NCBI GenBank assembly: GCA_024762925.1
Contig: JANTGM010000025.1
Coordinates: 1-61,857, forward strand
Length of the DNA stretch: 61,857 nucleotides
Source: Kofleriaceae bacterium
GTDB taxonomy: Bacteria > Myxococcota_A > Polyangia > Haliangiales > Haliangiaceae
Direction of reading: 5' to 3'
This document shows positions 1 to 61,857 of the stretch, one piece after another; the first letter of the stretch is position 1; each line of letters opens with the position of its first letter. The notes beneath the pieces were generated by a model, which was not told where the DNA came from, did no database searches, and was given only the letters and a program-made list of their open reading frames with translations. A program made the translations under genes and the position numbers.

Positions 1-255
1 GCAGCGGTCTTTGCCGCGGGCTTTGCCTGCTTCTTCGCAGCGGTCTTTGCCTGCTTCTTCGCCGCGGTCTTTGCTGCGGTCTTTGCAGCGGTCTTTGCCG
101 CGGTCTTCGCAGCGGTCTTCGCAGCGGTCTTTGCCGGCTTCTTCGCCGCGGTCTTTGCCTGCTTCTTCGCGGCGGTCTTTGCGGGCTTCTTCGCAGCGGT
201 CTTTGCCGGCTTCTTCGCAGCGGTCTTTGCCGGCTTCTTCGCAGCGGTCTTGCGC
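1..255. repeat. Tandem repeat coding for AAKKPAK-type units
   Basis: Units of 15-18 bases of the type gcagcggtctttgccggctt recur head to tail from the window edge to about 255. On the minus strand they encode Lys/Ala/Pro/Thr heptad-like units. Unit lengths and spellings vary, so copy number could change by slippage without shifting the frame when whole codons are gained or lost. Confidence 0.8.
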
Positions 256-575
256 GCTTGTCGACGCGCTTTGGCGCGTTTTGCAGCGGCCTTCTTGCCA
301 GCAGGCTCTTCGCCAACTGCAGTTGGCGCGTAGGGAGACTTCTTAGGCCGAGGCTTCTCGGGAGTGGCACTGCGAAGAACGCGCGAGATATCTCCATCGG
401 CATCAAGATAGAGAACATGTTTTGAAGACATGCGGGCACCGGCCTGATTGACGAGCTCCGGCATACGGTTTTCCGCCTCTTCTGATCGTGCAATACGCCA
501 GACGGCACCATCACGAACAAAGTAGAGGTAGGCGGTTTCGCGCTCGATTCCGAGCTTCATCAGTTTTTCAGACAT
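1..575 (-). CDS. Lys/Ala-rich histone H1-like tail protein (3' end beyond window)
   Basis: The reading frame runs leftward from an ATG at 573-575 and leaves the window without a stop. The first 70 or so residues form a compact, ordinary-looking segment (starting MSEKLMKLGIERETAYLYF) with mixed hydrophobic and charged residues. The rest is low-complexity, built of AAKKPAK and AAKTAAK-type units. Such tails resemble eukaryotic histone H1 C-termini and bacterial nucleoid proteins, so DNA or RNA binding is possible, but the N-terminal part matches no domain I recognise. A GGGAAAG stretch precedes the start. It lies about 90 bp downstream of the methyltransferase gene on the same strand. The opposite-strand frame through the same region is a shadow of the repeats. 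The real length is unknown because the gene is cut. Confidence 0.7.
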   Translation of the reverse strand, partial: MSEKLMKLGIERETAYLYFVRDGAVWRIARSEEAENRMPELVNQAGARMSSKHVLYLDADGDISRVLRSATPEKPRPKKSPYAPTAVGEEPAGKKAAAKRAKARRQARKTAAKKPAKTAAKKPAKTAAKKPAKTAAKKQAKTAAKKPAKTAAKTAAKTAAKTAAKTAAKTAAKKQAKTAAKKQAKPAAKTA

Positions 576-666
576 AGCGCTACAGCTTTCCCAAAGCAGC
601 TTTCACAAGGTACGACGGGCTTCGATTGAGACACTCAAACTCCCAAATGAAACACTGGCCGAGAAC

Positions 667-1494
667 CTAATCCGATTCTCTGGCGTGACGACAGAGCAGA
701 ACCTGACTCTCTGCAAATTCATCCAAATAATCGCCTCCAAAATCGCCTCGGTGGCGGATCACCGCGAAGCCGTTGTAGTGCAGGAGCGCGGCGAGTTCGG
801 CTGGGTAGAACTTGCGCTGACTCAGGTTGACAATGGCTGTGTCCTTCAGCGGCCCATCTTCCAGGGGCTCGTAATACAGGCGTATGAACGCGATCTGCCG
901 AACCGGATCGTAGACATGATTTGTTGAATAGGCGAGCCGCTGTTTGGTGATCGGATGACGAAACTTGGTGCGCGCCCAGCGCTTGTCGGGATCTTTCAAT
1001 AGCCACGCCAGATCGGGCATTTGCACATCGAATGCGAAGACACCATCGGGCTCAAGGTGTCGTTTTATGCATCCAAGCGCTGCCTCAATATCTTGCCGGG
1101 AGTACAGATGCTCAAACGAGTTGAACGTGCAGACGATGAGCGGGAACTTCCGGCCGTAGTCAAAGTCCTTCATGTCGCCATGCGTGAGGTTTGCGTTGTT
1201 ACGAAATCGCTTGGGCAATCGCGAGATGCCAAGACGGGCACGCTCTAGCATTGGCTTCGACGCATCCAACCCTTCGACATGGAAGCCGGCTCGCAACAGT
1301 GCTCGAGTGACTCGCCCACTGCCACAACACAGATCGAGAATCTCGGACCCCGGTGAGAGTTCTCCCGAGGCCATCGCGACGTAGTAATTCACATCTTCGC
1401 GCCGCCGCTTGTACTCGTGTTCGTAGAGGTCAGCGTCGACGTAGTGTTCGTCCTGACCTAGGCGAACGAGGTCTTTCTTGCGCTTCTTTGCCAA
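667..1494 (-). CDS. Class I SAM-dependent methyltransferase
   Basis: The 275-residue product carries the Rossmann-fold methyltransferase signature: motif I ILDLCCGSGRVT near residue 53, an acidic end of strand 2 at GFHVEGLDAS, and later NLTHGDMKDF and PLIVCTFNSFEHL segments typical of motifs II to IV. It should transfer a methyl group from S-adenosylmethionine, but the acceptor cannot be read from the sequence. The N-terminus is Lys/Arg-rich (MAKKRKK). The start is a TTG at 1492-1494 with AGGA about nine bases upstream. The gene follows the poly(A) polymerase gene with an 11 bp gap, so the two are probably one transcript. No close functional subfamily is assigned. Confidence 0.85.
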   Translation of the reverse strand: MAKKRKKDLVRLGQDEHYVDADLYEHEYKRRREDVNYYVAMASGELSPGSEILDLCCGSGRVTRALLRAGFHVEGLDASKPMLERARLGISRLPKRFRNNANLTHGDMKDFDYGRKFPLIVCTFNSFEHLYSRQDIEAALGCIKRHLEPDGVFAFDVQMPDLAWLLKDPDKRWARTKFRHPITKQRLAYSTNHVYDPVRQIAFIRLYYEPLEDGPLKDTAIVNLSQRKFYPAELAALLHYNGFAVIRHRGDFGGDYLDEFAESQVLLCRHARESD

Positions 1495-1505
1495 GGAAAT
1501 ACGTC

Positions 1506-3011
1506 CTAGGAGCGATTGCGCCGGCGCCCACCTCGCCGTCGCTTGCGCTCAGGACGACCAGAGTTTTTGCCGCCACCCGCCTCAGCTTGGAGAGCTTTCC
1601 AAACGTCGAGTTCTTCGGCCACATCGCCTTGTGCAGCTGCCATGATCTCGTAGAGCACGAGAGCCTCATCAAAGTACTCGCGCTTGACGAGCGCCATTGG
1701 CTTGCCTCGCCGCTTCTTCGAAGGCGCCAACCTCTTTTGTGCTAGAAGAATCTGTCGACTTTGCTCAGCGTCACGTCGTGCAATTCCAAGCTCCGAGATG
1801 AGCGGCTGCAAAACCTCCTGCACCATATCGCTGGCGTCGGAGGGACGAATCTCATCATCCAACAGTGCGGGCACTACGAACGCAGCGACGGTAGCCGCCA
1901 GTGCAAGTGCGTTGCTGGTTGAGCGCTCTTCGGCAACCAGTCGATCGAGTTGGCCGAGGAGGTTCCAGGCCAGCTCCATACGCTCTTGTTGCTGGCTCTC
2001 ATCGCTGAACGAAGGAATGAAGGGAGCAAGTCTCTCGCTGAGGAGCGAGTCGTCGACTTTGGCCTTTGCCTGCTTGGTGTCCCAGGTTGCGGCCCAGTCA
2101 CTCTCATCGGTGTCGTCCTCTTGCTTCGCACTCGACTCGTCTGCCCCTATCGACGCTTCTTGGTCGATCGAACGGTCTGTTCGCGCTTGGTACAGAGTCG
2201 CCAGGTGATTCGAGAGCACAGAGATAATGCCCGTCTCACAAAGCAGTTCGATCGAGCGCCTTGCTGCGCCCCCTCGAAGCAAGCGATAGAGTTCTTCTAG
2301 GACGCGAGGCTGAGAGCACTTACTGATGTCGGCTCGGTGCAAGAGGATTGCGCGGTATGTTGCATCTTCTACACTAAAGCCAAGTCGCGCGGCGAACTTG
2401 ATTGCGCGCAACATGCGAACCGGGTCCTCTTGAAAGCGAATGCCTGGTTCTCCAATGGTGCGAATGAGCCGCTTGCGAAGGTCAGCCATGCCTTCCACGT
2501 GATCGATGACAACTTCCTCTTCCACATCGTAGAAGAGGCCATTGATCGTAAAGTCACGCCTCAGGGCATCTTCGGTGTCTGTGCCCCAGACATTGTCGCG
2601 ATGGATGAGCAGTTCTGCATCGCCATCCGCATTGGCTCGCGGGTTCGCGCGAAAGGTTGCCGTCTCGATGATCTTGCTGCCAAAAAAGATGTGGGCGAGA
2701 CGAAAGCGTCGGCCAATGATTCGGCAGTTCCGAAACAGGTGCTTGATTTCCGTTGGCGTGGCGCTTGATGAGACATCAAAGTCTTTGGGATTGCGGTTGA
2801 GAAGCAGGTCGCGAACGCAGCCACCCACCAGATAGGCCTGGTAGCCGCTCTGAGACAAGCGTCGGACAACGTTGTCCGCGTCTTGGTCAATTAGTTCGTG
2901 GGCGATGTGCATCCTGGCGAAATGACTATCACGTTGGATCGAGTGCCGGCAACACTCCGGACCTTTGGGCCTTCCGGCTTCCGCCGTCTTAACCCACTGA
3001 GAGTGATTCAT
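1506..3011 (-). CDS. pcnB: Poly(A) polymerase / tRNA nucleotidyltransferase family protein
   Basis: This is a class II nucleotidyltransferase, adding A residues to RNA 3' ends or CCA to tRNA. The head domain shows AYLVGGCVRDLLLNRNPKDF, with the GG and DxD catalytic elements, followed by RRDFTINGLFYD and the RNA-binding segment EDPVRMLRAIKFAARLGF. The C-terminus ends in a very basic Arg-rich tail (RKRRRGGRRRNRS), a feature of bacterial PcnB rather than of CCA enzymes. An acidic Ser-rich insertion sits around residues 290-320. The longest frame starts at 3011, but MHIAHELIDQD at 2912 gives a more usual N-terminus and may be the true start; neither has a clear Shine-Dalgarno sequence. It heads the pair with the methyltransferase, 50 bp after a terminator of the previous unit. 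Confidence 0.85.
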   Translation of the reverse strand: MNHSQWVKTAEAGRPKGPECCRHSIQRDSHFARMHIAHELIDQDADNVVRRLSQSGYQAYLVGGCVRDLLLNRNPKDFDVSSSATPTEIKHLFRNCRIIGRRFRLAHIFFGSKIIETATFRANPRANADGDAELLIHRDNVWGTDTEDALRRDFTINGLFYDVEEEVVIDHVEGMADLRKRLIRTIGEPGIRFQEDPVRMLRAIKFAARLGFSVEDATYRAILLHRADISKCSQPRVLEELYRLLRGGAARRSIELLCETGIISVLSNHLATLYQARTDRSIDQEASIGADESSAKQEDDTDESDWAATWDTKQAKAKVDDSLLSERLAPFIPSFSDESQQQERMELAWNLLGQLDRLVAEERSTSNALALAATVAAFVVPALLDDEIRPSDASDMVQEVLQPLISELGIARRDAEQSRQILLAQKRLAPSKKRRGKPMALVKREYFDEALVLYEIMAAAQGDVAEELDVWKALQAEAGGGKNSGRPERKRRRGGRRRNRS

Positions 3012-3060
3012 CCCCCAGTTGGGAAATCCTCATCAAGGCGCCAAGCTGTGGAGACCCCCC

Positions 3061-3110
3061 AAAAAAAAAAGACCGCAGCGGCCAAGGGGGGGGGAAGGCC
3101 GTCTGCGGTC
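3061..3110 (-). terminator. Rho-independent terminator of the protease operon
   Basis: Read on the minus strand, GACCGCAGACGGCC (3110-3097) pairs with GGCCGCTGCGGTC (3083-3071) with a single bulged A. The loop contains nine Cs (nine Gs on the plus strand), and ten Ts follow the stem (3070-3061). It lies about 170 bp beyond the stop of the trypsin-like gene and just before the poly(A) polymerase gene, so it separates the two units. Confidence 0.9.
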
Positions 3111-3282
3111 CGCCTGCGAACGCTATGTTGCGTGCGGCTGATTAGGACTATACGGTTTTCGACGCACTGCGCAAGATGAAATATGCAAATAAATCTCGTT
3201 GTTTAAAGGAGAAGATATTAACGTAGGCGAGATTACTACAAATGCGTTTATGTAGGTGGTTATGAGATGTAACACACACTTG
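3111..3282. other. AT-rich 3' untranslated stretch
   Basis: This stretch lies between the terminator and the stop of the trypsin-like gene and is clearly richer in A and T than its surroundings. I see no credible reading frame, tRNA or conserved RNA in it. It is probably the 3' untranslated region of the protease operon. Confidence 0.4.
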
Positions 3283-4428
3283 CTACTTGGATTCTGGCTG
3301 TAGAGAGATCTGCTTCCATGGGTCGATCTGCGCACTGGCACCTTCAGCGATCGACAAGACACCAGTCTCAATGAGCGGAAGATAGCCCTTTGCCGCAACT
3401 GCAACGGTGTACTTCTGGCCCTTCGGAACTGGTCTCGGCATCCGAAAGGCCCCAGCCGCATCACTCTGAGCCCATACCAAGGCCTGTTCGTCGAGCGTTT
3501 CCAGGTCGACGTCGTCAGCACCAATCCCCGGCTTGAACACGATGACAATCGCGCCCTCAATCGGGTGTCCATCACTTGCATCTTGGACTCGGCTTGCGAC
3601 GATCGCTCCCGCGACCTCTTGAGACTTGCCTCCCTGGCTTCTGGCGGCGGCGATGAGATCGAGGGCGTGATCCAAGGGCCGTATCAAGCCGACTCGACCA
3701 GCCGCAACAACCTCATTGCCCTGCTTTGTCGTTGTTAATCGAAACGCTGTGGGCACGCCGATGAAGTTCCCATCTTCGTCAATTGCGGTACCGCCAGAGT
3801 TGCCATGAGTTATCGAGGCGTCGGTCTTTAGGAATGCTCGAAACCCAACGCTGCCTGGCTCGCCTGTGAAGCCCGAGATGAGCCCTGCGGTTACGTGAAT
3901 TGTGCTGCCGCCAACACCAGGGTAGCCAAGAACCCAAACCGATTCACCGGGAACGATGCCATCTGTCTCGATGGCGCGAACCGGTATCGTTGGCCAAGAG
4001 GTCGCCTGCCAAGGCGCTCCTGACCTATCGCGGTCGCAGCGAATCAGCGCAAGATCGAGCGCTTCTTTGAGCATGCCCTTGGATGGATCGCCAACACAGA
4101 CAAGCTCTGGCTCTCGATCTGCTGCTCGAAAGAGACCGATGATAAAGAGGTCGTGCAGCGTTTTGGTATTGGCGTCAAAGAGCACATGGTAGTTGGTGAG
4201 CACAGCTCCGTTGGCGTCGATGATGGTTCCCGAACCGCTGCTTACTGGGACGAGTTTGCCCTCTCGCACGTCTACCGCCAAAATCATGGCAACTGCGGGC
4301 ATGGTCTCGCGAATCATGTTCTTGCGCGACCGAGCACCACTTAGGGTGGGAATGATTAGCACCAGGCACATGAGGAGTAGCGAGACAATTGTGACCCGCA
4401 GCGCAGCTTGACGTTTCTTGATGGTCAT
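3283..4428 (-). CDS. Membrane-anchored trypsin-like (S1/HtrA-type) serine protease
   Basis: The product has an N-terminal membrane anchor (VTIVSLLLMCLVLIIPTLS, residues about 12-30) and a trypsin-like domain with a complete triad: His81 in LTNYHVLFD, Asp125 in LDLALIRCD and Ser211 in HGNSGGTAID. The last 100 residues resemble a carboxypeptidase regulatory-like beta-sandwich (GHPIEGAIVIVF, AGAFRMP, YTVAVAAKGYLPL) rather than the PDZ domain usual in HtrA. It should act in the periplasm. The ATG at 4428 overlaps the upstream stop as ATGA and is preceded by GGAGGAG, which decides the start although the frame is open further upstream. It is the last gene of a three-gene operon closed by the terminator at 3061-3110. 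Confidence 0.85.
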   Translation of the reverse strand: MTIKKRQAALRVTIVSLLLMCLVLIIPTLSGARSRKNMIRETMPAVAMILAVDVREGKLVPVSSGSGTIIDANGAVLTNYHVLFDANTKTLHDLFIIGLFRAADREPELVCVGDPSKGMLKEALDLALIRCDRDRSGAPWQATSWPTIPVRAIETDGIVPGESVWVLGYPGVGGSTIHVTAGLISGFTGEPGSVGFRAFLKTDASITHGNSGGTAIDEDGNFIGVPTAFRLTTTKQGNEVVAAGRVGLIRPLDHALDLIAAARSQGGKSQEVAGAIVASRVQDASDGHPIEGAIVIVFKPGIGADDVDLETLDEQALVWAQSDAAGAFRMPRPVPKGQKYTVAVAAKGYLPLIETGVLSIAEGASAQIDPWKQISLQPESK

Positions 4429-5078
4429 GGCTTTGGCTCCTCCGAAGAGTTCTGTGGCGTCGAAACTCGCAGGGTCCTTGAAACCAATGCGTCGAGACTT
4501 GGGAGCGTTTTGGGGCTGTCGTGAAGCGTGACGACGTAGAGCCTTCCAGAATTCACAATCGCGTACTCCACCGCTTCGGCGATCTGTGGAGAGCCGCCCT
4601 TGCTTGCCTTGTAGGCGTAGCGAAACTCTGTGCGCAGCCAATCGCGTCCTGCCAACACTGTCTTGCCACTGTGGCGCGCCCAATAAAACTCGCCGTACTC
4701 CCCAAGGCGTTGCACGGCAAGCGCTCCGCGAAGATTGTTGTACGCTGGTCTCTCTTCGATGCGCACTTCAATGCGGCGTCTGGCGTCCTGCGGCGAGGTG
4801 TAGATCGAGTGAATGCGATCGCTCGGGGTTGACTGTGGGGCTGCAGGAGCCACACCAAAGCCCGCCGCCTTTTGCACAAGAGGACTCGCTGCAACAGGTG
4901 GGAGTTGTGCGGGAAGCCAGCCACCCGGTCGTTCAAACTGCAGCCCGTGTTTTTCGAATGGGACCATCGGCGGCGTTGCAAGAAATCGGTGCACCAACAC
5001 GCCCCCTGCGAGCAGCGCGAGGGCCACGAACAAGACACCAAGGTCATGACGCTGGGAGAAACTCGGCTTGCTAGGCAT
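4425..5078 (-). CDS. Single-pass membrane protein of unknown function
   Basis: The product is about 217 residues with one N-terminal transmembrane segment (LGVLFVALALLAGGVLVHRFLA) and a soluble, probably periplasmic, region of about 180 residues. That region includes a FERPGGWLPAQLPP segment and a C-terminal part (YAIVNSGRLYVVTLHD) that looks like a small alpha/beta fold. I do not recognise the family. The start at 5078 has AGGAA upstream and overlaps the end of the PrsW-like gene by eight bases; its own stop overlaps the start of the trypsin-like gene as ATGA. This tight coupling to two protease-type genes suggests an adaptor, substrate or inhibitor role, which is inference only. Confidence 0.75.
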   Translation of the reverse strand: MPSKPSFSQRHDLGVLFVALALLAGGVLVHRFLATPPMVPFEKHGLQFERPGGWLPAQLPPVAASPLVQKAAGFGVAPAAPQSTPSDRIHSIYTSPQDARRRIEVRIEERPAYNNLRGALAVQRLGEYGEFYWARHSGKTVLAGRDWLRTEFRYAYKASKGGSPQIAEAVEYAIVNSGRLYVVTLHDSPKTLPSLDALVSRTLRVSTPQNSSEEPKP

Positions 5079-5946
5079 CAGAGGTTTCCTGCGCTGATTC
5101 GCGGTGTGGCGAGATTGCCAAGAGTCGTCGCATGAGGAGGGACGTGAGCAGAAAGACGCCAGCAGCAAAGCCAAAGCTGAAGACCACCCGGCGCCACGGT
5201 GCACTGACCAGTCCGTTGACACGCAGTGCATCCATGATGACGCGAAAACAGCCACTGAAGATCGCAGCGGCGACCAATCCAGCGGCAAGCTTTGTGCCTC
5301 GGCTCAGGTGCCCAGCCTCAGCGAATTTTGCGTGCCCCATTGCGTAGCCAAGGATGCCGGCAAAGGAAGCATGCGCCAAAGTGGTGACCACCGCCTGGGC
5401 CGCGCCAGCGCTCAAATAGATTGCGCCGCCATCAGCGAGCAGGGTGTGGTAGGTGAGATAGCTTGCAAAGCCGATACCCGTGGCACTCATGTAAATGATG
5501 CCGTCGAGCGGCTCATCGAATTCGGGCGAAAGGTAGAGGGTGTACCGCACTGCCACATACTTGCTGCCCTCCTGAGCAATACCGACGATGGCTAGCGCGT
5601 AGATCCAACGGTCGAGCGCTAGCGTGTGTAGCTGCAGCGTGGTGGATGAGGCACCGCTGCTGAGCTCGATGAGAAACCCCGAAACAGGGCCCGCGACAAA
5701 GGCACCGAGGACAAAGGCGGCTAGCACATAGTGCTTTGGCTCAGGCTCATGTCTGTCTTGGCTGTGAAAGTAGCCAAGCCAGAGGAAGGCGGGAAGTCCT
5801 GCGAAGAGCAGGGCTGAGACCGGGCCGAGCTTCAACGGAGCGCTGAGACCCAGCAAATGTTGCACGCCATGAGCGATGGCGACAAAGGCAAGCAACCCAC
5901 CGAGCATCAAAAACTCCGTGGCGACTAGGGTGCGAATTCGACTCAA
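5071..5946 (-). CDS. PrsW-family intramembrane metalloprotease-like protein
   Basis: The 291-residue polytopic membrane protein has about seven to eight hydrophobic helices. Family signatures are present: PEFDEPLDGIIYMSATGIGF (residues about 141-160), and His192 in TTLAHASFAGILGYAMGHAKF-like sequence in the last third. The helix that normally carries EExxK reads QEGSK (125-129), so the first Glu is Gln while Glu126 remains. PrsW of Bacillus cleaves the anti-sigma factor RsiW; the target here is unknown. The start is TTG at 5946 with GAGGGG upstream. It leads the operon with the membrane protein and the trypsin-like protease, and diverges from the HTH-PTS gene only 12 bp away. Confidence 0.8.
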   Translation of the reverse strand: MSRIRTLVATEFLMLGGLLAFVAIAHGVQHLLGLSAPLKLGPVSALLFAGLPAFLWLGYFHSQDRHEPEPKHYVLAAFVLGAFVAGPVSGFLIELSSGASSTTLQLHTLALDRWIYALAIVGIAQEGSKYVAVRYTLYLSPEFDEPLDGIIYMSATGIGFASYLTYHTLLADGGAIYLSAGAAQAVVTTLAHASFAGILGYAMGHAKFAEAGHLSRGTKLAAGLVAAAIFSGCFRVIMDALRVNGLVSAPWRRVVFSFGFAAGVFLLTSLLMRRLLAISPHRESAQETSDA

Positions 5947-5958
5947 GAGGAACCCCTC

Positions 5959-7245
5959 ATGTTACTACGCCGCGAGCGCTTGTTCACAAAACCTCAGGGG
6001 GATAAAGTCGCCGCTCTTATGAGCCCAAAAAGCAGCACTGATCGACTAATGACACTCGCCGAGCTTTCCACGTACCTACACATGGGGCGAAATACCGTGC
6101 TCAAGTTGGTCGACGACAAGAAGATTCCGGGGCTGAAGCTCGAGGGCGAGTGGCGCTTCCGTGCAGGTGACATCGACTCGTGGTTGGCGGATCAGCTCGA
6201 GAGTGAGCACGATGATTTTGAAGATGTGGTTGATGGTATGGAATTGCCGCTTGGTGATCTCATGCCGCAAGAAGCAATCATTCACGACATGCGTGCACCC
6301 GACTCTCTTGGGGCTATCGAAGAGCTGGCGGCGCGCGCCTACAACGAGAAGTGGCTCAACGACAAGCCATGGTTCATTGGTTCGCTGGTCGAACGTGAGA
6401 CGCTGGCATCCACGGCCATGGAGGGCGGCATTGCTTTTCTTCACACGCGCTCTCGGGATACGAGCAAGCTCAAGCGCCCCTTTGTCGTGTGTGGACGCTC
6501 CTACGATGGCATCGATTTTGGCGCCCCTGATGGCAAGCCAACGTTCATCTTCTTCTTGCTTGGTCTCAAGTACGACAAGCTGCATTTGCCAATTCTCGGT
6601 CGCCTCGCACGACTCACGATGCGCAACCCAACAATCGTCTCGCGGCTTCGAGCTACTACGTCACCAATCAAAATGCGTGCAACGTTACTCAAGCTAGACG
6701 CAGAAGAACTCTCAGCTACGAACATTCCCAAGGTTGCGCAACGTGCACCTGTACAGAAGGGCTTTGATCCCAAAGACCGACTGCGGCAGATCATGAAGCT
6801 CAATGCCAAACGTCTGCACGAGCAGAAAAAAGAGGAAGAGCTTCAAGCAAAGGAAGCGAAGAAGGAAGCCTCCAGGATAAAGCGAGAAGAGACACGCAAA
6901 GCAAAGGCCGAAGCGGCAAAGGAAGCGAGAGCACTGAAGAAGGCTGAGAAGGAGCGCGAGAAGGAGCAGGCAAAGGCCGCCGCTGCTGCGGCCAAGAAGC
7001 CTGCGGCCAAGAAGCCTGCGGCCAAGAAGCCGGCAGTCAAGAAGCCCGCAGTCAAGAAGCCCGCAGCGAAGAAGCCCGCAGCGAAGAAGCCCGCAGCGAA
7101 GAAGCCCGCAGCGAAGAAGCCCGCAGCGAAGAAGCCGGCAGCGAAGAAGCCCGCAGCGAAGAAGCCCGCAGCGAAGAAGCCCGCAGCGAAGAAGCCTGCA
7201 GCGAAGAAGCCTGCAGCGAAGAAGCCTGCAGCCAAGAAAAAGTAA
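5959..7245 (+). CDS. Excisionase-type HTH + PTS EIIA(Ntr)-like domain + Lys/Ala/Pro tail
   Basis: Three parts are visible. Residues about 28-80 form an excisionase/MerR-like helix-turn-helix (MTLAELSTYLHMGRNTVLKL, EGEWRFRAGDIDSWLADQL). Residues about 98-255 match a PTS IIA type 2 (PtsN-like) domain, with ERETLASTAMEGGIAFLHTR carrying His162 at the phosphorylated position. Residues 280-340 are a charged probable coiled coil, and the final 85 residues are repeats of KKPAA. A DNA-binding regulator controlled by PTS phosphorylation is plausible, and the tail resembles histone H1 or other nucleoid proteins. The start at 5959 has AAGAGGAA six bases upstream; Met21 at 6019 is an alternative. It diverges from the PrsW-like operon. 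Confidence 0.85.
   Translation: MLLRRERLFTKPQGDKVAALMSPKSSTDRLMTLAELSTYLHMGRNTVLKLVDDKKIPGLKLEGEWRFRAGDIDSWLADQLESEHDDFEDVVDGMELPLGDLMPQEAIIHDMRAPDSLGAIEELAARAYNEKWLNDKPWFIGSLVERETLASTAMEGGIAFLHTRSRDTSKLKRPFVVCGRSYDGIDFGAPDGKPTFIFFLLGLKYDKLHLPILGRLARLTMRNPTIVSRLRATTSPIKMRATLLKLDAEELSATNIPKVAQRAPVQKGFDPKDRLRQIMKLNAKRLHEQKKEEELQAKEAKKEASRIKREETRKAKAEAAKEARALKKAEKEREKEQAKAAAAAAKKPAAKKPAAKKPAVKKPAVKKPAAKKPAAKKPAAKKPAAKKPAAKKPAAKKPAAKKPAAKKPAAKKPAAKKPAAKKPAAKKK
6990..7236. repeat. 15-bp tandem repeat coding for KKPAA
   Basis: About sixteen consecutive 15-base units of the form gcagcgaagaagccc, with variants such as gcggccaagaagcct and gcagtcaagaagccc, encode the KKPAA/KKPAV tail. The middle copies are nearly identical, which indicates recent expansion. 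Open frames on the opposite strand here are by-products of the repeat. Confidence 0.9.
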
Positions 7246-7275
7246 CTCTGGTTGGCTCTCTCGCGCCAGCACCCG

Positions 7276-8403
7276 CTATGGGCCCGCATCAGGGAGCAAA
7301 ACGCCTGCGTCTGCGAGAGGGGGGGCAGCATCGCTTTCGGGCTCTGGCACTCCGGCGTCTGGGCGCGCGCTCTCAAAGACCGTGCCGGCAAACGATCGCC
7401 CATGGCTCACTACCGCGCCTCTCCAGTCTCCAGTTTCCTCATCGGGATCCATCGTTGAAGCGGCACCCATCAACGCACTTCCCAGGCCAACCAGTGTGTT
7501 GATGCGCAGATGAGCAAACGGAGCTGATTCAGTAATTCTCTCACTTCTCGGAAGGCCGTCTTCTCGCCCATAGCGAGCGACATATCCATTGTCTCCGCCA
7601 ACAAAGAGCGGGCCACTTGGCGAGGTTGCAACGCTGCGCAAGAGATTTGGTGGCTCGTCAAATTCGATCCAAGATGAGCCGTTCCATCGCAAGATGAGTC
7701 CACGCCCTGTGCCACCAACGGCATAGATGTCATTGGGGCCCGAGCCGTAGATTCCGTAGAGCCGATCTTCGACACCCGTTGGGGATGGTTGCCAATCGTT
7801 CCCGTCAAAGTGCATGATTGTCCCGTTGTCGCCCACGGCCCAGTAGTCGGCGGGACCTGTGCCCCAAACATTGCGAAGTGTTTTGGTGCGCAGATTCTCA
7901 GCCTTGGCACGGGTCCATTGCACCCCATCAAAGTGCAAGATAACCGCGGTCTCGCTTGGTGCGGTGAGGCCGCCACCGACGGCGATTGCGGTGCCATCGG
8001 GCATGCCCCACACTCCATAGAGGTCAACGCCAAGAGCGTCATCGGGAGCTTGGTCTCGGTGCCAGCCTTCTGCGTTGCGACGAAAGATGGCACCGTCTTG
8101 ACCCACGGCGATGAGAATCTGGCCAGGCCCCGCCCAACACGACCAGAGTCTCTCGCCCTCCAGCATGGAACCCTCTTGCAGCCATCGCCGGGTCGTCCAT
8201 CGATACAGAGTCCCCGTGGTGTATGGTCCTCCGACCGCGTACAAAACGCCGTCGAAGGTGCAAGCTCCAAGGAGCGCACTTCGCATATCCGATACAGATT
8301 CCTGCCAAGAAAAACTCTGAGAGGTGGTTTGGGGCGCCGGCTCGCAGCCCACAGCGAGAGCCGCAGCGAAAACAGCGGGAAGCACTTTGGCTAGATGACG
8401 CAT
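7276..8403 (-). CDS. Secreted lipoprotein with beta-propeller-like repeats
   Basis: The N-terminus is a lipoprotein signal with lipobox (VFAAALAVGC, Cys at about residue 20), so the product is exported and lipid-anchored. The body has repeated blades of the form VWGTGPADYWAVGDNG, IYGSGPNDIYAVGGTG and GVWGMPDGTAIAVGG, each followed by an HFDG or RWNG x W segment. This WAVG pattern is common in secreted proteins of myxobacteria and relatives. No catalytic residues are evident, and a binding or structural role on the cell surface is likely. The C-terminus is Asp/Pro-rich (PDAGVPEPESDAAPP). The gene begins inside the last codons of the upstream lipoprotein gene (13 bp overlap), so the two form an operon. 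Confidence 0.8.
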   Translation of the reverse strand: MRHLAKVLPAVFAAALAVGCEPAPQTTSQSFSWQESVSDMRSALLGACTFDGVLYAVGGPYTTGTLYRWTTRRWLQEGSMLEGERLWSCWAGPGQILIAVGQDGAIFRRNAEGWHRDQAPDDALGVDLYGVWGMPDGTAIAVGGGLTAPSETAVILHFDGVQWTRAKAENLRTKTLRNVWGTGPADYWAVGDNGTIMHFDGNDWQPSPTGVEDRLYGIYGSGPNDIYAVGGTGRGLILRWNGSSWIEFDEPPNLLRSVATSPSGPLFVGGDNGYVARYGREDGLPRSERITESAPFAHLRINTLVGLGSALMGAASTMDPDEETGDWRGAVVSHGRSFAGTVFESARPDAGVPEPESDAAPPLADAGVLLPDAGP

Positions 8404-8966
8404 TGATCGATGAGCCTTTCGATGCTTGAGCGGGTGTTTGCTACGCCGTTCTGAAGGCGTCGCGTCGTGGTTGCCGATGCTTGCTTGTCTTGGGCTGTGA
8501 TGGCATCGCTGGCGAGCTTGAGGCTCTCGGCCAAGTCTCCAATGGATGCAGTTAGCTCGGCACTTATCCTCCGCAGCTCGTCTGTCTCGCTGCGTGAGGC
8601 GATGGATGGCTGGCGCTCGGTGAGCTCGGTCGACAGAGCGGTGAGAAGCTGGACAACCTCAGCTTCCGTCGTTGCAGATGCGAGCTTCTCGCGGAACATC
8701 GCAATGCTCTCGAGTGCGGGCTTCAGAGTCTCGATGGTATCGCTACAAGGCGGCGTGCTCTCAAGTGCTAGACCATCAAGCTGCTCAAGTGCATCGATGG
8801 GGACATAGCTTGGGTCGAGTGGCCGAGGCGGAGTAGCCTTGGGAGGCTCGCTGCTCGATTGGGCGACAGGCTCTTGAGCGGGCTCAGCGGATTGTGGAGC
8901 CTTGTCTTTGCAGGCCCAGAGCGCGAAGACCGCAACGGCGAGAACGATGTTGTGTGGGTGATTCAT
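8391..8966 (-). CDS. Putative lipoprotein with helical domain
   Basis: The start chosen is ATG at 8966 (MNHPHNIVLAVAVFALWACK), which gives a short hydrophobic signal and a Cys at residue 18. The residue at -2 is Trp, which is unusual for a lipobox. A Pro/Glu/Ser-rich linker follows, then about 130 residues predicted to be largely helical (MFREKLASATTEAEVVQLL, ELRRISAELTASIGDLAESL). The family is not recognised. It overlaps the next lipoprotein gene by 13 bp and is divergent from the Cys-rich lipoprotein gene at 9086, with about 120 bp between the starts for both promoters. The frame is open further upstream, but that segment does not look like coding sequence. Confidence 0.7.
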   Translation of the reverse strand: MNHPHNIVLAVAVFALWACKDKAPQSAEPAQEPVAQSSSEPPKATPPRPLDPSYVPIDALEQLDGLALESTPPCSDTIETLKPALESIAMFREKLASATTEAEVVQLLTALSTELTERQPSIASRSETDELRRISAELTASIGDLAESLKLASDAITAQDKQASATTTRRLQNGVANTRSSIERLIDQCVI

Positions 8967-9085
8967 GGACGGGGACTTCGCTGAAGCAAGCACAATCACA
9001 GGTGCCACGAGCTTCCGACATGTCAGGTACTGTACAAAGCATGGTCTTTCTTGGCCAGCACCCAAATATTGACTAGGGTGAGTCT

Positions 9086-9427
9086 ATGTTGAGACTTGGC
9101 GCATGTGCCCTTTTGCTCGCCTTTGGCCTGAGTTGTTCGTCGTCGGATGTATCCCGGAGTTTGGGGGCACAGTGCGACAGTCGCAGCGATTGTGACGAGC
9201 GCTGCCTGCGCGGCGAGGACTACCCAGACGGAATGTGTACCACCAGCTGCGAAACCGACAGGGATTGTCCAGGGGAAGCCCGGTGCATTGATGAAGAGGG
9301 CGGCGTATGCCTCTATCGGTGCCAAGAACGCGTGCAGTGTGAGTTCCTTGGCGGCGGCTGGGATTGCACAGAAAAAAGCCCCCGAGAAGATGATGTGGAG
9401 GACGTACTCGTATGTTTTGGTCAATAG
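9086..9427 (+). CDS. Small Cys-rich lipoprotein
   Basis: The 113-residue product has a lipoprotein signal (LLLAFGLSC, Cys at residue 17) followed by a compact Cys-rich region with about ten cysteines in CxxxxDC, ERCLRG, CTTSC and DRDCPG patterns. These resemble small disulfide-bonded domains common in surface proteins of Myxococcota and Bradymonadales. Exported and disulfide-stabilised is the safe conclusion; the ligand is unknown. The start has AGGGTGAG just upstream. The last 16 bases overlap the start of the beta-barrel gene, so the two are probably co-expressed. Confidence 0.75.
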   Translation: MLRLGACALLLAFGLSCSSSDVSRSLGAQCDSRSDCDERCLRGEDYPDGMCTTSCETDRDCPGEARCIDEEGGVCLYRCQERVQCEFLGGGWDCTEKSPREDDVEDVLVCFGQ

Positions 9428-10068
9428 CACTTTCAATTGGCATCCTAACGTTCCCCAGCGTTTTGCTCGCCCAAGAGGCACCTGGCGCTCAGCCGGCTGT
9501 CGAAATTCCCACGCCATCGCCAGCGATTGATCCTGAGCCCGATCCCGAGCCTGATCCGTCAGACAGTCAAGAGCTTGGAGTTCTTGTTGGAGCAGCCATT
9601 GGCGGTGGAGTAAGCCCTGGTGGCATGGCGGTCGATGGTCGCTATCTCTATCGCCTCAGCGGGCTCGATTGGTTTGAAGTTGGCACTAGCTTCACCTTGG
9701 GCAGTGGTGACGCTGCGTGTTTTCGAGATCGCCAGAGCGATTTGGTTTGCCAACATGGGCTGCTCGATGGGTTTGGCGCTGAAGTGAGTGCTGGACTGCG
9801 GCGCTATTTTGCTGGCCAACAACAGTTTCGTCCCTACGCGCGAGTTGGCGTTGGCCTCAAACTGGTTTCGTTTTCGGGCGACGAGCTTCGCGGTGTGGCG
9901 ATCCCCGTTTCGGCAGGCGCGGGCATTCGCGTGGATGTAGCCAATCGCGTTCTTGTTGTGGCGGAAGCGAGCCTGCGCGGGGGACCAGCCTTCCTCAATC
10001 GCGGTCTCGAGGTAGAACCCAATCTTGGCCTGGCAATCGGGGCCGGTGTTGAGTTCACCCTCGAGTGA
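9412..10068 (+). CDS. Outer-membrane beta-barrel protein
   Basis: The 218-residue product begins with a signal peptide (MFWSIALSIGILTFPSVLLAQ), then a Pro/Glu/Asp-rich linker (PEPDPEPDPS) and about 165 residues with alternating hydrophobic strands and Gly-rich turns (GVLVGAAIGGGVSPGGMAV, RYFAGQQQFRPYARVGVGL, LGLAIGAGVEFTLE). The final residues end in aromatic or hydrophobic strand positions, as expected for a small OMP. Two cysteines in a loop (CFRDRQSDLVC) may pair. It is translated from a start inside the 3' end of the lipoprotein gene. No substrate can be inferred. Confidence 0.75.
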   Translation: MFWSIALSIGILTFPSVLLAQEAPGAQPAVEIPTPSPAIDPEPDPEPDPSDSQELGVLVGAAIGGGVSPGGMAVDGRYLYRLSGLDWFEVGTSFTLGSGDAACFRDRQSDLVCQHGLLDGFGAEVSAGLRRYFAGQQQFRPYARVGVGLKLVSFSGDELRGVAIPVSAGAGIRVDVANRVLVVAEASLRGGPAFLNRGLEVEPNLGLAIGAGVEFTLE

Positions 10069-10071
10069 GCG

Positions 10072-12195
10072 CTACTTGCTTCGAAAGCTCGTTGTTGTAG
10101 AACCCACATTGCCGGCGCTGTCGGCAACGCGAATCGCCAACGTGTGAGCCCCCTTGCTTAGGTCTGTTGGCAAGTCAAACGCGAGCAGCTCACTTTGGTC
10201 GTCGAAGATGCCATCCTTGGTGCCGGCCATCTGCCATGGGCCATCATCAATGGAGAATGCCACCTTGGTGATTGTGCTCAACGCATCCGTTGCTCTGGCA
10301 CTTGCCGCGGGATAGCGAACCGAGACCCCAGAAATATTCGGACGCTCGTTATCGACGACGAAGAGGGGCGTCGTCTTGGTGTTCTCAAGAGCGCGCCGTC
10401 CCGTATTTGACAGCCTGTCACTCGCCGTCACACGGAGGCGGTAATAGCCATCGGGATACGTCTCGGTATTCCACTTGAACTCCGTCTTAGTGAGCGGTGC
10501 TCTCCCTGTCTGAATCGGGCGCCAGCGAACTTCCCCTTCGCGCCGAACTTCCAGCGTGTACACCGTCTTGTCGCTGTCCGCATTGTCCACGTCCCAGTCG
10601 AGGGTCACGATCGGGCTGCGTGGCTTTGGTGTTTCAGCTGAGATGCCGCTCGATGTCGCCTTGCCAACGTTGACTTCGGTCACTCGGGTTGGCCGATTGC
10701 TTGGAAGGTAAAACAGCGATGTCTTGCTGAGTACCGCGTCCTTGTTGCCAAAGGTGACTCGATATTGAATGTACCGACCTGTTGGACTGGCGACCTTTCC
10801 GCGCACCATGTTGCCCACCGTCTTGACGATGCTCTTTGGCGCCTGCCAACCGCTCCAGCCAATGCCCGGCTCTTCGGTGTTGCCGCTTCGTGTTTCGAAT
10901 CGCAAGTCGCCCTTCGCGTGCCACGTCATAGCTCCAAACTTCGATGGAGTTTTCGAGTCGAAAACCTCCGAGGTGTACGTAGCGTTCTTGGCGGAATTGT
11001 CTGTGCTGTAGAGAGCTGCCGCATCGCCTGTGGTGAACGAGAGCGCGTCTCCCGCACCAACATGAATGTCGGCAACGTAGCGCTGATCGATGTCGATTGC
11101 TGTGGACACACTCTCGGCACCTTCGACCATGTAGATGCGCCCTTTGTCGGCCGCTCCCGCAAAGATCTGTCCCTTGCTGTTAACGGCAACCGAGGTGAAG
11201 TAGCTGGCCGTGAGTGCGTGGAGTTGGGTGAGTTGCCCATCGCCTCGCACTCGGTACAGAGCTCCTTTTCCCTTGCGTACGCTCTTGGCCAGGGGCTTGA
11301 CGCTGGCATTCTCGGCCGCATCTGCTCCCGGCTTGCTGCCCTTTGCTGGCATCTTGGCCTGCTGTCCCTTGGCGGGTTTCTTTGCCGCTTTGTCTACGGC
11401 TTCTTTGCTGCTCATGCCTGCGGACTTGCCTGGCGCGAAGTCATTGGCTGCAGCGATGACCGTGCCCTTCCACTCTGCAAGGGCGCTCACCTCGTTGCCC
11501 GAGAAGTCTGCAACCGCTCGAGTCTTCTTGGTCTTGCGATCATGACGAAAGAGCAGGGCTTCGTCTGAAGTGCCGAGCCAGATCGCGTCGTCGCCTGTGT
11601 GCAAAAGGCTCATGATGCGCTTGTCTTCGCTATCGAATGCCAAGCTCGCCTTGCCGCTGGTTGTCGAAATTTCGTAGAGCAAGCCCTCGGGGCCGGTGCC
11701 AGCATAGAGGGAATTGCCGGCTCTTGTGAGTGACCAAACCGTCTCGGCGTTTTCGAGGGTTGCGAGCTTGCTGGCTTTGCCACTCTTTGTGTTGACCTTC
11801 CAAACCTGCCCACCTGGCATTGTTCCAGCATAGAGAGTGTTGCCACTTCCAAGGGCTAGGGACACGACTGCGACGGTATCGGGAATGCTTGCGACTTTTG
11901 TGACGGACTTGCCCTTTGCTTTATAGATCGTCGCATCATCATCGGAGCCAATGTAGACCGTTCCATCAGACGCTTGCGCTGACGACCACGCTGTACCGAA
12001 TTCGAGTTCAAGTTGCGAGGTTCCCCAGCCTGGCCGCACTTCACCAAGAGACGTAACAAAGGCATTTTCTGCCTCACCTTTGTCGAAGCTTTTGTAGCTA
12101 TCAACATTCCACTTGGAGGTGATCGAGGCACTGGCCCTGTGGCCAGCAATGCAAAAGAGAGAGCCGAGCAAAACGGCAGAGAGGGTTTTTTTCAC
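10072..12195 (-). CDS. Exported beta-propeller protein with C-terminal Ig-like region
   Basis: The 707-residue product has a signal peptide (MKKTLSAVLLGSLFCIAGHRASA). Residues about 60-400 contain repeated propeller-like blades (GSDDDATIYKAKGKSV, AGTMPGGQVWKVNTKSGK, AGTGPEGLLYEISTTSGK, GTSDEALLFRHDRKT, AGAADKGRIYMVEG). A Lys/Ala/Pro-rich insertion near 265-300 breaks the series. The C-terminal 230 residues look like Ig or fibronectin-type modules (TVYTLEVRREGEVRW, GYYRLRVTASDRLSN, HTLAIRVADSAGNVG). It is exported and probably a structural or scaffold protein. It starts at a GTG (12195) and lies 62 bp downstream of the S55 peptidase gene, probably in the same transcript. Confidence 0.8.
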   Translation of the reverse strand: MKKTLSAVLLGSLFCIAGHRASASITSKWNVDSYKSFDKGEAENAFVTSLGEVRPGWGTSQLELEFGTAWSSAQASDGTVYIGSDDDATIYKAKGKSVTKVASIPDTVAVVSLALGSGNTLYAGTMPGGQVWKVNTKSGKASKLATLENAETVWSLTRAGNSLYAGTGPEGLLYEISTTSGKASLAFDSEDKRIMSLLHTGDDAIWLGTSDEALLFRHDRKTKKTRAVADFSGNEVSALAEWKGTVIAAANDFAPGKSAGMSSKEAVDKAAKKPAKGQQAKMPAKGSKPGADAAENASVKPLAKSVRKGKGALYRVRGDGQLTQLHALTASYFTSVAVNSKGQIFAGAADKGRIYMVEGAESVSTAIDIDQRYVADIHVGAGDALSFTTGDAAALYSTDNSAKNATYTSEVFDSKTPSKFGAMTWHAKGDLRFETRSGNTEEPGIGWSGWQAPKSIVKTVGNMVRGKVASPTGRYIQYRVTFGNKDAVLSKTSLFYLPSNRPTRVTEVNVGKATSSGISAETPKPRSPIVTLDWDVDNADSDKTVYTLEVRREGEVRWRPIQTGRAPLTKTEFKWNTETYPDGYYRLRVTASDRLSNTGRRALENTKTTPLFVVDNERPNISGVSVRYPAASARATDALSTITKVAFSIDDGPWQMAGTKDGIFDDQSELLAFDLPTDLSKGAHTLAIRVADSAGNVGSTTTSFRSK

Positions 12196-12257
12196 GACGA
12201 GCCTTAGTGTGTTGAGACGACGCTGTTGAACAGCGACTTGATAGAGATAGTGAAGTG

Positions 12258-14168
12258 CTAATTGCCGACTTTGACCAAGAGGCTGGCCGCACCGTCGACA
12301 ACGCGTTTTGCAGGGTGAACAGAGCGCGATTGCACCCGACGAGTTGTGAGACCTTCGCTCTTGCTCACGGAACGCAGACGGTTGAGCGCGCTACTTGGCA
12401 AGTCGATGATGAGTTTGCCATCGATCGCCGCAGCTTCTTGTCCTGAGTAGAGGGTTACCGCCATGACTGTGCCGGGAAGAAGCGAACGAAATGCCTCTAT
12501 CAGGTCAGTGATGGTCTTTGGCGGAGCAACGTACATACTCGCAATGTCACCGGCTGAGACTTCGAGCTTAACAATCGAGCCAGCGAGGTTGGCGGGAACC
12601 TCAAACGCCAGGCGCTTTGTGAACTCCTTGCCCTGGTATGGCTCCATGCGGACATTCACGTAGTTTGTCGTTCCCGGGACAAGCTCGTCCTTGGGAAGTG
12701 CGAGACCCACGATGTCGGCAGTGTTTGTGTCGAATGCAACCTCGATATCGAGCTCGATGGAGGTCACTTCAACATCTCCAAATGGATTGTTCATGAGCGG
12801 GCTTATCACCCGCAAACCACGTGCGCCGCCCATGATGCCTGCAGCGCCTCGAGAGGAGTGCAAGTGATCGACAAAGACCAATGGCTTGTGGCCAACCATC
12901 TCGACCTTGCTTGTCATGCGCAAGCTGATGTGATCTCGATCGGGGAGGTAGAGCGAGGCCGCGTTCGAGGCGGCCACACCTGCGAATGTCGCCGTGAAGA
13001 ATCGACTGTTGAGAATCTCGACATTGAAATCACCAATGTTCTTTCCCGACTGTGAACGCAGCCGAATGTGCATTGGAATCATGTCGACTTTGAGGCTCGT
13101 ATCCGCCGCGATGGTGCTCTGCCGATCTTGTGTGAGCGCTCCAAGTTCGCGAAGAGGGGACGAGACGATGAAGGCGTTTTGCGCGGAGGGAATGACCGTG
13201 TGAATCTCTGCTGCAGCGACAGGCGCATACACTTCACCTGCTTGAAACATTGGGTGGCCAAAGGCCAAGACGCCATCGCCATCGATGTAGGAGACTGTGC
13301 CTGTGGCTGCAGCTGACATATCGCCACGGACCATTTGCACCGCGATGGCACCGCCCATTTGAAACTTGGTGGGGCCTTCGTTGGCATTGCCAGTTCCGCC
13401 CGCCTGCATGGGTTCGACGGGAAAGCCCGCCATGAGTCGCTTAGCCTCGGCAAAGGCTGGGGCTGAGAAGCCCGACAGTGCCATGGGAACGGCCGAAGCT
13501 TGCATGCCATGTTCTGCGTCAGCTTGTGCCCGCCGCTTGGGCAGAGTTTCACTTAGAAGCCATGGTGATCGTTTTGCCGTTCGGCTAAAGGCCTTGCCAA
13601 CATCGTTGTTTGGCGCGATCTCGAGCCAGGTTGCCAGGCTCGCAGCACTGCGTGGGGCCATATCGCTCGTCGAACGACTCTTGTCTTTTGTCTTGGTGAT
13701 CTTGCCACCGTTGCGAGACTTGACGTTTGGAGCGCCTCGCCGATCTTGGAAGCCTTCTCGCTGCATGTACTTGAGCGGCGTGCAGCCACCGATGGCGCGC
13801 TTGTTGAAGCGGAAGCCGTAGGAGAAGGCGCAGGTGAGTTTGCCCTGGATGTACAGTGGACTTCCCGACATGCCCTGCCAGAATCCACTGACCTGCACCT
13901 TTGGGTCGTCGGACTTCACAAGGATGATGTCCATCTTTGGCAGAAAGTTGCGATTGACACCGATGACTTCAAACTCGAAGCGCTCGGGCGTGGTGCCCTT
14001 CATCGTGGTGAGGCCATACCCTTTTTGTCCACGTTTCACCTTGGAGAGCGGGAAGAGCTCGGCGGCCTTGGCCTTGCCGGACTGAGCGTCTGCGCTACTT
14101 GCGACCAGGCTGCCAGAAGCAACAAGGGCACAGGAGAGAACAAGGACGCGGAACAATTTCGCGTGCAT
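12258..14168 (-). CDS. Exported SpoIVB/S55-type serine peptidase domain protein
   Basis: The 636-residue product has a signal peptide (to about SADAQS, residue 30). Residues about 38-120 match the SpoIVB peptidase S55 signature: VKRGQKGYGLTTMKG, then WQGMSGSPLYIQGKL with the Ser of GMSGSP (101 or 103), where the nucleophile lies in SpoIVB. A second family block, VLAFGHPMFQAGEVYAPVA, lies near residues 300-320. In Bacillus, SpoIVB cleaves SpoIVFA in sporulation signalling; homologues in non-sporulating Gram-negatives are exported and uncharacterised. The C-terminal third has beta-rich segments (VTSIELDIEVAFDTNTADIV). It is upstream of and co-directional with the beta-propeller gene. Confidence 0.8.
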   Translation of the reverse strand: MHAKLFRVLVLSCALVASGSLVASSADAQSGKAKAAELFPLSKVKRGQKGYGLTTMKGTTPERFEFEVIGVNRNFLPKMDIILVKSDDPKVQVSGFWQGMSGSPLYIQGKLTCAFSYGFRFNKRAIGGCTPLKYMQREGFQDRRGAPNVKSRNGGKITKTKDKSRSTSDMAPRSAASLATWLEIAPNNDVGKAFSRTAKRSPWLLSETLPKRRAQADAEHGMQASAVPMALSGFSAPAFAEAKRLMAGFPVEPMQAGGTGNANEGPTKFQMGGAIAVQMVRGDMSAAATGTVSYIDGDGVLAFGHPMFQAGEVYAPVAAAEIHTVIPSAQNAFIVSSPLRELGALTQDRQSTIAADTSLKVDMIPMHIRLRSQSGKNIGDFNVEILNSRFFTATFAGVAASNAASLYLPDRDHISLRMTSKVEMVGHKPLVFVDHLHSSRGAAGIMGGARGLRVISPLMNNPFGDVEVTSIELDIEVAFDTNTADIVGLALPKDELVPGTTNYVNVRMEPYQGKEFTKRLAFEVPANLAGSIVKLEVSAGDIASMYVAPPKTITDLIEAFRSLLPGTVMAVTLYSGQEAAAIDGKLIIDLPSSALNRLRSVSKSEGLTTRRVQSRSVHPAKRVVDGAASLLVKVGN

Positions 14169-14237
14169 AGACGAGAAGCTTAACTAGCTCTGGTGGGGGA
14201 GGCCAGGCCGACTTGCGGTTTTGGTGATCGGGCTCAG

Positions 14238-14474
14238 CTAGGAGGTGCTGTCCCAGGCCGTTATCGCCTCCCTAAGGGGCAAATGGCGCAGCTCCATCGC
14301 CCGCTCGTGGTGGAGCTGGCAAAACCACTCAGCGTTTGGGGGATGCCCCACAAAGCCCTCGAATTCTGATCGCTTGTGCCAAGCCTCATCCTGCTCGGTC
14401 CTGCGAAATGTCACCAAACCGCCTTCGTTGGGCAAGAGCCGTGTTTCACAGATGGTGCACTGGGGTGGTCGCAT
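14238..14474 (-). CDS. Small putative zinc-site protein
   Basis: The 78-residue product starts with a CxxC pair (PQCTICETRL) and ends with a C-x2-H pair (WFCQLHHER), a plausible zinc site. The middle (GGLVTFRRTEQDEAWHKR, GFVGHPPNAEW) has the look of a conserved small protein. The complementary strand also carries an open frame of the same length, but its composition is less protein-like. There is no clear Shine-Dalgarno sequence. It stands alone between the S55 gene and the HTH gene. Real gene status is moderately supported and the function is unknown. Confidence 0.55.
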   Translation of the reverse strand: MRPPQCTICETRLLPNEGGLVTFRRTEQDEAWHKRSEFEGFVGHPPNAEWFCQLHHERAMELRHLPLREAITAWDSTS

Positions 14475-14639
14475 TCGCTGACAGGCTGTTTAACTCTCAC
14501 CGCACAGTCTGGCAAAACCCTGACACTTTCCTCTGCCAGGTTGGTCGGTTTTCCCTAGTTACGACCATTTCGGGCTTCGGCACGGCTGCTGCACTAGCCA
14601 ACCACCGTGTACAGGCTTGATGAGAAACAAGGTGGAACT

Positions 14640-14864
14640 ATGGACGACTTTTACGAAACTTGGAAAGGCATTGCTCACAAACTTGCTCGCTCGGAGCGTT
14701 GGTGCCGTTACATGGCGCGTCGTGAGGAAGACCCGCTGCCCGTGTTTAAGGTTGGCGGCATTGTGCGCCTCAACGGCCCCGATCTAAACGATTGGCTTTC
14801 GAGACAACGCACACGCAGCATGGCAACCCCAGTTGTCTCTCCAAACCTTCAGTTAATCGCCTAG
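14640..14864 (+). CDS. Small excisionase-like helix-turn-helix protein
   Basis: The product is about 74 residues from ATG 14640, which has AAGGTGGA just upstream; the frame also opens at 14607. The layout WKGIAHKLARSERWCRYMA, then DPLPVFKVGGIVRLNGPDLNDWLSRQ fits the excisionase/MerR-type winged helix, with two helices, a wing containing PVFKVGG and a final DLxxWL helix. It probably binds DNA as a small regulator. No integrase, transposase or attachment site is visible nearby, so it is not obviously a mobile-element gene. Confidence 0.65.
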   Translation: MDDFYETWKGIAHKLARSERWCRYMARREEDPLPVFKVGGIVRLNGPDLNDWLSRQRTRSMATPVVSPNLQLIA

Positions 14865-15049
14865 GCCAGGGAAACGACCTGGCCGCGCCAGCAAAGAGCA
14901 TTCTTCGTTGCGCTGACTGCCCGACAGAGTTCCTCTTCGCGCTCTGCCAGAGAACGAGCTGACATTGTGCGCAAGTGCCTCACCAACACGCTCGGAAATC
15001 GGGTGAGGTGCCGGCAGGCATCGGCATACAGGAGGTAGGCTCTGTTGCA

Positions 15050-15835
15050 ATGAGCAAACCTCTAAGCGACTTGGAAGGTCCCGTGCGAGCGCTCTTCACC
15101 GACCTCGACGGTACGATGGTGACGAATGCTCGGTTCTCGGGCCCGGCCCAAGGCGCCCTTGACTCTCTCTTCACGGCGAATCTGCCGGTGGTGTTGGTCA
15201 CAGGGCGTCCAGCGGGGTGGGGACATGCGTTGGCAAGTCTCTTTCCCTTTGCAGCGGTGATAACGGAGAACGGTGGCGTTAGCTTCGTTCCCGAAGAACG
15301 AGGGCTGCGCAAGGTGCTCGCACTTCCGGCGCGTGAGCTCGCCGAATGGAGAACGATCATGCTAGACGCTGCGGCTGATATCTCGGAACAATTCTCAGGG
15401 GCACGTCTCTCGGTTGACTCGGCCTATCGCGAGTTTGATCTCGCGATCGACTGGAACGAAGACGCTCGACTCAGCCCAGGTGTCGCCGATCGCATTGTAG
15501 AACTTCTCTTAGAACGTGGGCTCGCTGCATCGCGCTCATCGGTGCATGTCAACTATGGTCCGCCAGGAGTCGATAAGTGGGTCGTGTGCGAACGAATCTT
15601 GGAAGAGTGCTTCGCGGATCTCTCCGCTCCCTACGATGACGTTGTCTACGTAGGAGATTCTCTGAATGATGCACCGGTCTTTGGTGCGCTTTCAAAGTCT
15701 GTGGGGGTTGCCAATGTGCGCGATCGCTGGGACGAACTTCCCCACAAGCCGGGCTACATCACGCATAGCAGGGAGGGCGACGGGTTTTGCGAACTAGTAG
15801 ATCGACTACTCTTGCTCTGCCAAAACTCGTGCTGA
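15050..15835 (+). CDS. HAD-superfamily phosphatase (Cof / sucrose-phosphatase-like)
   Basis: The product is about 261 residues. HAD motif I is LFTDLDGTMV (nucleophile and acid Asp near residues 15 and 17), motif II is VVLVTGRP, a lysine occurs at PGVDKWVV, and motif IV is VVYVGDSLNDAPVF. The cap between motifs II and III places it in the Cof/mannosyl-3-phosphoglycerate or sucrose-phosphate phosphatase type, acting on a sugar phosphate or related small molecule. Start 15050 is chosen because the conserved core begins soon after; GGAGG lies 14 bases upstream, which is rather far. The 3' end overlaps the convergent lipoprotein gene by 30 bp. Confidence 0.85.
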   Translation: MSKPLSDLEGPVRALFTDLDGTMVTNARFSGPAQGALDSLFTANLPVVLVTGRPAGWGHALASLFPFAAVITENGGVSFVPEERGLRKVLALPARELAEWRTIMLDAAADISEQFSGARLSVDSAYREFDLAIDWNEDARLSPGVADRIVELLLERGLAASRSSVHVNYGPPGVDKWVVCERILEECFADLSAPYDDVVYVGDSLNDAPVFGALSKSVGVANVRDRWDELPHKPGYITHSREGDGFCELVDRLLLLCQNSC

Positions 15836-16531
15836 GCGACCGTAGATTTCGGCGGCCACAATTTCATCCGTTGAGCGGAGTGTCACGACAATCGTGTCCG
15901 CCTTTTCATTGACCGATGTTGATGTCTTTGGCAGCGAAAGTGGACTATGAGGCATGAACTTTCTGTCATAGCCGAGCTTCGCGGCTCGAGCTTGCTGGCA
16001 CGCCATCGAAGCGGTGAGCCACTCCTCGGTGAGGCCAGGCACCTTGCGTAGCGTGATGGTGGCGCCGCGGAGTTTTCCCGATTCGCGATACTCCTCGACC
16101 TTCAGGATGTCTGGAACGCGGGACAGTGGACTTCTCTTCTGCTCGATCTCCGTGAGTCGGGCGCAGGTGTGGGCTTCCAGCTCGATCAGAGCCTTTGCCC
16201 ACACGCGATGGTCCCTGGCCGCCTTTCGATTCGCCTCGGCATCGCGCATGTGTTTGGAGTTGCGCTCAGCTTGCGTCCAACACGGCATCATCACTTTGGT
16301 GCGCTCACCTCCGCTGTAGAGCGGCTCCTGTCCTTGATCGATGCATCGCGTATCGTCCGTGCCGTCTGTTGGCTCCACGCTCTGCTCGTCCAACTCGGCT
16401 GCCCGCTCGTGCTCTAGGGCATCTCGTTCGTGCTGCTCGGCCGACATGGGAGTTGTGTGCTTATGCTTTGCGGCTGGCGACCCGCAGGCCGCAAGTGCGC
16501 CAAGGGCGACTAGGATGGTTGATGTACGCAT
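15806..16531 (-). CDS. Hypothetical lipoprotein, helical
   Basis: The 241-residue product has a lipoprotein signal (MRTSTILVALGALAACG, Cys16). A His/Glu-rich helical stretch follows (QHERDALEHERAAELDEQ), then segments with isolated cysteines (DTRCIDQG, MMPCWTQAERN, AHTCARLTEIEQ, SMACQQARAAKLGY) that may form disulfides. A C-terminal region (DTIVVTLRSTDEIVAAEIYGR) looks like an alpha/beta element. The family is not recognised. It is convergent with, and overlaps, the HAD gene. Confidence 0.7.
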   Translation of the reverse strand: MRTSTILVALGALAACGSPAAKHKHTTPMSAEQHERDALEHERAAELDEQSVEPTDGTDDTRCIDQGQEPLYSGGERTKVMMPCWTQAERNSKHMRDAEANRKAARDHRVWAKALIELEAHTCARLTEIEQKRSPLSRVPDILKVEEYRESGKLRGATITLRKVPGLTEEWLTASMACQQARAAKLGYDRKFMPHSPLSLPKTSTSVNEKADTIVVTLRSTDEIVAAEIYGRSARVLAEQE

Positions 16532-16565
16532 AGGTCTACTCTCGGAATTCTTGAGGGGTTGAGTT

Positions 16566-17456
16566 CTATGGAAGTGGCCCGCCTAGCTCTGTCGCTGGAA
16601 AGTGCGAGGCTGCTCGCATGGCGTGATCCATGAGTTCGTCGTCGAGCCCAAATGCGTCACGGGTCGTGCCGAGAAATGCCACTTCACGCCAATCGGCCTT
16701 TCCATCGGCCAGACAAATGATCATCATGTAGACGGTTGTCCAGTAGCGGTCCGTCGGATTGGAAATGACTTTGGCAGCTTCTGCGATGGCCTCTGGCAAG
16801 TCCACATCGCCAACGCGTTCAAAGGCGGCGACGATAGCATCGTTGAGTTCGTCAGAGCTCAGCACCGCCATATCGGGAATTGAGCCAAGCACGGCGCGCA
16901 CGCCGACAAGCTCCTCATCGTGAATCTCGCCGTCAGCCGCAGCCATGAGTGCCATGCAATCGACAAAGCGCGGCATGAGCTCACGCATATGCTCGGCTCG
17001 TTCCTCTACGGTTTGCAGGCCGCTATCGCTGCGAACCCCATCGAAGATGTCTTTCGCGGTTTCATCATCAAGGCGAAGTGCTGCCTGCAGGCCATCGAGA
17101 AATCTGATTTCAGACTCGGGAAGCTGCCCATCTGCCACACAAATCTCACACGCCATTGCATAGGCGAGCTGTTGGTGCATGCGTCCATTGAGGCCGTTGG
17201 CGATTGCTTCGAGTCTAGCCATCCCGCCACCAGCATCGCCAATCGCGTCGGCTGCAATGTCGATGAGTCGTCCACGCGCGTCGCTCGTGAGTTCGCGAAA
17301 GAGTTCATTCTCAGCGAGAGTGCGATCGAGAGTCGCGAGTTCATCCTCGGTGATGTCGCCATCTGCGCCCATCGCTGCCAGCATTGTCTCAATTAGAAAT
17401 CTGCGAGGGTCGGTCTCGTCGACGCCACCGCCAAACATTTTTCGTAGGAAGCTCAT
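16566..17456 (-). CDS. TerB-like (tellurite-resistance fold) domain protein, two copies
   Basis: The 296-residue, very acidic, all-helical product holds repeated TerB-type elements: FLIETMLAAMGADGDITEDE near residue 20, YAMACEICVADGQLPESE near 100, DCMALMAAADGEIHDEE near 170 and MMIICLADGKADWREV near 245. The DG(x)I/L-xxxE pattern is the TerB/DjlA N-terminal hallmark and may bind divalent metal. It is cytoplasmic by lack of any signal. A good Shine-Dalgarno (AAGGAGA) precedes the ATG. Its role is unclear; no other ter genes are nearby, so tellurite resistance should not be assumed. Confidence 0.75.
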   Translation of the reverse strand: MSFLRKMFGGGVDETDPRRFLIETMLAAMGADGDITEDELATLDRTLAENELFRELTSDARGRLIDIAADAIGDAGGGMARLEAIANGLNGRMHQQLAYAMACEICVADGQLPESEIRFLDGLQAALRLDDETAKDIFDGVRSDSGLQTVEERAEHMRELMPRFVDCMALMAAADGEIHDEELVGVRAVLGSIPDMAVLSSDELNDAIVAAFERVGDVDLPEAIAEAAKVISNPTDRYWTTVYMMIICLADGKADWREVAFLGTTRDAFGLDDELMDHAMRAASHFPATELGGPLP

Positions 17457-17500
17457 TGGGGTTTCTCCTTGGTCGCGGGGGATTCTTCTTGCTTGAAAGA

Positions 17501-18069
17501 CTACTTCCTGAGGAATGCAAAGAAGCGTTCGGGAAGGTTGTCGAATACTAGCGCCTTCTTGCAGATATGACAGTGCACAGGTGGCGGCTTCACAGTTCTT
17601 GACATGCGTTGCACGAGTTTGCTCTCAATTAGCCGGGATTCCTCGCGATCACAGGTGGCACAGAAGTATGGAGCCTGCATCGAGACGACCTGTCCTGAGC
17701 CAATGCTCATGAGACACCATGGCAGCCTGGGCGGCGAACGCCAGTGAGCAGTTTCGAAGGGAAATTGAAGCCGCCTCCCGTTGTTCGGCGAAGAGGCACC
17801 AGGAGCGCATGCCACACGAACTGAGAACCGTCACGCCCTGCATCGTGACGTCAATGTGGCCCTTGAGCTGCTCGATCAGCGGGGCCAACGTCCGTTCGCT
17901 CGTTGAAACCGGCTTTGCTGAACGACTGTCACACCTTCGCTTCTCTCGTTTTCGGAGAGTTGGTAGAGTGAGAGTTTTACCAAGAGCGCTCGGGCGAGAA
18001 CCGGCGTCTGTCCAAACTTCAGTCCAACCAGGAGTCCTTCTTCGTCGGGTGTTTTGCGGCATCAGACAT
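17501..18069 (-). pseudogene. Frameshifted STAS-like protein with C-terminal Cys motifs
   Basis: Good protein sequence is spread over different frames on the minus strand. From ATG 18069 (MSDA) the frame shifts near 18055 into KTPDEEGLLVGLKFGQTPVL...LSENERSEGVTVVQ, shifts near 17925 to SFSKAGFNERTD, shifts near 17892 to LAPLIEQLKGHIDVTMQGVT...SCGMRSWCLF...NCSLAFAAQAAMVSH, and shifts near 17708 to SIGSGQVVSMQAPYFCATCD and on to the stop. The rebuilt product of about 185 residues resembles STAS/anti-sigma-antagonist-like proteins (SCGxRxW, NCSxA, APYFCxxCD) seen in myxobacteria; the CxxC pairs suggest zinc binding. One base missing and three extra would restore the frame. Either the gene has decayed or the sequence has local errors. 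Confidence 0.6.
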
Positions 18070-18248
18070 ACTTTGCTTTCAATGCCGTCGTGTGTTTCAC
18101 CACCATGGCGCAGCGTAATACCCACGGGGCCGAGCGCGATGGATTAGGGGCAAACGATGCTCAGTGCCTCATTTGCCATGCATGCACAAGTGAGGGTATC
18201 AGGTCTGGCTGCCGCTTTCCGGTATTGACTCGTACAAGCGGGTGACAG

Positions 18249-19229
18249 GTGTTGGCGCGCCCAAGGACCCATGAGCTAAGCTGTACATTCGTGAGAGTTC
18301 TGGCCCAGGCGCCTGCCTTTGCGCAGAAACACAAGACCGCCGCTTTGGTGACTCTGGTTGCTACCCAGGGTTCTACTCCGAGGCATATTGGGACCCGGAT
18401 GCTTGTGAGCGAAGATGGAGCACAAGTTGGAACGATCGGCGGAGGTCGCGTGGAACTCGAAGTGGTTCGACGTGCGCAAGACGTCGCCAGCTCGGGAGTG
18501 ATCGCACACACCACACACAATCTGGTTCGCGACCTCGGCATGTGTTGTGGAGGCACCATGGAGTTTCTTGCTGAGCCTTTGCACCCATGTCTTCCTGCAA
18601 TCGAAGGGGCGGTGGCTCGTCGGGCAGCGCGCCTTTCCACTTGGCTCGAAACCGATCTTGCCATGGGTGGTCTCACGCTGCGAACCGAGGCACCCAGCCA
18701 CAAGGACCAGGTTCTTTGCATTGCCATTCATCCAAAACCTCGCGTCGTGTTGCTTGGTTGTGGCCACCTTTCCCGGGCGATAGGTCCCCTGGCCGGGCAA
18801 CTTGGATTTGAGGTGGTGATTTGCGACGACAACGAAACATCTGCCATTGATTCACTACCGAGTTGGGCTGATCAAGCTGTGCCGAGTTTCTCTTTGCGAG
18901 ACATCGAAGAAGCAGTGGGCCCGCTAGGCGCACAAGACTACGTTCTCGTTCTTACCAGAGACCATGGCATTGATCAGCAGATTATCGAGTCCTGTCTCCC
19001 ACGCGTTGATTCGCTCGCGTACCTTGGGCTCATTGGAAGTCTCGGCAAGATTGGACGCTTTCGAAAACGCATCTTGGCTAAGAACATTGCTACCGAGGAG
19101 CAATGGGCAAAGCTGCACGGACCCATCGGTCTTGATATTGCGGCAGAGACACCATTGGAAATCGCTGTTTCAATTCTTGCCGAGCTGGTGCGGGTAAAAA
19201 ATACCGCAGGAGTGGGAGCGAAGGTTTGA
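18249..19229 (+). CDS. xdhC: XdhC/CoxI-family molybdoenzyme maturation protein
   Basis: XdhC proteins bind the molybdenum cofactor and sulfurate or insert it into xanthine dehydrogenase-type enzymes. Both family domains are visible: the N-terminal part with ATQGSTPRHIGTRML, VGTIGGGRVELEV and DLGMCCGGTMEFL (Cys pair), and a C-terminal Rossmann part with VVLLGCGHLSRAIGPLA, YVLVLTRDHGIDQQI, YLGLIGSLGKIGRF and GLDIAAETPLEIAVSIL. The frame opens with GTG at 18249, but GTG 18291 (MRVLAQAPAF) may be the true start. Its last bases overlap the MobA-like gene (TTGA). No molybdenum hydroxylase gene is present in this window, so the client enzyme must be encoded elsewhere. Confidence 0.85.
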   Translation: MLARPRTHELSCTFVRVLAQAPAFAQKHKTAALVTLVATQGSTPRHIGTRMLVSEDGAQVGTIGGGRVELEVVRRAQDVASSGVIAHTTHNLVRDLGMCCGGTMEFLAEPLHPCLPAIEGAVARRAARLSTWLETDLAMGGLTLRTEAPSHKDQVLCIAIHPKPRVVLLGCGHLSRAIGPLAGQLGFEVVICDDNETSAIDSLPSWADQAVPSFSLRDIEEAVGPLGAQDYVLVLTRDHGIDQQIIESCLPRVDSLAYLGLIGSLGKIGRFRKRILAKNIATEEQWAKLHGPIGLDIAAETPLEIAVSILAELVRVKNTAGVGAKV

Positions 19230-19816
19230 AGACTGGCTGCGTGATCCTAGCTGCGGGCGCAGGGAGGCGACTGGGAGGCGTGAACAAGGCGCTCCTTTCA
19301 TGGCGCGGACAGACGTTTCTTCAGAGCATTGTCGCGCGACTCGACGAACTGGGTGATGTGCGGAGTGTTGTTGTTGTGGCGGCGCCCCACGGGGCCGAAA
19401 CCGAAGCCGTTGCGAGCGAACTCGGCATCGCATGCCTTCATAACGGAAACCCCGAACGAGGCATGGCAAGCTCGGTTTCGATTGGTTTCGCTCATGCCAT
19501 GGAGAATTTTTCCAGGGATGCTTGCTGGCTGTGGCCGGTGGATGCACCAGGGGTGGATATCTCGACCCTCAGGGCTCTGCGTAGACAAGCCTGTGTCAGT
19601 AAAATTCTTACTCCACGATTCTCTGGCCGAGGCGGGCATCCAAGCTTGGTTGGGCGGGCGATATGGCCCGAGCTGCAAGCCTGTGAGAGCGAAGCTGAGG
19701 GCGCCCGAACCGTCTTTCGGCGAGACGAGGCTCGGCGCCTCTTTGTAGAGGTCAACGACAAGGCCGTTCGAAACGACATCGACTCCCCTGCAGATTTGGA
19801 GGCGCTTTCGTGCTAG
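19226..19816 (+). CDS. MobA/MocA-like nucleotidyltransferase
   Basis: The 196-residue product has the sugar-nucleotide transferase fold: VILAAGAGRRLGGVNKALL at residues 6-24 (GxGxRxG and the catalytic Lys), MASSVSIGFAHAM in the middle, and WLWPVDAPGVD with the metal-binding Asp. It ends with RNDIDSPADLEAL. MocA-type proteins attach CMP to molybdopterin to form the MCD cofactor for xanthine dehydrogenase-family enzymes, which agrees with the xdhC partner upstream. Translation begins at a TTG overlapping the xdhC stop by four bases. The exact nucleotide and substrate are inferred from context. Confidence 0.8.
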   Translation: MKTGCVILAAGAGRRLGGVNKALLSWRGQTFLQSIVARLDELGDVRSVVVVAAPHGAETEAVASELGIACLHNGNPERGMASSVSIGFAHAMENFSRDACWLWPVDAPGVDISTLRALRRQACVSKILTPRFSGRGGHPSLVGRAIWPELQACESEAEGARTVFRRDEARRLFVEVNDKAVRNDIDSPADLEALSC

Positions 19817-20826
19817 CTCCTGCGCTGCGGTTGTTCGTCTTGCTGGGGCCGCTCACACTTGCTTTGATGGCTTCGTGTGGCAGTAAGTCACGCGGAACCT
19901 CAGTCTTGCCCGCATCCTCAGAAGAACAGGCCGATCTAGGGCTGGACGAGCTTCGCAAGAGTCTTGAATCCACCGTTCTCGAAAACTACGATCAACTCAA
20001 CAATGGCAATGTGGAGGCGCTGGTCGATGGTGTTGCCGTTGACCGCAGCCTGCAGATGATTGGCATTACGGCAAAAGACGTGATCGCCAGCAAGGCTGGC
20101 GAGGCACTGCGCAAGGATCGTCGACTCTTCAAAGATCGCAATCCCCGAATCTTGAGCAAGAATCTCGATGTGCATCTATCGAGGGACGGCTCGGTGGGAT
20201 GGGTCTATGACGAAGCGAGTTTTCGCGTGGACTTTGAGGGGCGCGAGGCTTCCATTCCAATTCGGTCCACCGCTCTCTACGTTCGCGACGTCGATCGTTG
20301 GGTGCTCGCTGCCGAGCATCTCTCATATGAGATACCAATAAGCGACGTCTTGCGATTGGCAGCTCAGGGGAATCTCACAGCACCGGCGCGAGTCAAGATT
20401 GACTATGGCGGAGCACGTGAGCGTGCTGCACCACTCATCGGCCTGGTTGGTCTCTTCGTGAATGTTGGAGCACCAGACTCTCTTGCGGGTGGCCGAAGCG
20501 ACACTCTCATTCTGCTCCCTGGGCAAGAGCGTGAGTTTCACAATACTGTCGCGCCAGCACTCTCATCGCTTTTTGGCGACGGCACTACCGTTGCGGTCAA
20601 AGGGTTTCGCATCGAGATCGCAGAGTCAAAACGCGTTGCATGGATGCTTGCCGCTCTCTCGATCAAGACCAGGTACAACGGTGATGCCATCAGCATTCCT
20701 CTTCGCGCCAGTTTCGTCTTTGAACGCGAGAAGCTCGCCGAGTGGGGGCTTGTGCAGGCGCACATCTCGGTTGGACTCAGCGAAGAGCAGGTAGGCTCGC
20801 ATGTCTTTGGCGTTCCGTTGCGCTAG
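19810..20826 (+). CDS. Lipoprotein with NTF2/SnoaL-like domains
   Basis: The 338-residue product begins at GTG 19810, overlapping the previous stop by seven bases. A lipobox (LALMASCG, Cys near residue 23) marks it as a lipoprotein. Two regions, about residues 55-180 and 205-335, each have a helix followed by beta-strands (ENYDQLNNGNVEALVDGV, RSTALYVRDVDRWVLAAEHL; SLFGDGTTVAVKGFRIEI, LRASFVFEREKLAEWGLVQA) and read like calcium/NTF2-like stress domains that were duplicated. Function unknown. Its position after xdhC and the MobA-like gene is probably only operonic convenience. It meets the ferritin-like gene tail to tail with four bases shared. Confidence 0.7.
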   Translation: MLAPALRLFVLLGPLTLALMASCGSKSRGTSVLPASSEEQADLGLDELRKSLESTVLENYDQLNNGNVEALVDGVAVDRSLQMIGITAKDVIASKAGEALRKDRRLFKDRNPRILSKNLDVHLSRDGSVGWVYDEASFRVDFEGREASIPIRSTALYVRDVDRWVLAAEHLSYEIPISDVLRLAAQGNLTAPARVKIDYGGARERAAPLIGLVGLFVNVGAPDSLAGGRSDTLILLPGQEREFHNTVAPALSSLFGDGTTVAVKGFRIEIAESKRVAWMLAALSIKTRYNGDAISIPLRASFVFEREKLAEWGLVQAHISVGLSEEQVGSHVFGVPLR

Positions 20827-21743
20827 GTTTCTTCCTGCAATTCGCGGTGACTGCGCGTGGTTGGGAGCGTTCGAAATTCTACGACCCTCGGGTCCTTGAG
20901 ATAGATGTCTGTGAGCCGTTTCTTGGGCGCGCCACCTGGCAGCAGACGCCGCACCAATCGCAGTGGCAGAAGCGCCGTGTTGCCAACTGCCGCTGGGGTT
21001 TTTCGTCCGTACGCCTCCGCCACACAAGCAGCTTTCTTGATGGATGAGATTTTTTTTAATGGCTTGTCGATGATGCCGATGCGCAACAGACGCTCCTCCG
21101 CGACTTCACTGATATGAGCGAGAAACTGTGGCAGTTGGCCAAAGACCGGATGAGCGGCGGGAAAGCGTTTCTCCATATAGGTTGCAAGCTTTGCAACCGC
21201 CCAGAGTGAGACGAGATTGATACCCAAAAGCTGCCGCTTTAGGTGGGGCTGTGCCGTGATTGCCTTGATTGTCTCCTGCTCGCCAAACTCGACGTGTCGC
21301 TCTTCTTGAACCACCGCACGCTTCAAGATCTCAACGCTGGGGCTGTGGTCGAGGGTGTCGATGAAGGCGTAGAAGGCAGTTAGTACAAATCCCTCACCAG
21401 AGGCCATTTCGATTGCGCAGTGCTCCGCCCAGGACCCACCAATCATGCCCGAGCTCATAAAGCGCACGACAGGATGAGCAGGCTTGGGCTCCATGTCCAT
21501 CATGTTGAGCATGCGGAGAAAATTGTCGACGTGCTGCATCTCTTCGAGAGACTGTTTGGCGAGAAACCGGGCCGCATTCAAATCGGGAGCCTGGTAGAGC
21601 CAGTGGCCGCATTGGATGCCCGTCATTTCGCCGTACAGAAACTGCGCGATGGCCCACTCAATTGCCTCCTTGTCGCGCACCGGGTCGAGCTTAGCGCCGC
21701 CAAAGTCAAAGGCAATTTCATCGCGAGTGAGTAACATGGCCAT
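20823..21743 (-). CDS. Ferritin-like diiron-fold protein
   Basis: The product has a four-helix-bundle pattern with diiron ligands: ExxxH in SLEEMQHVDNFLRML near residue 68 and EERHVEFGEQE near residue 150, with further Glu in EMTGIQCGHW and EMASGEGFVL. It may be an oxygenase-like or desaturase-like diiron protein rather than an iron store; the substrate is unknown. Starts at 21743 (MAMLL) and 21737 are both possible; GGGG about ten bases upstream fits 21737. It is the last gene on this strand after the nucleoside operon, 75 bp beyond the DUF423 gene. Confidence 0.75.
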   Translation of the reverse strand: MAMLLTRDEIAFDFGGAKLDPVRDKEAIEWAIAQFLYGEMTGIQCGHWLYQAPDLNAARFLAKQSLEEMQHVDNFLRMLNMMDMEPKPAHPVVRFMSSGMIGGSWAEHCAIEMASGEGFVLTAFYAFIDTLDHSPSVEILKRAVVQEERHVEFGEQETIKAITAQPHLKRQLLGINLVSLWAVAKLATYMEKRFPAAHPVFGQLPQFLAHISEVAEERLLRIGIIDKPLKKISSIKKAACVAEAYGRKTPAAVGNTALLPLRLVRRLLPGGAPKKRLTDIYLKDPRVVEFRTLPTTRSHRELQEET

Positions 21744-21818
21744 ACCCCGAGTATAGAGAAGTCGCACCGAGAGACGATGGTTTTCTCGGTCGGCAAGCTT
21801 CGCTCTATGGATCGCGCA

Positions 21819-22175
21819 CTAGGATCCGCGGGCCAGGGGGATGAGAGCCAGCCAGCCAGCTGCCATCGCCAGACCGCCGATGGGTGTGACGGGTCCAAGC
21901 CATTTCTGCCCTGTTAGGACCAGCAGGTAAATGGACCCAGAGAACCCAACGATGCCGATGGTGAAGAGGCAGGCGGGAAGTGTCACCGAGCGACCTGTCG
22001 CTTTCGCAAAGAGAGCCAGAGCCAAAAGCGCGATGGCGTGTGCGAGATGATAGGACGCGGCCGTGTGCCAGTTTGCCAATCGCTCGGGACTGACTTTGTC
22101 GGTCAGGCCATGGGCACCGAAGGCCCCTATGAAGATTGCCGTGCTTCCCATAGCTGCTGCGACGTACGTCCACAT
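21819..22175 (-). CDS. DUF423 small membrane protein (YgdD family)
   Basis: The 118-residue, four-helix membrane protein matches DUF423 by its opening (AAAMGSTAIFIGAFGAHGL), the middle segment WHTAASYHLAHAIALLAL, and the later GFSGSIYLLVLTGQKWLGPVTPIGG-type block. The family is widespread, integral to the inner membrane and uncharacterised. It lies 21 bp downstream of the amidohydrolase gene and so belongs to the nucleoside salvage transcript, though no link to that pathway is known. Confidence 0.9.
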   Translation of the reverse strand: MWTYVAAAMGSTAIFIGAFGAHGLTDKVSPERLANWHTAASYHLAHAIALLALALFAKATGRSVTLPACLFTIGIVGFSGSIYLLVLTGQKWLGPVTPIGGLAMAAGWLALIPLARGS

Positions 22176-22196
22176 AAGAATCGTTCCTAGGTCTTT

Positions 22197-23522
22197 CTAG
22201 AGTCGAGCAAAGAGTCTGTCGGCCTGCGACTGCGCGTCTCTAAGGGTTTTCGTCTTGTCGAGGGTGAGGATTTCCTTATCACGAATCAGAACTTTGCCAT
22301 CGACAACGACATGCGTCACGTCGCTCGATGACGCAGAGTACACCATGGTCGAGTAGGGGTTGCTCATGGGAATGCAGTGAGCTCCGGAAACATCGACAGC
22401 AATGACGTCGGCTCGCTTGCCCACCTCAAGGGAGCCAATCGTATCCTCCAGCCCGAGTGCTGCGGCTCCTCCAAGAGTGGCGAGTTTTAGAACCTGTGAC
22501 GCTGGCATTGCATTGGCGCCAACGCGCGGTTTGTGAAGGAGCGCCGCCAGTCGCATCTCAACAAATGCATCGAGGGTGTTGTTGCAGGGGGCGCCGTCGG
22601 CTCCGATACTCACTTTGACGCCCGCATCTAGTAGCTCGGGAATTTTCGCGTAGCCCGATGCAAGTTTCATGTTCGAAGACGGGCAGTGCAAAACATGGGT
22701 ACCAGTATCCGCAAGAATCTTTCGCTCCGTGTCGTTGAGCCAGACACAGTGCGCGAGACAGACATCGTCCCCAGTGAATCCTAGCTTGTGCAGGAAGGAC
22801 AGGTTGTCCATGCCCTTGCGGCGTTTCACTTCGGCAATCTCGCTTCGGTTTTCGCTGGTGTGAGTGTGCAGTCGCGCACCACTCTGTCTTGCGAGTCGCA
22901 CACTTTCCTGCATCAGTTCATCGGTGCAGGAGAGGACGAATCGTGGAGCGTAACCGTAGCGGAGTCGGTCGTTGGAGCGCCCGTGCCATGCTTTGCAGAG
23001 CCGCTGACTCTCATCGAGTGACTCCTTGGTACCCTCACGCAATCCCGACGGAATTGCTTCGTCTTCCTCATCCATCATTGCCTTGCCGATGGTCGCGCGA
23101 AGTCCAGCGATTTGAGCAGCTTCAAAGAGCGCATCGCTGTGATGCACGGTTCCCATGTCCAATATGGCCGTCGTTCCACTCTGCAGAAGTTCGAGGCATG
23201 CAAGATTTGCTGAGGCAGCAAGGTCTTCGCGAGTGAGTGCTCCCTCGTATGGCCAAACAACTTTGTGCAACCAGTCGAGCAACTCCATGTTGTCAGCGCG
23301 ACCACGGGCCAGGGTTTGGCACATGTGCACATGACTCTGCACCAGGCCGGGCGTTACCAGACAGCCCTCTGCGTTGATGATGCTGTAGTCGTTGGTTTGT
23401 GGCGTGTAGTCGCCACCCACTTGCACTAGGATGCCATCGACAGAGGCGACATCACCGGTCGCAATCGAGAAGGCGGCGTCCATGGTAAGGATCGTGCCGC
23501 CGCGCAAAATGACTTCAGACAT
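22197..23522 (-). CDS. Amidohydrolase, nucleoside/adenine-type deaminase (MtaD/DadD-like)
   Basis: The 441-residue product is a metal-dependent hydrolase of the 5'-methylthioadenosine/S-adenosylhomocysteine/5'-deoxyadenosine deaminase group. Ligands are visible: His64 and His66 in GLVQSHVHMCQTL, His221 and Glu224 in HTHTSENRSE, His258 in LAHCVW and Asp309 in SIGADGAPCNN. The enzyme should deaminate an adenine nucleoside or a related base. Its place at the end of a cdd-punA-deoA-deoC operon supports nucleoside salvage. The exact substrate (5'-deoxyadenosine, SAH/MTA, guanine or another base) cannot be fixed from sequence alone. It follows cdd with a 15 bp gap. Confidence 0.85.
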   Translation of the reverse strand: MSEVILRGGTILTMDAAFSIATGDVASVDGILVQVGGDYTPQTNDYSIINAEGCLVTPGLVQSHVHMCQTLARGRADNMELLDWLHKVVWPYEGALTREDLAASANLACLELLQSGTTAILDMGTVHHSDALFEAAQIAGLRATIGKAMMDEEDEAIPSGLREGTKESLDESQRLCKAWHGRSNDRLRYGYAPRFVLSCTDELMQESVRLARQSGARLHTHTSENRSEIAEVKRRKGMDNLSFLHKLGFTGDDVCLAHCVWLNDTERKILADTGTHVLHCPSSNMKLASGYAKIPELLDAGVKVSIGADGAPCNNTLDAFVEMRLAALLHKPRVGANAMPASQVLKLATLGGAAALGLEDTIGSLEVGKRADVIAVDVSGAHCIPMSNPYSTMVYSASSSDVTHVVVDGKVLIRDKEILTLDKTKTLRDAQSQADRLFARL

Positions 23523-23537
23523 ATTCTTAATCGTGGG

Positions 23538-23963
23538 TTACGGGGTTATGTGCTCGCCACGAAAACCGTGCGGCAAGAGTTCGGCAAGGCTAAAATCACG
23601 GCGTTCGTCTTTGAGGTTCACCAGGATGATCCGTAGCTCGGAGGGCACGTGGCAAAACTCATTGATGGTTTGCCGACACAGTCCACACGGAGCGGCTGGT
23701 GGCGAGCTTTGCGTTACGATAGCGACGGTCTGCAAGTCGCGATGTCCTTGGCAAACAGCGGCTGCGATGGCGTTTCGCTCAGCGCAGATGCACAGGCCAT
23801 ACGACGCATTCTCGACATTGGCACCAGTGAAAACGGCTCCATCTGCAGTCACGATAGCGCAACCAACGTTGTAGTTGGAATATGGCGCATACGCACGCTC
23901 CCGAGCGTCTTTCGCCAGGGCAATGAGCTGATCATCGCTTGTGGGCGTATTGGGGCTGCTCAT
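23538..23963 (-). CDS. cdd: Cytidine deaminase
   Basis: This 141-residue homotetrameric-type cytidine deaminase converts cytidine and deoxycytidine to uridine and deoxyuridine. The substrate-binding start is AYAPYSNYNVGCAI, the catalytic zinc site is C60-A-E62 (LCICAERNAI), and the second zinc pair is PCGLCRQ (Cys93, Cys96). Length is standard for the short form (about 130-140). Its ATG overlaps the punA stop as ATGA, so the pair is translationally coupled, and its product can feed the pyrimidine phosphorylase encoded upstream. Confidence 0.95.
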   Translation of the reverse strand: MSSPNTPTSDDQLIALAKDARERAYAPYSNYNVGCAIVTADGAVFTGANVENASYGLCICAERNAIAAAVCQGHRDLQTVAIVTQSSPPAAPCGLCRQTINEFCHVPSELRIILVNLKDERRDFSLAELLPHGFRGEHITP

Positions 23964-24793
23964 GCCGGAGCCTCCCCAATCGCCGCGATGGTCGCGTCTA
24001 GGAGGCCAATGAAGGTGCTGTGGACTTGCTTGGCAGTCTCGGTTACCTCTTCGTGGGAGAGCGCTTGCTCTGAAAGTCCCGCTGCTTTGTTGGTGATGCA
24101 GGAGATTCCCAAGACCTTTGCGCCCATATGATTGGCAGCGATGGCTTCGGGCACAGTTGACATGCCCGCTGCACTCGCGCCCATGGTGCGAAGCATTCGA
24201 ATTTCCGCAGGAGTCTCGTATGAAGGCCCTGGCAACCCAGCGTACACACCCTCGGCAAGTTTGACGCCCATGCTTGCACCAGCTTCTTTGGCGAGTGCGC
24301 GAAGCCCCTTGTCATAGGCATTGCTCATATCGGGAAAGCGCGGGCCGATTCGATCGTCGTTGACTCCGCGGAGCGGGTTGTCGGGCATCAGATTGATGTG
24401 ATCGGTGATGAGCATCAGCGTGCCCGGATCGTGACCGATTCCTCCAGCGGCGTTGGTGACGATGAGTGCATCGACTCCAAGTGTTATCAGGGTGCGGGCG
24501 GGGAACACTAAGGTGGCAGCATTGTGTCCCTCGTAGAAGTGAACACGGCCCTGCATTGCGGCGCAGCAGACGTTGCCTTTGTTGCCAACAACAAGCTTGC
24601 CCGCATGCCCAGCCACTGTGGAAACAGGGAAATGCGGGATATCTCCGTACTCAACATTGACAGCATCCTCAAGAGTGTCAGCATATGCACCAAGGCCGCT
24701 TCCTAGAATGAGCCCGATTGTAGGTTTGTGTTCGCCTGCTCGCGATTGAATTACCGCCGCTGCTTCTTGAAGATTGTCGAATATCGATGTCAT
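23960..24793 (-). CDS. punA: Purine-nucleoside phosphorylase (trimeric type)
   Basis: The product cleaves purine (deoxy)nucleosides with phosphate to base and (deoxy)ribose 1-phosphate. The 277-residue length and motifs fit the trimeric PNP/MTAP class: PTIGLILGSGLGAYA near the start, a His in STVAGHAGKLVVG, GRVHFYEGH, the base-site block LIVTNAAGGIG, and AGLPGPSYETPAEIRML followed by GMSTVPEAIAANHMG. It begins directly after the deoA stop (TAG then ATG), and its end is coupled to cdd. Confidence 0.95.
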   Translation of the reverse strand: MTSIFDNLQEAAAVIQSRAGEHKPTIGLILGSGLGAYADTLEDAVNVEYGDIPHFPVSTVAGHAGKLVVGNKGNVCCAAMQGRVHFYEGHNAATLVFPARTLITLGVDALIVTNAAGGIGHDPGTLMLITDHINLMPDNPLRGVNDDRIGPRFPDMSNAYDKGLRALAKEAGASMGVKLAEGVYAGLPGPSYETPAEIRMLRTMGASAAGMSTVPEAIAANHMGAKVLGISCITNKAAGLSEQALSHEEVTETAKQVHSTFIGLLDATIAAIGEAPA

Positions 24794-26104
24794 CTAGCGA
24801 AGTACCTCAAGGATCCGTGAGGTGGCCACCTCGTTGGCATCCGGGCTAATTGTGTAAGCGCTCTCGATGAGCTTTGTCGCTTCGGAAAGACCTTGGTCGT
24901 TGTGGTGAACCGTTACCAGCACATCGCCGGCAGAAACCGAATCGCCGACATTGGCGCGAACTTCGATACCAACGGAAGGATCAATGGAGTCTGCCGCAGC
25001 TCGTCTACCTGCCCCAAGCCAAAGTCCCGCAACCCCCATGTCGCGCCCAGCGACAAATTGAACCGTACCGGACTTGGTCGCGAGAATATCGGTCTTGTTT
25101 GCAGCTTTGGGTAGAATCGTGTCGGGCGAATCAACCACCCGAGGGTCCCCGCCTTGCGCTTCGATGAGCTTAGAAAAACACTGAGCTGCAGCACCATTGT
25201 CGAGCACGTTCTCAATGCGAACACGCGCTGCAGCTTCATCGGTCTCGACTCCCGCAGCCAAGAGCATTTCCCCACCCAGAACCACGGTGAGTTCGCGTGT
25301 GTCGGAAGGGCCGCCACCGTGAAGGACTGCAATCGACTCCGCGACTTCGAGAGCATTTCCGATCATCGTGCCAATTGGCGCATTCATATCGGTGATGACT
25401 GCGGTGACTGGCTTGCCGGCCGCCTTGCCGATCACTTGAATCGCCGAGGCCAGCTCTCGCGCTTCGTCCATTGTCTTCATGAATGCGCCGTGACCAACTT
25501 TGCAGTCGAGAACCAAGGCGTCGATTCCCTCGGCGAGCTTCTTCGACATGATCGATGAGGCGATGAGAGGAACCGACTCGACGGTCGCGGTCACATCACG
25601 CAGCGCATAGAGGCGTTTGTCTGCGGGAGCGATTTCGGCAGTTTGCCCTATTAGACAGAGCCCAAGTGTGTCGACCAGCTTGGTAAACTGAGCGACGTCG
25701 AGGTTCACGGAGAAGCCGGGAATGGACTCGAGTTTGTCGAGGGTTCCGCCTGTGTGGCCCAAGCCCCGCCCGGAGACCATAGGAACTGCCACGCCACATG
25801 CGGCAACGGCCGGTGCTAGCGGCAGGGAAATCTTGTCTCCAACGCCGCCAGTAGAGTGCTTGTCGACCTTCGGACGATCAATGCTGCTTAGGTCGAGCAC
25901 CTCGCCAGAGTGCAGCATCGCATCGGCCCAATTGGCCAGCTCGGCATCAGACATACCTTGAAAGTAGATGGCCATGAGCATCGCCGAGACTTGGTAGTCG
26001 GGAATACTCTGAGTCGTCACTCCCTCGACAAAGAACCGTAGCTCCTCTGCACTAAGAGTTTCTCCGTTGCGCTTTTGGCGAATGATTGCCTGAGGAAGGA
26101 ACAC
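24794..26104 (-). CDS. deoA: Thymidine / pyrimidine-nucleoside phosphorylase
   Basis: The 436-residue product has the family order: Q-rich N-terminal helices ending in DYQVSAMLMAIYFQGM, the signature LSSIDRPKVDKHSTGGVGDK with the phosphate site, and MVSGRGLGHTGGTLDKLES. It splits thymidine, deoxyuridine or uridine into base and (deoxy)ribose 1-phosphate. Length and sequence style sit between E. coli DeoA and Bacillus Pdp, so pdp is an alternative symbol. The GTG start follows the deoC stop with no gap. Its deoxyribose 1-phosphate would need a phosphopentomutase (not in this window) before DeoC could act. Confidence 0.92.
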   Translation of the reverse strand: MFLPQAIIRQKRNGETLSAEELRFFVEGVTTQSIPDYQVSAMLMAIYFQGMSDAELANWADAMLHSGEVLDLSSIDRPKVDKHSTGGVGDKISLPLAPAVAACGVAVPMVSGRGLGHTGGTLDKLESIPGFSVNLDVAQFTKLVDTLGLCLIGQTAEIAPADKRLYALRDVTATVESVPLIASSIMSKKLAEGIDALVLDCKVGHGAFMKTMDEARELASAIQVIGKAAGKPVTAVITDMNAPIGTMIGNALEVAESIAVLHGGGPSDTRELTVVLGGEMLLAAGVETDEAAARVRIENVLDNGAAAQCFSKLIEAQGGDPRVVDSPDTILPKAANKTDILATKSGTVQFVAGRDMGVAGLWLGAGRRAAADSIDPSVGIEVRANVGDSVSAGDVLVTVHHNDQGLSEATKLIESAYTISPDANEVATSRILEVLR

Positions 26105-27016
26105 TTAGTAGCCCGTGGCCTTTCCTGAGTCCTTGCCCGTCGCGATCGCAATTGAGGCTGAGGCGCCAATGCGATTGGCACCGGCTTCTGTCATGCGGGA
26201 TGCATCTTCTGGCGTTCGAACACCACCCGAGGCCTTTACGCCAATATCATTTCCAACAACCCGTCGCATAAGGCTGACATCTTCGACGGTTGCTCCACCC
26301 TTGGCAAAGCCTGTGGATGTCTTCACGAAGGCAGCGCCAGCGAGCTTGCTAAGGCTACAGCCAATGACTTTTTCCTCGTCAGTTAAGGAGCTGCATTCGA
26401 GGATCACTTTCACACCAGCAGGACTTGAGGCCTTTACCACTTTGCAGATGTCTTCAAATACGGTTTCATAGTCGCGAGACTTCATGGCTCCGATGTTCAT
26501 GACCATGTCGATTTCTTGCGCACCGTGGCGAACCGCATCGCGGGCCTCATAGGCTTTGGAGCCGGGACTCATGGCTCCAAGGGGAAATCCGACAACGCAG
26601 CAAACCATCACATCGCTGCCTGCGAGCAGAGACTTTGCGAGCCCAACCCAGGTCGAGTTCACGCACACCGAAGCGAAATGGTATTTGCGGGCCTCTTCGC
26701 AAAGATGAACGATGTCATCGCGCACAGCTTCCGGCTTCAGGAGGGTGTGATCGATCATGCTGGCGAACCCCGTTTCGGGCTTGCCCATGCCTCCTGGAGC
26801 GCCAATGCGGGAAGCACCAGCGGCTTCGATGGCGCGCACGGACCAGGGGCGACGAATCACACACGCTCCGCAAGAGGAGCAGTCCTCGTTTTCGCCAGCC
26901 CCGCAGTCCCCACGGTCAACCGCTTGCACAACCGGTAGGCTGGTCCCAAGTCGTCCTCGGACGCGCTCGGTGATGAGGTCTACGAGCTTGTCGATGTCGC
27001 TATCTTGAACCGCCAT
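26105..27016 (-). CDS. deoC: Deoxyribose-phosphate aldolase with Cys-rich N-terminal extension
   Basis: DeoC splits 2-deoxyribose 5-phosphate into glyceraldehyde 3-phosphate and acetaldehyde. The core starts at [12 protein letters not shown] (residue 87), has the Schiff-base lysine in [11 protein letters not shown] and the second lysine in [13 protein letters not shown]. Before the core there are about 85 extra residues: an amphipathic helix ([18 protein letters not shown], residues 7-24) and a cluster of Cys38, Cys46, Cys49 and Cys52 in [18 protein letters not shown]. Typical DeoC is about 220-250 residues, so the extension is unusual; it looks like a targeting helix plus a metal or disulfide site. 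It is the first gene of the salvage operon. Confidence 0.92.
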
Positions 27017-27085
27017 AACCTAGGAACTATACCCACTTGCGGCGGAGCAGGGGAGCCCAACGCACTACTAAAGAGGCAATCACTG

Positions 27086-27190
27086 GTGCGTGATTCAAAG
27101 ATATTGAGCGTGCTCACTCGTCTTCTCGCCGCCGGACGCCCTGACGAGCCAACGCTCATCGTTGCTTGACAGGTTGCCAGCAAGCTCCCT
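27086..27190. repeat. Intergenic repeat, copy 1
   Basis: The 45 bases from GTGCGTGATTCA to CACTCGTCTTCTCGCC (27086-27130) match 61741-61785 at about 38 of 45 positions, with a 20-base identical core ending at 27130 (GCTCACTCGTCTTCTCGCC plus flank). Similarity continues loosely to CCAGCAAGCTCCCTTT, next to the stop of the kinase gene at 27191. It sits between the kinase gene and deoC, in a region that should also hold the deo operon promoter. Confidence 0.6.
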
Positions 27191-28912
27191 TTAGAGGTCG
27201 ATAGCGATGCGAAAGCCGATACTGTTGTTGGCGCGTGGTCGTTGGGCGCGAATTTGGCCTTTGGCATTTGCCGTTGCTCGCGTCTTCTTGGTTTCGCCCG
27301 CGCCATTATCAAGCCACTCCCAAGCGGTCGTGCCGGCAGAAAAGCCTTCTATGCCCTGTGCCGCGAGCCCCAGCGAGCTTGCGAACTCTGCCGGTGTGGG
27401 GAGTCGGCCCCCTTTGGTTCGGGCAAACGCCTCTGCATAGGCGTACTCAACTCCAGTTACAGGGCGCTGTGCTCGCGACGCCTTCTTCGTTGGCTTCTTC
27501 TTGTTGGGAAACATGGCCGCGAACTCCGCATAGGTCACGGGCTTCATGGAGATGAAGACCGCCTTATGACCATCGGCTGCTGGGACGAGCAACATTCCTG
27601 GCGGCGCCTGTGGTGGTGGTGGCGTGGCATCTGGGGGAACCACAACCGCAACCGGTGCCGCATCAACCACGACGATCACAGGTTCGCTGCGTGCACTGGG
27701 CAATGGCCCGGCAAAATACAGAATCAGGCCAACAACGAGCACAAGCGCGGACAGTGCGGTTGTTGCGGTGAGAGCTTTCGAGCGAGTGGGCTTAGCAACA
27801 AAGCTGTCCTCGGCAGAAGTCGAGTGAGACGAGCTGGGTTCAGGCGAAGGATCGTAGGTCGCGTGCTGCTGCGAGGGAATGCGCACATGAGTTTCTGCGC
27901 CGTCCTCGTCCTCCTCTACTTCTAGAGCCTCATTGGCGAGTCGCGTGACCTCAGTGCTTTGTCGATTGCCACCAAGGTAGGGCGTCTTTGCCGATGGTCC
28001 TGGTCGTTGAATGCGCGCCTCGGTCGAGGTGGGTTGCGAAAGTTGGGGTGTTGTGGGCCCACCCAAGCGCTGCACGATCTCGGTTAGCTCATCCACAAGC
28101 TCCGCGTAGGTCGGCCTGGCCTGAGGTTTCTTTGACATCATGCGCAGCTGCAACCGCGCGAGTGCCGAGTCGGTCTCAGGCATTGCCACCCTGGCATTCG
28201 GCGCCGGATCTCGAAGGTGTCGCGCAACCACTTTGAGGTATTTATCGTCTAGTGGATTGCCCTTGCGAAATGGAGGTTTTCCTACGAGTAAGTAGTAGAG
28301 TGTTCCACCAAGGGCATAGATGTCGACCTTTTCGTCAATCGCTTCGCCACGAGCCTGCTCTGGTGCAATGTAGTCTGGAGTTCCAACGACAACGCCCATT
28401 GCAGTGAGGGCCGGCTCGTTTTTTGGGTCTACAGGTTTTGCAAGGCCAAAGTCGGTGACCTTGGTGTCACCGATGTCGAGCTTCATCAGGTTTGCTGGTT
28501 TGACGTCTCGGTGAATCAGTCCAGCCTCGAAGGCCGCATTTAGACCACGAGCAGAATCGAGAACTGCACGAGCAGCGTCAAGCGATGTCATGGGCCCGCT
28601 TTGAGCCACGAGGCTGCCTAAATCGGTGCCCGTAAGAAATTCCATGGCAATGTACGGGCGCTCATCCCAGGTGCCAGTGGTGAACACTTGCACAACGTTG
28701 GAATGCGAGATTGCAGCTACGGCGCGACCCTCTCGCACAAAGCGCGCTTCAAGCTCCTCGTTGCCGCGATGCTTATCGCTGAGTATCTTGATCGCTACCG
28801 TTCGCTTGAGATCGATGTCGATCGCTTTGACAACATCGCCCATCGAGCCCGCACCAATGACGCCTTCGACTCGGTACCGGTCAATGTTCTGACCTGTTGT
28901 TGGGACTGCCAC
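27191..28912 (-). CDS. Transmembrane Ser/Thr kinase with formylglycine-enzyme-like domain
   Basis: The 573-residue product has a Hanks-type kinase domain at residues about 13-283 ([11 protein letters not shown] loop, VAIKIL lysine, [31 protein letters not shown]), all catalytic residues present. A Ser/Thr-rich linker leads to one transmembrane segment ([18 protein letters not shown], near 385-403). The periplasmic C-terminus (about 440-573) resembles a sulfatase-modifying/FGE (SUMF1) fold: [51 protein letters not shown]-type blocks and [11 protein letters not shown] at the end. That domain may sense a ligand. The GTG start lies nine bases after the dnaB stop with TAGGAA as Shine-Dalgarno, so it is in the dnaB transcript. 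Confidence 0.88.
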
Positions 28913-28921
28913 GTGCGATTC

Positions 28922-30277
28922 CTAATAGTCGTTCTCAGTGCGCTTGGCGAGGTTCGAGAAACGGGTGTAGCGGCCTTCGAAGTGAGTTTCCACAGTTCCC
29001 ATGGCGCCATGACGGTTCTTGCCGACGATGATTTCTGCGACATTGGGCGTCTCACACTCTTTGTTGTAGACCACATCGCGATAGATAAACATGATGACAT
29101 CGGCATCCTGCTCGATAGCGCCAGACTCGCGCAAATCGGAAGGCATGGGCCGTTTGTCGGGGCGTGACTCGAGGCTTCGATTGAGCTGCGAGAGTGCGAT
29201 AATTGGGCAACTCACTTCCTTCGAGAGTGCTTTGAGTCCACGTGAGATTTCAGAGATTTCCTGTTCTCGACTCTGCTGGCCTTTTGCGCTGCCTTGCATG
29301 AGCTGAAGGTAGTCGAGCAAGATCAATCCGAATTTTTTTTCGCCAAAGAGCTGCTTGTCGCTGGCAAAGCGCCGCACCGACGATCGAAGCTCACGCAAGT
29401 TGAGGGCTGGCGTGTCGTCGATCATGATCGGCGTCTTTGACAAGGTGTCCGCCGCATAGGTCATGTTTGTTAGGTCTTGTCGTTGCAACATGCCTCGACG
29501 CAACGCCGTGGAGTCAACTTTGGCCTCGGAGCACAAGAGACGCTCGGCAAGCTGTTCCGAAGACATTTCAAGGGAGAAGAGCAGCACGGGAAATCCGTAT
29601 GTCACCGCCGCGTTGCGAGCAATCGACAGTGCGAAGGATGTCTTGCCCATGGCCGGACGAGCTGCCAAGACCGTGAGTTCGCCTGGCTGAAAGCCCGCGA
29701 GCTTTTCGTCAAGGTCGGTGAAGCCGCTGGGGACGCCAGTGATGCCACCAGCAGCTTTGAATCGCTCATCGAGGGAAGAGAAAACAGACTTGAGGAGTGC
29801 CTTGATGCTCTCCGCCCCACCTTTGTGTTGGCGCTGCGTTACTTCGAAAATGCGCGCTTCACTCTCATCGAGATAGGTCTCGATGTCTCCGAAGTTTTCG
29901 TAGCCCTTGGCAGCAATCTCCGACGCGGCGAGCATGAGCGAGCGTGCGGCGTAGAGATCCTTCACCGTCTTGGCGTAGTGCACGACGTTGTCGGCTGTAG
30001 GAACCCGGAGTGCAAGCTTGGAAAGACCTGCCAAGCCTCCCACCGCGTCGAGCTTGCCCATCTGTGACAGCTGGGCCTCGAGGGTTACTTCATCTATGGC
30101 TTTGGTTTGGTCTTCCAAAGCGCGCATGGCGCTAAAGATGACCTGGTGCTTTGGGTCGTAGAACTGATCTTCATCAAGATCGTCGAGCAGCGCGAGCACC
30201 TCGTTGCGCAGAAGAATGCCACCGAGCAAAGACGCTTCGGAATCGAGGCTGTGGGGCAGAGTTCGGCTGGACGACAC
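28922..30277 (-). CDS. dnaB: Replicative DNA helicase
   Basis: DnaB is the hexameric 5'-3' helicase of the replication fork. The N-terminal domain begins [15 protein letters not shown], and the RecA-like domain has [19 protein letters not shown] (Walker A), [27 protein letters not shown], and [11 protein letters not shown] (Walker B), followed by [19 protein letters not shown]. The 451-residue length is standard and no intein is present. The start is GTG (30277) with no good Shine-Dalgarno; it lies 20 bases after the terminator of the ribosomal operon and so probably has its own promoter or depends on readthrough. Confidence 0.96.
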
Positions 30278-30297
30278 GGGAGGTTGATAGTACCTAC

Positions 30298-30328
30298 AAA
30301 AAAGGCCCCTAGGGGTTCTAGGGGCCTG
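30298..30328 (-). terminator. Rho-independent terminator after rplI
   Basis: On the minus strand AGGCCCCTAG pairs with CTAGGGGCCT around a short AACCC loop, followed by six Ts. It lies about 20 bases past the rplI stop and just ahead of dnaB, closing the rpsF-rpsR-rplI transcript. Confidence 0.9.
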
Positions 30329-30348
30329 ATAGCAGCGAGGCGACTCGC

Positions 30349-30807
30349 TTATTCTTTTTCTTTTCCGACGACCCAGAACTTGAGCGTGGCGACTACGCCA
30401 GCACCTAGTTTGACGTTGGCTTCGTACTTGCCGACAGCCTTGATGGCTTCGGAAAGCTGAATGCGGCGGGCATCAAGTTCGATCTTTGCCACAGAGAGCT
30501 GCTGGGCAAGGTCACGAGCGGTGACGGAACCGAACATCTTGTCACCTTCGCCAACAAGGCGCTCAAACTGCAGCGTCATGCCGCCGATGCGCTTTGCCAT
30601 CGCCTCGTTCTCAGAGCGTTGCTTGGCAACTTTCTGAGCGATCATAGCGCGATCGTGCTCGAGCTTCTTGATGTTGCGCTTCGTTGCGCTCAGGGCAAGG
30701 CCTTGAGGAAGAAGGTAGTTGCGGCCATAGCCTGGTTTTACGGTAACAAGCTCGCCAGCATCGCCGAGATTGTCTACATCTTGCGTGAGAATTAGTTGCA
30801 TTGCCAT
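30349..30807 (-). CDS. rplI: 50S ribosomal protein L9
   Basis: The N-terminal rRNA-binding domain is typical: [19 protein letters not shown] followed by [17 protein letters not shown] long connecting helix ([20 protein letters not shown]) and a C-terminal domain ([31 protein letters not shown]) complete the standard 150-residue protein. It closes the rpsF-rpsR-rplI operon with an 11 bp gap after rpsR and a terminator beyond. The frame offers MAMQ and MQ starts two codons apart. Confidence 0.97.
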
Positions 30808-30818
30808 GATGGACTCCT

Positions 30819-31097
30819 TTACTTGCCCGTAACGGTGAAGGGCACGAGAGCTATCATTCGGGCGCGGCGAACGGCGGTTGCGAGAGCACGCTGGTGCTTT
30901 GCGCAGGTACCAGTCACACGTGCAGGCGTTAGCTTGCCGCGATCGGTGAGGTAGTTCTTGAGCAGGGTTGGGTCTTTGTAGTCAGCAACAACGTCGGTGT
31001 CGGCACAGAAGCGGCAGCCTTTTCGGCCACGGAACGCACCAGCGTTTCCGCCGCGTCCACCTTTGCGATCGTCGTCTTCATTCTTTTCGTAAGGCAT
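30819..31097 (-). CDS. rpsR: 30S ribosomal protein S18
   Basis: The S18 core is clear: DYKDPTLLKNYLTDRGKLTP, ARVTGTCAKHQRALATAV, RRARMIALVPFT. Cysteines in KGCRFCADT and a TCAKH pair indicate the zinc-binding (C+) form of S18. The N-terminus is a Gly/Arg-rich basic stretch. It begins two bases after the rpsF stop and binds S6 in the small-subunit platform, consistent with coupled synthesis. Confidence 0.97.
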   Translation of the reverse strand: MPYEKNEDDDRKGGRGGNAGAFRGRKGCRFCADTDVVADYKDPTLLKNYLTDRGKLTPARVTGTCAKHQRALATAVRRARMIALVPFTVTGK

Positions 31098-31099
31098 GA

Positions 31100-31654
31100 T
31101 TAGTTTTTCTCCTCAGCAGGGGCCTCAGTGGTCTCAGCAGGGGCTTCGGTCGCGTCTGCAGCTTCGGTGCTCTCTGCATCGGCTTCACCGTCAGCAGCAG
31201 CTTCCACCTTCTCCTTGGTTCCCTCGTCTGCTCCACGACCTGTCATGATTTCTTCTTCGTCTGCAGCGGTGGTTGCTGCGCGCTCGTAGGTCTCGCCATC
31301 AACTTCGGTCTCGCGAGAGCCGGCGCTGACATCGGTGTCAAGCTTGATCGTCATGTAGCGCATGACAGGATCGAGAAGACGCATGTTGCGCTCGAACTCA
31401 GCGACGATTGCTGGGTTACCGAGGTACTTCCAGAACAGGTAAATGCCTTTGCGCTCTTTTTTGATTTCGTAGGCGAGCTTGCGCTTGCCCCAGTTGTCTA
31501 CATTAAGAATTTGTCCACCACGCTCTTCGATGATGGTCTTAACGCGGCCGTTCACATCAGCAACTTTGTCGTTGATGGTGTCTGGGCGCAGAATGTAGAT
31601 GGTCTCGTATTCGCGGAGCGTGTTGGGCGCATCCGCTAGGCTTTGTAGTGCCAT
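31100..31654 (-). CDS. rpsF: 30S ribosomal protein S6 with long acidic tail
   Basis: The S6 fold is recognised from LREYETIYILRPDTINDKV, GGQILNVDNWGKRKLAYEIKK-type sequence, and KGIYLFWKYLGNPAIVAEFE with MRLLDPVMRYMTIKLD. The normal protein would end near residue 115; here about 65 further residues form an Ala/Glu/Thr/Asp-rich tail (EAADGEADAESTEAADATEA). E. coli S6 is also extended by added glutamates, but the tail here is gene-encoded and much longer. It starts the rpsF-rpsR-rplI group, 78 bp after pth. Confidence 0.96.
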   Translation of the reverse strand: MALQSLADAPNTLREYETIYILRPDTINDKVADVNGRVKTIIEERGGQILNVDNWGKRKLAYEIKKERKGIYLFWKYLGNPAIVAEFERNMRLLDPVMRYMTIKLDTDVSAGSRETEVDGETYERAATTAADEEEIMTGRGADEGTKEKVEAAADGEADAESTEAADATEAPAETTEAPAEEKN

Positions 31655-31732
31655 ATTTCAGTTTCTCCTTCTGGGTATCAAGCCCACCAACGATGTCGAT
31701 GAGCAAGGAGTGGCGATTTCCACAAACAAGAA

Positions 31733-32314
31733 TTAGTTCGGGTTCACTCCATTGAAGTCGTTCATGGCGGCAGTCATTCCCGAAGCAACGATGGCTTCGG
31801 CGGCGTCTGCAGCGTTGTTTATTGCGTCTTGCATCTCGGAAATTTCGTGGGGCCCGAAAGGGCTTAGGACATGCTCCGCACCGGCACCGTCCTCTTTACC
31901 GGCGCCCGGTTTACCGATCCCAAGGCGAATACGCAAGAAGTCTCTGCTGCCGAGTTGCTCAATAATTGAACGTAGCCCGTTGTTCCCGCCATGTCCGCCG
32001 CCAGATTTGAGTTTGAGACGGGCAGGTGGAAGGTCGAGTTCATCGTGAATCACAATGATGTTCTCCACCGGAGTGTTGTGAAACTGGGCGGCCCGCTGTA
32101 TGGCAAAGCCGCTCTTGTTCATAAACTCCATAGGCTTAAGGAGCAGCACGCTCTTGCCGCTCATTCGTCCATTGATAGCTTCGCCTCCAAATTTGGTGCG
32201 ATAGCTGCCCTGCATGTGTCGCCGACAGAGTTCGTCGAGCACTTCGAAGCCGACATTGTGGCGAGTCTTCTCGTATCGTCGTCCCGGATTTCCCAGACCA
32301 GCAATGATCCACAT
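31733..32314 (-). CDS. pth: Peptidyl-tRNA hydrolase
   Basis: Pth frees tRNA from drop-off peptidyl-tRNA. The 193-residue product carries IAGLGNPGRRYEKTRHNVGF with the catalytic His, the substrate-binding Asn segments LLKPMEFMNKSG and KSGGGHGGNNGLRSI, the Asp in VIHDELDLPPARLKL, and FLRIRLGIGKPGAGKED. It follows rplY with a 35 bp gap, in the common bacterial order prs-rplY-pth. Confidence 0.97.
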   Translation of the reverse strand: MWIIAGLGNPGRRYEKTRHNVGFEVLDELCRRHMQGSYRTKFGGEAINGRMSGKSVLLLKPMEFMNKSGFAIQRAAQFHNTPVENIIVIHDELDLPPARLKLKSGGGHGGNNGLRSIIEQLGSRDFLRIRLGIGKPGAGKEDGAGAEHVLSPFGPHEISEMQDAINNAADAAEAIVASGMTAAMNDFNGVNPN

Positions 32315-32349
32315 GGCGGCTTCGCAGTACGCTACTTGCTAGGAGCGAG

Positions 32350-32985
32350 TTACGCCTTTGGCGCTTCTTCGGCAGCCTCTGATTCTTCACTTCCTTCGGT
32401 CTTGTCGGACTTGAGGCCCTTCGGAGCGATGCAAGTGACGATCGTAAGCTTGCCGGAGTCTGAGAGTGAAACACCCTCTGGTAGTGGCAGGTCGCTCACG
32501 TGCAAAGTGTCACCAAGATGAAGTGAAGTGATGTCCATGACGAGCTTGGTTGGAATCAATGCGGGCTTGGCCATGATTTTCACTTCGTGACGAGCCCAAG
32601 AGAGCAGGCCCCCCTCGACAGCGCCAGCGTGTGTGCCTGTTGACGTAACAGGAACCACTGCTTCGACCTCTTTGTTTGGATCGATTGCTTTGAGGTCGAC
32701 GTGGGTGATCTCTCGGCGAAGCTTGCTGATTTGGAAATCCCAAACCATTGCTTGCACAGTAACCGGCTTCTCACCACCAGCGATGGTTACTTCGAGAACT
32801 GTGTTGCGTCGCTTCTCAGGATCAAAGGCTTTCTTTAGAGCCTTTACGTTAAGAGAGACTGCAAGAGGAGCCTCAAGTCCATGTCCGTAACACACACCGG
32901 GCACGTCACCGCCTCGGCGGGTGGCGCGGCTGATGCCTTTGCCTGTTACTCCTCGGTGTTGGACTGTTAGTTTGCCGACTTCCAT
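32350..32985 (-). CDS. rplY: 50S ribosomal protein L25 (Ctc long form)
   Basis: The 211-residue product is the TL5/CTC long form: an N-terminal 5S rRNA-binding L25 domain (GKGISRATRRGGDVPGVCYG, VTVQAMVWDFQISKLRREIT, HVDLKAIDPNKEVEAVVPV) and a C-terminal beta domain (GLLSWARHEVKIMAKPALIP, LHVSDLPLPEGVSL). It ends in an acidic tail (EGSEESEAAEEAPKA). It lies between prs and pth, as in many bacteria. Confidence 0.96.
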   Translation of the reverse strand: MEVGKLTVQHRGVTGKGISRATRRGGDVPGVCYGHGLEAPLAVSLNVKALKKAFDPEKRRNTVLEVTIAGGEKPVTVQAMVWDFQISKLRREITHVDLKAIDPNKEVEAVVPVTSTGTHAGAVEGGLLSWARHEVKIMAKPALIPTKLVMDITSLHLGDTLHVSDLPLPEGVSLSDSGKLTIVTCIAPKGLKSDKTEGSEESEAAEEAPKA

Positions 32986-33039
32986 CTTCTGTTCCTCGTA
33001 GATACGTTTCGTTTTGCTAGCGAATGCTTCGTGCTGTCG

Positions 33040-33987
33040 CTAGATAAATAGAGAGCTAATTGAATCGCCGTGGTGAATACGCTTAACTGCCTCGCCAAGC
33101 AAGCGGCCAACGGACAGGACTTGAATTTTGTCGCAAGACTTACCTGATTCGCTAAGCCCGATCGTGTTGGTGACAGTCACTTTTCGAAGGGGAGAAGCGG
33201 CAATTCGCTCGATTGCTTTGCCCGAAAACACGGGGTGTGTGGTGCAGGCCTCCACAGAAAGCGCCCCATTTTCCATGATTGCACGTGCTGCGTTGCACAG
33301 AGTGCCGGCGGTATCGATGATGTCATCGACGATGACGGCCTTCTTGCCCTTCACATCACCAATGATATTCATGACTTCACTCACACCTGGAGCGGAGCGA
33401 CGCTTGTCGATGATGGCAAGGTCTGCACCCAGGCGCTTTGAGTAGGCCCGAGCCCGCTCTACCCCACCTGCATCCGGCGAGACAACGATGGTGTCTTCTC
33501 CCTGCAGTCCGGCATCGCGCATGTGATCAATGAAGATCGGCATTGCGTAGAGGTGATCGAAGGGGATGTTGAAGAATCCCTGAATCTGCCCCGCGTGAAG
33601 GTCCATCGAAACCACTCGGTCTGCGCCTGCGGTCGTAATGAGGTCAGCGACAAGCTTGGCAGTAATTGGCGTGCGGGGCCGAACCTTGCGGTCTTGCCTG
33701 GCGTAGCCAAAGTACGGAATGACCGCGACGATGCTGCCGGCGGAGGCCCGCTTGAGCGCATCGATCATGATTAGCAGCTCCATCAGGCCCTGGTTCACAG
33801 GGGTACAGGTGGATTGCACTACGAAGGCATTGAGCCCTCGAACGTTCTCATTGATCTCGACGTAGATTTCGCCGTCGGAGAAGTGGGTGACATCGGCGCG
33901 ACCTGCGGGGATTTCTACATATTTGCAGATTTCCTCAGCGATTCCAGGGTTCGCGTTTCCAGCGAAGATTGACAGGGCTTTGAGCAT
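33040..33987 (-). CDS. prs: Ribose-phosphate pyrophosphokinase
   Basis: Prs makes PRPP from ribose 5-phosphate and ATP for nucleotide, His and Trp synthesis. Key segments are IFAGNANPGIAEEICKYV, VFVVQSTCTPVNQGLMELL-like sequence (reads AFVVQSTCTPVNQ), YFGYARQDRKVRPRTPITAK, SMDLHAGQIQGFFNIPFDHL and the PRPP loop AVIVDDIIDTAGTLCNAA. The 315-residue length is standard. It heads the prs-rplY-pth cluster; the 233 bp upstream hold no gene and probably the promoter. Confidence 0.97.
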   Translation of the reverse strand: MLKALSIFAGNANPGIAEEICKYVEIPAGRADVTHFSDGEIYVEINENVRGLNAFVVQSTCTPVNQGLMELLIMIDALKRASAGSIVAVIPYFGYARQDRKVRPRTPITAKLVADLITTAGADRVVSMDLHAGQIQGFFNIPFDHLYAMPIFIDHMRDAGLQGEDTIVVSPDAGGVERARAYSKRLGADLAIIDKRRSAPGVSEVMNIIGDVKGKKAVIVDDIIDTAGTLCNAARAIMENGALSVEACTTHPVFSGKAIERIAASPLRKVTVTNTIGLSESGKSCDKIQVLSVGRLLGEAVKRIHHGDSISSLFI

Positions 33988-34220
33988 GATGGAGGTGCTT
34001 TGAGCTATGACGAGTGAACCGAAACGCTGGTTCGGGAAAGGGCTGCAAGAGGGCTCGATCTACACGTCTTGAGTCGTTTAGGTCAACCGCAATCTGGTGT
34101 CATCAACGTTTGGATCGTCTGATATGTCCACGCCAAGGCGACTCATGGGGTGCACCCGCAATTTGTGCGTGATGACTTTCGCGATGTTGGACCCGTCACT
34201 GTGGCGGTGGGCCGGTGAAC
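33988..34220. other. Gene-free stretch upstream of prs
   Basis: These 233 bases lie between the prs start and the stop of the MscS-type gene on the same strand. I find no tRNA, no credible reading frame and no clear terminator hairpin. The region must hold the prs promoter, but no convincing -35/-10 pair is evident by eye. Confidence 0.4.
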
Positions 34221-35969
34221 CTACCAGGGTTCGACGTCTCGCTTGCCATCGTTGTCGTAGCGATCGGCAATCTCGCTGCCTCGGTATTGATGCAGGTTGC
34301 CATCCTTGGCGAAGCCATCGACGACGGCCGCAAGCTCGTCGTTCTTCGATGGGCCAGAGTGACTCGGATTGTGACCACCGCTCTTTGCCATGGTGTCGAT
34401 GTGAAGAGTCCGTGTTGGGAAGGCAAAACTTACGCCCAACTGCTCGGCGACACGGAGAATCTCAAGGTTAAGGTGGGTCCGAATGCGGAGCTCCTCATTC
34501 CAGTCGTCGCAAACCATGAAGCAGTAGAGGAGTACGTTTAGGCTGCTGTCCCCGAAACTCTGAAACTCGACGAGGTAGTAGTCCTTGCGCATGCCAGGCA
34601 TCCCACTGAGAAGAGCTCGAACTGCTTCGCAAAATGCTTGCACCTTTGGTACTGGGGTGTCGTAGGACAGGCCGAGCGTGGTCGTGTAGCGCCTATACTC
34701 GCGCATACCGTAGTTGTCGACATTGGTGGTTGTGATGCTCGCGTTGGGAACCGTAACGAGGGAGTTGTAGAATGTGCGAACTCGAGTTGTTCTGAAGCCA
34801 ACTTCCTCGACGGTCCCCTCGACGTTGCCAACAACAATCCAGTCGCCAATTTGAAACGGCTTGTCGATGAAAATCATGACGGAGCCGAAGAAGTTTGCGA
34901 TGGTATCTTTGGCGGCCAGCGCAAACGCCAAACCTCCAAGGCCGACACCGGCGAGCAGAGAACCAACATCGACGCTCAGGTTTTGTAGGACGAAGATTCC
35001 GCCAAGCACAGCGACAAAGACCCTCAGAGTTTTTACGATGAGCGGAACGAGCTGGTCGTCGAGTTTGGTGTCAGTGCCATCGGCTTTGGACTCCATCCAA
35101 AAGGAGAGAACATCGATGAGTCGGTATCCAAGCCAGACGATGGAGTAGGCGGCCAGCGCCTTGGTGGCCAGGGTTGCGCCGCGAGCAATGCCAATGCTGA
35201 AAGCCAGCTTGGGAACGCCAATGTAGAAGACCGCAGCCATGACAAGGCCGCCAATGGGCCGATCGGCGCGATCAACCGCTTTGTCGAGGTAGCCAAGCTT
35301 GGTTTTCCCGACCAGGCGCTTTAGGTAGGTGCGAATGAAGAAAACGACCATGCGCTGCATGAGCAGAGCAAAGAAGATGAGGAGAACGATGCCGATGTAC
35401 TTCCAAAGCTCGTTGCCCGCGACTCGTTTGTGAAACCAACTGGGCAGATGATTCGCCATGGACTTAAACACGCTGGACTCTGGAACTCGTGCCAGGCTCT
35501 CTGGCGTGAAGAGCCAGCGTCCATCGGCAGCTCTTCGGATTCGAAATTCCGGCGCTAGCGGGTCGTAGTACTCGTGTTGGCCACTTCGCGGATCGAGGTA
35601 GGCGGCATCAATCGGCGCGCCATCTGTGTCAATACGTCGGGCTTCGGCGTCGAGAAACTCAAGCAGGCGTTCGGCGAGATCCGGTGCCTCTTTGCTTGGC
35701 GAGACGAGACCGGAGGTGTCGAAACAAAGAGCAGCTTTGCGAGCGTCCCTCTTGGCCCAGTACAATACTTGCAAGTAGGCCTGGCGAGGCGTGTGGCAGG
35801 TGCCGCCAACTTCCTTCTCAATCGGCGGCAGCGGACCTTTGGCGATGGTTTCTTGCGCGATGGCAGTGCCGAGAAATAGCCAGCACAGAAGCGCGGCGGC
35901 AAAAGCGAGCAGGGTGCGTGAGCGAAGCGTACTCATGGGGGGCAAGGTAGTGAAGGGAGTGGAGTACAT
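34221..35969 (-). CDS. Large MscS-family mechanosensitive channel with periplasmic N-domain
   Basis: The product starts with a signal sequence (LLAFAAALLCWLFLGTAIAQ from the inner Met at 35936) and a periplasmic region of about 170 residues with two cysteines (GGTCHTPRQAY, KAALCFDTSG). About four membrane helices then precede the MscS core: VGLGGLAFALAAKDTIANFF (TM3/pore), GDWIVVGNVEGTVEEVGFRT and VTVPNASITTTNVDNYG. It should open under membrane tension and release solutes in osmotic downshock. The longest frame begins at 35969, with 35936 as the likelier start; neither has a good Shine-Dalgarno. The C-terminus is hydrophilic. It is divergent from the Trm112-like gene. Confidence 0.85.
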   Translation of the reverse strand: MYSTPFTTLPPMSTLRSRTLLAFAAALLCWLFLGTAIAQETIAKGPLPPIEKEVGGTCHTPRQAYLQVLYWAKRDARKAALCFDTSGLVSPSKEAPDLAERLLEFLDAEARRIDTDGAPIDAAYLDPRSGQHEYYDPLAPEFRIRRAADGRWLFTPESLARVPESSVFKSMANHLPSWFHKRVAGNELWKYIGIVLLIFFALLMQRMVVFFIRTYLKRLVGKTKLGYLDKAVDRADRPIGGLVMAAVFYIGVPKLAFSIGIARGATLATKALAAYSIVWLGYRLIDVLSFWMESKADGTDTKLDDQLVPLIVKTLRVFVAVLGGIFVLQNLSVDVGSLLAGVGLGGLAFALAAKDTIANFFGSVMIFIDKPFQIGDWIVVGNVEGTVEEVGFRTTRVRTFYNSLVTVPNASITTTNVDNYGMREYRRYTTTLGLSYDTPVPKVQAFCEAVRALLSGMPGMRKDYYLVEFQSFGDSSLNVLLYCFMVCDDWNEELRIRTHLNLEILRVAEQLGVSFAFPTRTLHIDTMAKSGGHNPSHSGPSKNDELAAVVDGFAKDGNLHQYRGSEIADRYDNDGKRDVEPW

Positions 35970-36231
35970 GCAAGCGCTTGACAGGCTAGTCTGGACACGT
36001 GAGATTTCCGGAATGCCTGTCGCTCAGCCACTTTTGGAGATTCTTCGCTGCCCCGAAAGCCTTGGAGAGCTCATCTATGTGGAGAGCGAGTCCGAGGAGT
36101 TTCTCTTCTGTCCTCAATCGCAGCTCAAATACCGGATTGATGACGGCATTCCAGTGATGCTGATCGGCGAGGCGGAGCGCCTTGATGATGCCAGCTGCAA
36201 AGCTTTGGTGGCATCCCACGCCGTCAAATAG
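35968..36231 (+). CDS. Trm112/UPF0434-like small protein
   Basis: The core matches the YcaR/Trm112 pattern: QPLLEILRCPESLGELIY, then FLFCPQSQLKYRIDDGIPVML. The family has a zinc-ribbon-like fold, and in other systems Trm112 activates methyltransferases; here only one Cys of each usual pair remains, so zinc may be lost. Start 35968 (AAGGGAG upstream, 87 residues) and start 36013 (72 residues, closer to family length) are both possible. A TTGACA at 35978-35983 could be a -35 element favouring the shorter form. It stands alone, divergent from the MscS gene and convergent with the sigma-factor gene. Confidence 0.75.
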   Translation: MQALDRLVWTREISGMPVAQPLLEILRCPESLGELIYVESESEEFLFCPQSQLKYRIDDGIPVMLIGEAERLDDASCKALVASHAVK

Positions 36232-36285
36232 CCCACGAGGGAATCGCTTCTGTGCGAGCTGTTGCCGAATGTGAAGCTTCTCTAC

Positions 36286-36864
36286 CTAGTCCTCTGGAAC
36301 GCCAGCGCTGCCAAAGAGGCTCACAGGATCGCCGCCCATTGCCGTGACTGCCTTGCGGAGATGCGCTCGTGCTCGGCTAAGGCGCGAGCGCACAGTCCCT
36401 TCCTCGATTTGTAGCGCGGCGGCGATTTCACTTCCCGAGAGCCCCTCCCAGTACGCCAACTCAAGCGCAATCTGTGCGTCAACGGGAATCTGCAGTAGGG
36501 CGCTTTGCAAGAGATGCGCTCGCTGATTGCGTGCGACGCCTTCGCTGGGAGTTGTACCGAGATCCGCAAGCGAGCGCACAGAGAAGTCCATGTCTCGACC
36601 TTGGGATTGGTAGCGGCTGCGAAGATGGGCGAAGAGACGGCGCGTTGCTACACCGAATAGATAGCTTCGAAAGCTGCTGCCTTCGATACGATCGCGCCCC
36701 TCCACACATGCAAGAAATGTCTGCTGAATGATGTCCTCAACGTCGTCGCCGAGTTTTCCACGAAAGAATCTGCTGATGGCAGGGAAGTGAATTCCCACCA
36801 AATCGTTGCCTGCTTGCGAATTCCCTTCGCGCCAGGCGGTTAGCAGTTCCCACTCGTTCGTCAC
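36286..36864 (-). CDS. ECF-type RNA polymerase sigma factor
   Basis: The 192-residue product has sigma region 2 (AGNDLVGIHFPAISRFFRGK, DDVEDIIQQTFLACVEG, FRSYLFGVATRRLFAHLRSR) and region 4 (LELAYWEGLSGSEIAAALQI, EEGTVRSRLSRARAHLRKA). The acidic DVED stretch of region 2.2, which contacts the core enzyme, is intact. No anti-sigma factor gene is next to it; instead a large Ser/Thr kinase gene diverges 26 bp away. Sigma factors paired with kinases are known in Planctomycetes, Myxococcota and Vibrio, where phosphorylation controls the sigma, so kinase control is a fair inference. Confidence 0.9.
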   Translation of the reverse strand: MTNEWELLTAWREGNSQAGNDLVGIHFPAISRFFRGKLGDDVEDIIQQTFLACVEGRDRIEGSSFRSYLFGVATRRLFAHLRSRYQSQGRDMDFSVRSLADLGTTPSEGVARNQRAHLLQSALLQIPVDAQIALELAYWEGLSGSEIAAALQIEEGTVRSRLSRARAHLRKAVTAMGGDPVSLFGSAGVPED

Positions 36865-36890
36865 TTGCCCGTACTATTACGCTCGCGACC

Positions 36891-39773
36891 ATGGTTGGCA
36901 ATGACAAAGGGCAGGGAGACTTTAAGACTGCCCAGCCTGCGTCCGGAGACCTCGTCGATCGGTTCTTGGCCAGTCGACTGCGAGCAGCACTGTTTGGTGC
37001 TGAGGAACAGGTCCGCCTTGGGCGCTTGGTCATCGAAGGCTCACTTGGCCGTGGAGCGATGGGCACCATCCTCTCGGCGTTTGATCCTGTTCTCGATCGT
37101 CACGTTGCGATCAAGAGTTTGCTTCCCGACCGCAGCGAGGACACCGAGCATCTTCTTCGCGAAGCGAGAGTGCTGGCAAAGCTCGATCACTCCAATGTGG
37201 TCTCGGTCTATGACGTCGTTGAAAACAACGATGGCCTCTATCTTGTCATGGAGAAAGTCGAAGGCGGCGACCTGCGGTCTTGGATGGGAGACGGGCAGCC
37301 TTGGGAGGACGTCGTGGAACTCTTCGTGCAGATCGGGCAAGGGCTTGCTGCCGCTCATGACGTCGGAATTGTGCACTGTGATGTGAAACCAGAAAACATC
37401 GTGGTGAGTGGCGGACGGCCACGACTCATCGACTTTGGGCTTGCGCATCAGCGCAGCGATGCTCCTTCGACTGGCGGAACCGTCGCATACCTCGCGCCCG
37501 AGCGTGTTGACGGCGGGGGTGGAAGTGCCGCCGCCGATCAGTATGCGTTCTTCGCTTCGATGGTGGAGGCCATCGAGGGGAAGCGACCTGCCGCCGATGA
37601 TGAACGCTGGGAGGGAATGCCGTCCTGGCTCTCTCAGGTTGCTCGTCGAGGGTTGAACGCAGATCCTGGCATGCGCTACCCGGATATGCGCGCTGCCATC
37701 GCTGCGCTACAGCCGATGACGGTTCGCCGCAAAGTCTCGATTGCTGTTGCAGCATTGGCATTCGTTGGACTGGCTGGTGGCACGGTAGCTGGGCTCGTCG
37801 GAGCAGATGACGACCGAGTTTGTGCAGGAGCCGCCAAGCAGATCGAAGATGCCTGGTCGCCAGAGATCCGCTCAGCGATTTCGGAGGCCTTTAGCGCCAG
37901 CGGCTACGCGGACGCGGCCAAGAGCTGGAATGCGGCCGAGGCCGTACTCGATACGTATGCTCAGTCTTGGGCATCCCTTCGCACACAGAGCTGTGAGGCG
38001 ACGCATAAGACAAAGGAGCAGAGTCCAGAGCTTCTCGACTTCTCGATGCACTGCCTCGATCGGCGCCTACTTGAGTTTGAGAGCGTGCTTTCACTCTTTC
38101 GCGACAAGCCCAATGAAGAGGTTGTCCATGGGGCGCGCAAGACAGCGGCAGGATTATCAGAACTTCTCTCATGCGTCGATCCAGCCTCGCTAGAGAACGC
38201 CGTAGCGCTTCCCGCGACAGATGCAGAGCGGCAAACACTTAGCAAGCTACAGGAACGCTATGAAGCTTTGAGGAATCTCGACCGGCGCGGAGAGTATGAA
38301 GAGGCGAGCGCTCAGTGCACAGAGCTTAGTGCCCAAGCATTGGCGCTGGGGTACGCTCCTCTCACAGCCAAAGTGCTTCTGTTGAAGTCAGGCTTGCAAA
38401 CCACCATGAGTGATTTGCCCGCCGCCGAAAAGACGCTACGCGAAGCGGCATCAGCCGCAGCACAGGCTCGTGATGATCGCATGGTTGCGCAAGTGTGGAT
38501 CTCCGTTATCGAGGTCTTAGCCAAGCAGAGTCGCTATGATGAGGCGCTGACCTTGGAAGCGGTAGCCATTACCTCTGCTGAGAGGGTGCCCCGCGACTAC
38601 GAAACCCAAGCGCGGCTCCAGAGTGCCCTCGGCGGAATCTACGTGGTGAAAGCTGACTATGCGCGTGCTTACAAGGCCTACGAAATTTCCCTAGCCATGC
38701 AGCGTGCGCTCGGCGCCGATGGTAATGAGGCGTTGCCCAGTGCCATTGCGAACTTCGGCCTGGCGAAGTGGTACGCGGGCGATATGGCTGGCGCTCTTGC
38801 CGACTTACAAGAAGCCCTGGAAATGACGCTTGAAACTCTCGGCCCCGATCATTCCCGAGTGGCCTACATTCGCCAGAACATTGCCGATTTGCAAATGCAG
38901 CTTGGGCAGCCCGAGAAGTCGCACGAGAACTACCTCGAAGTCCTGCGGATCTGGAAAGCGAGTCTCGGCCCCGAACATCCCAATCTGGCGTACGCCTACG
39001 AGCAGCTCGCGATTTTGGCAAAGCAGAGGCGGGATTTCGAAACCGCCGAGGAGAACATCGCGCTGGCTCTCAAGCTGCGCGAGGACAATCTTGGGCCCGA
39101 CCATGCGCTCGTGTTGCAGGCGCTGAGTGTGGTTGCGAACATTCACATCGAACACGGCACCAAGGAGAGTCTGCAAAAGGCGTCAGTTGCGCTCGAGCGA
39201 GCTCTCGAGATTCAGGAACGGCTCGGGGATGCTGGCAAGCGGCACGCGGTGTTTACATTGGAGTCGCGGGCGAGATTGGCCGAACTTGGTGGCGACTGGG
39301 AAGCGGCTCTTGCCGATAGGAGAGCGGTTCTCAAGCTCCGACTTGAGACGCTTGGCCCCAATAGCCGGCACAATGGCTACTCGTATAGTGATATCGCAAG
39401 GACTCTCGTTCAGTTAGGAAAACTCTCAGAGGCGGTAACGAACTTCGAAGCTGCGCAGGGCGTTTTTGACAAGTTTCCCGGTGTCCGAGAAGAAGATGTG
39501 CTTGGCATGCGACAAGGGGTCGCCGAGATTCGCGTCATGCAGGGCAAGTATGCGCAAGCCATTTCGCTGTATGAAGAAGCGCTGGCCCTCAGCCCCAATG
39601 CCGCCCAGTGGCGGATTTTTGAGGTGCGCTACGGTTACGTACAGGCCCTGGAACTTGCAGGAAAACATGCCCGTGCGCTCGATGAGGCCAACGCCCTTTT
39701 CTCCGAGATGACGGCTGTGGGTGAATCGAAGCTAAGCCCCCGTGTAGAAGCGTGGATCTCAGAACATCGCTGA
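36891..39773 (+). CDS. Transmembrane Ser/Thr kinase with TPR sensor region
   Basis: The 960-residue product has a kinase domain at residues about 45-275: Gly loop SLGRGAMGTIL, Lys75 in HVAIKSL, catalytic loop VHCDVKPEN (Cys163 replaces the usual Arg before Asp164, a non-RD kinase), and LIDFGLAH. One membrane segment lies at 282-303 (VSIAVAALAFVGLAGGTVAG). The outer or C-terminal 650 residues are mostly helical with kinesin-light-chain-type TPRs (LGPDHSRVAYIRQNIADLQM, LGPEHPNLAYAYEQLAIL, LGPDHALVLQALSVVANIHI). It probably senses protein partners and signals to the ECF sigma factor encoded divergently. No Shine-Dalgarno precedes the ATG, so a leaderless start is possible. Its 3' end overlaps the next gene by 15 bp. 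Confidence 0.9.
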   Translation: MVGNDKGQGDFKTAQPASGDLVDRFLASRLRAALFGAEEQVRLGRLVIEGSLGRGAMGTILSAFDPVLDRHVAIKSLLPDRSEDTEHLLREARVLAKLDHSNVVSVYDVVENNDGLYLVMEKVEGGDLRSWMGDGQPWEDVVELFVQIGQGLAAAHDVGIVHCDVKPENIVVSGGRPRLIDFGLAHQRSDAPSTGGTVAYLAPERVDGGGGSAAADQYAFFASMVEAIEGKRPAADDERWEGMPSWLSQVARRGLNADPGMRYPDMRAAIAALQPMTVRRKVSIAVAALAFVGLAGGTVAGLVGADDDRVCAGAAKQIEDAWSPEIRSAISEAFSASGYADAAKSWNAAEAVLDTYAQSWASLRTQSCEATHKTKEQSPELLDFSMHCLDRRLLEFESVLSLFRDKPNEEVVHGARKTAAGLSELLSCVDPASLENAVALPATDAERQTLSKLQERYEALRNLDRRGEYEEASAQCTELSAQALALGYAPLTAKVLLLKSGLQTTMSDLPAAEKTLREAASAAAQARDDRMVAQVWISVIEVLAKQSRYDEALTLEAVAITSAERVPRDYETQARLQSALGGIYVVKADYARAYKAYEISLAMQRALGADGNEALPSAIANFGLAKWYAGDMAGALADLQEALEMTLETLGPDHSRVAYIRQNIADLQMQLGQPEKSHENYLEVLRIWKASLGPEHPNLAYAYEQLAILAKQRRDFETAEENIALALKLREDNLGPDHALVLQALSVVANIHIEHGTKESLQKASVALERALEIQERLGDAGKRHAVFTLESRARLAELGGDWEAALADRRAVLKLRLETLGPNSRHNGYSYSDIARTLVQLGKLSEAVTNFEAAQGVFDKFPGVREEDVLGMRQGVAEIRVMQGKYAQAISLYEEALALSPNAAQWRIFEVRYGYVQALELAGKHARALDEANALFSEMTAVGESKLSPRVEAWISEHR

Positions 39774-40202
39774 GATCGAAAGCCCCGAGTAGCGCCCTCG
39801 TCCCAAATCCGGGACTAGAACCGGGGTGAAAGAAACTGTCTTGGTGTTGGACTTCTTGCGTCCACCGACGAAGTAGGCGGCAACGCCTCCAACGAGTGCG
39901 GTGGCTCCAACGACACCAAGGACTACCGCTGTGTGTGCACGCTCTTCGCCTCGAAGCTCGCGCACCTCGTCAATCTCTGGCCCGGCGTGCGCAGCATCGT
40001 TGTCTCGCGAAGCGGCGCTCTTGTATGCAGCTGCTCCCGCCAAGAACATCAGACCTGTGCCTCCGCTAATCAGGCCAACAGTCTTCCACGACTCGTGGTC
40101 GTTCGTCACATCTGTCGGGTTTGCATGGGCCCAAGTGGGTGCGCTTGTCGAGAGCAAGAGTGTCGCGAGAAATAGACGGGGGAGCATGACTTCGATAGCC
40201 AT
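39759..40202 (-). CDS. Small membrane protein of unknown function
   Basis: The start chosen is ATG 40202 (MAIEVMLPRLFLATLLL); the frame is open to 40229. A signal-like hydrophobic N-terminus ending near TWAHA is followed by two hydrophobic segments (TVGLISGGTGLMFLAGAAAY and AVVLGVVGATALVGGVAAYF) separated by an acidic region (EIDEVRELRGEERAHT). The C-terminus is Ser/Lys-rich with a short beta-like end. I do not recognise the family. It is convergent with the TPR kinase gene. Confidence 0.65.
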   Translation of the reverse strand: MAIEVMLPRLFLATLLLSTSAPTWAHANPTDVTNDHESWKTVGLISGGTGLMFLAGAAAYKSAASRDNDAAHAGPEIDEVRELRGEERAHTAVVLGVVGATALVGGVAAYFVGGRKKSNTKTVSFTPVLVPDLGRGRYSGLSISAMF

Positions 40203-40252
40203 GCTCCCCTGTGTTGGCTCGAACAACAAGCCCTAGGTATCAAGAATGCGAC

Positions 40253-40585
40253 CTAGGACGCTTCGGGAGCATCACGAAGCTCTCGAACAAATGCATCCCA
40301 GAGGCTTCGCGCAAGTCCGTCGGTGCCATAGAGTCGAAAGACCATTTTGCCCTTGGATTCCTCGAGAATGTGGACATGGAGGGTAATCAGCTCGGTGCCA
40401 TTTGACACTTTGAGCGGCATCCAAGCCCCAACCTTCACGTTTGCCTCGGTTTCCAGAATGCCACCTTGAAAGGTTGCAGCGAGAACGCGGGCCGGGAAAA
40501 GGCCAGCCCCCACCACAATCCATGCTTCAGGTTGAGCTTCAAGAGGCAGTATCTCGATCGGTACAGATGTTGAGGTGGGCATCAC
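40253..40585 (-). CDS. Small protein, possibly PilZ-like
   Basis: The 110-residue product starts at GTG 40585 or ATG 40582, with AAGGAGA upstream. Alternating beta-strand segments (EAWIVVGAGLFPARVLAA, GAWMPLKVSNGTELITLHVH) end with GKMVFRLYGTDGLARSLWDA. This loosely recalls PilZ-type barrels, but the RxxxR and D/NxSxxG signatures for cyclic di-GMP binding are not evident. Function unknown. It lies 12 bp downstream of the OmpA/TSP3 gene on the same strand and is probably co-transcribed. Confidence 0.65.
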   Translation of the reverse strand: MMPTSTSVPIEILPLEAQPEAWIVVGAGLFPARVLAATFQGGILETEANVKVGAWMPLKVSNGTELITLHVHILEESKGKMVFRLYGTDGLARSLWDAFVRELRDAPEAS

Positions 40586-40596
40586 GGTCAGTCTCC

Positions 40597-41958
40597 TTAG
40601 TTGATAAGTTTGAACTCCACGCGGCGGTTTTGTTCTTGGCCTGCTTTGGTGGCATTGTCGGCCTTGGGCACGGAGGGTCCGTAGCCTTTTGCCTCGAGTC
40701 GGTCGGCGGCAATGCCCTTGTTGACGAGGTAGTCGACAACAGCTTGAGCACGCTGCTGGCTCAGCTTGGTGTTGACCTCTGCCGATCCGGTGTTGTCAGT
40801 ATGACCCTGCACCTCGACTCGTAATTCACCAAATTCGGTGAACACAGCAACTGCTTTGTTGAGCACCTTGAAGGACGAAGGACGAATGTTCGCCTTGCCA
40901 AGTTGGAAGCGAATTCCCTTGATGGCTCCGCTGAACTTCTTGACCTTCTCGGGGATTTCGTCTGGACAACCATCAGAGTCCTGATAGCCGTTCGCAGTCT
41001 CTTTCTCGGCGGGACATCCGTCGTCAGCATCCGCAACGCCGTCTTCATCGTTGTCGAGCTCAGGACAACCATCGTCATCTTTGAAGCCATCCTTGTCTTC
41101 AGCCTCTATTGGACACTGGTCGGCAGCATCGAGAATACCGTCTCCATCGTTGTCGGTTTCTTCGCAGCCATCATCATCCTTGAAGCCATCTTTGTCTTCG
41201 GGAAGGTCAGGGCATTGGTCCGATTCGTCGGGGACGCCGTCTTCATCGTTGTCGAGCTCAGGACAACCATCGTCATCCTTGAAGTTGTCCATGTCCTCGG
41301 CTTCGCCAGGGCAGGCGTCTTTGTCGTTTGGAATCCCGTCGCCATCGTCGTCGCCAGCAACTACCTCGGCTGGCTCGCCAGGTTCATCGCCAAACGTCTT
41401 GTAAAGCCCTAAGAGAAACTCTGCATCGGTTGTGAGAGATTCGTTGGCGCTAGACGGTGGCAAGAGGAGACGAGCATCAAAACGGACACCCCAGTTGTCT
41501 TCGATGTCGTACTTGGCACCAAGGCCGCCGTGTACGACGAAATCAGTGTCTGAAGCAACGCGACGCTCATCTTCGGAGGAAGCCGTTGAGCCGCCCACGC
41601 CAAGAAGGGCGAAGGGCGAAAAGCGGCCTTCCATGAAGTGAACGAGCGCGTGACCACGCCATCCAAGGGCAACGACGTCAGTCCCTGCGTCTCTTGCAGA
41701 TGTTGGAATGATGGCAAGCTCGCCTTCGAGATCAATCAAACCAGTAATCGCGTAGGCAGCTCGGATTCCAAAGGTGATGGCATTCTCGAGCGAGTCTGCA
41801 TCGGAATCATCCACCACTCCAAGCTCGTTGTCGTCGTTGAAGATGTGAATGCCCGCGAAGGCTCCAAACTCTCCCTCTCGTTCGGCGTTCGCCGACGAAG
41901 GTAGAGCGAGCAGAAGAGATGTGGCCGCTAGGGCCCCTGCAATCTTGAATTTATGCAT
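40597..41958 (-). CDS. OmpA-family protein: beta-barrel, TSP3 repeats, peptidoglycan-binding domain
   Basis: The 453-residue product has a signal peptide (LLLALPSSANAE), an N-terminal eight-strand-like barrel (residues about 30-195), then thrombospondin type 3-like Ca-binding repeats (DDDGDGIPNDKDACPGEAED, DDDGCPELDNDEDGVPDESD and similar, about 205-330), and a C-terminal OmpA domain with VEVQGHTDNTGSAEVNTKLS and RLEAKGYGPSVP, ending NRRVEFKLIN. It anchors the outer membrane to peptidoglycan with a calcium-stiffened spacer. It is followed by the small PilZ-like gene and preceded by the DUF481 gene with a 9 bp gap. Confidence 0.92.
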   Translation of the reverse strand: MHKFKIAGALAATSLLLALPSSANAEREGEFGAFAGIHIFNDDNELGVVDDSDADSLENAITFGIRAAYAITGLIDLEGELAIIPTSARDAGTDVVALGWRGHALVHFMEGRFSPFALLGVGGSTASSEDERRVASDTDFVVHGGLGAKYDIEDNWGVRFDARLLLPPSSANESLTTDAEFLLGLYKTFGDEPGEPAEVVAGDDDGDGIPNDKDACPGEAEDMDNFKDDDGCPELDNDEDGVPDESDQCPDLPEDKDGFKDDDGCEETDNDGDGILDAADQCPIEAEDKDGFKDDDGCPELDNDEDGVADADDGCPAEKETANGYQDSDGCPDEIPEKVKKFSGAIKGIRFQLGKANIRPSSFKVLNKAVAVFTEFGELRVEVQGHTDNTGSAEVNTKLSQQRAQAVVDYLVNKGIAADRLEAKGYGPSVPKADNATKAGQEQNRRVEFKLIN

Positions 41959-41967
41959 CGTGATTCT

Positions 41968-42903
41968 CTAGAGGAAGTTGATGATGAGAGTTGCTTCGGT
42001 TTTTGTGTCCAGCTTCTGTGCTTCTGGGGTGTAACCAGGAGCGAATGGTGAGCTGAACGATGGAAGTGGCGATGGAACGTTGTCGTATCGCGCGCCGAAC
42101 CCAAAACGGAAGCTGATGTCTTCGAAGAGCTTTGTGGTCAACGCGAGCTGCGTGTTTACGCGAGCATCTTCAAACGCTCCAACGGGATCCATGGGACGTG
42201 TTGGAACATCGAATTCGTTGACGTTGAAGAGCGCTTCAACAGAAGCATCGAAGCCCGAGTCCTTGGTTAGCTTGCTCTCATAACCAGCAAACGCGCGAAG
42301 CGAGTGGTTGGACCAGCCATCACCCGTTACGGGTTTTTCGTAGGAGTAGTCATAACCGGCCTCAGTGACCAGGCTGTGCTTGTCGTTCTTAAATGCTGTT
42401 CGGCTGTAACCGAGTTGGCCGCCACCGGTAAACTCCTTACCAGCAGGTTTGTTTGTGAGTCCTTGCAGGCTGATGTAGAGAGCATCAGCGTCGGAGAGAA
42501 AGCGATCGTAGCGAGCTTTGCCTTCCAGCATTCGTGCTGTTGTCTGGCTGAGTCGCTCGTACTCGTTTGCATCAATATCGCCAGAACTATCTGCATCATC
42601 GGCGATGAAGAGGCTTGAGCGAGCAAACGCGCCACCAACATCAAGTTCGAACTTGTTCTTACCTGCTTTGCGAGAAGCCTTTGCTCCAGCAGAGAGCGTC
42701 GTAGTTCGAGCGTTGCCGGTGGTGAGAATGAGTCCAGCGAGTGCTCCCGCTTTCCACTCAGCCTCCTTGGGTTGCTTTTTTATCTCCGCAAGCTCTTCAT
42801 CGGTGGCATTGGTAAACTTCGGATCCTGCGCCTCGGCAACGCCAGCGGACGCGAGGAGAATGGCGGCAGAGAATAGGGATAGACGGGAAAATGCTGTAAT
42901 CAA
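41968..42903 (-). CDS. DUF481 outer-membrane protein (YdiY-like)
   Basis: The 311-residue product has a signal peptide (SAAILLASAGVAEAQ) and a DUF481 barrel starting WKAGALAGLILTTGNARTTT, with repeated long beta-strands (KFELDVGGAFARSS, FTGGGQLGYSRTAF, FRFGFGARYDNVPSPLPSF) and a hydrophobic C-terminal strand (ATLIINFL) as expected for assembly by BAM. The function of the family is unknown; E. coli YdiY is acid-induced. The TTG start at 42903 is preceded by AAGGAGC six bases away. It lies nine bases upstream of the OmpA/TSP3 gene, so the two barrels are co-expressed. Confidence 0.85.
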   Translation of the reverse strand: MITAFSRLSLFSAAILLASAGVAEAQDPKFTNATDEELAEIKKQPKEAEWKAGALAGLILTTGNARTTTLSAGAKASRKAGKNKFELDVGGAFARSSLFIADDADSSGDIDANEYERLSQTTARMLEGKARYDRFLSDADALYISLQGLTNKPAGKEFTGGGQLGYSRTAFKNDKHSLVTEAGYDYSYEKPVTGDGWSNHSLRAFAGYESKLTKDSGFDASVEALFNVNEFDVPTRPMDPVGAFEDARVNTQLALTTKLFEDISFRFGFGARYDNVPSPLPSFSSPFAPGYTPEAQKLDTKTEATLIINFL

Positions 42904-42998
42904 AATACGCTCCTTACGGCTTGTGTTTTAGGTGTGGCTACATTGACGCAAACGCCCGGGTAAAGGCTGGAAGCGACTTGGGTATACTTTGGGTATGA

Positions 42999-43013
42999 CC
43001 ATGCAACGCATGG
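42999..43013. promoter_or_regulatory. Palindrome upstream of the DUF481 operon
   Basis: CCATGCAACGCATGG is a perfect inverted repeat with six-base arms and a three-base centre, about 95 bases upstream of the DUF481 start. A GGGTATACTTTGGGTAT direct repeat lies just before it. It could be an operator for the DUF481-OmpA operon; this is a guess from shape and position. Confidence 0.35.
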
Positions 43014-43026
43014 GAACTAATACCGT

Positions 43027-45102
43027 TTAGTTGAGAAGATCTACATCCCATTGGTACGAAATGCTTGCGCGAATTCGTCCGTTGGCACCCGCAAAGGCGA
43101 AAGAGTCAGCATCAAGCCGCAGAGCGCCCGGTCCAATCGTGCGTTCCATGCCAACGCCTGCCGCCATGCCAATCGCCGTGGTTTCGGCTATCTCGGGATC
43201 GTTGTTGTGCCACAGGGTTGGGCCGACTCGGCCACGAAGAAAGAAGCTTGCACCGATGGGTTGTCGCCACGCAAAGAGCAGTTGATTGCTGGCGAAGAGG
43301 TAGGGCTCAGCAGCAGCTGCTCCTCGCCGTGCGATGTTTACCTCTGCCTCCACTTCGAATCGTCCAGAGACTTCGAAGCTTGCACGGGCGCCGAGAAATG
43401 GCGCGTTGCCGGGCTCTGGGCCCTCGTCTTCAAGGTTGGACAAATACTCGCCAGCGACCACGCCAATCGCCACACGAGGCTGGCTTTCCGGCTTCGAGGG
43501 CTGTGGCACCACCGCCTGGATGTTCAGTGTAACGGTGCTGAGTAGGAACTCTCCCAAGTCGGTCGAACGAAAGATGCGTATCGCCGAGTTCTTGCTGCTT
43601 GCAGAAGTGGCATGGGCGACAAGACGAATTCCCTCTGGCCCTATGCTCACGACTTCCGCTCGAACTCCCGGATCCGCCTCAAGGCGAAGCTGTGCGGCGG
43701 GAGGTAGGGGGGGGCTGCTGTGCAAGAGCAGCTCTGAGTCTTGGCCTTCCGTGAGAATTGCCGCTTCGCCCTGTTCTCCTGGCCACGCGATAACGGAACC
43801 GCGAATCTCAAGACTCAGGGGGGCGCTTTGAGTTCCGTCCTTCCTTGTGCAGGTAACTGTGACAGGACCAGCCTTGAAGAGCGCCAGTGTTGGAGTCGGT
43901 GGTGCATCGCTCCCTGTACATGTCATGCCGTCGGGAGCCAGCAGCTGTGAGCCCTGGGCTAGTTGTGCTTCTTGCTCTCCATCAAGCGGCTTGTGGTCAA
44001 GAAGCGCAATCTCGATTGGCTGCCGAGGTGAGGGCGCGCTCTCAAGCCCCTTGTCGTCGATTGTGGCGACACTCACGTAGTAGCGACCTGGCTTGAGCCC
44101 CTGGGCCTCGAACGAGGTTACATCTTTGGTTACTTCGAATGCTGCAACAACAATGCGAACATTTGGGTCGGTAGCAACCTCGACGCGGTATCGCTCCGCC
44201 TGCGCAACGGGTTTCCAGCTTCCCTTCAGAACAACTCCGGTGCTCGCCAACGCGACATGCAGTTCGGCAGTCTTGCGTAATTCGGGAGCTGGGGGCAAAT
44301 CAACGGGCGTCGCGGGAGCCTTTCCGGCTTCGACCCAGGTGCCCTTCCCAGCTGCGACTCGAACGGCAAAGCCACGCCTCTTGCCGCGTTTGTTTGCCTG
44401 CCGAACTGCCACCGAGCCGCCTTCGTGGTTGGACACCGTAGAGCGCTTCGTTTGGCGTGAGGCGGTGATCACCGTAGAGCCGCTCTCAAGTTCCATGGAA
44501 GAGGACTCGGTCTCAACAAGGAGTTTGCTCTCCAGGGCTGCCAATCTGCTGCGTAAGCTTCCTGTCTCAAGCTCAGCGCGGACGAGTTTGCGTTTACCAT
44601 CAGAGGCCGATGGTCCATAGATGACCACCACGGTGTCATCGCGAAGGGAGAGGACCGACTGATCTCGAAAGACCAACACCGCGGTAGATTTTTTGTGGGA
44701 CCAGACGCGCCACGAGCGAAAGATGTCCATGCCCTTTGCTGCCTTGCCCCAAATCGTCTCAGCAGCCTTGCGGTACTCGACGTTGCCGATGCGCGACTCC
44801 AAGATTGCATCGGGGGTTCGGTTCACCCTGGGCAGCCGCAGAATCGTTCCGGGCTTGAGGTGGTGAGGGAGCGGCCCAAGGTCGTTGTACTTGTGGATCG
44901 TGCGATAGCCCTTGCGAGAGCCAAGCTCTCGGTTTGCGATGCCTGCACAGCTGTCCCCAGCTTTCACAACGTAGTCATAGAGTGTCACATCCGAATCGGC
45001 TTTCGGCGCAGGCTGCGCGTACGCATGGGAGCCAAGCAGTGCTGCGTGTAGCAATAACACTGGAACCCAGAGACTACGGATTTGATGCTTCATAGCTGTC
45101 AC
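43027..45102 (-). CDS. LysM + FecR-domain envelope protein with C-terminal barrel
   Basis: The 691-residue product has a signal peptide (LLLHAALLGSHAYAQ), a LysM-type peptidoglycan-binding segment (YVVKAGDSCAGIANRELG, LKPGTILRLPRV) at about 40-95, and a FecR-like region (AVLVFRDQSVLSLRDDTVVV, AELETGSLRSRL, GSVAVRQANKRG) at about 140-265. Fibronectin-like sequence follows (YRVEVATDPNVRI, PGRYYVSVATIDDKG), with a C-terminal part that reads as a beta-barrel (FEVEAEVNIARRG, FFLRGRVGPTLW, RIRASISYQWDVDL). It probably spans cell wall and outer membrane. It starts at GTG 45102 with AAGGAG, five bases after the kinase stop, as the last gene of the kinase-cyclase operon. Confidence 0.82.
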   Translation of the reverse strand: MTAMKHQIRSLWVPVLLLHAALLGSHAYAQPAPKADSDVTLYDYVVKAGDSCAGIANRELGSRKGYRTIHKYNDLGPLPHHLKPGTILRLPRVNRTPDAILESRIGNVEYRKAAETIWGKAAKGMDIFRSWRVWSHKKSTAVLVFRDQSVLSLRDDTVVVIYGPSASDGKRKLVRAELETGSLRSRLAALESKLLVETESSSMELESGSTVITASRQTKRSTVSNHEGGSVAVRQANKRGKRRGFAVRVAAGKGTWVEAGKAPATPVDLPPAPELRKTAELHVALASTGVVLKGSWKPVAQAERYRVEVATDPNVRIVVAAFEVTKDVTSFEAQGLKPGRYYVSVATIDDKGLESAPSPRQPIEIALLDHKPLDGEQEAQLAQGSQLLAPDGMTCTGSDAPPTPTLALFKAGPVTVTCTRKDGTQSAPLSLEIRGSVIAWPGEQGEAAILTEGQDSELLLHSSPPLPPAAQLRLEADPGVRAEVVSIGPEGIRLVAHATSASSKNSAIRIFRSTDLGEFLLSTVTLNIQAVVPQPSKPESQPRVAIGVVAGEYLSNLEDEGPEPGNAPFLGARASFEVSGRFEVEAEVNIARRGAAAAEPYLFASNQLLFAWRQPIGASFFLRGRVGPTLWHNNDPEIAETTAIGMAAGVGMERTIGPGALRLDADSFAFAGANGRIRASISYQWDVDLLN

Positions 45103-45107
45103 GGAGC

Positions 45108-46415
45108 CTACTCCTTGATACTGCGAGAGTGAATTCGAATGGCACGCCTGAGTTTCGTGATCAGGCTGTCAGCACTGACCGGTTTCGTCACTACCTCAGC
45201 GATTCCCATGCGCAGCAGGAGAGAGACGCGTTTCATATCACCGGCGTTAGCGTCTGCGATCACGAGAGGATGCTCCTTGCACACCTCAAGGAGCTTGTCG
45301 TTGGAGAGTCCCAAGCAGATGACGCACAGCGATTGCGAATACTCTGATTCATCAGCAATCGCAAATCCAGAAGCTTGCAGCGACATGAGAACCTCTGTGG
45401 GTGCACTGCCCTGGATTGCTACTAGCCCTGATGATCCTTCAGGCAGCTTTGCGTCATCAACCGATTCTTTCATGGACTCGGTAGGACTGCTGGTGCTTCC
45501 TGGCATCGCGCGTTCATCGCGATATGGTCTTGTGGTTCGCCGATTGTGGCGACGGCGGCCTCCTCCTGCCGCAACTTCTTCCAGCCGATCGCAGATTTGT
45601 TGCATGGTGGGGCGCGCACTCGGTGTTTTTCCTAGGCACCTTCGCACAAGTTCACAGAAGATAGGCGAGAGGGTAGGGCGATACGAGCGAAGTTCTGGAA
45701 TCGGCGCGTACAGGTGGTGTGCGGCTACTTCACCCAATGCGTCGAGGTCGTAGGGAGTGGTTCCCGCAGCAAGTTCGAAGAGAACACAACCAAGTGCATA
45801 GACGTCAGATGCCGCAACCGGATCCTTGCCTCGGAGTTGCTCGGGCGCCATATATCTGGGAGTTCCACCAATCGACCCATCGACCGTGAGCCTGGGCATA
45901 ATTCCTGTCACAGCAGAAGAACTCTGAACAGCCATTCCAAAGTCGATGACCTTGCAAGTGATGGGATCGCGGGCCACGAGAAAGATGTTCTCGGGCTTAA
46001 GATCGCGATGCACGAGGTCTTTCGCATGTGCCGCAGCGAGCCCCGCCGCCACTTGGCCCATTATTGCGAGCAACTCGGTCTCTTCCAGTGGGCCCTTCTC
46101 CCGAAGGTATTCCGCCAGGTCGTTACCCTCAAGATACTCCATCACCAAATAGAGGTTTTCGCCGTCGCGTCCAAAGTCGTAGGTTTGCACCAAGTGCTCG
46201 TGACTCAGTTGCGCCCCGATACGTGCCTCCCGAAGAAATCGCTGGTCGGCGTCAGCCCGGCGGCTCAACTGGGCGTGGAGCAACTTGATCGCAACGTCCC
46301 GATCGAGCCGTGTGTCTCGCGCTCGAAACACCTTCCCCATGCCGCCCTCGCCAATCAGCGCACCAAGCGTGTACCGAGCCCCGATAAGCCGATTGGGTTG
46401 CTTCACTTCGCTCAT
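45108..46415 (-). CDS. Ser/Thr kinase with degenerate receiver-like tail
   Basis: The 435-residue, soluble product has a complete kinase domain (GEGGMGKVFRARD, Lys44 in VAIKLL, LVHRDLKPENIFL, KVIDFGMAV, YMAPEQLRGKD). After a basic and Ser-rich linker, residues about 325-435 look like a response-regulator receiver without the phosphorylatable Asp: the strand that should end in Asp reads SLCVICLGLS, while the KP of the last active-site loop is kept (EVVTKPVSADSLITKLRRAI). Its ATG overlaps the cyclase stop by four bases. The tail may dock the kinase to a partner rather than accept phosphate. Confidence 0.88.
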   Translation of the reverse strand: MSEVKQPNRLIGARYTLGALIGEGGMGKVFRARDTRLDRDVAIKLLHAQLSRRADADQRFLREARIGAQLSHEHLVQTYDFGRDGENLYLVMEYLEGNDLAEYLREKGPLEETELLAIMGQVAAGLAAAHAKDLVHRDLKPENIFLVARDPITCKVIDFGMAVQSSSAVTGIMPRLTVDGSIGGTPRYMAPEQLRGKDPVAASDVYALGCVLFELAAGTTPYDLDALGEVAAHHLYAPIPELRSYRPTLSPIFCELVRRCLGKTPSARPTMQQICDRLEEVAAGGGRRRHNRRTTRPYRDERAMPGSTSSPTESMKESVDDAKLPEGSSGLVAIQGSAPTEVLMSLQASGFAIADESEYSQSLCVICLGLSNDKLLEVCKEHPLVIADANAGDMKRVSLLLRMGIAEVVTKPVSADSLITKLRRAIRIHSRSIKE

Positions 46416-48199
46416 ACGACAACCTCAAAGAGCTCGACGGCCGCGCGGCGACCAACAACATGCCGGCTGCCCAAAGGCACATAGTCAAACAGGTCACCGG
46501 CAGCCTCTTTGGTCGCTTGCGTGATGAGTACCTGCTGAGGACGCGCAATGGTTTCCAGGCGTGCAGCAACGTTCACACAGTCTCCGATGGCAGTGTACTC
46601 CATGCGCTCTTTCGAACCAAAGTTGCCGACCACGGCTTCCCCTGTATTCACACCAATTGCCAAGCGAATCTCAATCCCATACTTCTGCTTCCAACCCGCG
46701 TTGCCCACGTCGAGCCATCGCATCATGTCTTCGGCTGCCCGCAGTGCAAGCTCTGCATGGTTCTCGATCGGGTTTGGTGCGCCCCAAAATGCCATCACCG
46801 AGTCGCCGATAAATTTGTCCACAGTTCCCCCGTGACGAAAGATGATTTCGGTGAGGATGGTGAAGAGATCGTTCAGAAGATTTACGACTTGATCAGCCGA
46901 GTGGGTTTCGGCCAGGGGGGTGAAGCCAACGACGTCGGCAAAGAGCACGGTGACTTGGCAGCGGTCCCCACCAAGCCGAAGCTCTTGTTGCTGCTCGACA
47001 ATGCTATCGACGAGCTCGTGGGGCAAGTAGCGTCCTAGGTCACTTCGAATTCGCTCCTCCTTCCGAATTCGTAAATCACTTGCTTCAAGCTCGACAGCAG
47101 CCGAACTGAGGGCTTGGCCAAGAACGCTCAGCTCATCACGTGTGTGAACGGTAACCCGCTTGTCGAAACGGCGATTTGCGAGGTCTCCCGCAAATGACAC
47201 GAGCATCTGCAACGGAGCAGAGATTCTTCGCGCCATGAACACGGCAATCGTGAGCGCGATGAGGCTTGCAACGCCAACCACAAGCCACAGAATTAGTCGG
47301 ATTTGCGCGAGCGAGCGGTAGGCAACATCCCTGGGGATTTCTGCGACAACAGCCCAAGGTACGCTCTCTAGGGAACGAATCGCTCCCAACATGGAACGGT
47401 CGGAACTTGACGTTTCTCCGAAGACGAGGACATTGTGCTTGAACGTCTGTGGGTCAACGCCTGAGAGGATGCCCAAGTTGTCTCGATCCATCGTGGTGCC
47501 ACGGCTCTCAATCTGTGAGTCTGCGAGCACACGCAAGCTTGGATCGACGATAAAGAGGGAGTGTCCGCGCCCAAGTCGCTCATGACCAATGCTCTCAAGT
47601 TCACTCTGCAACTGGTCGAGGTCGAAGTAGCTTGCCAGATACCACTGAGCATTTGTTGCGGTTGCCCGGGCGATCAGAAGAACTCGTAGGGTCCCGTCTG
47701 TTGACGAAGCGAAAACGTCCCCCACGGCTACGCTTGAGTCCGAAACGCGAAGCTGGTCATCTTGGGACAGAGTCTCCGGAAACTCCACCTTGTGCTCACC
47801 AGCACCCACAGCAGCAATCGTATCGATTCGCGCCCCCGCTTGATCATAGACCGCAATGGCTTCAAGACGCCCACCGCCGACCAAGGCACGCATGAGCGCC
47901 AAGCGCTGCTCAAGGCTCTGCGACGAATCCATGAGTGCCGCTGCTGCGATGGAGAGTTCGTCCTGGTCCCGGCGCAGACCTTCTTCCGCCTGCCGAACAA
48001 TGTGGTGCAGCACTGAGTAGAGCAGGTCCTTGTTGGCTTCCGAGAGCGCCTTCTTGTTGACGTTCATCGAGACCAGACCAACGATGGCGACTGGAATGAG
48101 CGCGAGAGATACCGCCAACACAGTAAGCTTGAGTCGAAACGAGAAGCGCGCCCTGTGAGGTTTCGCAGCCTCCTCCATCGCCCGGGTGGAGTCACTCAC
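46412..48199 (-). CDS. Membrane class III adenylate/guanylate cyclase with sensor and HAMP
   Basis: The 595-residue product has TM1 at about 21-44, an extracytoplasmic Cache-like sensor at about 50-298, TM2 at about 302-322, HAMP at 323-375 and a class III cyclase domain at 410-570. Metal Asp422 lies in LFADVVGFT and Asp466 in FIGDSVMAFWG; Lys462 and Asp540 are the adenine-specifying pair; Asn543 and Arg547 in NVAARLE stabilise the transition state. All are present, so an active adenylate cyclase is predicted. The gene overlaps both flanking kinase genes by four bases, so the three are translationally coupled. Confidence 0.92.
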   Translation of the reverse strand: MSDSTRAMEEAAKPHRARFSFRLKLTVLAVSLALIPVAIVGLVSMNVNKKALSEANKDLLYSVLHHIVRQAEEGLRRDQDELSIAAAALMDSSQSLEQRLALMRALVGGGRLEAIAVYDQAGARIDTIAAVGAGEHKVEFPETLSQDDQLRVSDSSVAVGDVFASSTDGTLRVLLIARATATNAQWYLASYFDLDQLQSELESIGHERLGRGHSLFIVDPSLRVLADSQIESRGTTMDRDNLGILSGVDPQTFKHNVLVFGETSSSDRSMLGAIRSLESVPWAVVAEIPRDVAYRSLAQIRLILWLVVGVASLIALTIAVFMARRISAPLQMLVSFAGDLANRRFDKRVTVHTRDELSVLGQALSSAAVELEASDLRIRKEERIRSDLGRYLPHELVDSIVEQQQELRLGGDRCQVTVLFADVVGFTPLAETHSADQVVNLLNDLFTILTEIIFRHGGTVDKFIGDSVMAFWGAPNPIENHAELALRAAEDMMRWLDVGNAGWKQKYGIEIRLAIGVNTGEAVVGNFGSKERMEYTAIGDCVNVAARLETIARPQQVLITQATKEAAGDLFDYVPLGSRHVVGRRAAVELFEVVV

Positions 48200-49461
48200 G
48201 ACGTGCTCCGGCTAGCTCTCGAAGGTCGCGTCACCACTCGTAGCAGGCTGCGATGAAGGCCTTTGGCTGGCGTGTCTTTCGAGATGGCGAACCGGATTCC
48301 GCTCTCGATGAGGGCGGGAATTGAGATGTCAGATGCATTTTCCGTCCACGCAACTCGCCCTAGGGATCCTGTTGTTGATTTCTCATTCACATTCTCGAGG
48401 GCAATGATCTCCAGATCTGGCGCGAGATCTGCCGATGCAATGTGAGCGCCTGCGTCTGCGAGTTTTTCTGACAGCCAGCTGGGCAGGGGGCCTTCGGCGG
48501 AAAACGAAAGCAACCGCTCTGCGTTGTCGTCCTCGACGACTTGGCCTGCCTCGACCATCCGATCATTTCTTGAGGATTGCGGAGAGCGGTCCGCAAAGGT
48601 GGCTGTCGCCATAGGATTGTTCTGCACCAGTTCTTGAAACCGCCTGTGCGCCTCAGAGGCGGTTGGTCGCTCGCCGGGTTCCTTCGCCAGCATGCTGTCG
48701 ACCAACTCCGTGAATTCCACGGGTAGCTCTGGTTGCCGCTCTCGGAGCGGAATCGCAGGAACGTACATGTGCTTACTGAGAAGTTCTCCTAGTGTTCCCT
48801 CAAAGGGCGGCACTCCACACGCAACTTCATAGAGCACGCAGCCTGCAGAATAGACATCTGTCTCAATGTGGATGTCACCACCCTTGGCCTGCTCTGGTGA
48901 GAGATACATCGGAGTTCCACTGAGAACCTGAGCATCGGTGAGCCGCCCCAAACTCGCGTTCTTGCCATCACCGGTTCCGAGAAATGCGAGTCCGAAGTCC
49001 ACGAGCCGAACTCGGTCGATGCGTTCCTTTGAGCCGCCAACGAAGATGTTTCCGGGTTTCACATCGCGATGAACAATGCTCAGAGCATGCGTCTGGGCCA
49101 GCGCCTCAAGCAAGTGAAGTCCCAAGGTGAGCGCAATCGAAGCAGGCGGCTGGGGCATTTCCTTGAGAAATGTGCGGAGGCTGGGATCGGTGACAAGCTC
49201 CATCACCAAGAAGCAGTGCTTCCCATCATCGCCAAAATCGTACATCGGTACCGCGACAGAATCGCCGAGAAGGGCTGCGAGGCGGGCCTCACGCCAGATT
49301 CGGCTCTTTTCTGTATCGCTCTGGGGCCCGAGGAGTTTCACGGCGACCGCGCGAGAAAGCACCACGTCCCAAGCGGACCAAACCTCTGCAGAACTCCCCG
49401 AGCCAACCACGGCATCTAGGCGGTATCGCCCGGCGACCAGCGCAGCGAGTTGCTGAGACAT
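48196..49461 (-). CDS. Ser/Thr kinase with degenerate receiver-like tail (operon leader)
   Basis: The 421-residue product from ATG 49461 (MSQQLAALVAGRYRLDAVV) has a complete kinase domain: GSGSSAEVWSA, Lys42 in AVAVKLL, SIVHRDVKPGNIFV, RLVDFGLAFL, YLSPEQAKGG. The last 110 residues (DLEIIALENVNEK, IPALIESGIRFAISKD, GLHRSLLRVV) resemble a receiver fold lacking the acceptor Asp, as in the kinase two genes downstream. The frame stays open to 50280, but that stretch is antisense to the FHA gene and is not protein-like. It is the first gene of the four-gene operon and diverges from the FHA regulator, so the intergenic region of 40-60 bases is shared. Confidence 0.88.
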   Translation of the reverse strand: MSQQLAALVAGRYRLDAVVGSGSSAEVWSAWDVVLSRAVAVKLLGPQSDTEKSRIWREARLAALLGDSVAVPMYDFGDDGKHCFLVMELVTDPSLRTFLKEMPQPPASIALTLGLHLLEALAQTHALSIVHRDVKPGNIFVGGSKERIDRVRLVDFGLAFLGTGDGKNASLGRLTDAQVLSGTPMYLSPEQAKGGDIHIETDVYSAGCVLYEVACGVPPFEGTLGELLSKHMYVPAIPLRERQPELPVEFTELVDSMLAKEPGERPTASEAHRRFQELVQNNPMATATFADRSPQSSRNDRMVEAGQVVEDDNAERLLSFSAEGPLPSWLSEKLADAGAHIASADLAPDLEIIALENVNEKSTTGSLGRVAWTENASDISIPALIESGIRFAISKDTPAKGLHRSLLRVVTRPSRASRSTS

Positions 49462-49500
49462 CGCGGGACTATAGCCCCACGACTTCTCCTCGGTACACCC

Positions 49501-50406
49501 ATGGAGTACGCTCTCGCTATGCGCAATTGCGGAATTTGCAGTGCTTCGGTGAGCGACGAAGCAAACCTCTGCACGAAGTGCGCAGACGCGCTTAGCAAAC
49601 CCCCAGGATTTTGCGCGGAGCAGTTGTTGAGCACGGCGCTCAAGCCAACGGAGGCAGCTCTTGTCGACTGCTGGGGCCGCGTGCATTTCCTCGAAGAGAT
49701 GACACCGATAGGCCGCCGCCCTGTTGCTCGTGGCACGGCAATCCTTGAGGCTTCGGTCTCTCGCAACCATGCGGAGATTTCGCGCGATGAATCTGGGACT
49801 TGGATTCTGCGTGACACAGGAAGCAGCAACGGCACCAAGCTGGGGGACAAAGTGCTCACCGAGCCAACGCCGCTTACCGATGCATGCATGCTCACATTCG
49901 GCGGGGTTGGCCTGTACTTCTTGCCCGACGTGAGTGGTCTCATCTCCAATCAGGTCGTGGCTTCGACTGTGACGGTTCGCCCGGAGGACTTGCAACTCAC
50001 TACACCAGAAGATGAACCGGTACTGCCCGAAGAAGCAACATTTGCGGGCTTTCCGAAGATCGAGACTCAGATGTTTCGATCGTCGGCTGGCGGTTCTGGA
50101 CTCTTGGATATGAACGGCATCCGAGTGCAGCTTACGAGTTCCCAGTTCGAGCTCGTTGAGCTGTTGGTGGCTCAAATGCGTGCCGATGCGGGCTTGCCAA
50201 TCGAAGTCCGTGGCTTCGTGCCATCGGCCACGTTGGTTTCTAGCGTTACTTGGGATTCTCCCTATCCGACTGACAATCATCTCAAGCAGCTCATTCGACG
50301 AGTTCGCAAAATGTTAGAGAGCGCGGAACTCGGGAATCTCATCGAGTCGCGGCGTGGCTTTGGATATCGCTTGCGTTGTCTACCGATCGAAGTCGCCGAG
50401 AGCTAA
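49501..50406 (+). CDS. Zinc ribbon - FHA - winged-helix transcription regulator
   Basis: The product has a short zinc ribbon (Cys10, Cys13, Cys24, Cys27), an FHA domain at about 62-145 with the phospho-Thr contacts IGRRPVARG, VSRNHAEIS and GSSNGTKLG, a linker, and a C-terminal OmpR-type winged helix (about 195-312) with VQLTSSQFELVELLVAQM and the recognition-helix/wing block DNHLKQLIRRVRKMLES and IESRRGFGYRLR. It should bind DNA and read phosphorylated partners, most likely the kinases encoded divergently. Starts at 49501 or 49519 (MRNCGIC, with GGAG upstream) are possible. The 3' end is convergent with the MscS gene. Confidence 0.88.
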   Translation: MEYALAMRNCGICSASVSDEANLCTKCADALSKPPGFCAEQLLSTALKPTEAALVDCWGRVHFLEEMTPIGRRPVARGTAILEASVSRNHAEISRDESGTWILRDTGSSNGTKLGDKVLTEPTPLTDACMLTFGGVGLYFLPDVSGLISNQVVASTVTVRPEDLQLTTPEDEPVLPEEATFAGFPKIETQMFRSSAGGSGLLDMNGIRVQLTSSQFELVELLVAQMRADAGLPIEVRGFVPSATLVSSVTWDSPYPTDNHLKQLIRRVRKMLESAELGNLIESRRGFGYRLRCLPIEVAES

Positions 50407-50433
50407 TCCCCCGGCAACTCGGTCGCGGCGACG

Positions 50434-51258
50434 CTATGCAACTTTGTGCAAGTGCACGTCGGTCTGTGGGAAGGGAATCGAGATTCCGTTCTCATCAAAC
50501 GCGATCTTGATGCGCTCGGTGAGATCAAAGCGAACATCCCAGTAGTCGGCAACAGTGACCCAAGGGCGAACCACGAAGTTGACGCTGCTGTCTGCCAGCT
50601 CCGAGACGGCGATTTGTACGCCTTGCTCCTTGATGATTCGGGCATCGCTATTGACGACCTCGGTCATGATGTCTTTCGCCTTGCGGATGTCATCGCCATA
50701 GCCGATGCCAAAGACGAGATCGACACGGAGTTGCCCTTTAGCACTTAAGTTCTCGATCGGAGCACCGGCAACTTGCCCGTTGGGAATAATGATCGTTCGG
50801 TTGTCGGGAGTGATTACGATGGTGTTGAAGACCTCAATTTGTTCTACGACACCAACTTCGCCTGCGAGTTTTACCAAGTCGCCAATCTTGTAGGGGCGGA
50901 AGATGATGATCATCACGCCCGAGGCGAAGTTGCCTAGCGAGCCCTGCAGAGCGAAGCCGATTGCCAAGCCTGCCGCACCAAGGATGGCAACTGCTGCCGT
51001 TGTTTGAATGCCTAGACGCTCTAGAGCGGCAATGATGACGACGGCCATGAGGAGGCCGTGAAGAACGCTTGAGAGGAATTTGCGAAGTGATTCGTCGATG
51101 CGACCTTCAGTGATCTTGTCGACGGTCTTAACGATGAATTGCACCACCATCTTACCGATGATGAAGACGGCAAGGGCGATGACGAGGCGGATGCCGAAGG
51201 GGACGAGATATTCGTTGGCGACATATCGGAAGTATTCTGTGCTTAGTTCAAATTGCAT
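50434..51258 (-). CDS. mscS: Small-conductance mechanosensitive channel
   Basis: The 274-residue product matches E. coli MscS in length and order: N-terminal helices (FGIRLVIALAVFIIGKMVVQF), pore helix AAVAILGAAGLAIGFALQGSLGN-type sequence, then the beta domain RPYKIGDLVKLAGEVGVVEQ and ITPDNRTIIIPNGQVAG, and a cytoplasmic vestibule. It protects cells from hypo-osmotic shock. Good Shine-Dalgarno (AAAGGAAAGAG). A 17-base palindrome lies 23 bases upstream of the start codon. It is the second MscS-type gene of the window, being much shorter than that at 34221. Confidence 0.93.
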   Translation of the reverse strand: MQFELSTEYFRYVANEYLVPFGIRLVIALAVFIIGKMVVQFIVKTVDKITEGRIDESLRKFLSSVLHGLLMAVVIIAALERLGIQTTAAVAILGAAGLAIGFALQGSLGNFASGVMIIIFRPYKIGDLVKLAGEVGVVEQIEVFNTIVITPDNRTIIIPNGQVAGAPIENLSAKGQLRVDLVFGIGYGDDIRKAKDIMTEVVNSDARIIKEQGVQIAVSELADSSVNFVVRPWVTVADYWDVRFDLTERIKIAFDENGISIPFPQTDVHLHKVA

Positions 51259-51280
51259 GGGTCTCTTTCCTTTGCTGAGA

Positions 51281-51297
51281 GGCGTACATTGTACGCC
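51281..51297. promoter_or_regulatory. Perfect palindrome upstream of mscS
   Basis: GGCGTACATTGTACGCC is a perfect inverted repeat (eight-base arms, one central base) 23 bases before the mscS start codon. It could be an operator or a hairpin in the mscS leader. It has no T-run, so it is not a terminator. No second copy was noticed in the window. Confidence 0.45.
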
Positions 51298-51538
51298 ACA
51301 GAATATTTATGCTGGATACCTCTTGGGTACACCTCGGTTACGTTCTGCGGCGTTCCATAAGTGCTTACGCCCTCGGTTAAGACACGGTTAATCCGCTAGC
51401 AAGATCTGTTCAGGGACCCCGCTTTGGCTTACAGTTCGTCGTTGGGGAGGCCGATTCTTCAGGCCTGGGTGCTGCGATAGGATTGGTGCTAACGGATGCA
51501 CTGTCGCGACCAACTCGAATACTAAGGATGACTATCAA

Positions 51539-54500
51539 ATGAATCGCTACTGCATTGTATCGGGCCTAGCTGGGCTCATTTTGGCCGTGTCGGCCACATC
51601 GGCATATGCTGAGGGCTCGGCTGAAGTTGGCGCGAACCAGGGCCTACGAGCCTCAACCGAGATGTTCGTGGACATCGTTGCCGTCGGCGAGACGATCACA
51701 TGGGCCGGCAATGGCTCTGCCACGGTTACGGCGCCAGGGGGTGGAACGACAACGCTGAACAATGGCCAGAGTCTCACCACCGCCGAGTCGGGAACGTTTG
51801 AAGTTGCTCTTGGAAGCAACCAAGGCGGGGCGTGGGATATCGCTGTAGGACCGGCAGGTGGCGGCGCTGCAATCTCCGGGCGACTCTTTTCAACACGGTG
51901 GGTGTACCGAACCGGTTCATTCAATGAAGCTGCAGGAGCCAACGGAAGCTACTACGCGCTTGTCTCAGGTGGTTCCGGGACAGATACAGGCGTCGTCGAG
52001 CTGCGGCTTGATGGCCTTTCGGGCTTTGCCTACAACATCGGCGCGAACAGCACGGGCGTTGACGGCATCGATGCGGGGCGTAGCGTGTCAATTGCAGGCA
52101 ATAGCTTCTCGCCCGAGTATCGCCTCTATGTGAATCCACCGGAGATTGCGACCTACTCAACCATTGCACCAACGATTTCCAACGTCGCCTACACAGGTGG
52201 TGTGGCTGGTTGCACTCAGATAATTTCGGGTGTGAGCATCGGGCAGTTTTCGTTCGATTCGAATGTTGACGGTACCTATCACCTAATTTGCGATACCAGC
52301 GGAGATGGGGCATTCAATCGCGTTGACAACGATGATCTTCTTCTCGTTGGAGCGGTGACAACTGGTGCCAACACGATCGACTGGGATGGAACTGACAGTG
52401 CTGGCAATACGATTCCCGTTGGAGACTACGATTGCCGAATCTCACTCAATATTGGCGAATTGCACTATGTCGGCGAGGACATTGAAACCAGCTATGAAGG
52501 TCTGCGCATGTTCTCGGTTGCCGCCAATGGCGATCGGGTTGGACTCGATATGTTTTGGAACGACACCGCGATTCAGGGCTCGGTCGTGAACATGCCCAAC
52601 GGCGATGGGCAAGGGTTAGAGACCTCAGGAGCTCTTGGAATTGATTCTGGCGCGACTGGTGCTGCAGCGGTTCCCAATGGCAACGCTCGTTCATGGGGCG
52701 ACTTTAGCGGCGATGGCAAAGGCGATGGCAACCTGCTCGATACCTTTGGCAATCTAGATTCTACCCTCAGTACAACTCTTACTGTGCAGGCCGTCAACGG
52801 CACCGATGATTGTGACAATGATGGGCTTACCGACTTTGTCGAAGCTTGTGAGCTGGGAAGCGCTGTGTGTCCGGGTGACGTTCCAGGCGGAGATGCACGG
52901 GACACTGATGGTGATGGAGTGTGTGATGGCGCAATTGCCGTTGTGGGAGTGTGCATTGCTGGACCAGATAGCAATCCAGTCGACGCAAATGTTTGCGCGG
53001 ATGCAGACGGAGATACTTGTGACGATTGTGCTTCGGGAACTGTCAATCCACTCGACGATGGCGATGACTTCGACAACGATGGCGACTGCAATGATGGTGA
53101 TGCGGACGACGACGATGATGGCGTGAATGATATCGACGACATCGCTGACTTAGATCCAACGCAGTGTCGCGATACAGATTCGGACAATTGCGACGATTGC
53201 AGCTCTGGCACCGACGACCCTGCAGATGATGGCGCTGATGGCGATTTTGACGGAGTCTGCAACCTCGGCGAGGACGCCGATGGTGATGGTGTGATCGATG
53301 TTGACGACTTGGATGATGACAATGACGGCATTCTCGATACTCACGAGAACATGCTAGGCGTCGATCCTGACGCCGATAACGACAATGATGGAATTGCCAA
53401 CCGCGTCGATGCGACCGATCGGGGTGATGGCGTAGCACCAGAATGCAACGATGCTGGCAACGATGGGATTTGCGACTCAATTGCTTCAGAATTTGACCAA
53501 GACGGTGATGGCATTGAGAACCATCTTGATCTCGATGCGGATAACGATGGCATTCTTGACCTTGCCGAGGCGGGACACGCTGCCGCGGACGTTGATACTG
53601 ATGGTCTTGTAGATTGCGCTGGTGGCGTGGGTGCCAATGGCTTCTGTGATGCGCTTGAGACCAGCGCTGACAGTGGCGTTCCCGATTTTGACGCGGATGG
53701 CGTTGGCCCGGATGCGACAGACAACGTTGACGCGGACGCGCTGCCCGACTTCCTTGATCTCGATAGCGATGCGGATGGCATCAGCGACCTCATCGAGAGT
53801 GGCTTTGGATGCACCGATACCGCGCCAGCCGATGCCCGTTGTGACGGTGGCGATGCTGATGGTGATGGCATTGTGGATGAGCTTGATGGAGCACTAGGGT
53901 TTGGAGACGATGAATACGTTGCTCCCACGGACACTAACGGTGACAACACGCCCGACTACCAATCGCTCGATTCCGATGGCGATACGATTCTCGATCTCAT
54001 TGAGGGGGACAGCGGCTGCGTTGACGACACGGCTCCAGCTGGAACGTGTGATGGTGCTGACAGCAACGGTGATGGTCTTGCGGATGATGCGGCGGCGGCA
54101 ACCCCCGACGGCGATTCCGACACTCACGCCGATTACCAAGACCTCGACTCTGACAATGATGGCTTGCTTGACAGCGTAGAGGGCACCGACGATACGGATG
54201 GAGATGGATTTCCAAACTACCTCGACCTCGACTCTGACAACGATGGTATTCCCGACACGGTTGAAGGTGACGCACAATGCGCCGACCTTGCTGCGATCGA
54301 TGGTCGTTGCGATGGCGCCGACGCCAATGGTGATGGTCTCGCAGATGATGCCAGTGGCAACGCGGTTCCCGACACCGACGGTGATGGCATTCCAGACTAT
54401 TTAGATCTGGATAGTGACAATGATGGCGCTTCCGATCTCGTGGAGGGTGGCAGCCAGTGCGCGGACGTGTCGCCTGCCGACTCGGTCTGTGACGGTCCAG

Positions 54501-57500
54501 ACGGTGACGATGACGGGCTCGTGGATGATGCACAGCTCGCTTCGCCACCAGACTTCGATTCCGATGGATCACCAGACTATGTTGATCTCGATAGCGACAA
54601 CGATGGCCTCTTCGACACGATCGAAGTGGGCAGCGGTTGTACCGATGAAAACGCAAACGCTGTGTGTGATGGCCCAGATGGGGACGGCGATGGCATTGTT
54701 GACAGCATCGATACTCCATCGGTCTTCGGCGACAGTGATCCGACAACGCCTCCAAACGCCGATGGCGTGGGGGGTGCCGACTACATTGACCTCGATAGCG
54801 ATGAAGACGGGACGGGCGATAGCGATGACAGTGGATGCGAAGACTCGACTCCAGCCGACAATGTTTGCGATGGTGCCGATAGCGATGGCGATGGTGTGGT
54901 TGACCCAATCGACGGGTTCGATGGATTTGGCGTTGGCAAGGACACCGATGGTGACGGCATAAACGATGGTGCCGACTTTGACGATGACAACGATGGCATT
55001 CCCGACGTCGACGAAGGTGATGGCAATGTCGACACAGATGGTGATGGCGTTGCGGATTCGGTTGATCTCGACAGCGACAATGATGGCATTCCCGATGTGG
55101 TGGAAGCTGGTCACGGTCAAGACGATGCAAATGGCGATGGAACCTTGGACTGCGCCATGGGCCTGGGAACCAACGGTCTATGTGACGCTGTAGAAACCTC
55201 CGCTGACTCAGGCGAGCTCGATATCGATGGGGACGGCAGTGCTGACCAACCACTTGATACCGATGGTGATGGTGTTGCGGACTTCCGCGACCTAGATAGC
55301 GATAACGATGGAACCAGCGACCTTAGCGAAGGCGGCACTACGTGCACGGATGCCGACGACAATGGCGTTTGCGATGGTGCTGATGACGATGGCGATGGTG
55401 TTGTTGACAGCATGGATGCCACCGACGGATTTGGCATTGGCGGTTATGGGGAACCAACAGACACCGATGGTGATGGCATTCCCGATTATCGAGACCTTGA
55501 TAGTGATGGTGATGGCATTGCCGATGTTGTCGAGGGGGGACATGGTGAGTTCGACACAGATGGTGACGGCATGGTTGATGGCGATGACATCGATGGCGAT
55601 GGAATCAAAGACACCGTGGACGGCACTAGCGACTTCGGCGGAGCGTCTACGGGAACGGATACCGACGGCGATGGCACGCCCGATCAGCAAGAGACTGACT
55701 CTGATGATGACGGCGTTGATGACTCCGACGAGGCTGGTGAGGACCCGAGCAATCCTGATGACACTGATGGTGATGGTCGTCCTGACTTCCAGGACCCCGA
55801 CTCAGACGATGACGGAATTCTCGATGGCACAGACAACTGCCGCGTGAATGCGAACGCAGATCAAGTGGACGAGGATCAAGATGGCGCCGGCCAGGCATGC
55901 GATTCCGACGACAATGGTGATGGCTTCGACGATGACCTCGGCGTGAGTGGTGGCGGTTGTGCAGCGGGTGGAACCGAGACGGGCACCTTGGCGATTGTCT
56001 TGCTCCTGCTTGCTCTTGCGGGGCTTCGGCGTCGCAAGCTGTTGCTTGTCGCCTCGTTGGCACTGCTCGTTGTCGGCATGAGTAGCGAAGCTAAGGCTCA
56101 GTCCACAATCGCAACCAAGTACAATGTTGAGCGCTTTCGATTGGCTTCCGACACGGAGGGTGTTTTGGATGTTGAGTGGGCCGGCGTCCCAAAGCATATG
56201 GAGTTTGGCCTTGGTCTTTGGCTGGGATACGCCAACGATCCGCTAAATGTGTACTCCACCGATGAAGACGGTGACAGAAATCGTGTTGGGGCTCTCGTCT
56301 CCGATCGATTGGGCGGCAGTATCGTTGGCAATGTTGGTATCAAGGGCCGCTTTGCTCTGGGACTTGCAGTGCCCGTTGTGCTCGATCAAGGACAAGACAT
56401 TGGCGACATCCAAATGTCTCCATCTTCGATTGGGAGCTTCGGATTGGGAGACCTGCGCTTGATTCCCAAAGTTGCCGTGCTGCGACAGCGTGACGCCGGA
56501 GTGCACTTGGGCTTTGCGATGGGCTTCACTCTACCGACCAGCAGCGAAGACGAGTATTTTGGCGAATCCACTGCATCGTTGGCACCAGAGATCTTGATTT
56601 CTCGTTCGTTTGAAAGTGGACTGCGTCTGGCTGCGAATCTTGGCTATCGCTATCGCAAGGAAAGCCAAGCCCTAAATCTCACGATTGGCGATGAGGTGTA
56701 TTCTCATGCTGGTGTTGGTTATCGATTTGCCGCGCAAGGAGGGCCGCCCGTAGAAGTTGATGTGACCTATTCGGTAGCAACGGGCGCCAGCGAGTTCTTT
56801 GGCGAGTTCAACCAGAACTACAGCGAGGCAAAGCTCGGTGCCAGCTATGATATTCCCGGGCCGCTCATTGTGTTTGCAGCAACAGGGCGTGGAACGACCG
56901 AGGGCTTTGGTGCCCCCGATTGGCGTGCGCTCATTGGAATGCGTTTCCAGCGTGAAGTCGCCGAGATATCAGGAAACGATCGACTTCTTGCAGTCGACGA
57001 ACCTGAGAAAAAGCCCGATCCAGTGGAACCTGTGGACTTGGATTCCGATGGTGATGGGCTCACAGATGATATGGATGGATGTCCTGCGGAGCCTGAGGAC
57101 TTGGATGGATTTGAGGATGCCAATGGGTGTCCCGATCCTGACAACGATGGCGACTCGGTTCTCGATGTGAACGATAACTGCATCAACGAGCCTGGAGTTG
57201 CAGCGATGGCAGGGTGCCCGTTGCCCGATCGGGATGGCGACTCGGTTGCTGATGCCGCAGATGGTTGCCCGGACGAACCCGGCAAAGTGGAGTTCAACGG
57301 CTGCAACAAGCGGCAACTTGTGAATCTTGATGCTGGCAAGCTCGACATTCTCGACAAGGTCTACTTCAAGACGAACAAGGCAGTGATTCGAAATGTCTCG
57401 TTCGAGTTGCTCGACAACGTTGCCACCGTAATCATCAACCACCCTGAGATCGCGCAAGTTCGCGTTGAAGGACATACCGACGATCGGGGTTCTGATCGAT

Positions 57501-57742
57501 ACAACAAGAAGCTCAGCCAAAAGCGCGCTGAATCGGTAGTGCGGTATCTCGTTAAGAAGGGCGTTAAGAAGTCGCGTCTCGTTGCGAAGGGCTTCGGTGA
57601 AGAGAAGCCGCTTGACACCAATGAGACCGACGAAGGACGCACGGCAAATCGCCGTGTGGAATTTGTCATCGTGGGAGGCGCCGAGGGAATCGAGATGAAG
57701 AACTCGGGGCCTGGTAGCGACACGCTGGACGGCAACAACTAG
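51539..57742 (+). CDS. 2067-residue TSP3-repeat / OmpA protein with internal MYXO-CTERM-like segment
   Basis: Order of parts: signal peptide ([17 protein letters not shown]), an N-terminal beta-rich exported region to about residue 420, then about 1000 residues of Asp-rich calcium-binding repeats ([19 protein letters not shown] and variants). Next comes Gly-Gly-Gly-Cys1474 followed by a hydrophobic helix and Arg1497-Arg-Arg-Lys, the layout of a MYXO-CTERM-type sorting tail, which normally ends a protein. Here the frame continues into a second signal-like stretch ([21 protein letters not shown]), a beta-barrel (about 1525-1830), a short TSP3 set, and an OmpA domain ([32 protein letters not shown]). 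It looks like two exported proteins joined in frame. AAGGA precedes the start. Confidence 0.9.
52800..55910. repeat. Degenerate Asp-rich TSP3-coding repeat array
   Basis: About 3.1 kb built from imperfect units encoding D-x-D-x-D-G loops, such as gacaccgatggtgatggcat and ctcgatagcgacaacgatgg, recurring at spacings of roughly 40-110 bases. Codons vary between copies, so it is not a recent simple expansion, although some 20-base blocks recur exactly. Long open frames on the other strand and other frames here are by-products of the repeat. Confidence 0.85.
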
Positions 57743-58113
57743 CGCGTATATCACAACCTCTTCGGTTGTCTGAGTTCCGATTTGCGGCGCCTCTCGGCGT
57801 CGCGAAACCTTGCCGTAGAGCCACGATGCCTGCGCTCTCGCTCCTGGACCTGCCCTCAGCTCGGGCCCTCATACTCGGTGAGATACGCTCCAGAACTCGT
57901 ACGAACGTGAAGTCGGCCGCGGTGGCGTGGGGGAATCCTCATGTCACCGCGGTTTTTCGTTTGTTCAATGCTGGCGCGCCAATTGTTCTCTCGTGATTAT
58001 CGGCGTTTGCGGGTTTTTCTAAGAAAGTTGGGAGCAAACCCCATGGTGTTCCTACTTACTCCTTGAAGGCACTGATGCCCCCCCAAAACAGAGAATCGAG
58101 AATAGGAAGAACC
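57743..58113. other. Gene-free stretch between the TSP3/OmpA gene and the next operon
   Basis: Just after the stop, ACAACC-TCTTC-GGTTGT (about 57754-57770) can form a small hairpin, but no T-run follows, so it is a weak terminator candidate. A 76-codon open frame (57766-57996) crosses the area; its N-terminal half is not convincing as protein and it has no clear ribosome site. I see no RNA gene. The promoter of the operon starting at 58114 must lie here. Confidence 0.4.
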
Positions 58114-59424
58114 ATGGGATTTTTTAACAAAGTGAAACAGAAGGCTCAGCAAGCCGTGGGGCAGATGCCCAATCTCGCTCAACAGGAGCAACCCACTCCT
58201 TTGCAACCCGAAGCCCCCCCTCAGTACGCCGCCCCCTCCGCGCCTTCTCAAGAGCCCGCTGGGCCGAGTTTTACTTGGAACGGTGATACCTATGCCCTCC
58301 CTCAAGGATGGGATGGGCTCTCGATCGATGAGTGGTTCTTCAAGTTTGAAACACTGCGCGATCGCATGATGCACATTGATGATGAGCGCGGACTTCCGAT
58401 GATGACGGATGAGGATGGCGATGCACTCGACCCAGAAGAAGTCTTACTCATTACCGAGTTCGGTTTCCGTACTGGAGGAGAATACGAAGCCTATCGTAAC
58501 TGGTCTGTTCACAACTGGGCTCAACAGACGGGTGAGAGTCCAACCGACTGTGAGTTCCGCATGGGTGGCATCGCCCGAGAGCGAATCATGGCCGAGAAAG
58601 CCGGTGCCATGAGCGGAGCTGGCGGCGCCTTGTCTGATGTGGAAGGCGTGAGCTGTGAGGCTTGGGCGCAGATTCAGGCACAAATCGCTGGTGGAGCGGA
58701 CCACCTTGCTCTGATCGCAGCAGCTGGCATGGATCAACCAAAGTGGGACCGGGTTAGTGCTGAGTGGAATACTCGCATGTCGACCGATACCACTGGAACG
58801 GTCGCCACCGCATACGCAAACGCGTTCGCAGGTGGTGCGGTAGGCCAATACGGTGGAGCCGCTGCACAAGCTGCCAGCCAGGGTATTGGCGGAGATGTCG
58901 GCGCAGAACCCATTCCCTTCGAGCTCTTTGTCGAGATCTCCGAGGCTCAGTCGGCAGCAGGCCAGCGCGGTGAAGACGCAAGTGCTGTGCTCGCATCCTT
59001 TGGCATGAGCCCACTCGATTGGTCGAATGTTGGCATGTACTGGAACAAACGACTGGCTCAAGAGGCCACGAAATACCACCAGCTCTACACTGAATACAGT
59101 GCGAAGTATCAAGCCAAGTATGGAACCGGTGATGGACTGACAACCGACCAGCGTGAAGAAAAGATTCTAGGACAAGTTCTTAGTATGGCTGGAGCTGGGC
59201 AGGCTGCGCAAATCTTGCCTTACCTTCGAGAGTACTTTCCTGATGATGCTCACGACACAGATGCACTTGACTGGTGGTTAGACAAGGCATGCGATATGTG
59301 TGGGGAGTCTGGGGATCGAGCGAGGGCACAAGCGCTATTGCCACATCGCTATGGCTTGCAGGATGACGTCGACGAGCCACTCGAGCAGTGGGTAGCCTCT
59401 GAGATGGAATCTCTCTTCGACTGA
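58114..59424 (+). CDS. Uncharacterised cytoplasmic protein (DUF6620-like, from memory)
   Basis: The product is about 436 residues from ATG 58114, with AGGAAGA upstream. It has an N-terminal amphipathic segment (MGFFNKVKQKAQQAVGQMP), a Pro/Gln-rich linker, then WDGLSIDEWFFKFETLRDRM, EEVLLITEFGFRTGGEYEA and repeated W-x-R-V-S-A-E-W-N-x-R-M elements (KWDRVSAEWNTRMSTDT and LDWSNVGMYWNKRLAQEA). I recall the family as DUF6620, found in Myxococcota, without known role. No signal peptide or catalytic motif is evident. Its stop overlaps the next ATG by one base (TGATG). Confidence 0.75.
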   Translation: MGFFNKVKQKAQQAVGQMPNLAQQEQPTPLQPEAPPQYAAPSAPSQEPAGPSFTWNGDTYALPQGWDGLSIDEWFFKFETLRDRMMHIDDERGLPMMTDEDGDALDPEEVLLITEFGFRTGGEYEAYRNWSVHNWAQQTGESPTDCEFRMGGIARERIMAEKAGAMSGAGGALSDVEGVSCEAWAQIQAQIAGGADHLALIAAAGMDQPKWDRVSAEWNTRMSTDTTGTVATAYANAFAGGAVGQYGGAAAQAASQGIGGDVGAEPIPFELFVEISEAQSAAGQRGEDASAVLASFGMSPLDWSNVGMYWNKRLAQEATKYHQLYTEYSAKYQAKYGTGDGLTTDQREEKILGQVLSMAGAGQAAQILPYLREYFPDDAHDTDALDWWLDKACDMCGESGDRARAQALLPHRYGLQDDVDEPLEQWVASEMESLFD

Positions 59425-60260
59425 TGTTGGACCCTGCAGCCACTGGTTTGCCTGCACATATCGCAGGCAAGCTCTCGGAATGGAATCACACAATCGCAAC
59501 AGTGCGTGGGCAGTTCGAGCATGTGCTGCTGCAATCGCTCAAGCACAGTGAGCCCATCATTGCAGCCATCCAAGGTGATGTGGCTCCCCTTGACCGAATC
59601 TGGGGGCCCATGGAGGGAGAACTCGAGCGTGCGCAACACGCCTTGAGTGATTGCTGGAGGCGCACTTCTGCGTCGCTTGCAAGGGAGGAGAGTCTAACGT
59701 GGCAGGTGCTTAGCGGCGAAGAGAATCGGTTGGCGATGGAGTTGGTAGAACTCTCACTGGCGCTAACCGCAGCGCACAGGCAAGTGAAGGCACGTGCCGC
59801 TCAGGCCATGTTACAGCACGCCCTTCGAGATGATGCTCGTAGTCGCTATTGCGGTGGCTGTGGCTCTCCACTTGTCAACACACTGGTCGGTCAGTCTCAG
59901 AACTATTCCTGCACAAGCTGCGGCTTTTCTCAGTGTTTGGAACCTGGGCCAGCATTTCGAAGCTTCGCGGTGGCCGCAGCCCGCTGGGTTGGGGAGTGGG
60001 ATGCGTTTGGCCATTGGCAGGCGATGTGTCGAGCTGAAGCACAGATTGAGACCTACCGAGATAGTCGCGATGTGCCCATGGATCTCTTGCACTACTTCAA
60101 TGCTGCGGCTGAGAACTACTGGCGCACCTGCCTAGCGGTCGAAGCACACTTGGTGCCCGAGATGGCAAAGCACGTTCCCGCAAAGCTCGATGCGAGCATG
60201 AGACCAGCCCGCAAGGTGTTGCGTTCCCACTGGCAATGGCGAGCGTTTGAAGAGGGGTAG
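59424..60260 (+). CDS. Zinc-ribbon protein of unknown function
   Basis: The 278-residue, mostly helical product has a central zinc ribbon: YCGGCGSPLV and then YSCTSCGFSQC (residues about 142-175). The N-terminal half is helical with coiled-coil character (LSEWNHTIATVRGQFEHVLL, ELVELSLALTAAHRQVKARA). The C-terminal half is helical and ends WQWRAFEEG. I do not recognise a family. Translation is coupled to the upstream gene through a one-base TGATG overlap, which suggests the two products act together. The stop is convergent with the HIT gene. Confidence 0.75.
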   Translation: MLDPAATGLPAHIAGKLSEWNHTIATVRGQFEHVLLQSLKHSEPIIAAIQGDVAPLDRIWGPMEGELERAQHALSDCWRRTSASLAREESLTWQVLSGEENRLAMELVELSLALTAAHRQVKARAAQAMLQHALRDDARSRYCGGCGSPLVNTLVGQSQNYSCTSCGFSQCLEPGPAFRSFAVAAARWVGEWDAFGHWQAMCRAEAQIETYRDSRDVPMDLLHYFNAAAENYWRTCLAVEAHLVPEMAKHVPAKLDASMRPARKVLRSHWQWRAFEEG

Positions 60261-60281
60261 TTGGCTGCTCCTTGGTGGTGA

Positions 60282-60701
60282 CTATGGGACCATGGCATCG
60301 GCGATCTGCTTGGCAAGTGTTGCTGCCTGGTCCTGCTCCAGCGAGCCAGGATTCCAACCGACACCAAGCCCAACTCCATCCTCAGTCTTGGGGATGATGT
60401 GAAAGTGCACATGAAAGACCGCCTGATGTGCACGAGGCCCGTTGTTTTGCAGGATGTTGTACTGGTCGATGCCCGTGGCCGCCATGACTGCACGGGCGAT
60501 GCGAGGAAGAACCCTGCCAATTGCTGCTGCTGAGTCGTCGCTCAGAGCATCGACGGTTGCAGCGGGTTCTTTGGGAATGACAAGGGTATGGCCCGGTGAA
60601 AGCGGGAAAATATCAAGGAAGGCAAGTACCAGATCGTCTTCATAGACTTTGTGGCAGGGGATTTCGCCGGCAATGATCTTGGAGAAGATGGTGTCGCTCA
60701 T
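60282..60701 (-). CDS. HIT-family (HINT-type) nucleotide hydrolase
   Basis: The 139-residue product has the full histidine triad H97-x-H99-x-H101 in FHVHFHIIPK, with the N-terminal IFSKIIAGEIPCHKVYED and FLDIFPLSPGHTLVIPK blocks of bacterial HINT proteins. These enzymes hydrolyse nucleoside phosphoramidates or acyl-AMP. Length is standard. It stands alone on the minus strand, with its start 47 bp from the divergent efflux gene, so both promoters lie in that short gap. Confidence 0.93.
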   Translation of the reverse strand: MSDTIFSKIIAGEIPCHKVYEDDLVLAFLDIFPLSPGHTLVIPKEPAATVDALSDDSAAAIGRVLPRIARAVMAATGIDQYNILQNNGPRAHQAVFHVHFHIIPKTEDGVGLGVGWNPGSLEQDQAATLAKQIADAMVP

Positions 60702-60748
60702 GGGTCAGAAGTCTAGCCCGCCTGATGCCAATGCGGTAGAAACGCTGC

Positions 60749-61741
60749 ATGGCAGGTGCAGGCAAGGGGGCAGTATTCATGGCCCTCATCGGCAACGGTG
60801 TACTCACAGCGTTGAAAGTTGTTGCCTTCATGATCTCAGGATCGGGTGCCATGCTCTCGGAGGCAGTGCACTCGGGCGCTGATACGGCAAACCAGGGGCT
60901 ACTCTATTTCGGCATGCGGCGCAGCTTGCGCCCACCCGATTCTCGCTTTCACTACGGATACGGTGCGGATCGCTATGTCTTTGCGCTCATGAGCGCGATG
61001 GGCATCTTCATTCTCGGATGTGGTGTGACGGTCTATCACGGCGTGCATTCCCTGATGCACCCACCGACGATTACCTTCAGTTGGCTTACCTTCGCCGTTT
61101 TAGGGGCGGCCATTGTCATCGATGGCTACGTCTTCCTTTTGGCAATCCGCGAGGTCAATATCGGGCGAGGCAAGAAGGGCTTCTTGGAGTTCATTCGGTC
61201 AAGTACCGATCCAACACTCATTGCAGTGCTCTTTGAAGACTTTGTGGCGACGGCTGGCGCTGCGATTGCCATGGCAGGCATTGGGTTGGCAAATGCCACG
61301 GGAAACCCGGTGTATGACTCAATCACTTCGATCATCATTGGCGCATTGCTTGGGCTCATGGCTGTTTGGCTGGGGTGGCGAAATCGCCAACTCATCCTTG
61401 GGCCAGCAATTCCAAAGGAAACCCAAGCGGCGGTTATGCGATTTCTCAAAGACCACCGATCGGTTCAGGAGGTGCACAGCCTTCGAACCCGAGTCGTGGC
61501 CGCAGGCAGTTTTCGGATCGCTGCGGACATTGACTTCGACGGCGCCTATCTCGGCAAACTGCATGCAGAGTGGCTTGCTGAGCAGGGGAAAGACGCCAAC
61601 GGAGCAGCCGACTGGGAACGAATCGCGTCTGAGTTTGGCGAGAAGGTTGTCAACGACCTCGCCAAAGAAGTTGATGACGTGGAAGAGCAAATCGTTGAGA
61701 AGTTTCCGGAGATCCATCACATCGACATGGAAGCGGACTAG
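60749..61741 (+). CDS. Cation diffusion facilitator transporter
   Basis: The 330-residue product has six membrane helices with the CDF metal-site His41-x3-Asp45 in AVHSGADTANQ (TM2), a conserved FHYGYGADRY loop and Glu163/Asp164 in LFEDFVATAGAA (TM5). A C-terminal cytoplasmic domain follows (LILGPAIPKETQAAVMRFL, VHSLRTRVVAAG) with an acidic, His-containing end (FPEIHHIDME). It should export Zn, Mn, Fe or Co ions with proton exchange; the sequence style recalls the SLC30A9-like subgroup. It is monocistronic, and the stop is followed at once by the second copy of the intergenic repeat. Confidence 0.9.
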   Translation: MAGAGKGAVFMALIGNGVLTALKVVAFMISGSGAMLSEAVHSGADTANQGLLYFGMRRSLRPPDSRFHYGYGADRYVFALMSAMGIFILGCGVTVYHGVHSLMHPPTITFSWLTFAVLGAAIVIDGYVFLLAIREVNIGRGKKGFLEFIRSSTDPTLIAVLFEDFVATAGAAIAMAGIGLANATGNPVYDSITSIIIGALLGLMAVWLGWRNRQLILGPAIPKETQAAVMRFLKDHRSVQEVHSLRTRVVAAGSFRIAADIDFDGAYLGKLHAEWLAEQGKDANGAADWERIASEFGEKVVNDLAKEVDDVEEQIVEKFPEIHHIDMEAD

Positions 61742-61857
61742 TGCGCGATTCATGAATATCGAACGCGCTCACTCGTCTTCTCGCCTGCTGAACAGACGGG
61801 CTCAGCCAGTCTTCTTCGTTGTTCCTCGGTCGCTTGCCCCAGCAAACTCCCTCTTCT
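61741..61857. repeat. Intergenic repeat, copy 2 (runs to the window edge)
   Basis: Starting at the last base of the efflux gene, GTGCGCGATTCATGA to CACTCGTCTTCTCGCC matches 27086-27130 at about 38 of 45 bases, and the later CCCAGCAAACTCCCTCTT resembles 27176-27193. Its relation to flanking genes differs from copy 1, so it is not a shared terminator or gene end. Confidence 0.6.

Follow-up and report, generated by a model that had tools for sequence, protein, structure and literature searches.

Organization of the locus

Two Ser/Thr kinase genes that enclose an adenylate cyclase gene, together with an envelope protein gene and a divergent FHA regulator gene, raise the question of whether such a cluster encodes a single signalling circuit. 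We addressed this question in a window of 61,857 nucleotides, contig 25 in a draft genome of 6.8 Mb. Along the minus strand the genes follow each other in the order K1 (48196–49461; Pkinase, E 8e-40), CYC (46412–48199; Guanylate_cyc, E 4e-27, and HAMP), K2 (45108–46415; Pkinase, E 4e-56) and LFB (43027–45102), a LysM/FecR/barrel protein. FHAw (49519–50406; FHA, E 1e-12, and Trans_reg_C, E 2e-8) is divergent from K1 on the plus strand.

Coordinates and Pfam matches (the source of the E-values above) agree with what a sequence-only reading of this DNA had reported, namely two kinases flanking a cyclase with 4-base overlaps, the LysM/FecR/barrel gene five bases after K2 and the regulator 40–60 bp away on the opposite strand. 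K1 and CYC overlap by GTGA, CYC and K2 by ATGA; the gap between K2 and LFB is 5 bases (14 if LFB begins at ATG), and the divergent promoter region shared by K1 and FHAw measures 57 bp (49462–49518). The true start of K1 is the MSQQ... at position 49461, the 694-aa open reading frame being over-extended, and the FHAw start at 49519 is backed by a matching Met in a same-genus homologue. From the gene spacing, K1, CYC, K2 and LFB are predicted to form a tight operon.

The kinases carry a degenerate receiver domain

The Hanks-type residues (VAIK Lys, HRD Asp and DFG Asp) are present in K1, K2 and all 72 of the 72 aligned kinases. Pfam did not recognise the last ~110 residues of either K1 or K2. 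However, a profile built from 29 homologues of this region matches the second receiver of PleD, which serves as an adaptor (E 9e-11), as well as dozens of other receivers. An AlphaFold2 model predicts a (beta-alpha)5 fold with a pLDDT of 96, and a Foldseek search with this model retrieves receiver domains. Both the profile and the fold were required for recognition, as Pfam is nearly silent on the individual domains (2/29). In K2 the domain spans positions 45108–45449 of the minus strand, on the evidence of the profile match, the AlphaFold2 model and Foldseek. The phospho-acceptor Asp and the acidic pair are absent in K1, K2 and nearly all homologues; a few homologues retain the third-strand Asp, yet without the acidic pair. 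The C-terminal domain of both kinases is therefore a pseudo-receiver, more degenerate in K1 than in K2. It had been missed in the earlier reading, and throughout the phylum it marks out the kinase that belongs to this operon. K2, a soluble Hanks-type Ser/Thr kinase with a C-terminal pseudo-receiver, is the conserved kinase of the module. A two-component system was rejected, since the acceptor Asp is absent from the pseudo-receiver and no histidine kinase is encoded in the operon.

K1, K2 and their family homologues form one supported group (97/89). Given that the upstream and the downstream kinases both fall inside this group, the second kinase arose by duplication within the window's family. 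Mutual phosphorylation of the kinases, as proposed earlier, can therefore not be the ancestral logic of the system, and two kinases as core logic were rejected because the duplication is confined to one family. It should be noted that one Aminicenantes sequence also lies inside the K1/K2 group, on a long branch.

The cyclase, one kinase and LFB are kept together across Myxococcota

The proposal of a circuit presupposed that these genes are kept together in relatives. We collected 55 non-identical orthologous loci with enough flanking sequence and compared them with 20 other cyclases of the same phylum, a control that replaced an earlier, too easy set taken mostly from other phyla. A pseudo-receiver kinase was found near 53 of the 55 orthologous cyclases and none of the 20 controls (Fisher p 3e-16), and an LFB near 54 of the 55 and again no control (Fisher p 3e-17); the profiles derive partly from the loci that were counted, and the contrast with the control is still all or none for both genes. 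OmpA genes occur near 29/55 orthologous cyclases and 1/20 controls (Fisher p 1e-4). An FHA regulator, sought within 7.5 kb, is near 23/55 (21 FHA-EBP and 2 FHAw, the former being FHA-sigma-54 activators) and 1/20 (Fisher p 0.0015), and more than half of the 55 loci have none inside this distance. All these p-values overstate independence, the loci being related by descent. The linkage nonetheless bears out the claim that the genes stay together, and a chance cluster was rejected on this ground.

Among named genomes, orthologous loci were found in Archangium, Sorangium, Polyangium, Minicystis, Paraliomyxa, Sandaracinaceae and Nannocystaceae, and also in two Candidatus Aminicenantes. The sensor is present in at least 39 of 237 genomes of an even phylum sample, in which nine candidates were scored per genome. 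About a dozen loci of close relatives show the order kinase-cyclase-kinase-LFB or cyclase-kinase-LFB. The exact five-gene order is found in two related genomes belonging to two genera. In the first (L118, same genus) the order of the window is repeated, including the regulator, and the cyclase is read as two overlapping open reading frames, owing either to a frameshift or to an error in the assembly. In the second (G018, another genus of the same family), the cluster is split over two contigs: one terminates with the regulator and the first part of K1, and the other opens with the remainder of K1, followed by the cyclase, K2 and LFB. Their ends share 22 identical bases, in frame, and across this overlap K1 runs on into its pseudo-receiver, with the cyclase immediately after it. 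Thus the five-gene set proposed from the sequence does recur in its exact order, but the conserved core is smaller: it consists of the cyclase, LFB and a single pseudo-receiver kinase.

The FHA regulator and its proposed exchange in other lineages

FHAw consists of a Cys4 zinc-ribbon-like N-terminus, an FHA domain and an OmpR-type winged helix. Of the zinc ribbon-FHA-winged-helix make-up described earlier, Pfam bears out the FHA domain and the winged helix; the zinc ribbon is weakly supported (E 0.02–0.08), with four Cys present. The key FHA residues are canonical (IGR...SVSRNH...SSNGT, with the Gly-Arg, Ser, His and Asn-Gly). Pfam found in FHAw no BTAD, no Sigma54_activat AAA+ domain and no N-terminal receiver, the FHA domain standing there instead, and no histidine kinase in the operon.

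A putative -10 box lies 6 nt before each of the two divergent start codons, TATAGT at 49468–49473 (minus strand, K1) and TACGCT at 49507–49512 (plus strand, FHAw). Of 23 upstream regions, 13 have a TAnnnT box exactly 6 nt 5' of the start codon, and the four K1 and regulator upstream regions of the window and of L118 are all among them. The 57 bp thus seem to hold two oppositely directed leaderless promoters, so that one bound regulator could act on both. A sigma-70 consensus scan returned one weak site (50693–50666), below the shuffle mean, and the aligned regulator upstream regions contain no conserved binding site beyond the -10 box.

In other lineages an FHA-EBP is encoded at the operon, often divergently, directly beside the cyclase (L105, L112, L144, L154, L155, L185, L188, L191 and L221). 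Among the FHA-EBPs from relatives' loci that were scanned with Pfam, all four have FHA and Sigma54_activat and two have HTH_8. The FHA-EBPs at the operon have GS, GA or GT in place of the canonical FHA GR, and phospho-Thr binding by them is doubtful for this reason. Sigma-54 promoters before the cyclase are not enriched in the FHA-EBP loci relative to shuffles or to other loci, so autoregulation by FHA-EBPs is unsupported. Given that distant relatives have an unrelated FHA protein at this place, we read the pattern as a role of FHA reader that may have been kept while the DNA-binding part was exchanged.

These results bear on whether FHAw belongs to the circuit at all. It could instead merely share the location, the cyclase, kinase and LFB acting independently of it and FHAw being a DUF481/envelope regulator fed by other kinases. 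Indeed, of 20 loci with an FHAw homologue, about half have a DUF481 gene next to it, and many relatives have this pair without the cyclase; the partnership of FHAw may therefore be broader than the cyclase operon. Moreover, FHAw has its own predicted promoter, and an FHA regulator is nearby in only part of the orthologous loci. On the other hand, in two genera FHAw and K1 are divergently arranged, FHAw lies near the cluster in L071, L073 and L082, and an unrelated FHA regulator is enriched at the operon in other lineages (23/55 against 1/20 when FHA regulators of any kind are counted). We consider such separate outputs unlikely, though worth keeping in mind.

A predicted sensory adenylate cyclase

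CYC comprises a double-Cache periplasmic sensor, a HAMP domain and a class III catalytic domain; dCache_1 was found in 10 of 16 homologues of the sensor. The external sensor noted in the sequence-only reading is thus identified as a double Cache domain. The class III catalytic residues (two metal Asp, the Lys/Thr adenine pair, Asn and Arg) are all present, and D422, K462, D466, T536, N543 and R547 are invariant in the 11 homologues aligned, so that at the sequence level the adenylate cyclase indeed appears intact. The K462/T536 pair is of the adenylate type. CYC is accordingly a membrane adenylate cyclase by prediction, and would produce cAMP.

On another reading, the main role of the kinase would be to regulate the cyclase, or that of the cyclase to regulate the kinase, the two touching directly through the pseudo-receiver; cAMP would then be the sole output and LFB a periplasmic partner. 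Cyclase, kinase and LFB form the tightest and most widespread linkage, 4-base overlaps are typical of translational coupling, and among solved structures the PleD adaptor receiver comes closest in sequence to the pseudo-receiver. In addition, Pkn2 of M. xanthus unites a kinase and a cyclase-like domain in a single protein (PMC1262709). Such direct contact would leave the recurrent FHA regulators unexplained, and we regard it as rather improbable.

LFB and the neighbouring envelope genes

LFB is laid out as a signal peptide, LysM, a FecR-like domain, Fn3/Ig-like domains and a C-terminal series of eight strands. LysM and FecR fall below the Pfam cut-off in the LFB of the window; among 18 homologues, FecR is found in 17 and LysM in 14. 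In the AlphaFold2 model the LysM/FecR/Fn3 blocks mostly have a pLDDT of 75–96 and the barrel region about 36–79. The LysM/FecR part of the make-up proposed earlier is thus supported by most homologues, and the eight C-terminal strands are read, with low to moderate model confidence, as a putative outer-membrane barrel. Structure matches of LFB include FecR-like and PupR anti-sigma domains. Apart from these FecR-like matches, the best structure matches of the whole protein are generic Ig/Fn3 chains and are uninformative. LFB had been proposed as the sensor or the output of the circuit. Either role is possible, but that of a cytoplasmic kinase target is excluded, because of the signal peptide and the peptidoglycan/outer-membrane layout.

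Further envelope genes surround the cluster. A DUF481 outer-membrane protein (41968–42903, minus strand; E 2e-24) is a probable member of the operon or regulon, and in L071 its counterpart is located between LFB and FHAw. It is followed after 9 bp by an OmpA-family barrel with TSP3 repeats (40597–41958, minus strand; Pfam), a possible member. Beyond FHAw, and convergent with it, lies an MscS channel gene (50434–51258, minus strand), possibly belonging to the neighbourhood; MscS occurs near 6/55 orthologous cyclases and 0/20 controls, which is not significant (p 0.14). Another possible member is a 2067-aa OmpA-family protein with acidic calcium-binding-like repeats (51539–57742, plus strand; OmpA, E 7e-24); in other genomes an OmpA gene of this kind is often found ahead of the cyclase. 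The recurrence of OmpA, DUF481 and MscS nearby speaks against a self-contained circuit of five genes, as originally put forward. LFB could also be an ordinary structural tether of peptidoglycan and outer membrane, in an operon for cell-wall housekeeping whose signalling genes are generic. LysM, FecR and OmpA-type neighbours are common envelope proteins, and one Comamonadaceae locus (L166) has an LFB-like gene next to a cyclase. This reading is nevertheless very improbable, given that the pseudo-receiver kinase and the Cache cyclase stay with LFB phylum-wide and other cyclases of the phylum do not.

A model for signal transduction

We favour a Myxococcota envelope-sensing module, here in its Kofleriaceae form, with two outputs, cAMP and Ser/Thr phosphorylation, the latter read by the FHA regulator, and assign this reading a probability of about one half. 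The signal, coupling, phospho-transfer and DNA targets that we infer for it would be as follows. The double-Cache cyclase would respond to a ligand or to some state of the periplasm by making cAMP. LFB may take part in the sensing; with LysM on the peptidoglycan and the barrel in the outer membrane, it could link the two. The soluble kinase or kinases, linked to the cyclase or to themselves via the dead receiver, would autophosphorylate. The FHA domain of the regulator would then bind the phospho-threonine of the kinase, in the way EmbR reads PknH, and the regulator would be phosphorylated or retained. Its winged helix could control the 57-bp divergent region and the envelope genes LFB, DUF481, OmpA and perhaps MscS. 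Meanwhile, cAMP would relay the same signal to CRP-type proteins elsewhere in the cell; the genome itself has 21 cNMP-binding domain matches above cut-off. Based on the MscS, OmpA and DUF481 neighbours and by analogy with CyaA and CyaB of M. xanthus, our guess is that the signal may be envelope or osmotic stress.

More tentatively, and with less confidence than for the window itself, the same organization may hold as a phylum-wide system, in which one envelope sensor would feed both cAMP production and phosphorylation by a Hanks kinase, the latter being read by an FHA transcription factor, the pseudo-receiver would be the coupling adaptor and the DNA-binding module of the FHA reader would be interchangeable.

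Relation to known systems

Hanks kinases and FHA proteins are very numerous in Myxococcota, and few of their partners are known. Here a kinase can be placed, within a single conserved unit, alongside a sensor, a second messenger and, probably, a transcription factor. All of its parts are of known kinds. In the mycobacterial regulator EmbR, the domain order is winged helix, BTAD, FHA. FHAw has the reverse order (Cys4, FHA, winged helix) and no BTAD, and its membership in the EmbR family was rejected on both counts. In Mycobacterium tuberculosis, PknH phosphorylates EmbR, an OmpR-like regulator, via the EmbR FHA domain (PMC6213207). The likeness to this pair lies in a Hanks kinase combined with an FHA protein whose DNA-binding domain is of the OmpR type, and in the envelope targets that would be expected; in contrast, K1 and K2 are soluble and have a pseudo-receiver, and the cyclase, the LysM/FecR protein and the double-Cache sensor are without counterpart there.

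The myxobacterial FHA-type sigma-54 enhancer-binding proteins are the regulator type found at the operon in other Myxococcota. FHAw differs from them in having an OmpR-type winged helix instead of an AAA+ or Fis-type domain. Such an exchange of DNA-binding class at one operon would be a clear example of an output that is swapped while the phospho-reading role stays conserved.

As for the cyclase, we know of no link between M. xanthus CyaA or CyaB and a kinase operon. Like CYC, both are class III membrane cyclases of the same phylum that have an external sensor, and they are cited as osmosensing in PMC7643160. Pkn2 and the TOMM kinase/cyclase fusions (TIGR03903) also combine a kinase with a cyclase, but as fused proteins, whereas the window has separate genes together with a Cache sensor, a pseudo-receiver and an envelope partner. 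The FecR-like fold of LFB recalls FecR/PupR cell-surface signalling; however, no ECF sigma factor or TonB receptor domain was found in the scanned genes around the operon, and LFB is predicted to be periplasmic/outer-membrane rather than an inner-membrane anti-sigma factor.

The sequence-only reading had not recognised the arrangement as a described system. In agreement with this, a search of mostly openly accessible papers yielded parts only and no description of the combination, of the kinase pseudo-receiver or of the FHA exchange; this is weak evidence of absence, and the combination is apparently undescribed. The kinase pseudo-receiver offers a handle for finding more members, and at least part of the core is present in the culturable hosts Archangium, Sorangium, Polyangium, Minicystis and Paraliomyxa.

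Candidate transcript boundaries

A 13-pair stem on the - strand (40179-40209), located directly past a small gene (40253-40585) and provided with only a poor T tail, is a candidate terminus of an operon running from the first kinase gene (48196-49461, -) to the OmpA-family gene (40597-41958, -). Directly beyond the small genes that follow the OmpA-family gene, a TPR-repeat Ser/Thr kinase of 960 aa is encoded (36891-39773, +). The window also holds a second MscS-family channel gene (34221-35969, -), longer than the one at 50434-51258.

The homologues of the FHA-winged-helix regulator (L088-L104) carry, in most genes, a TAnnnT box 6 nt 5' of the start codon, pointing to leaderless transcripts as a common feature of this family.

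Variation among homologous loci

Many relatives pair a regulator of this type with a DUF481 outer-membrane gene without a nearby cyclase (L091, L092, L094-L097, L102 and L104). In the FHA domains of sigma-54 activators found at the loci (L105, L112, L125, L185, L188, L191, L221 and others), the phospho-binding Arg is replaced by Ser, Ala or Thr. As for the kinases, the third-strand Asp is retained in some of the C-terminal pseudo-receivers (VVDV, VVDL or VIDV; L128, L133 and L147), and the acidic pair is absent there.

The cyclase of the same-genus locus with the five-gene order of the window (L118, 1889-3804) is read as two overlapping ORFs, a sensor/HAMP part and a catalytic part, a split due to either a frameshift or an assembly error. 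Outside Myxococcota, two Candidatus Aminicenantes loci (L131 and L137) combine the cyclase with an LFB-like domain, resembling the LysM/FecR/barrel protein, and an OmpA domain, and the kinase is also present at L131; these loci may originate from horizontal transfer or from contamination.
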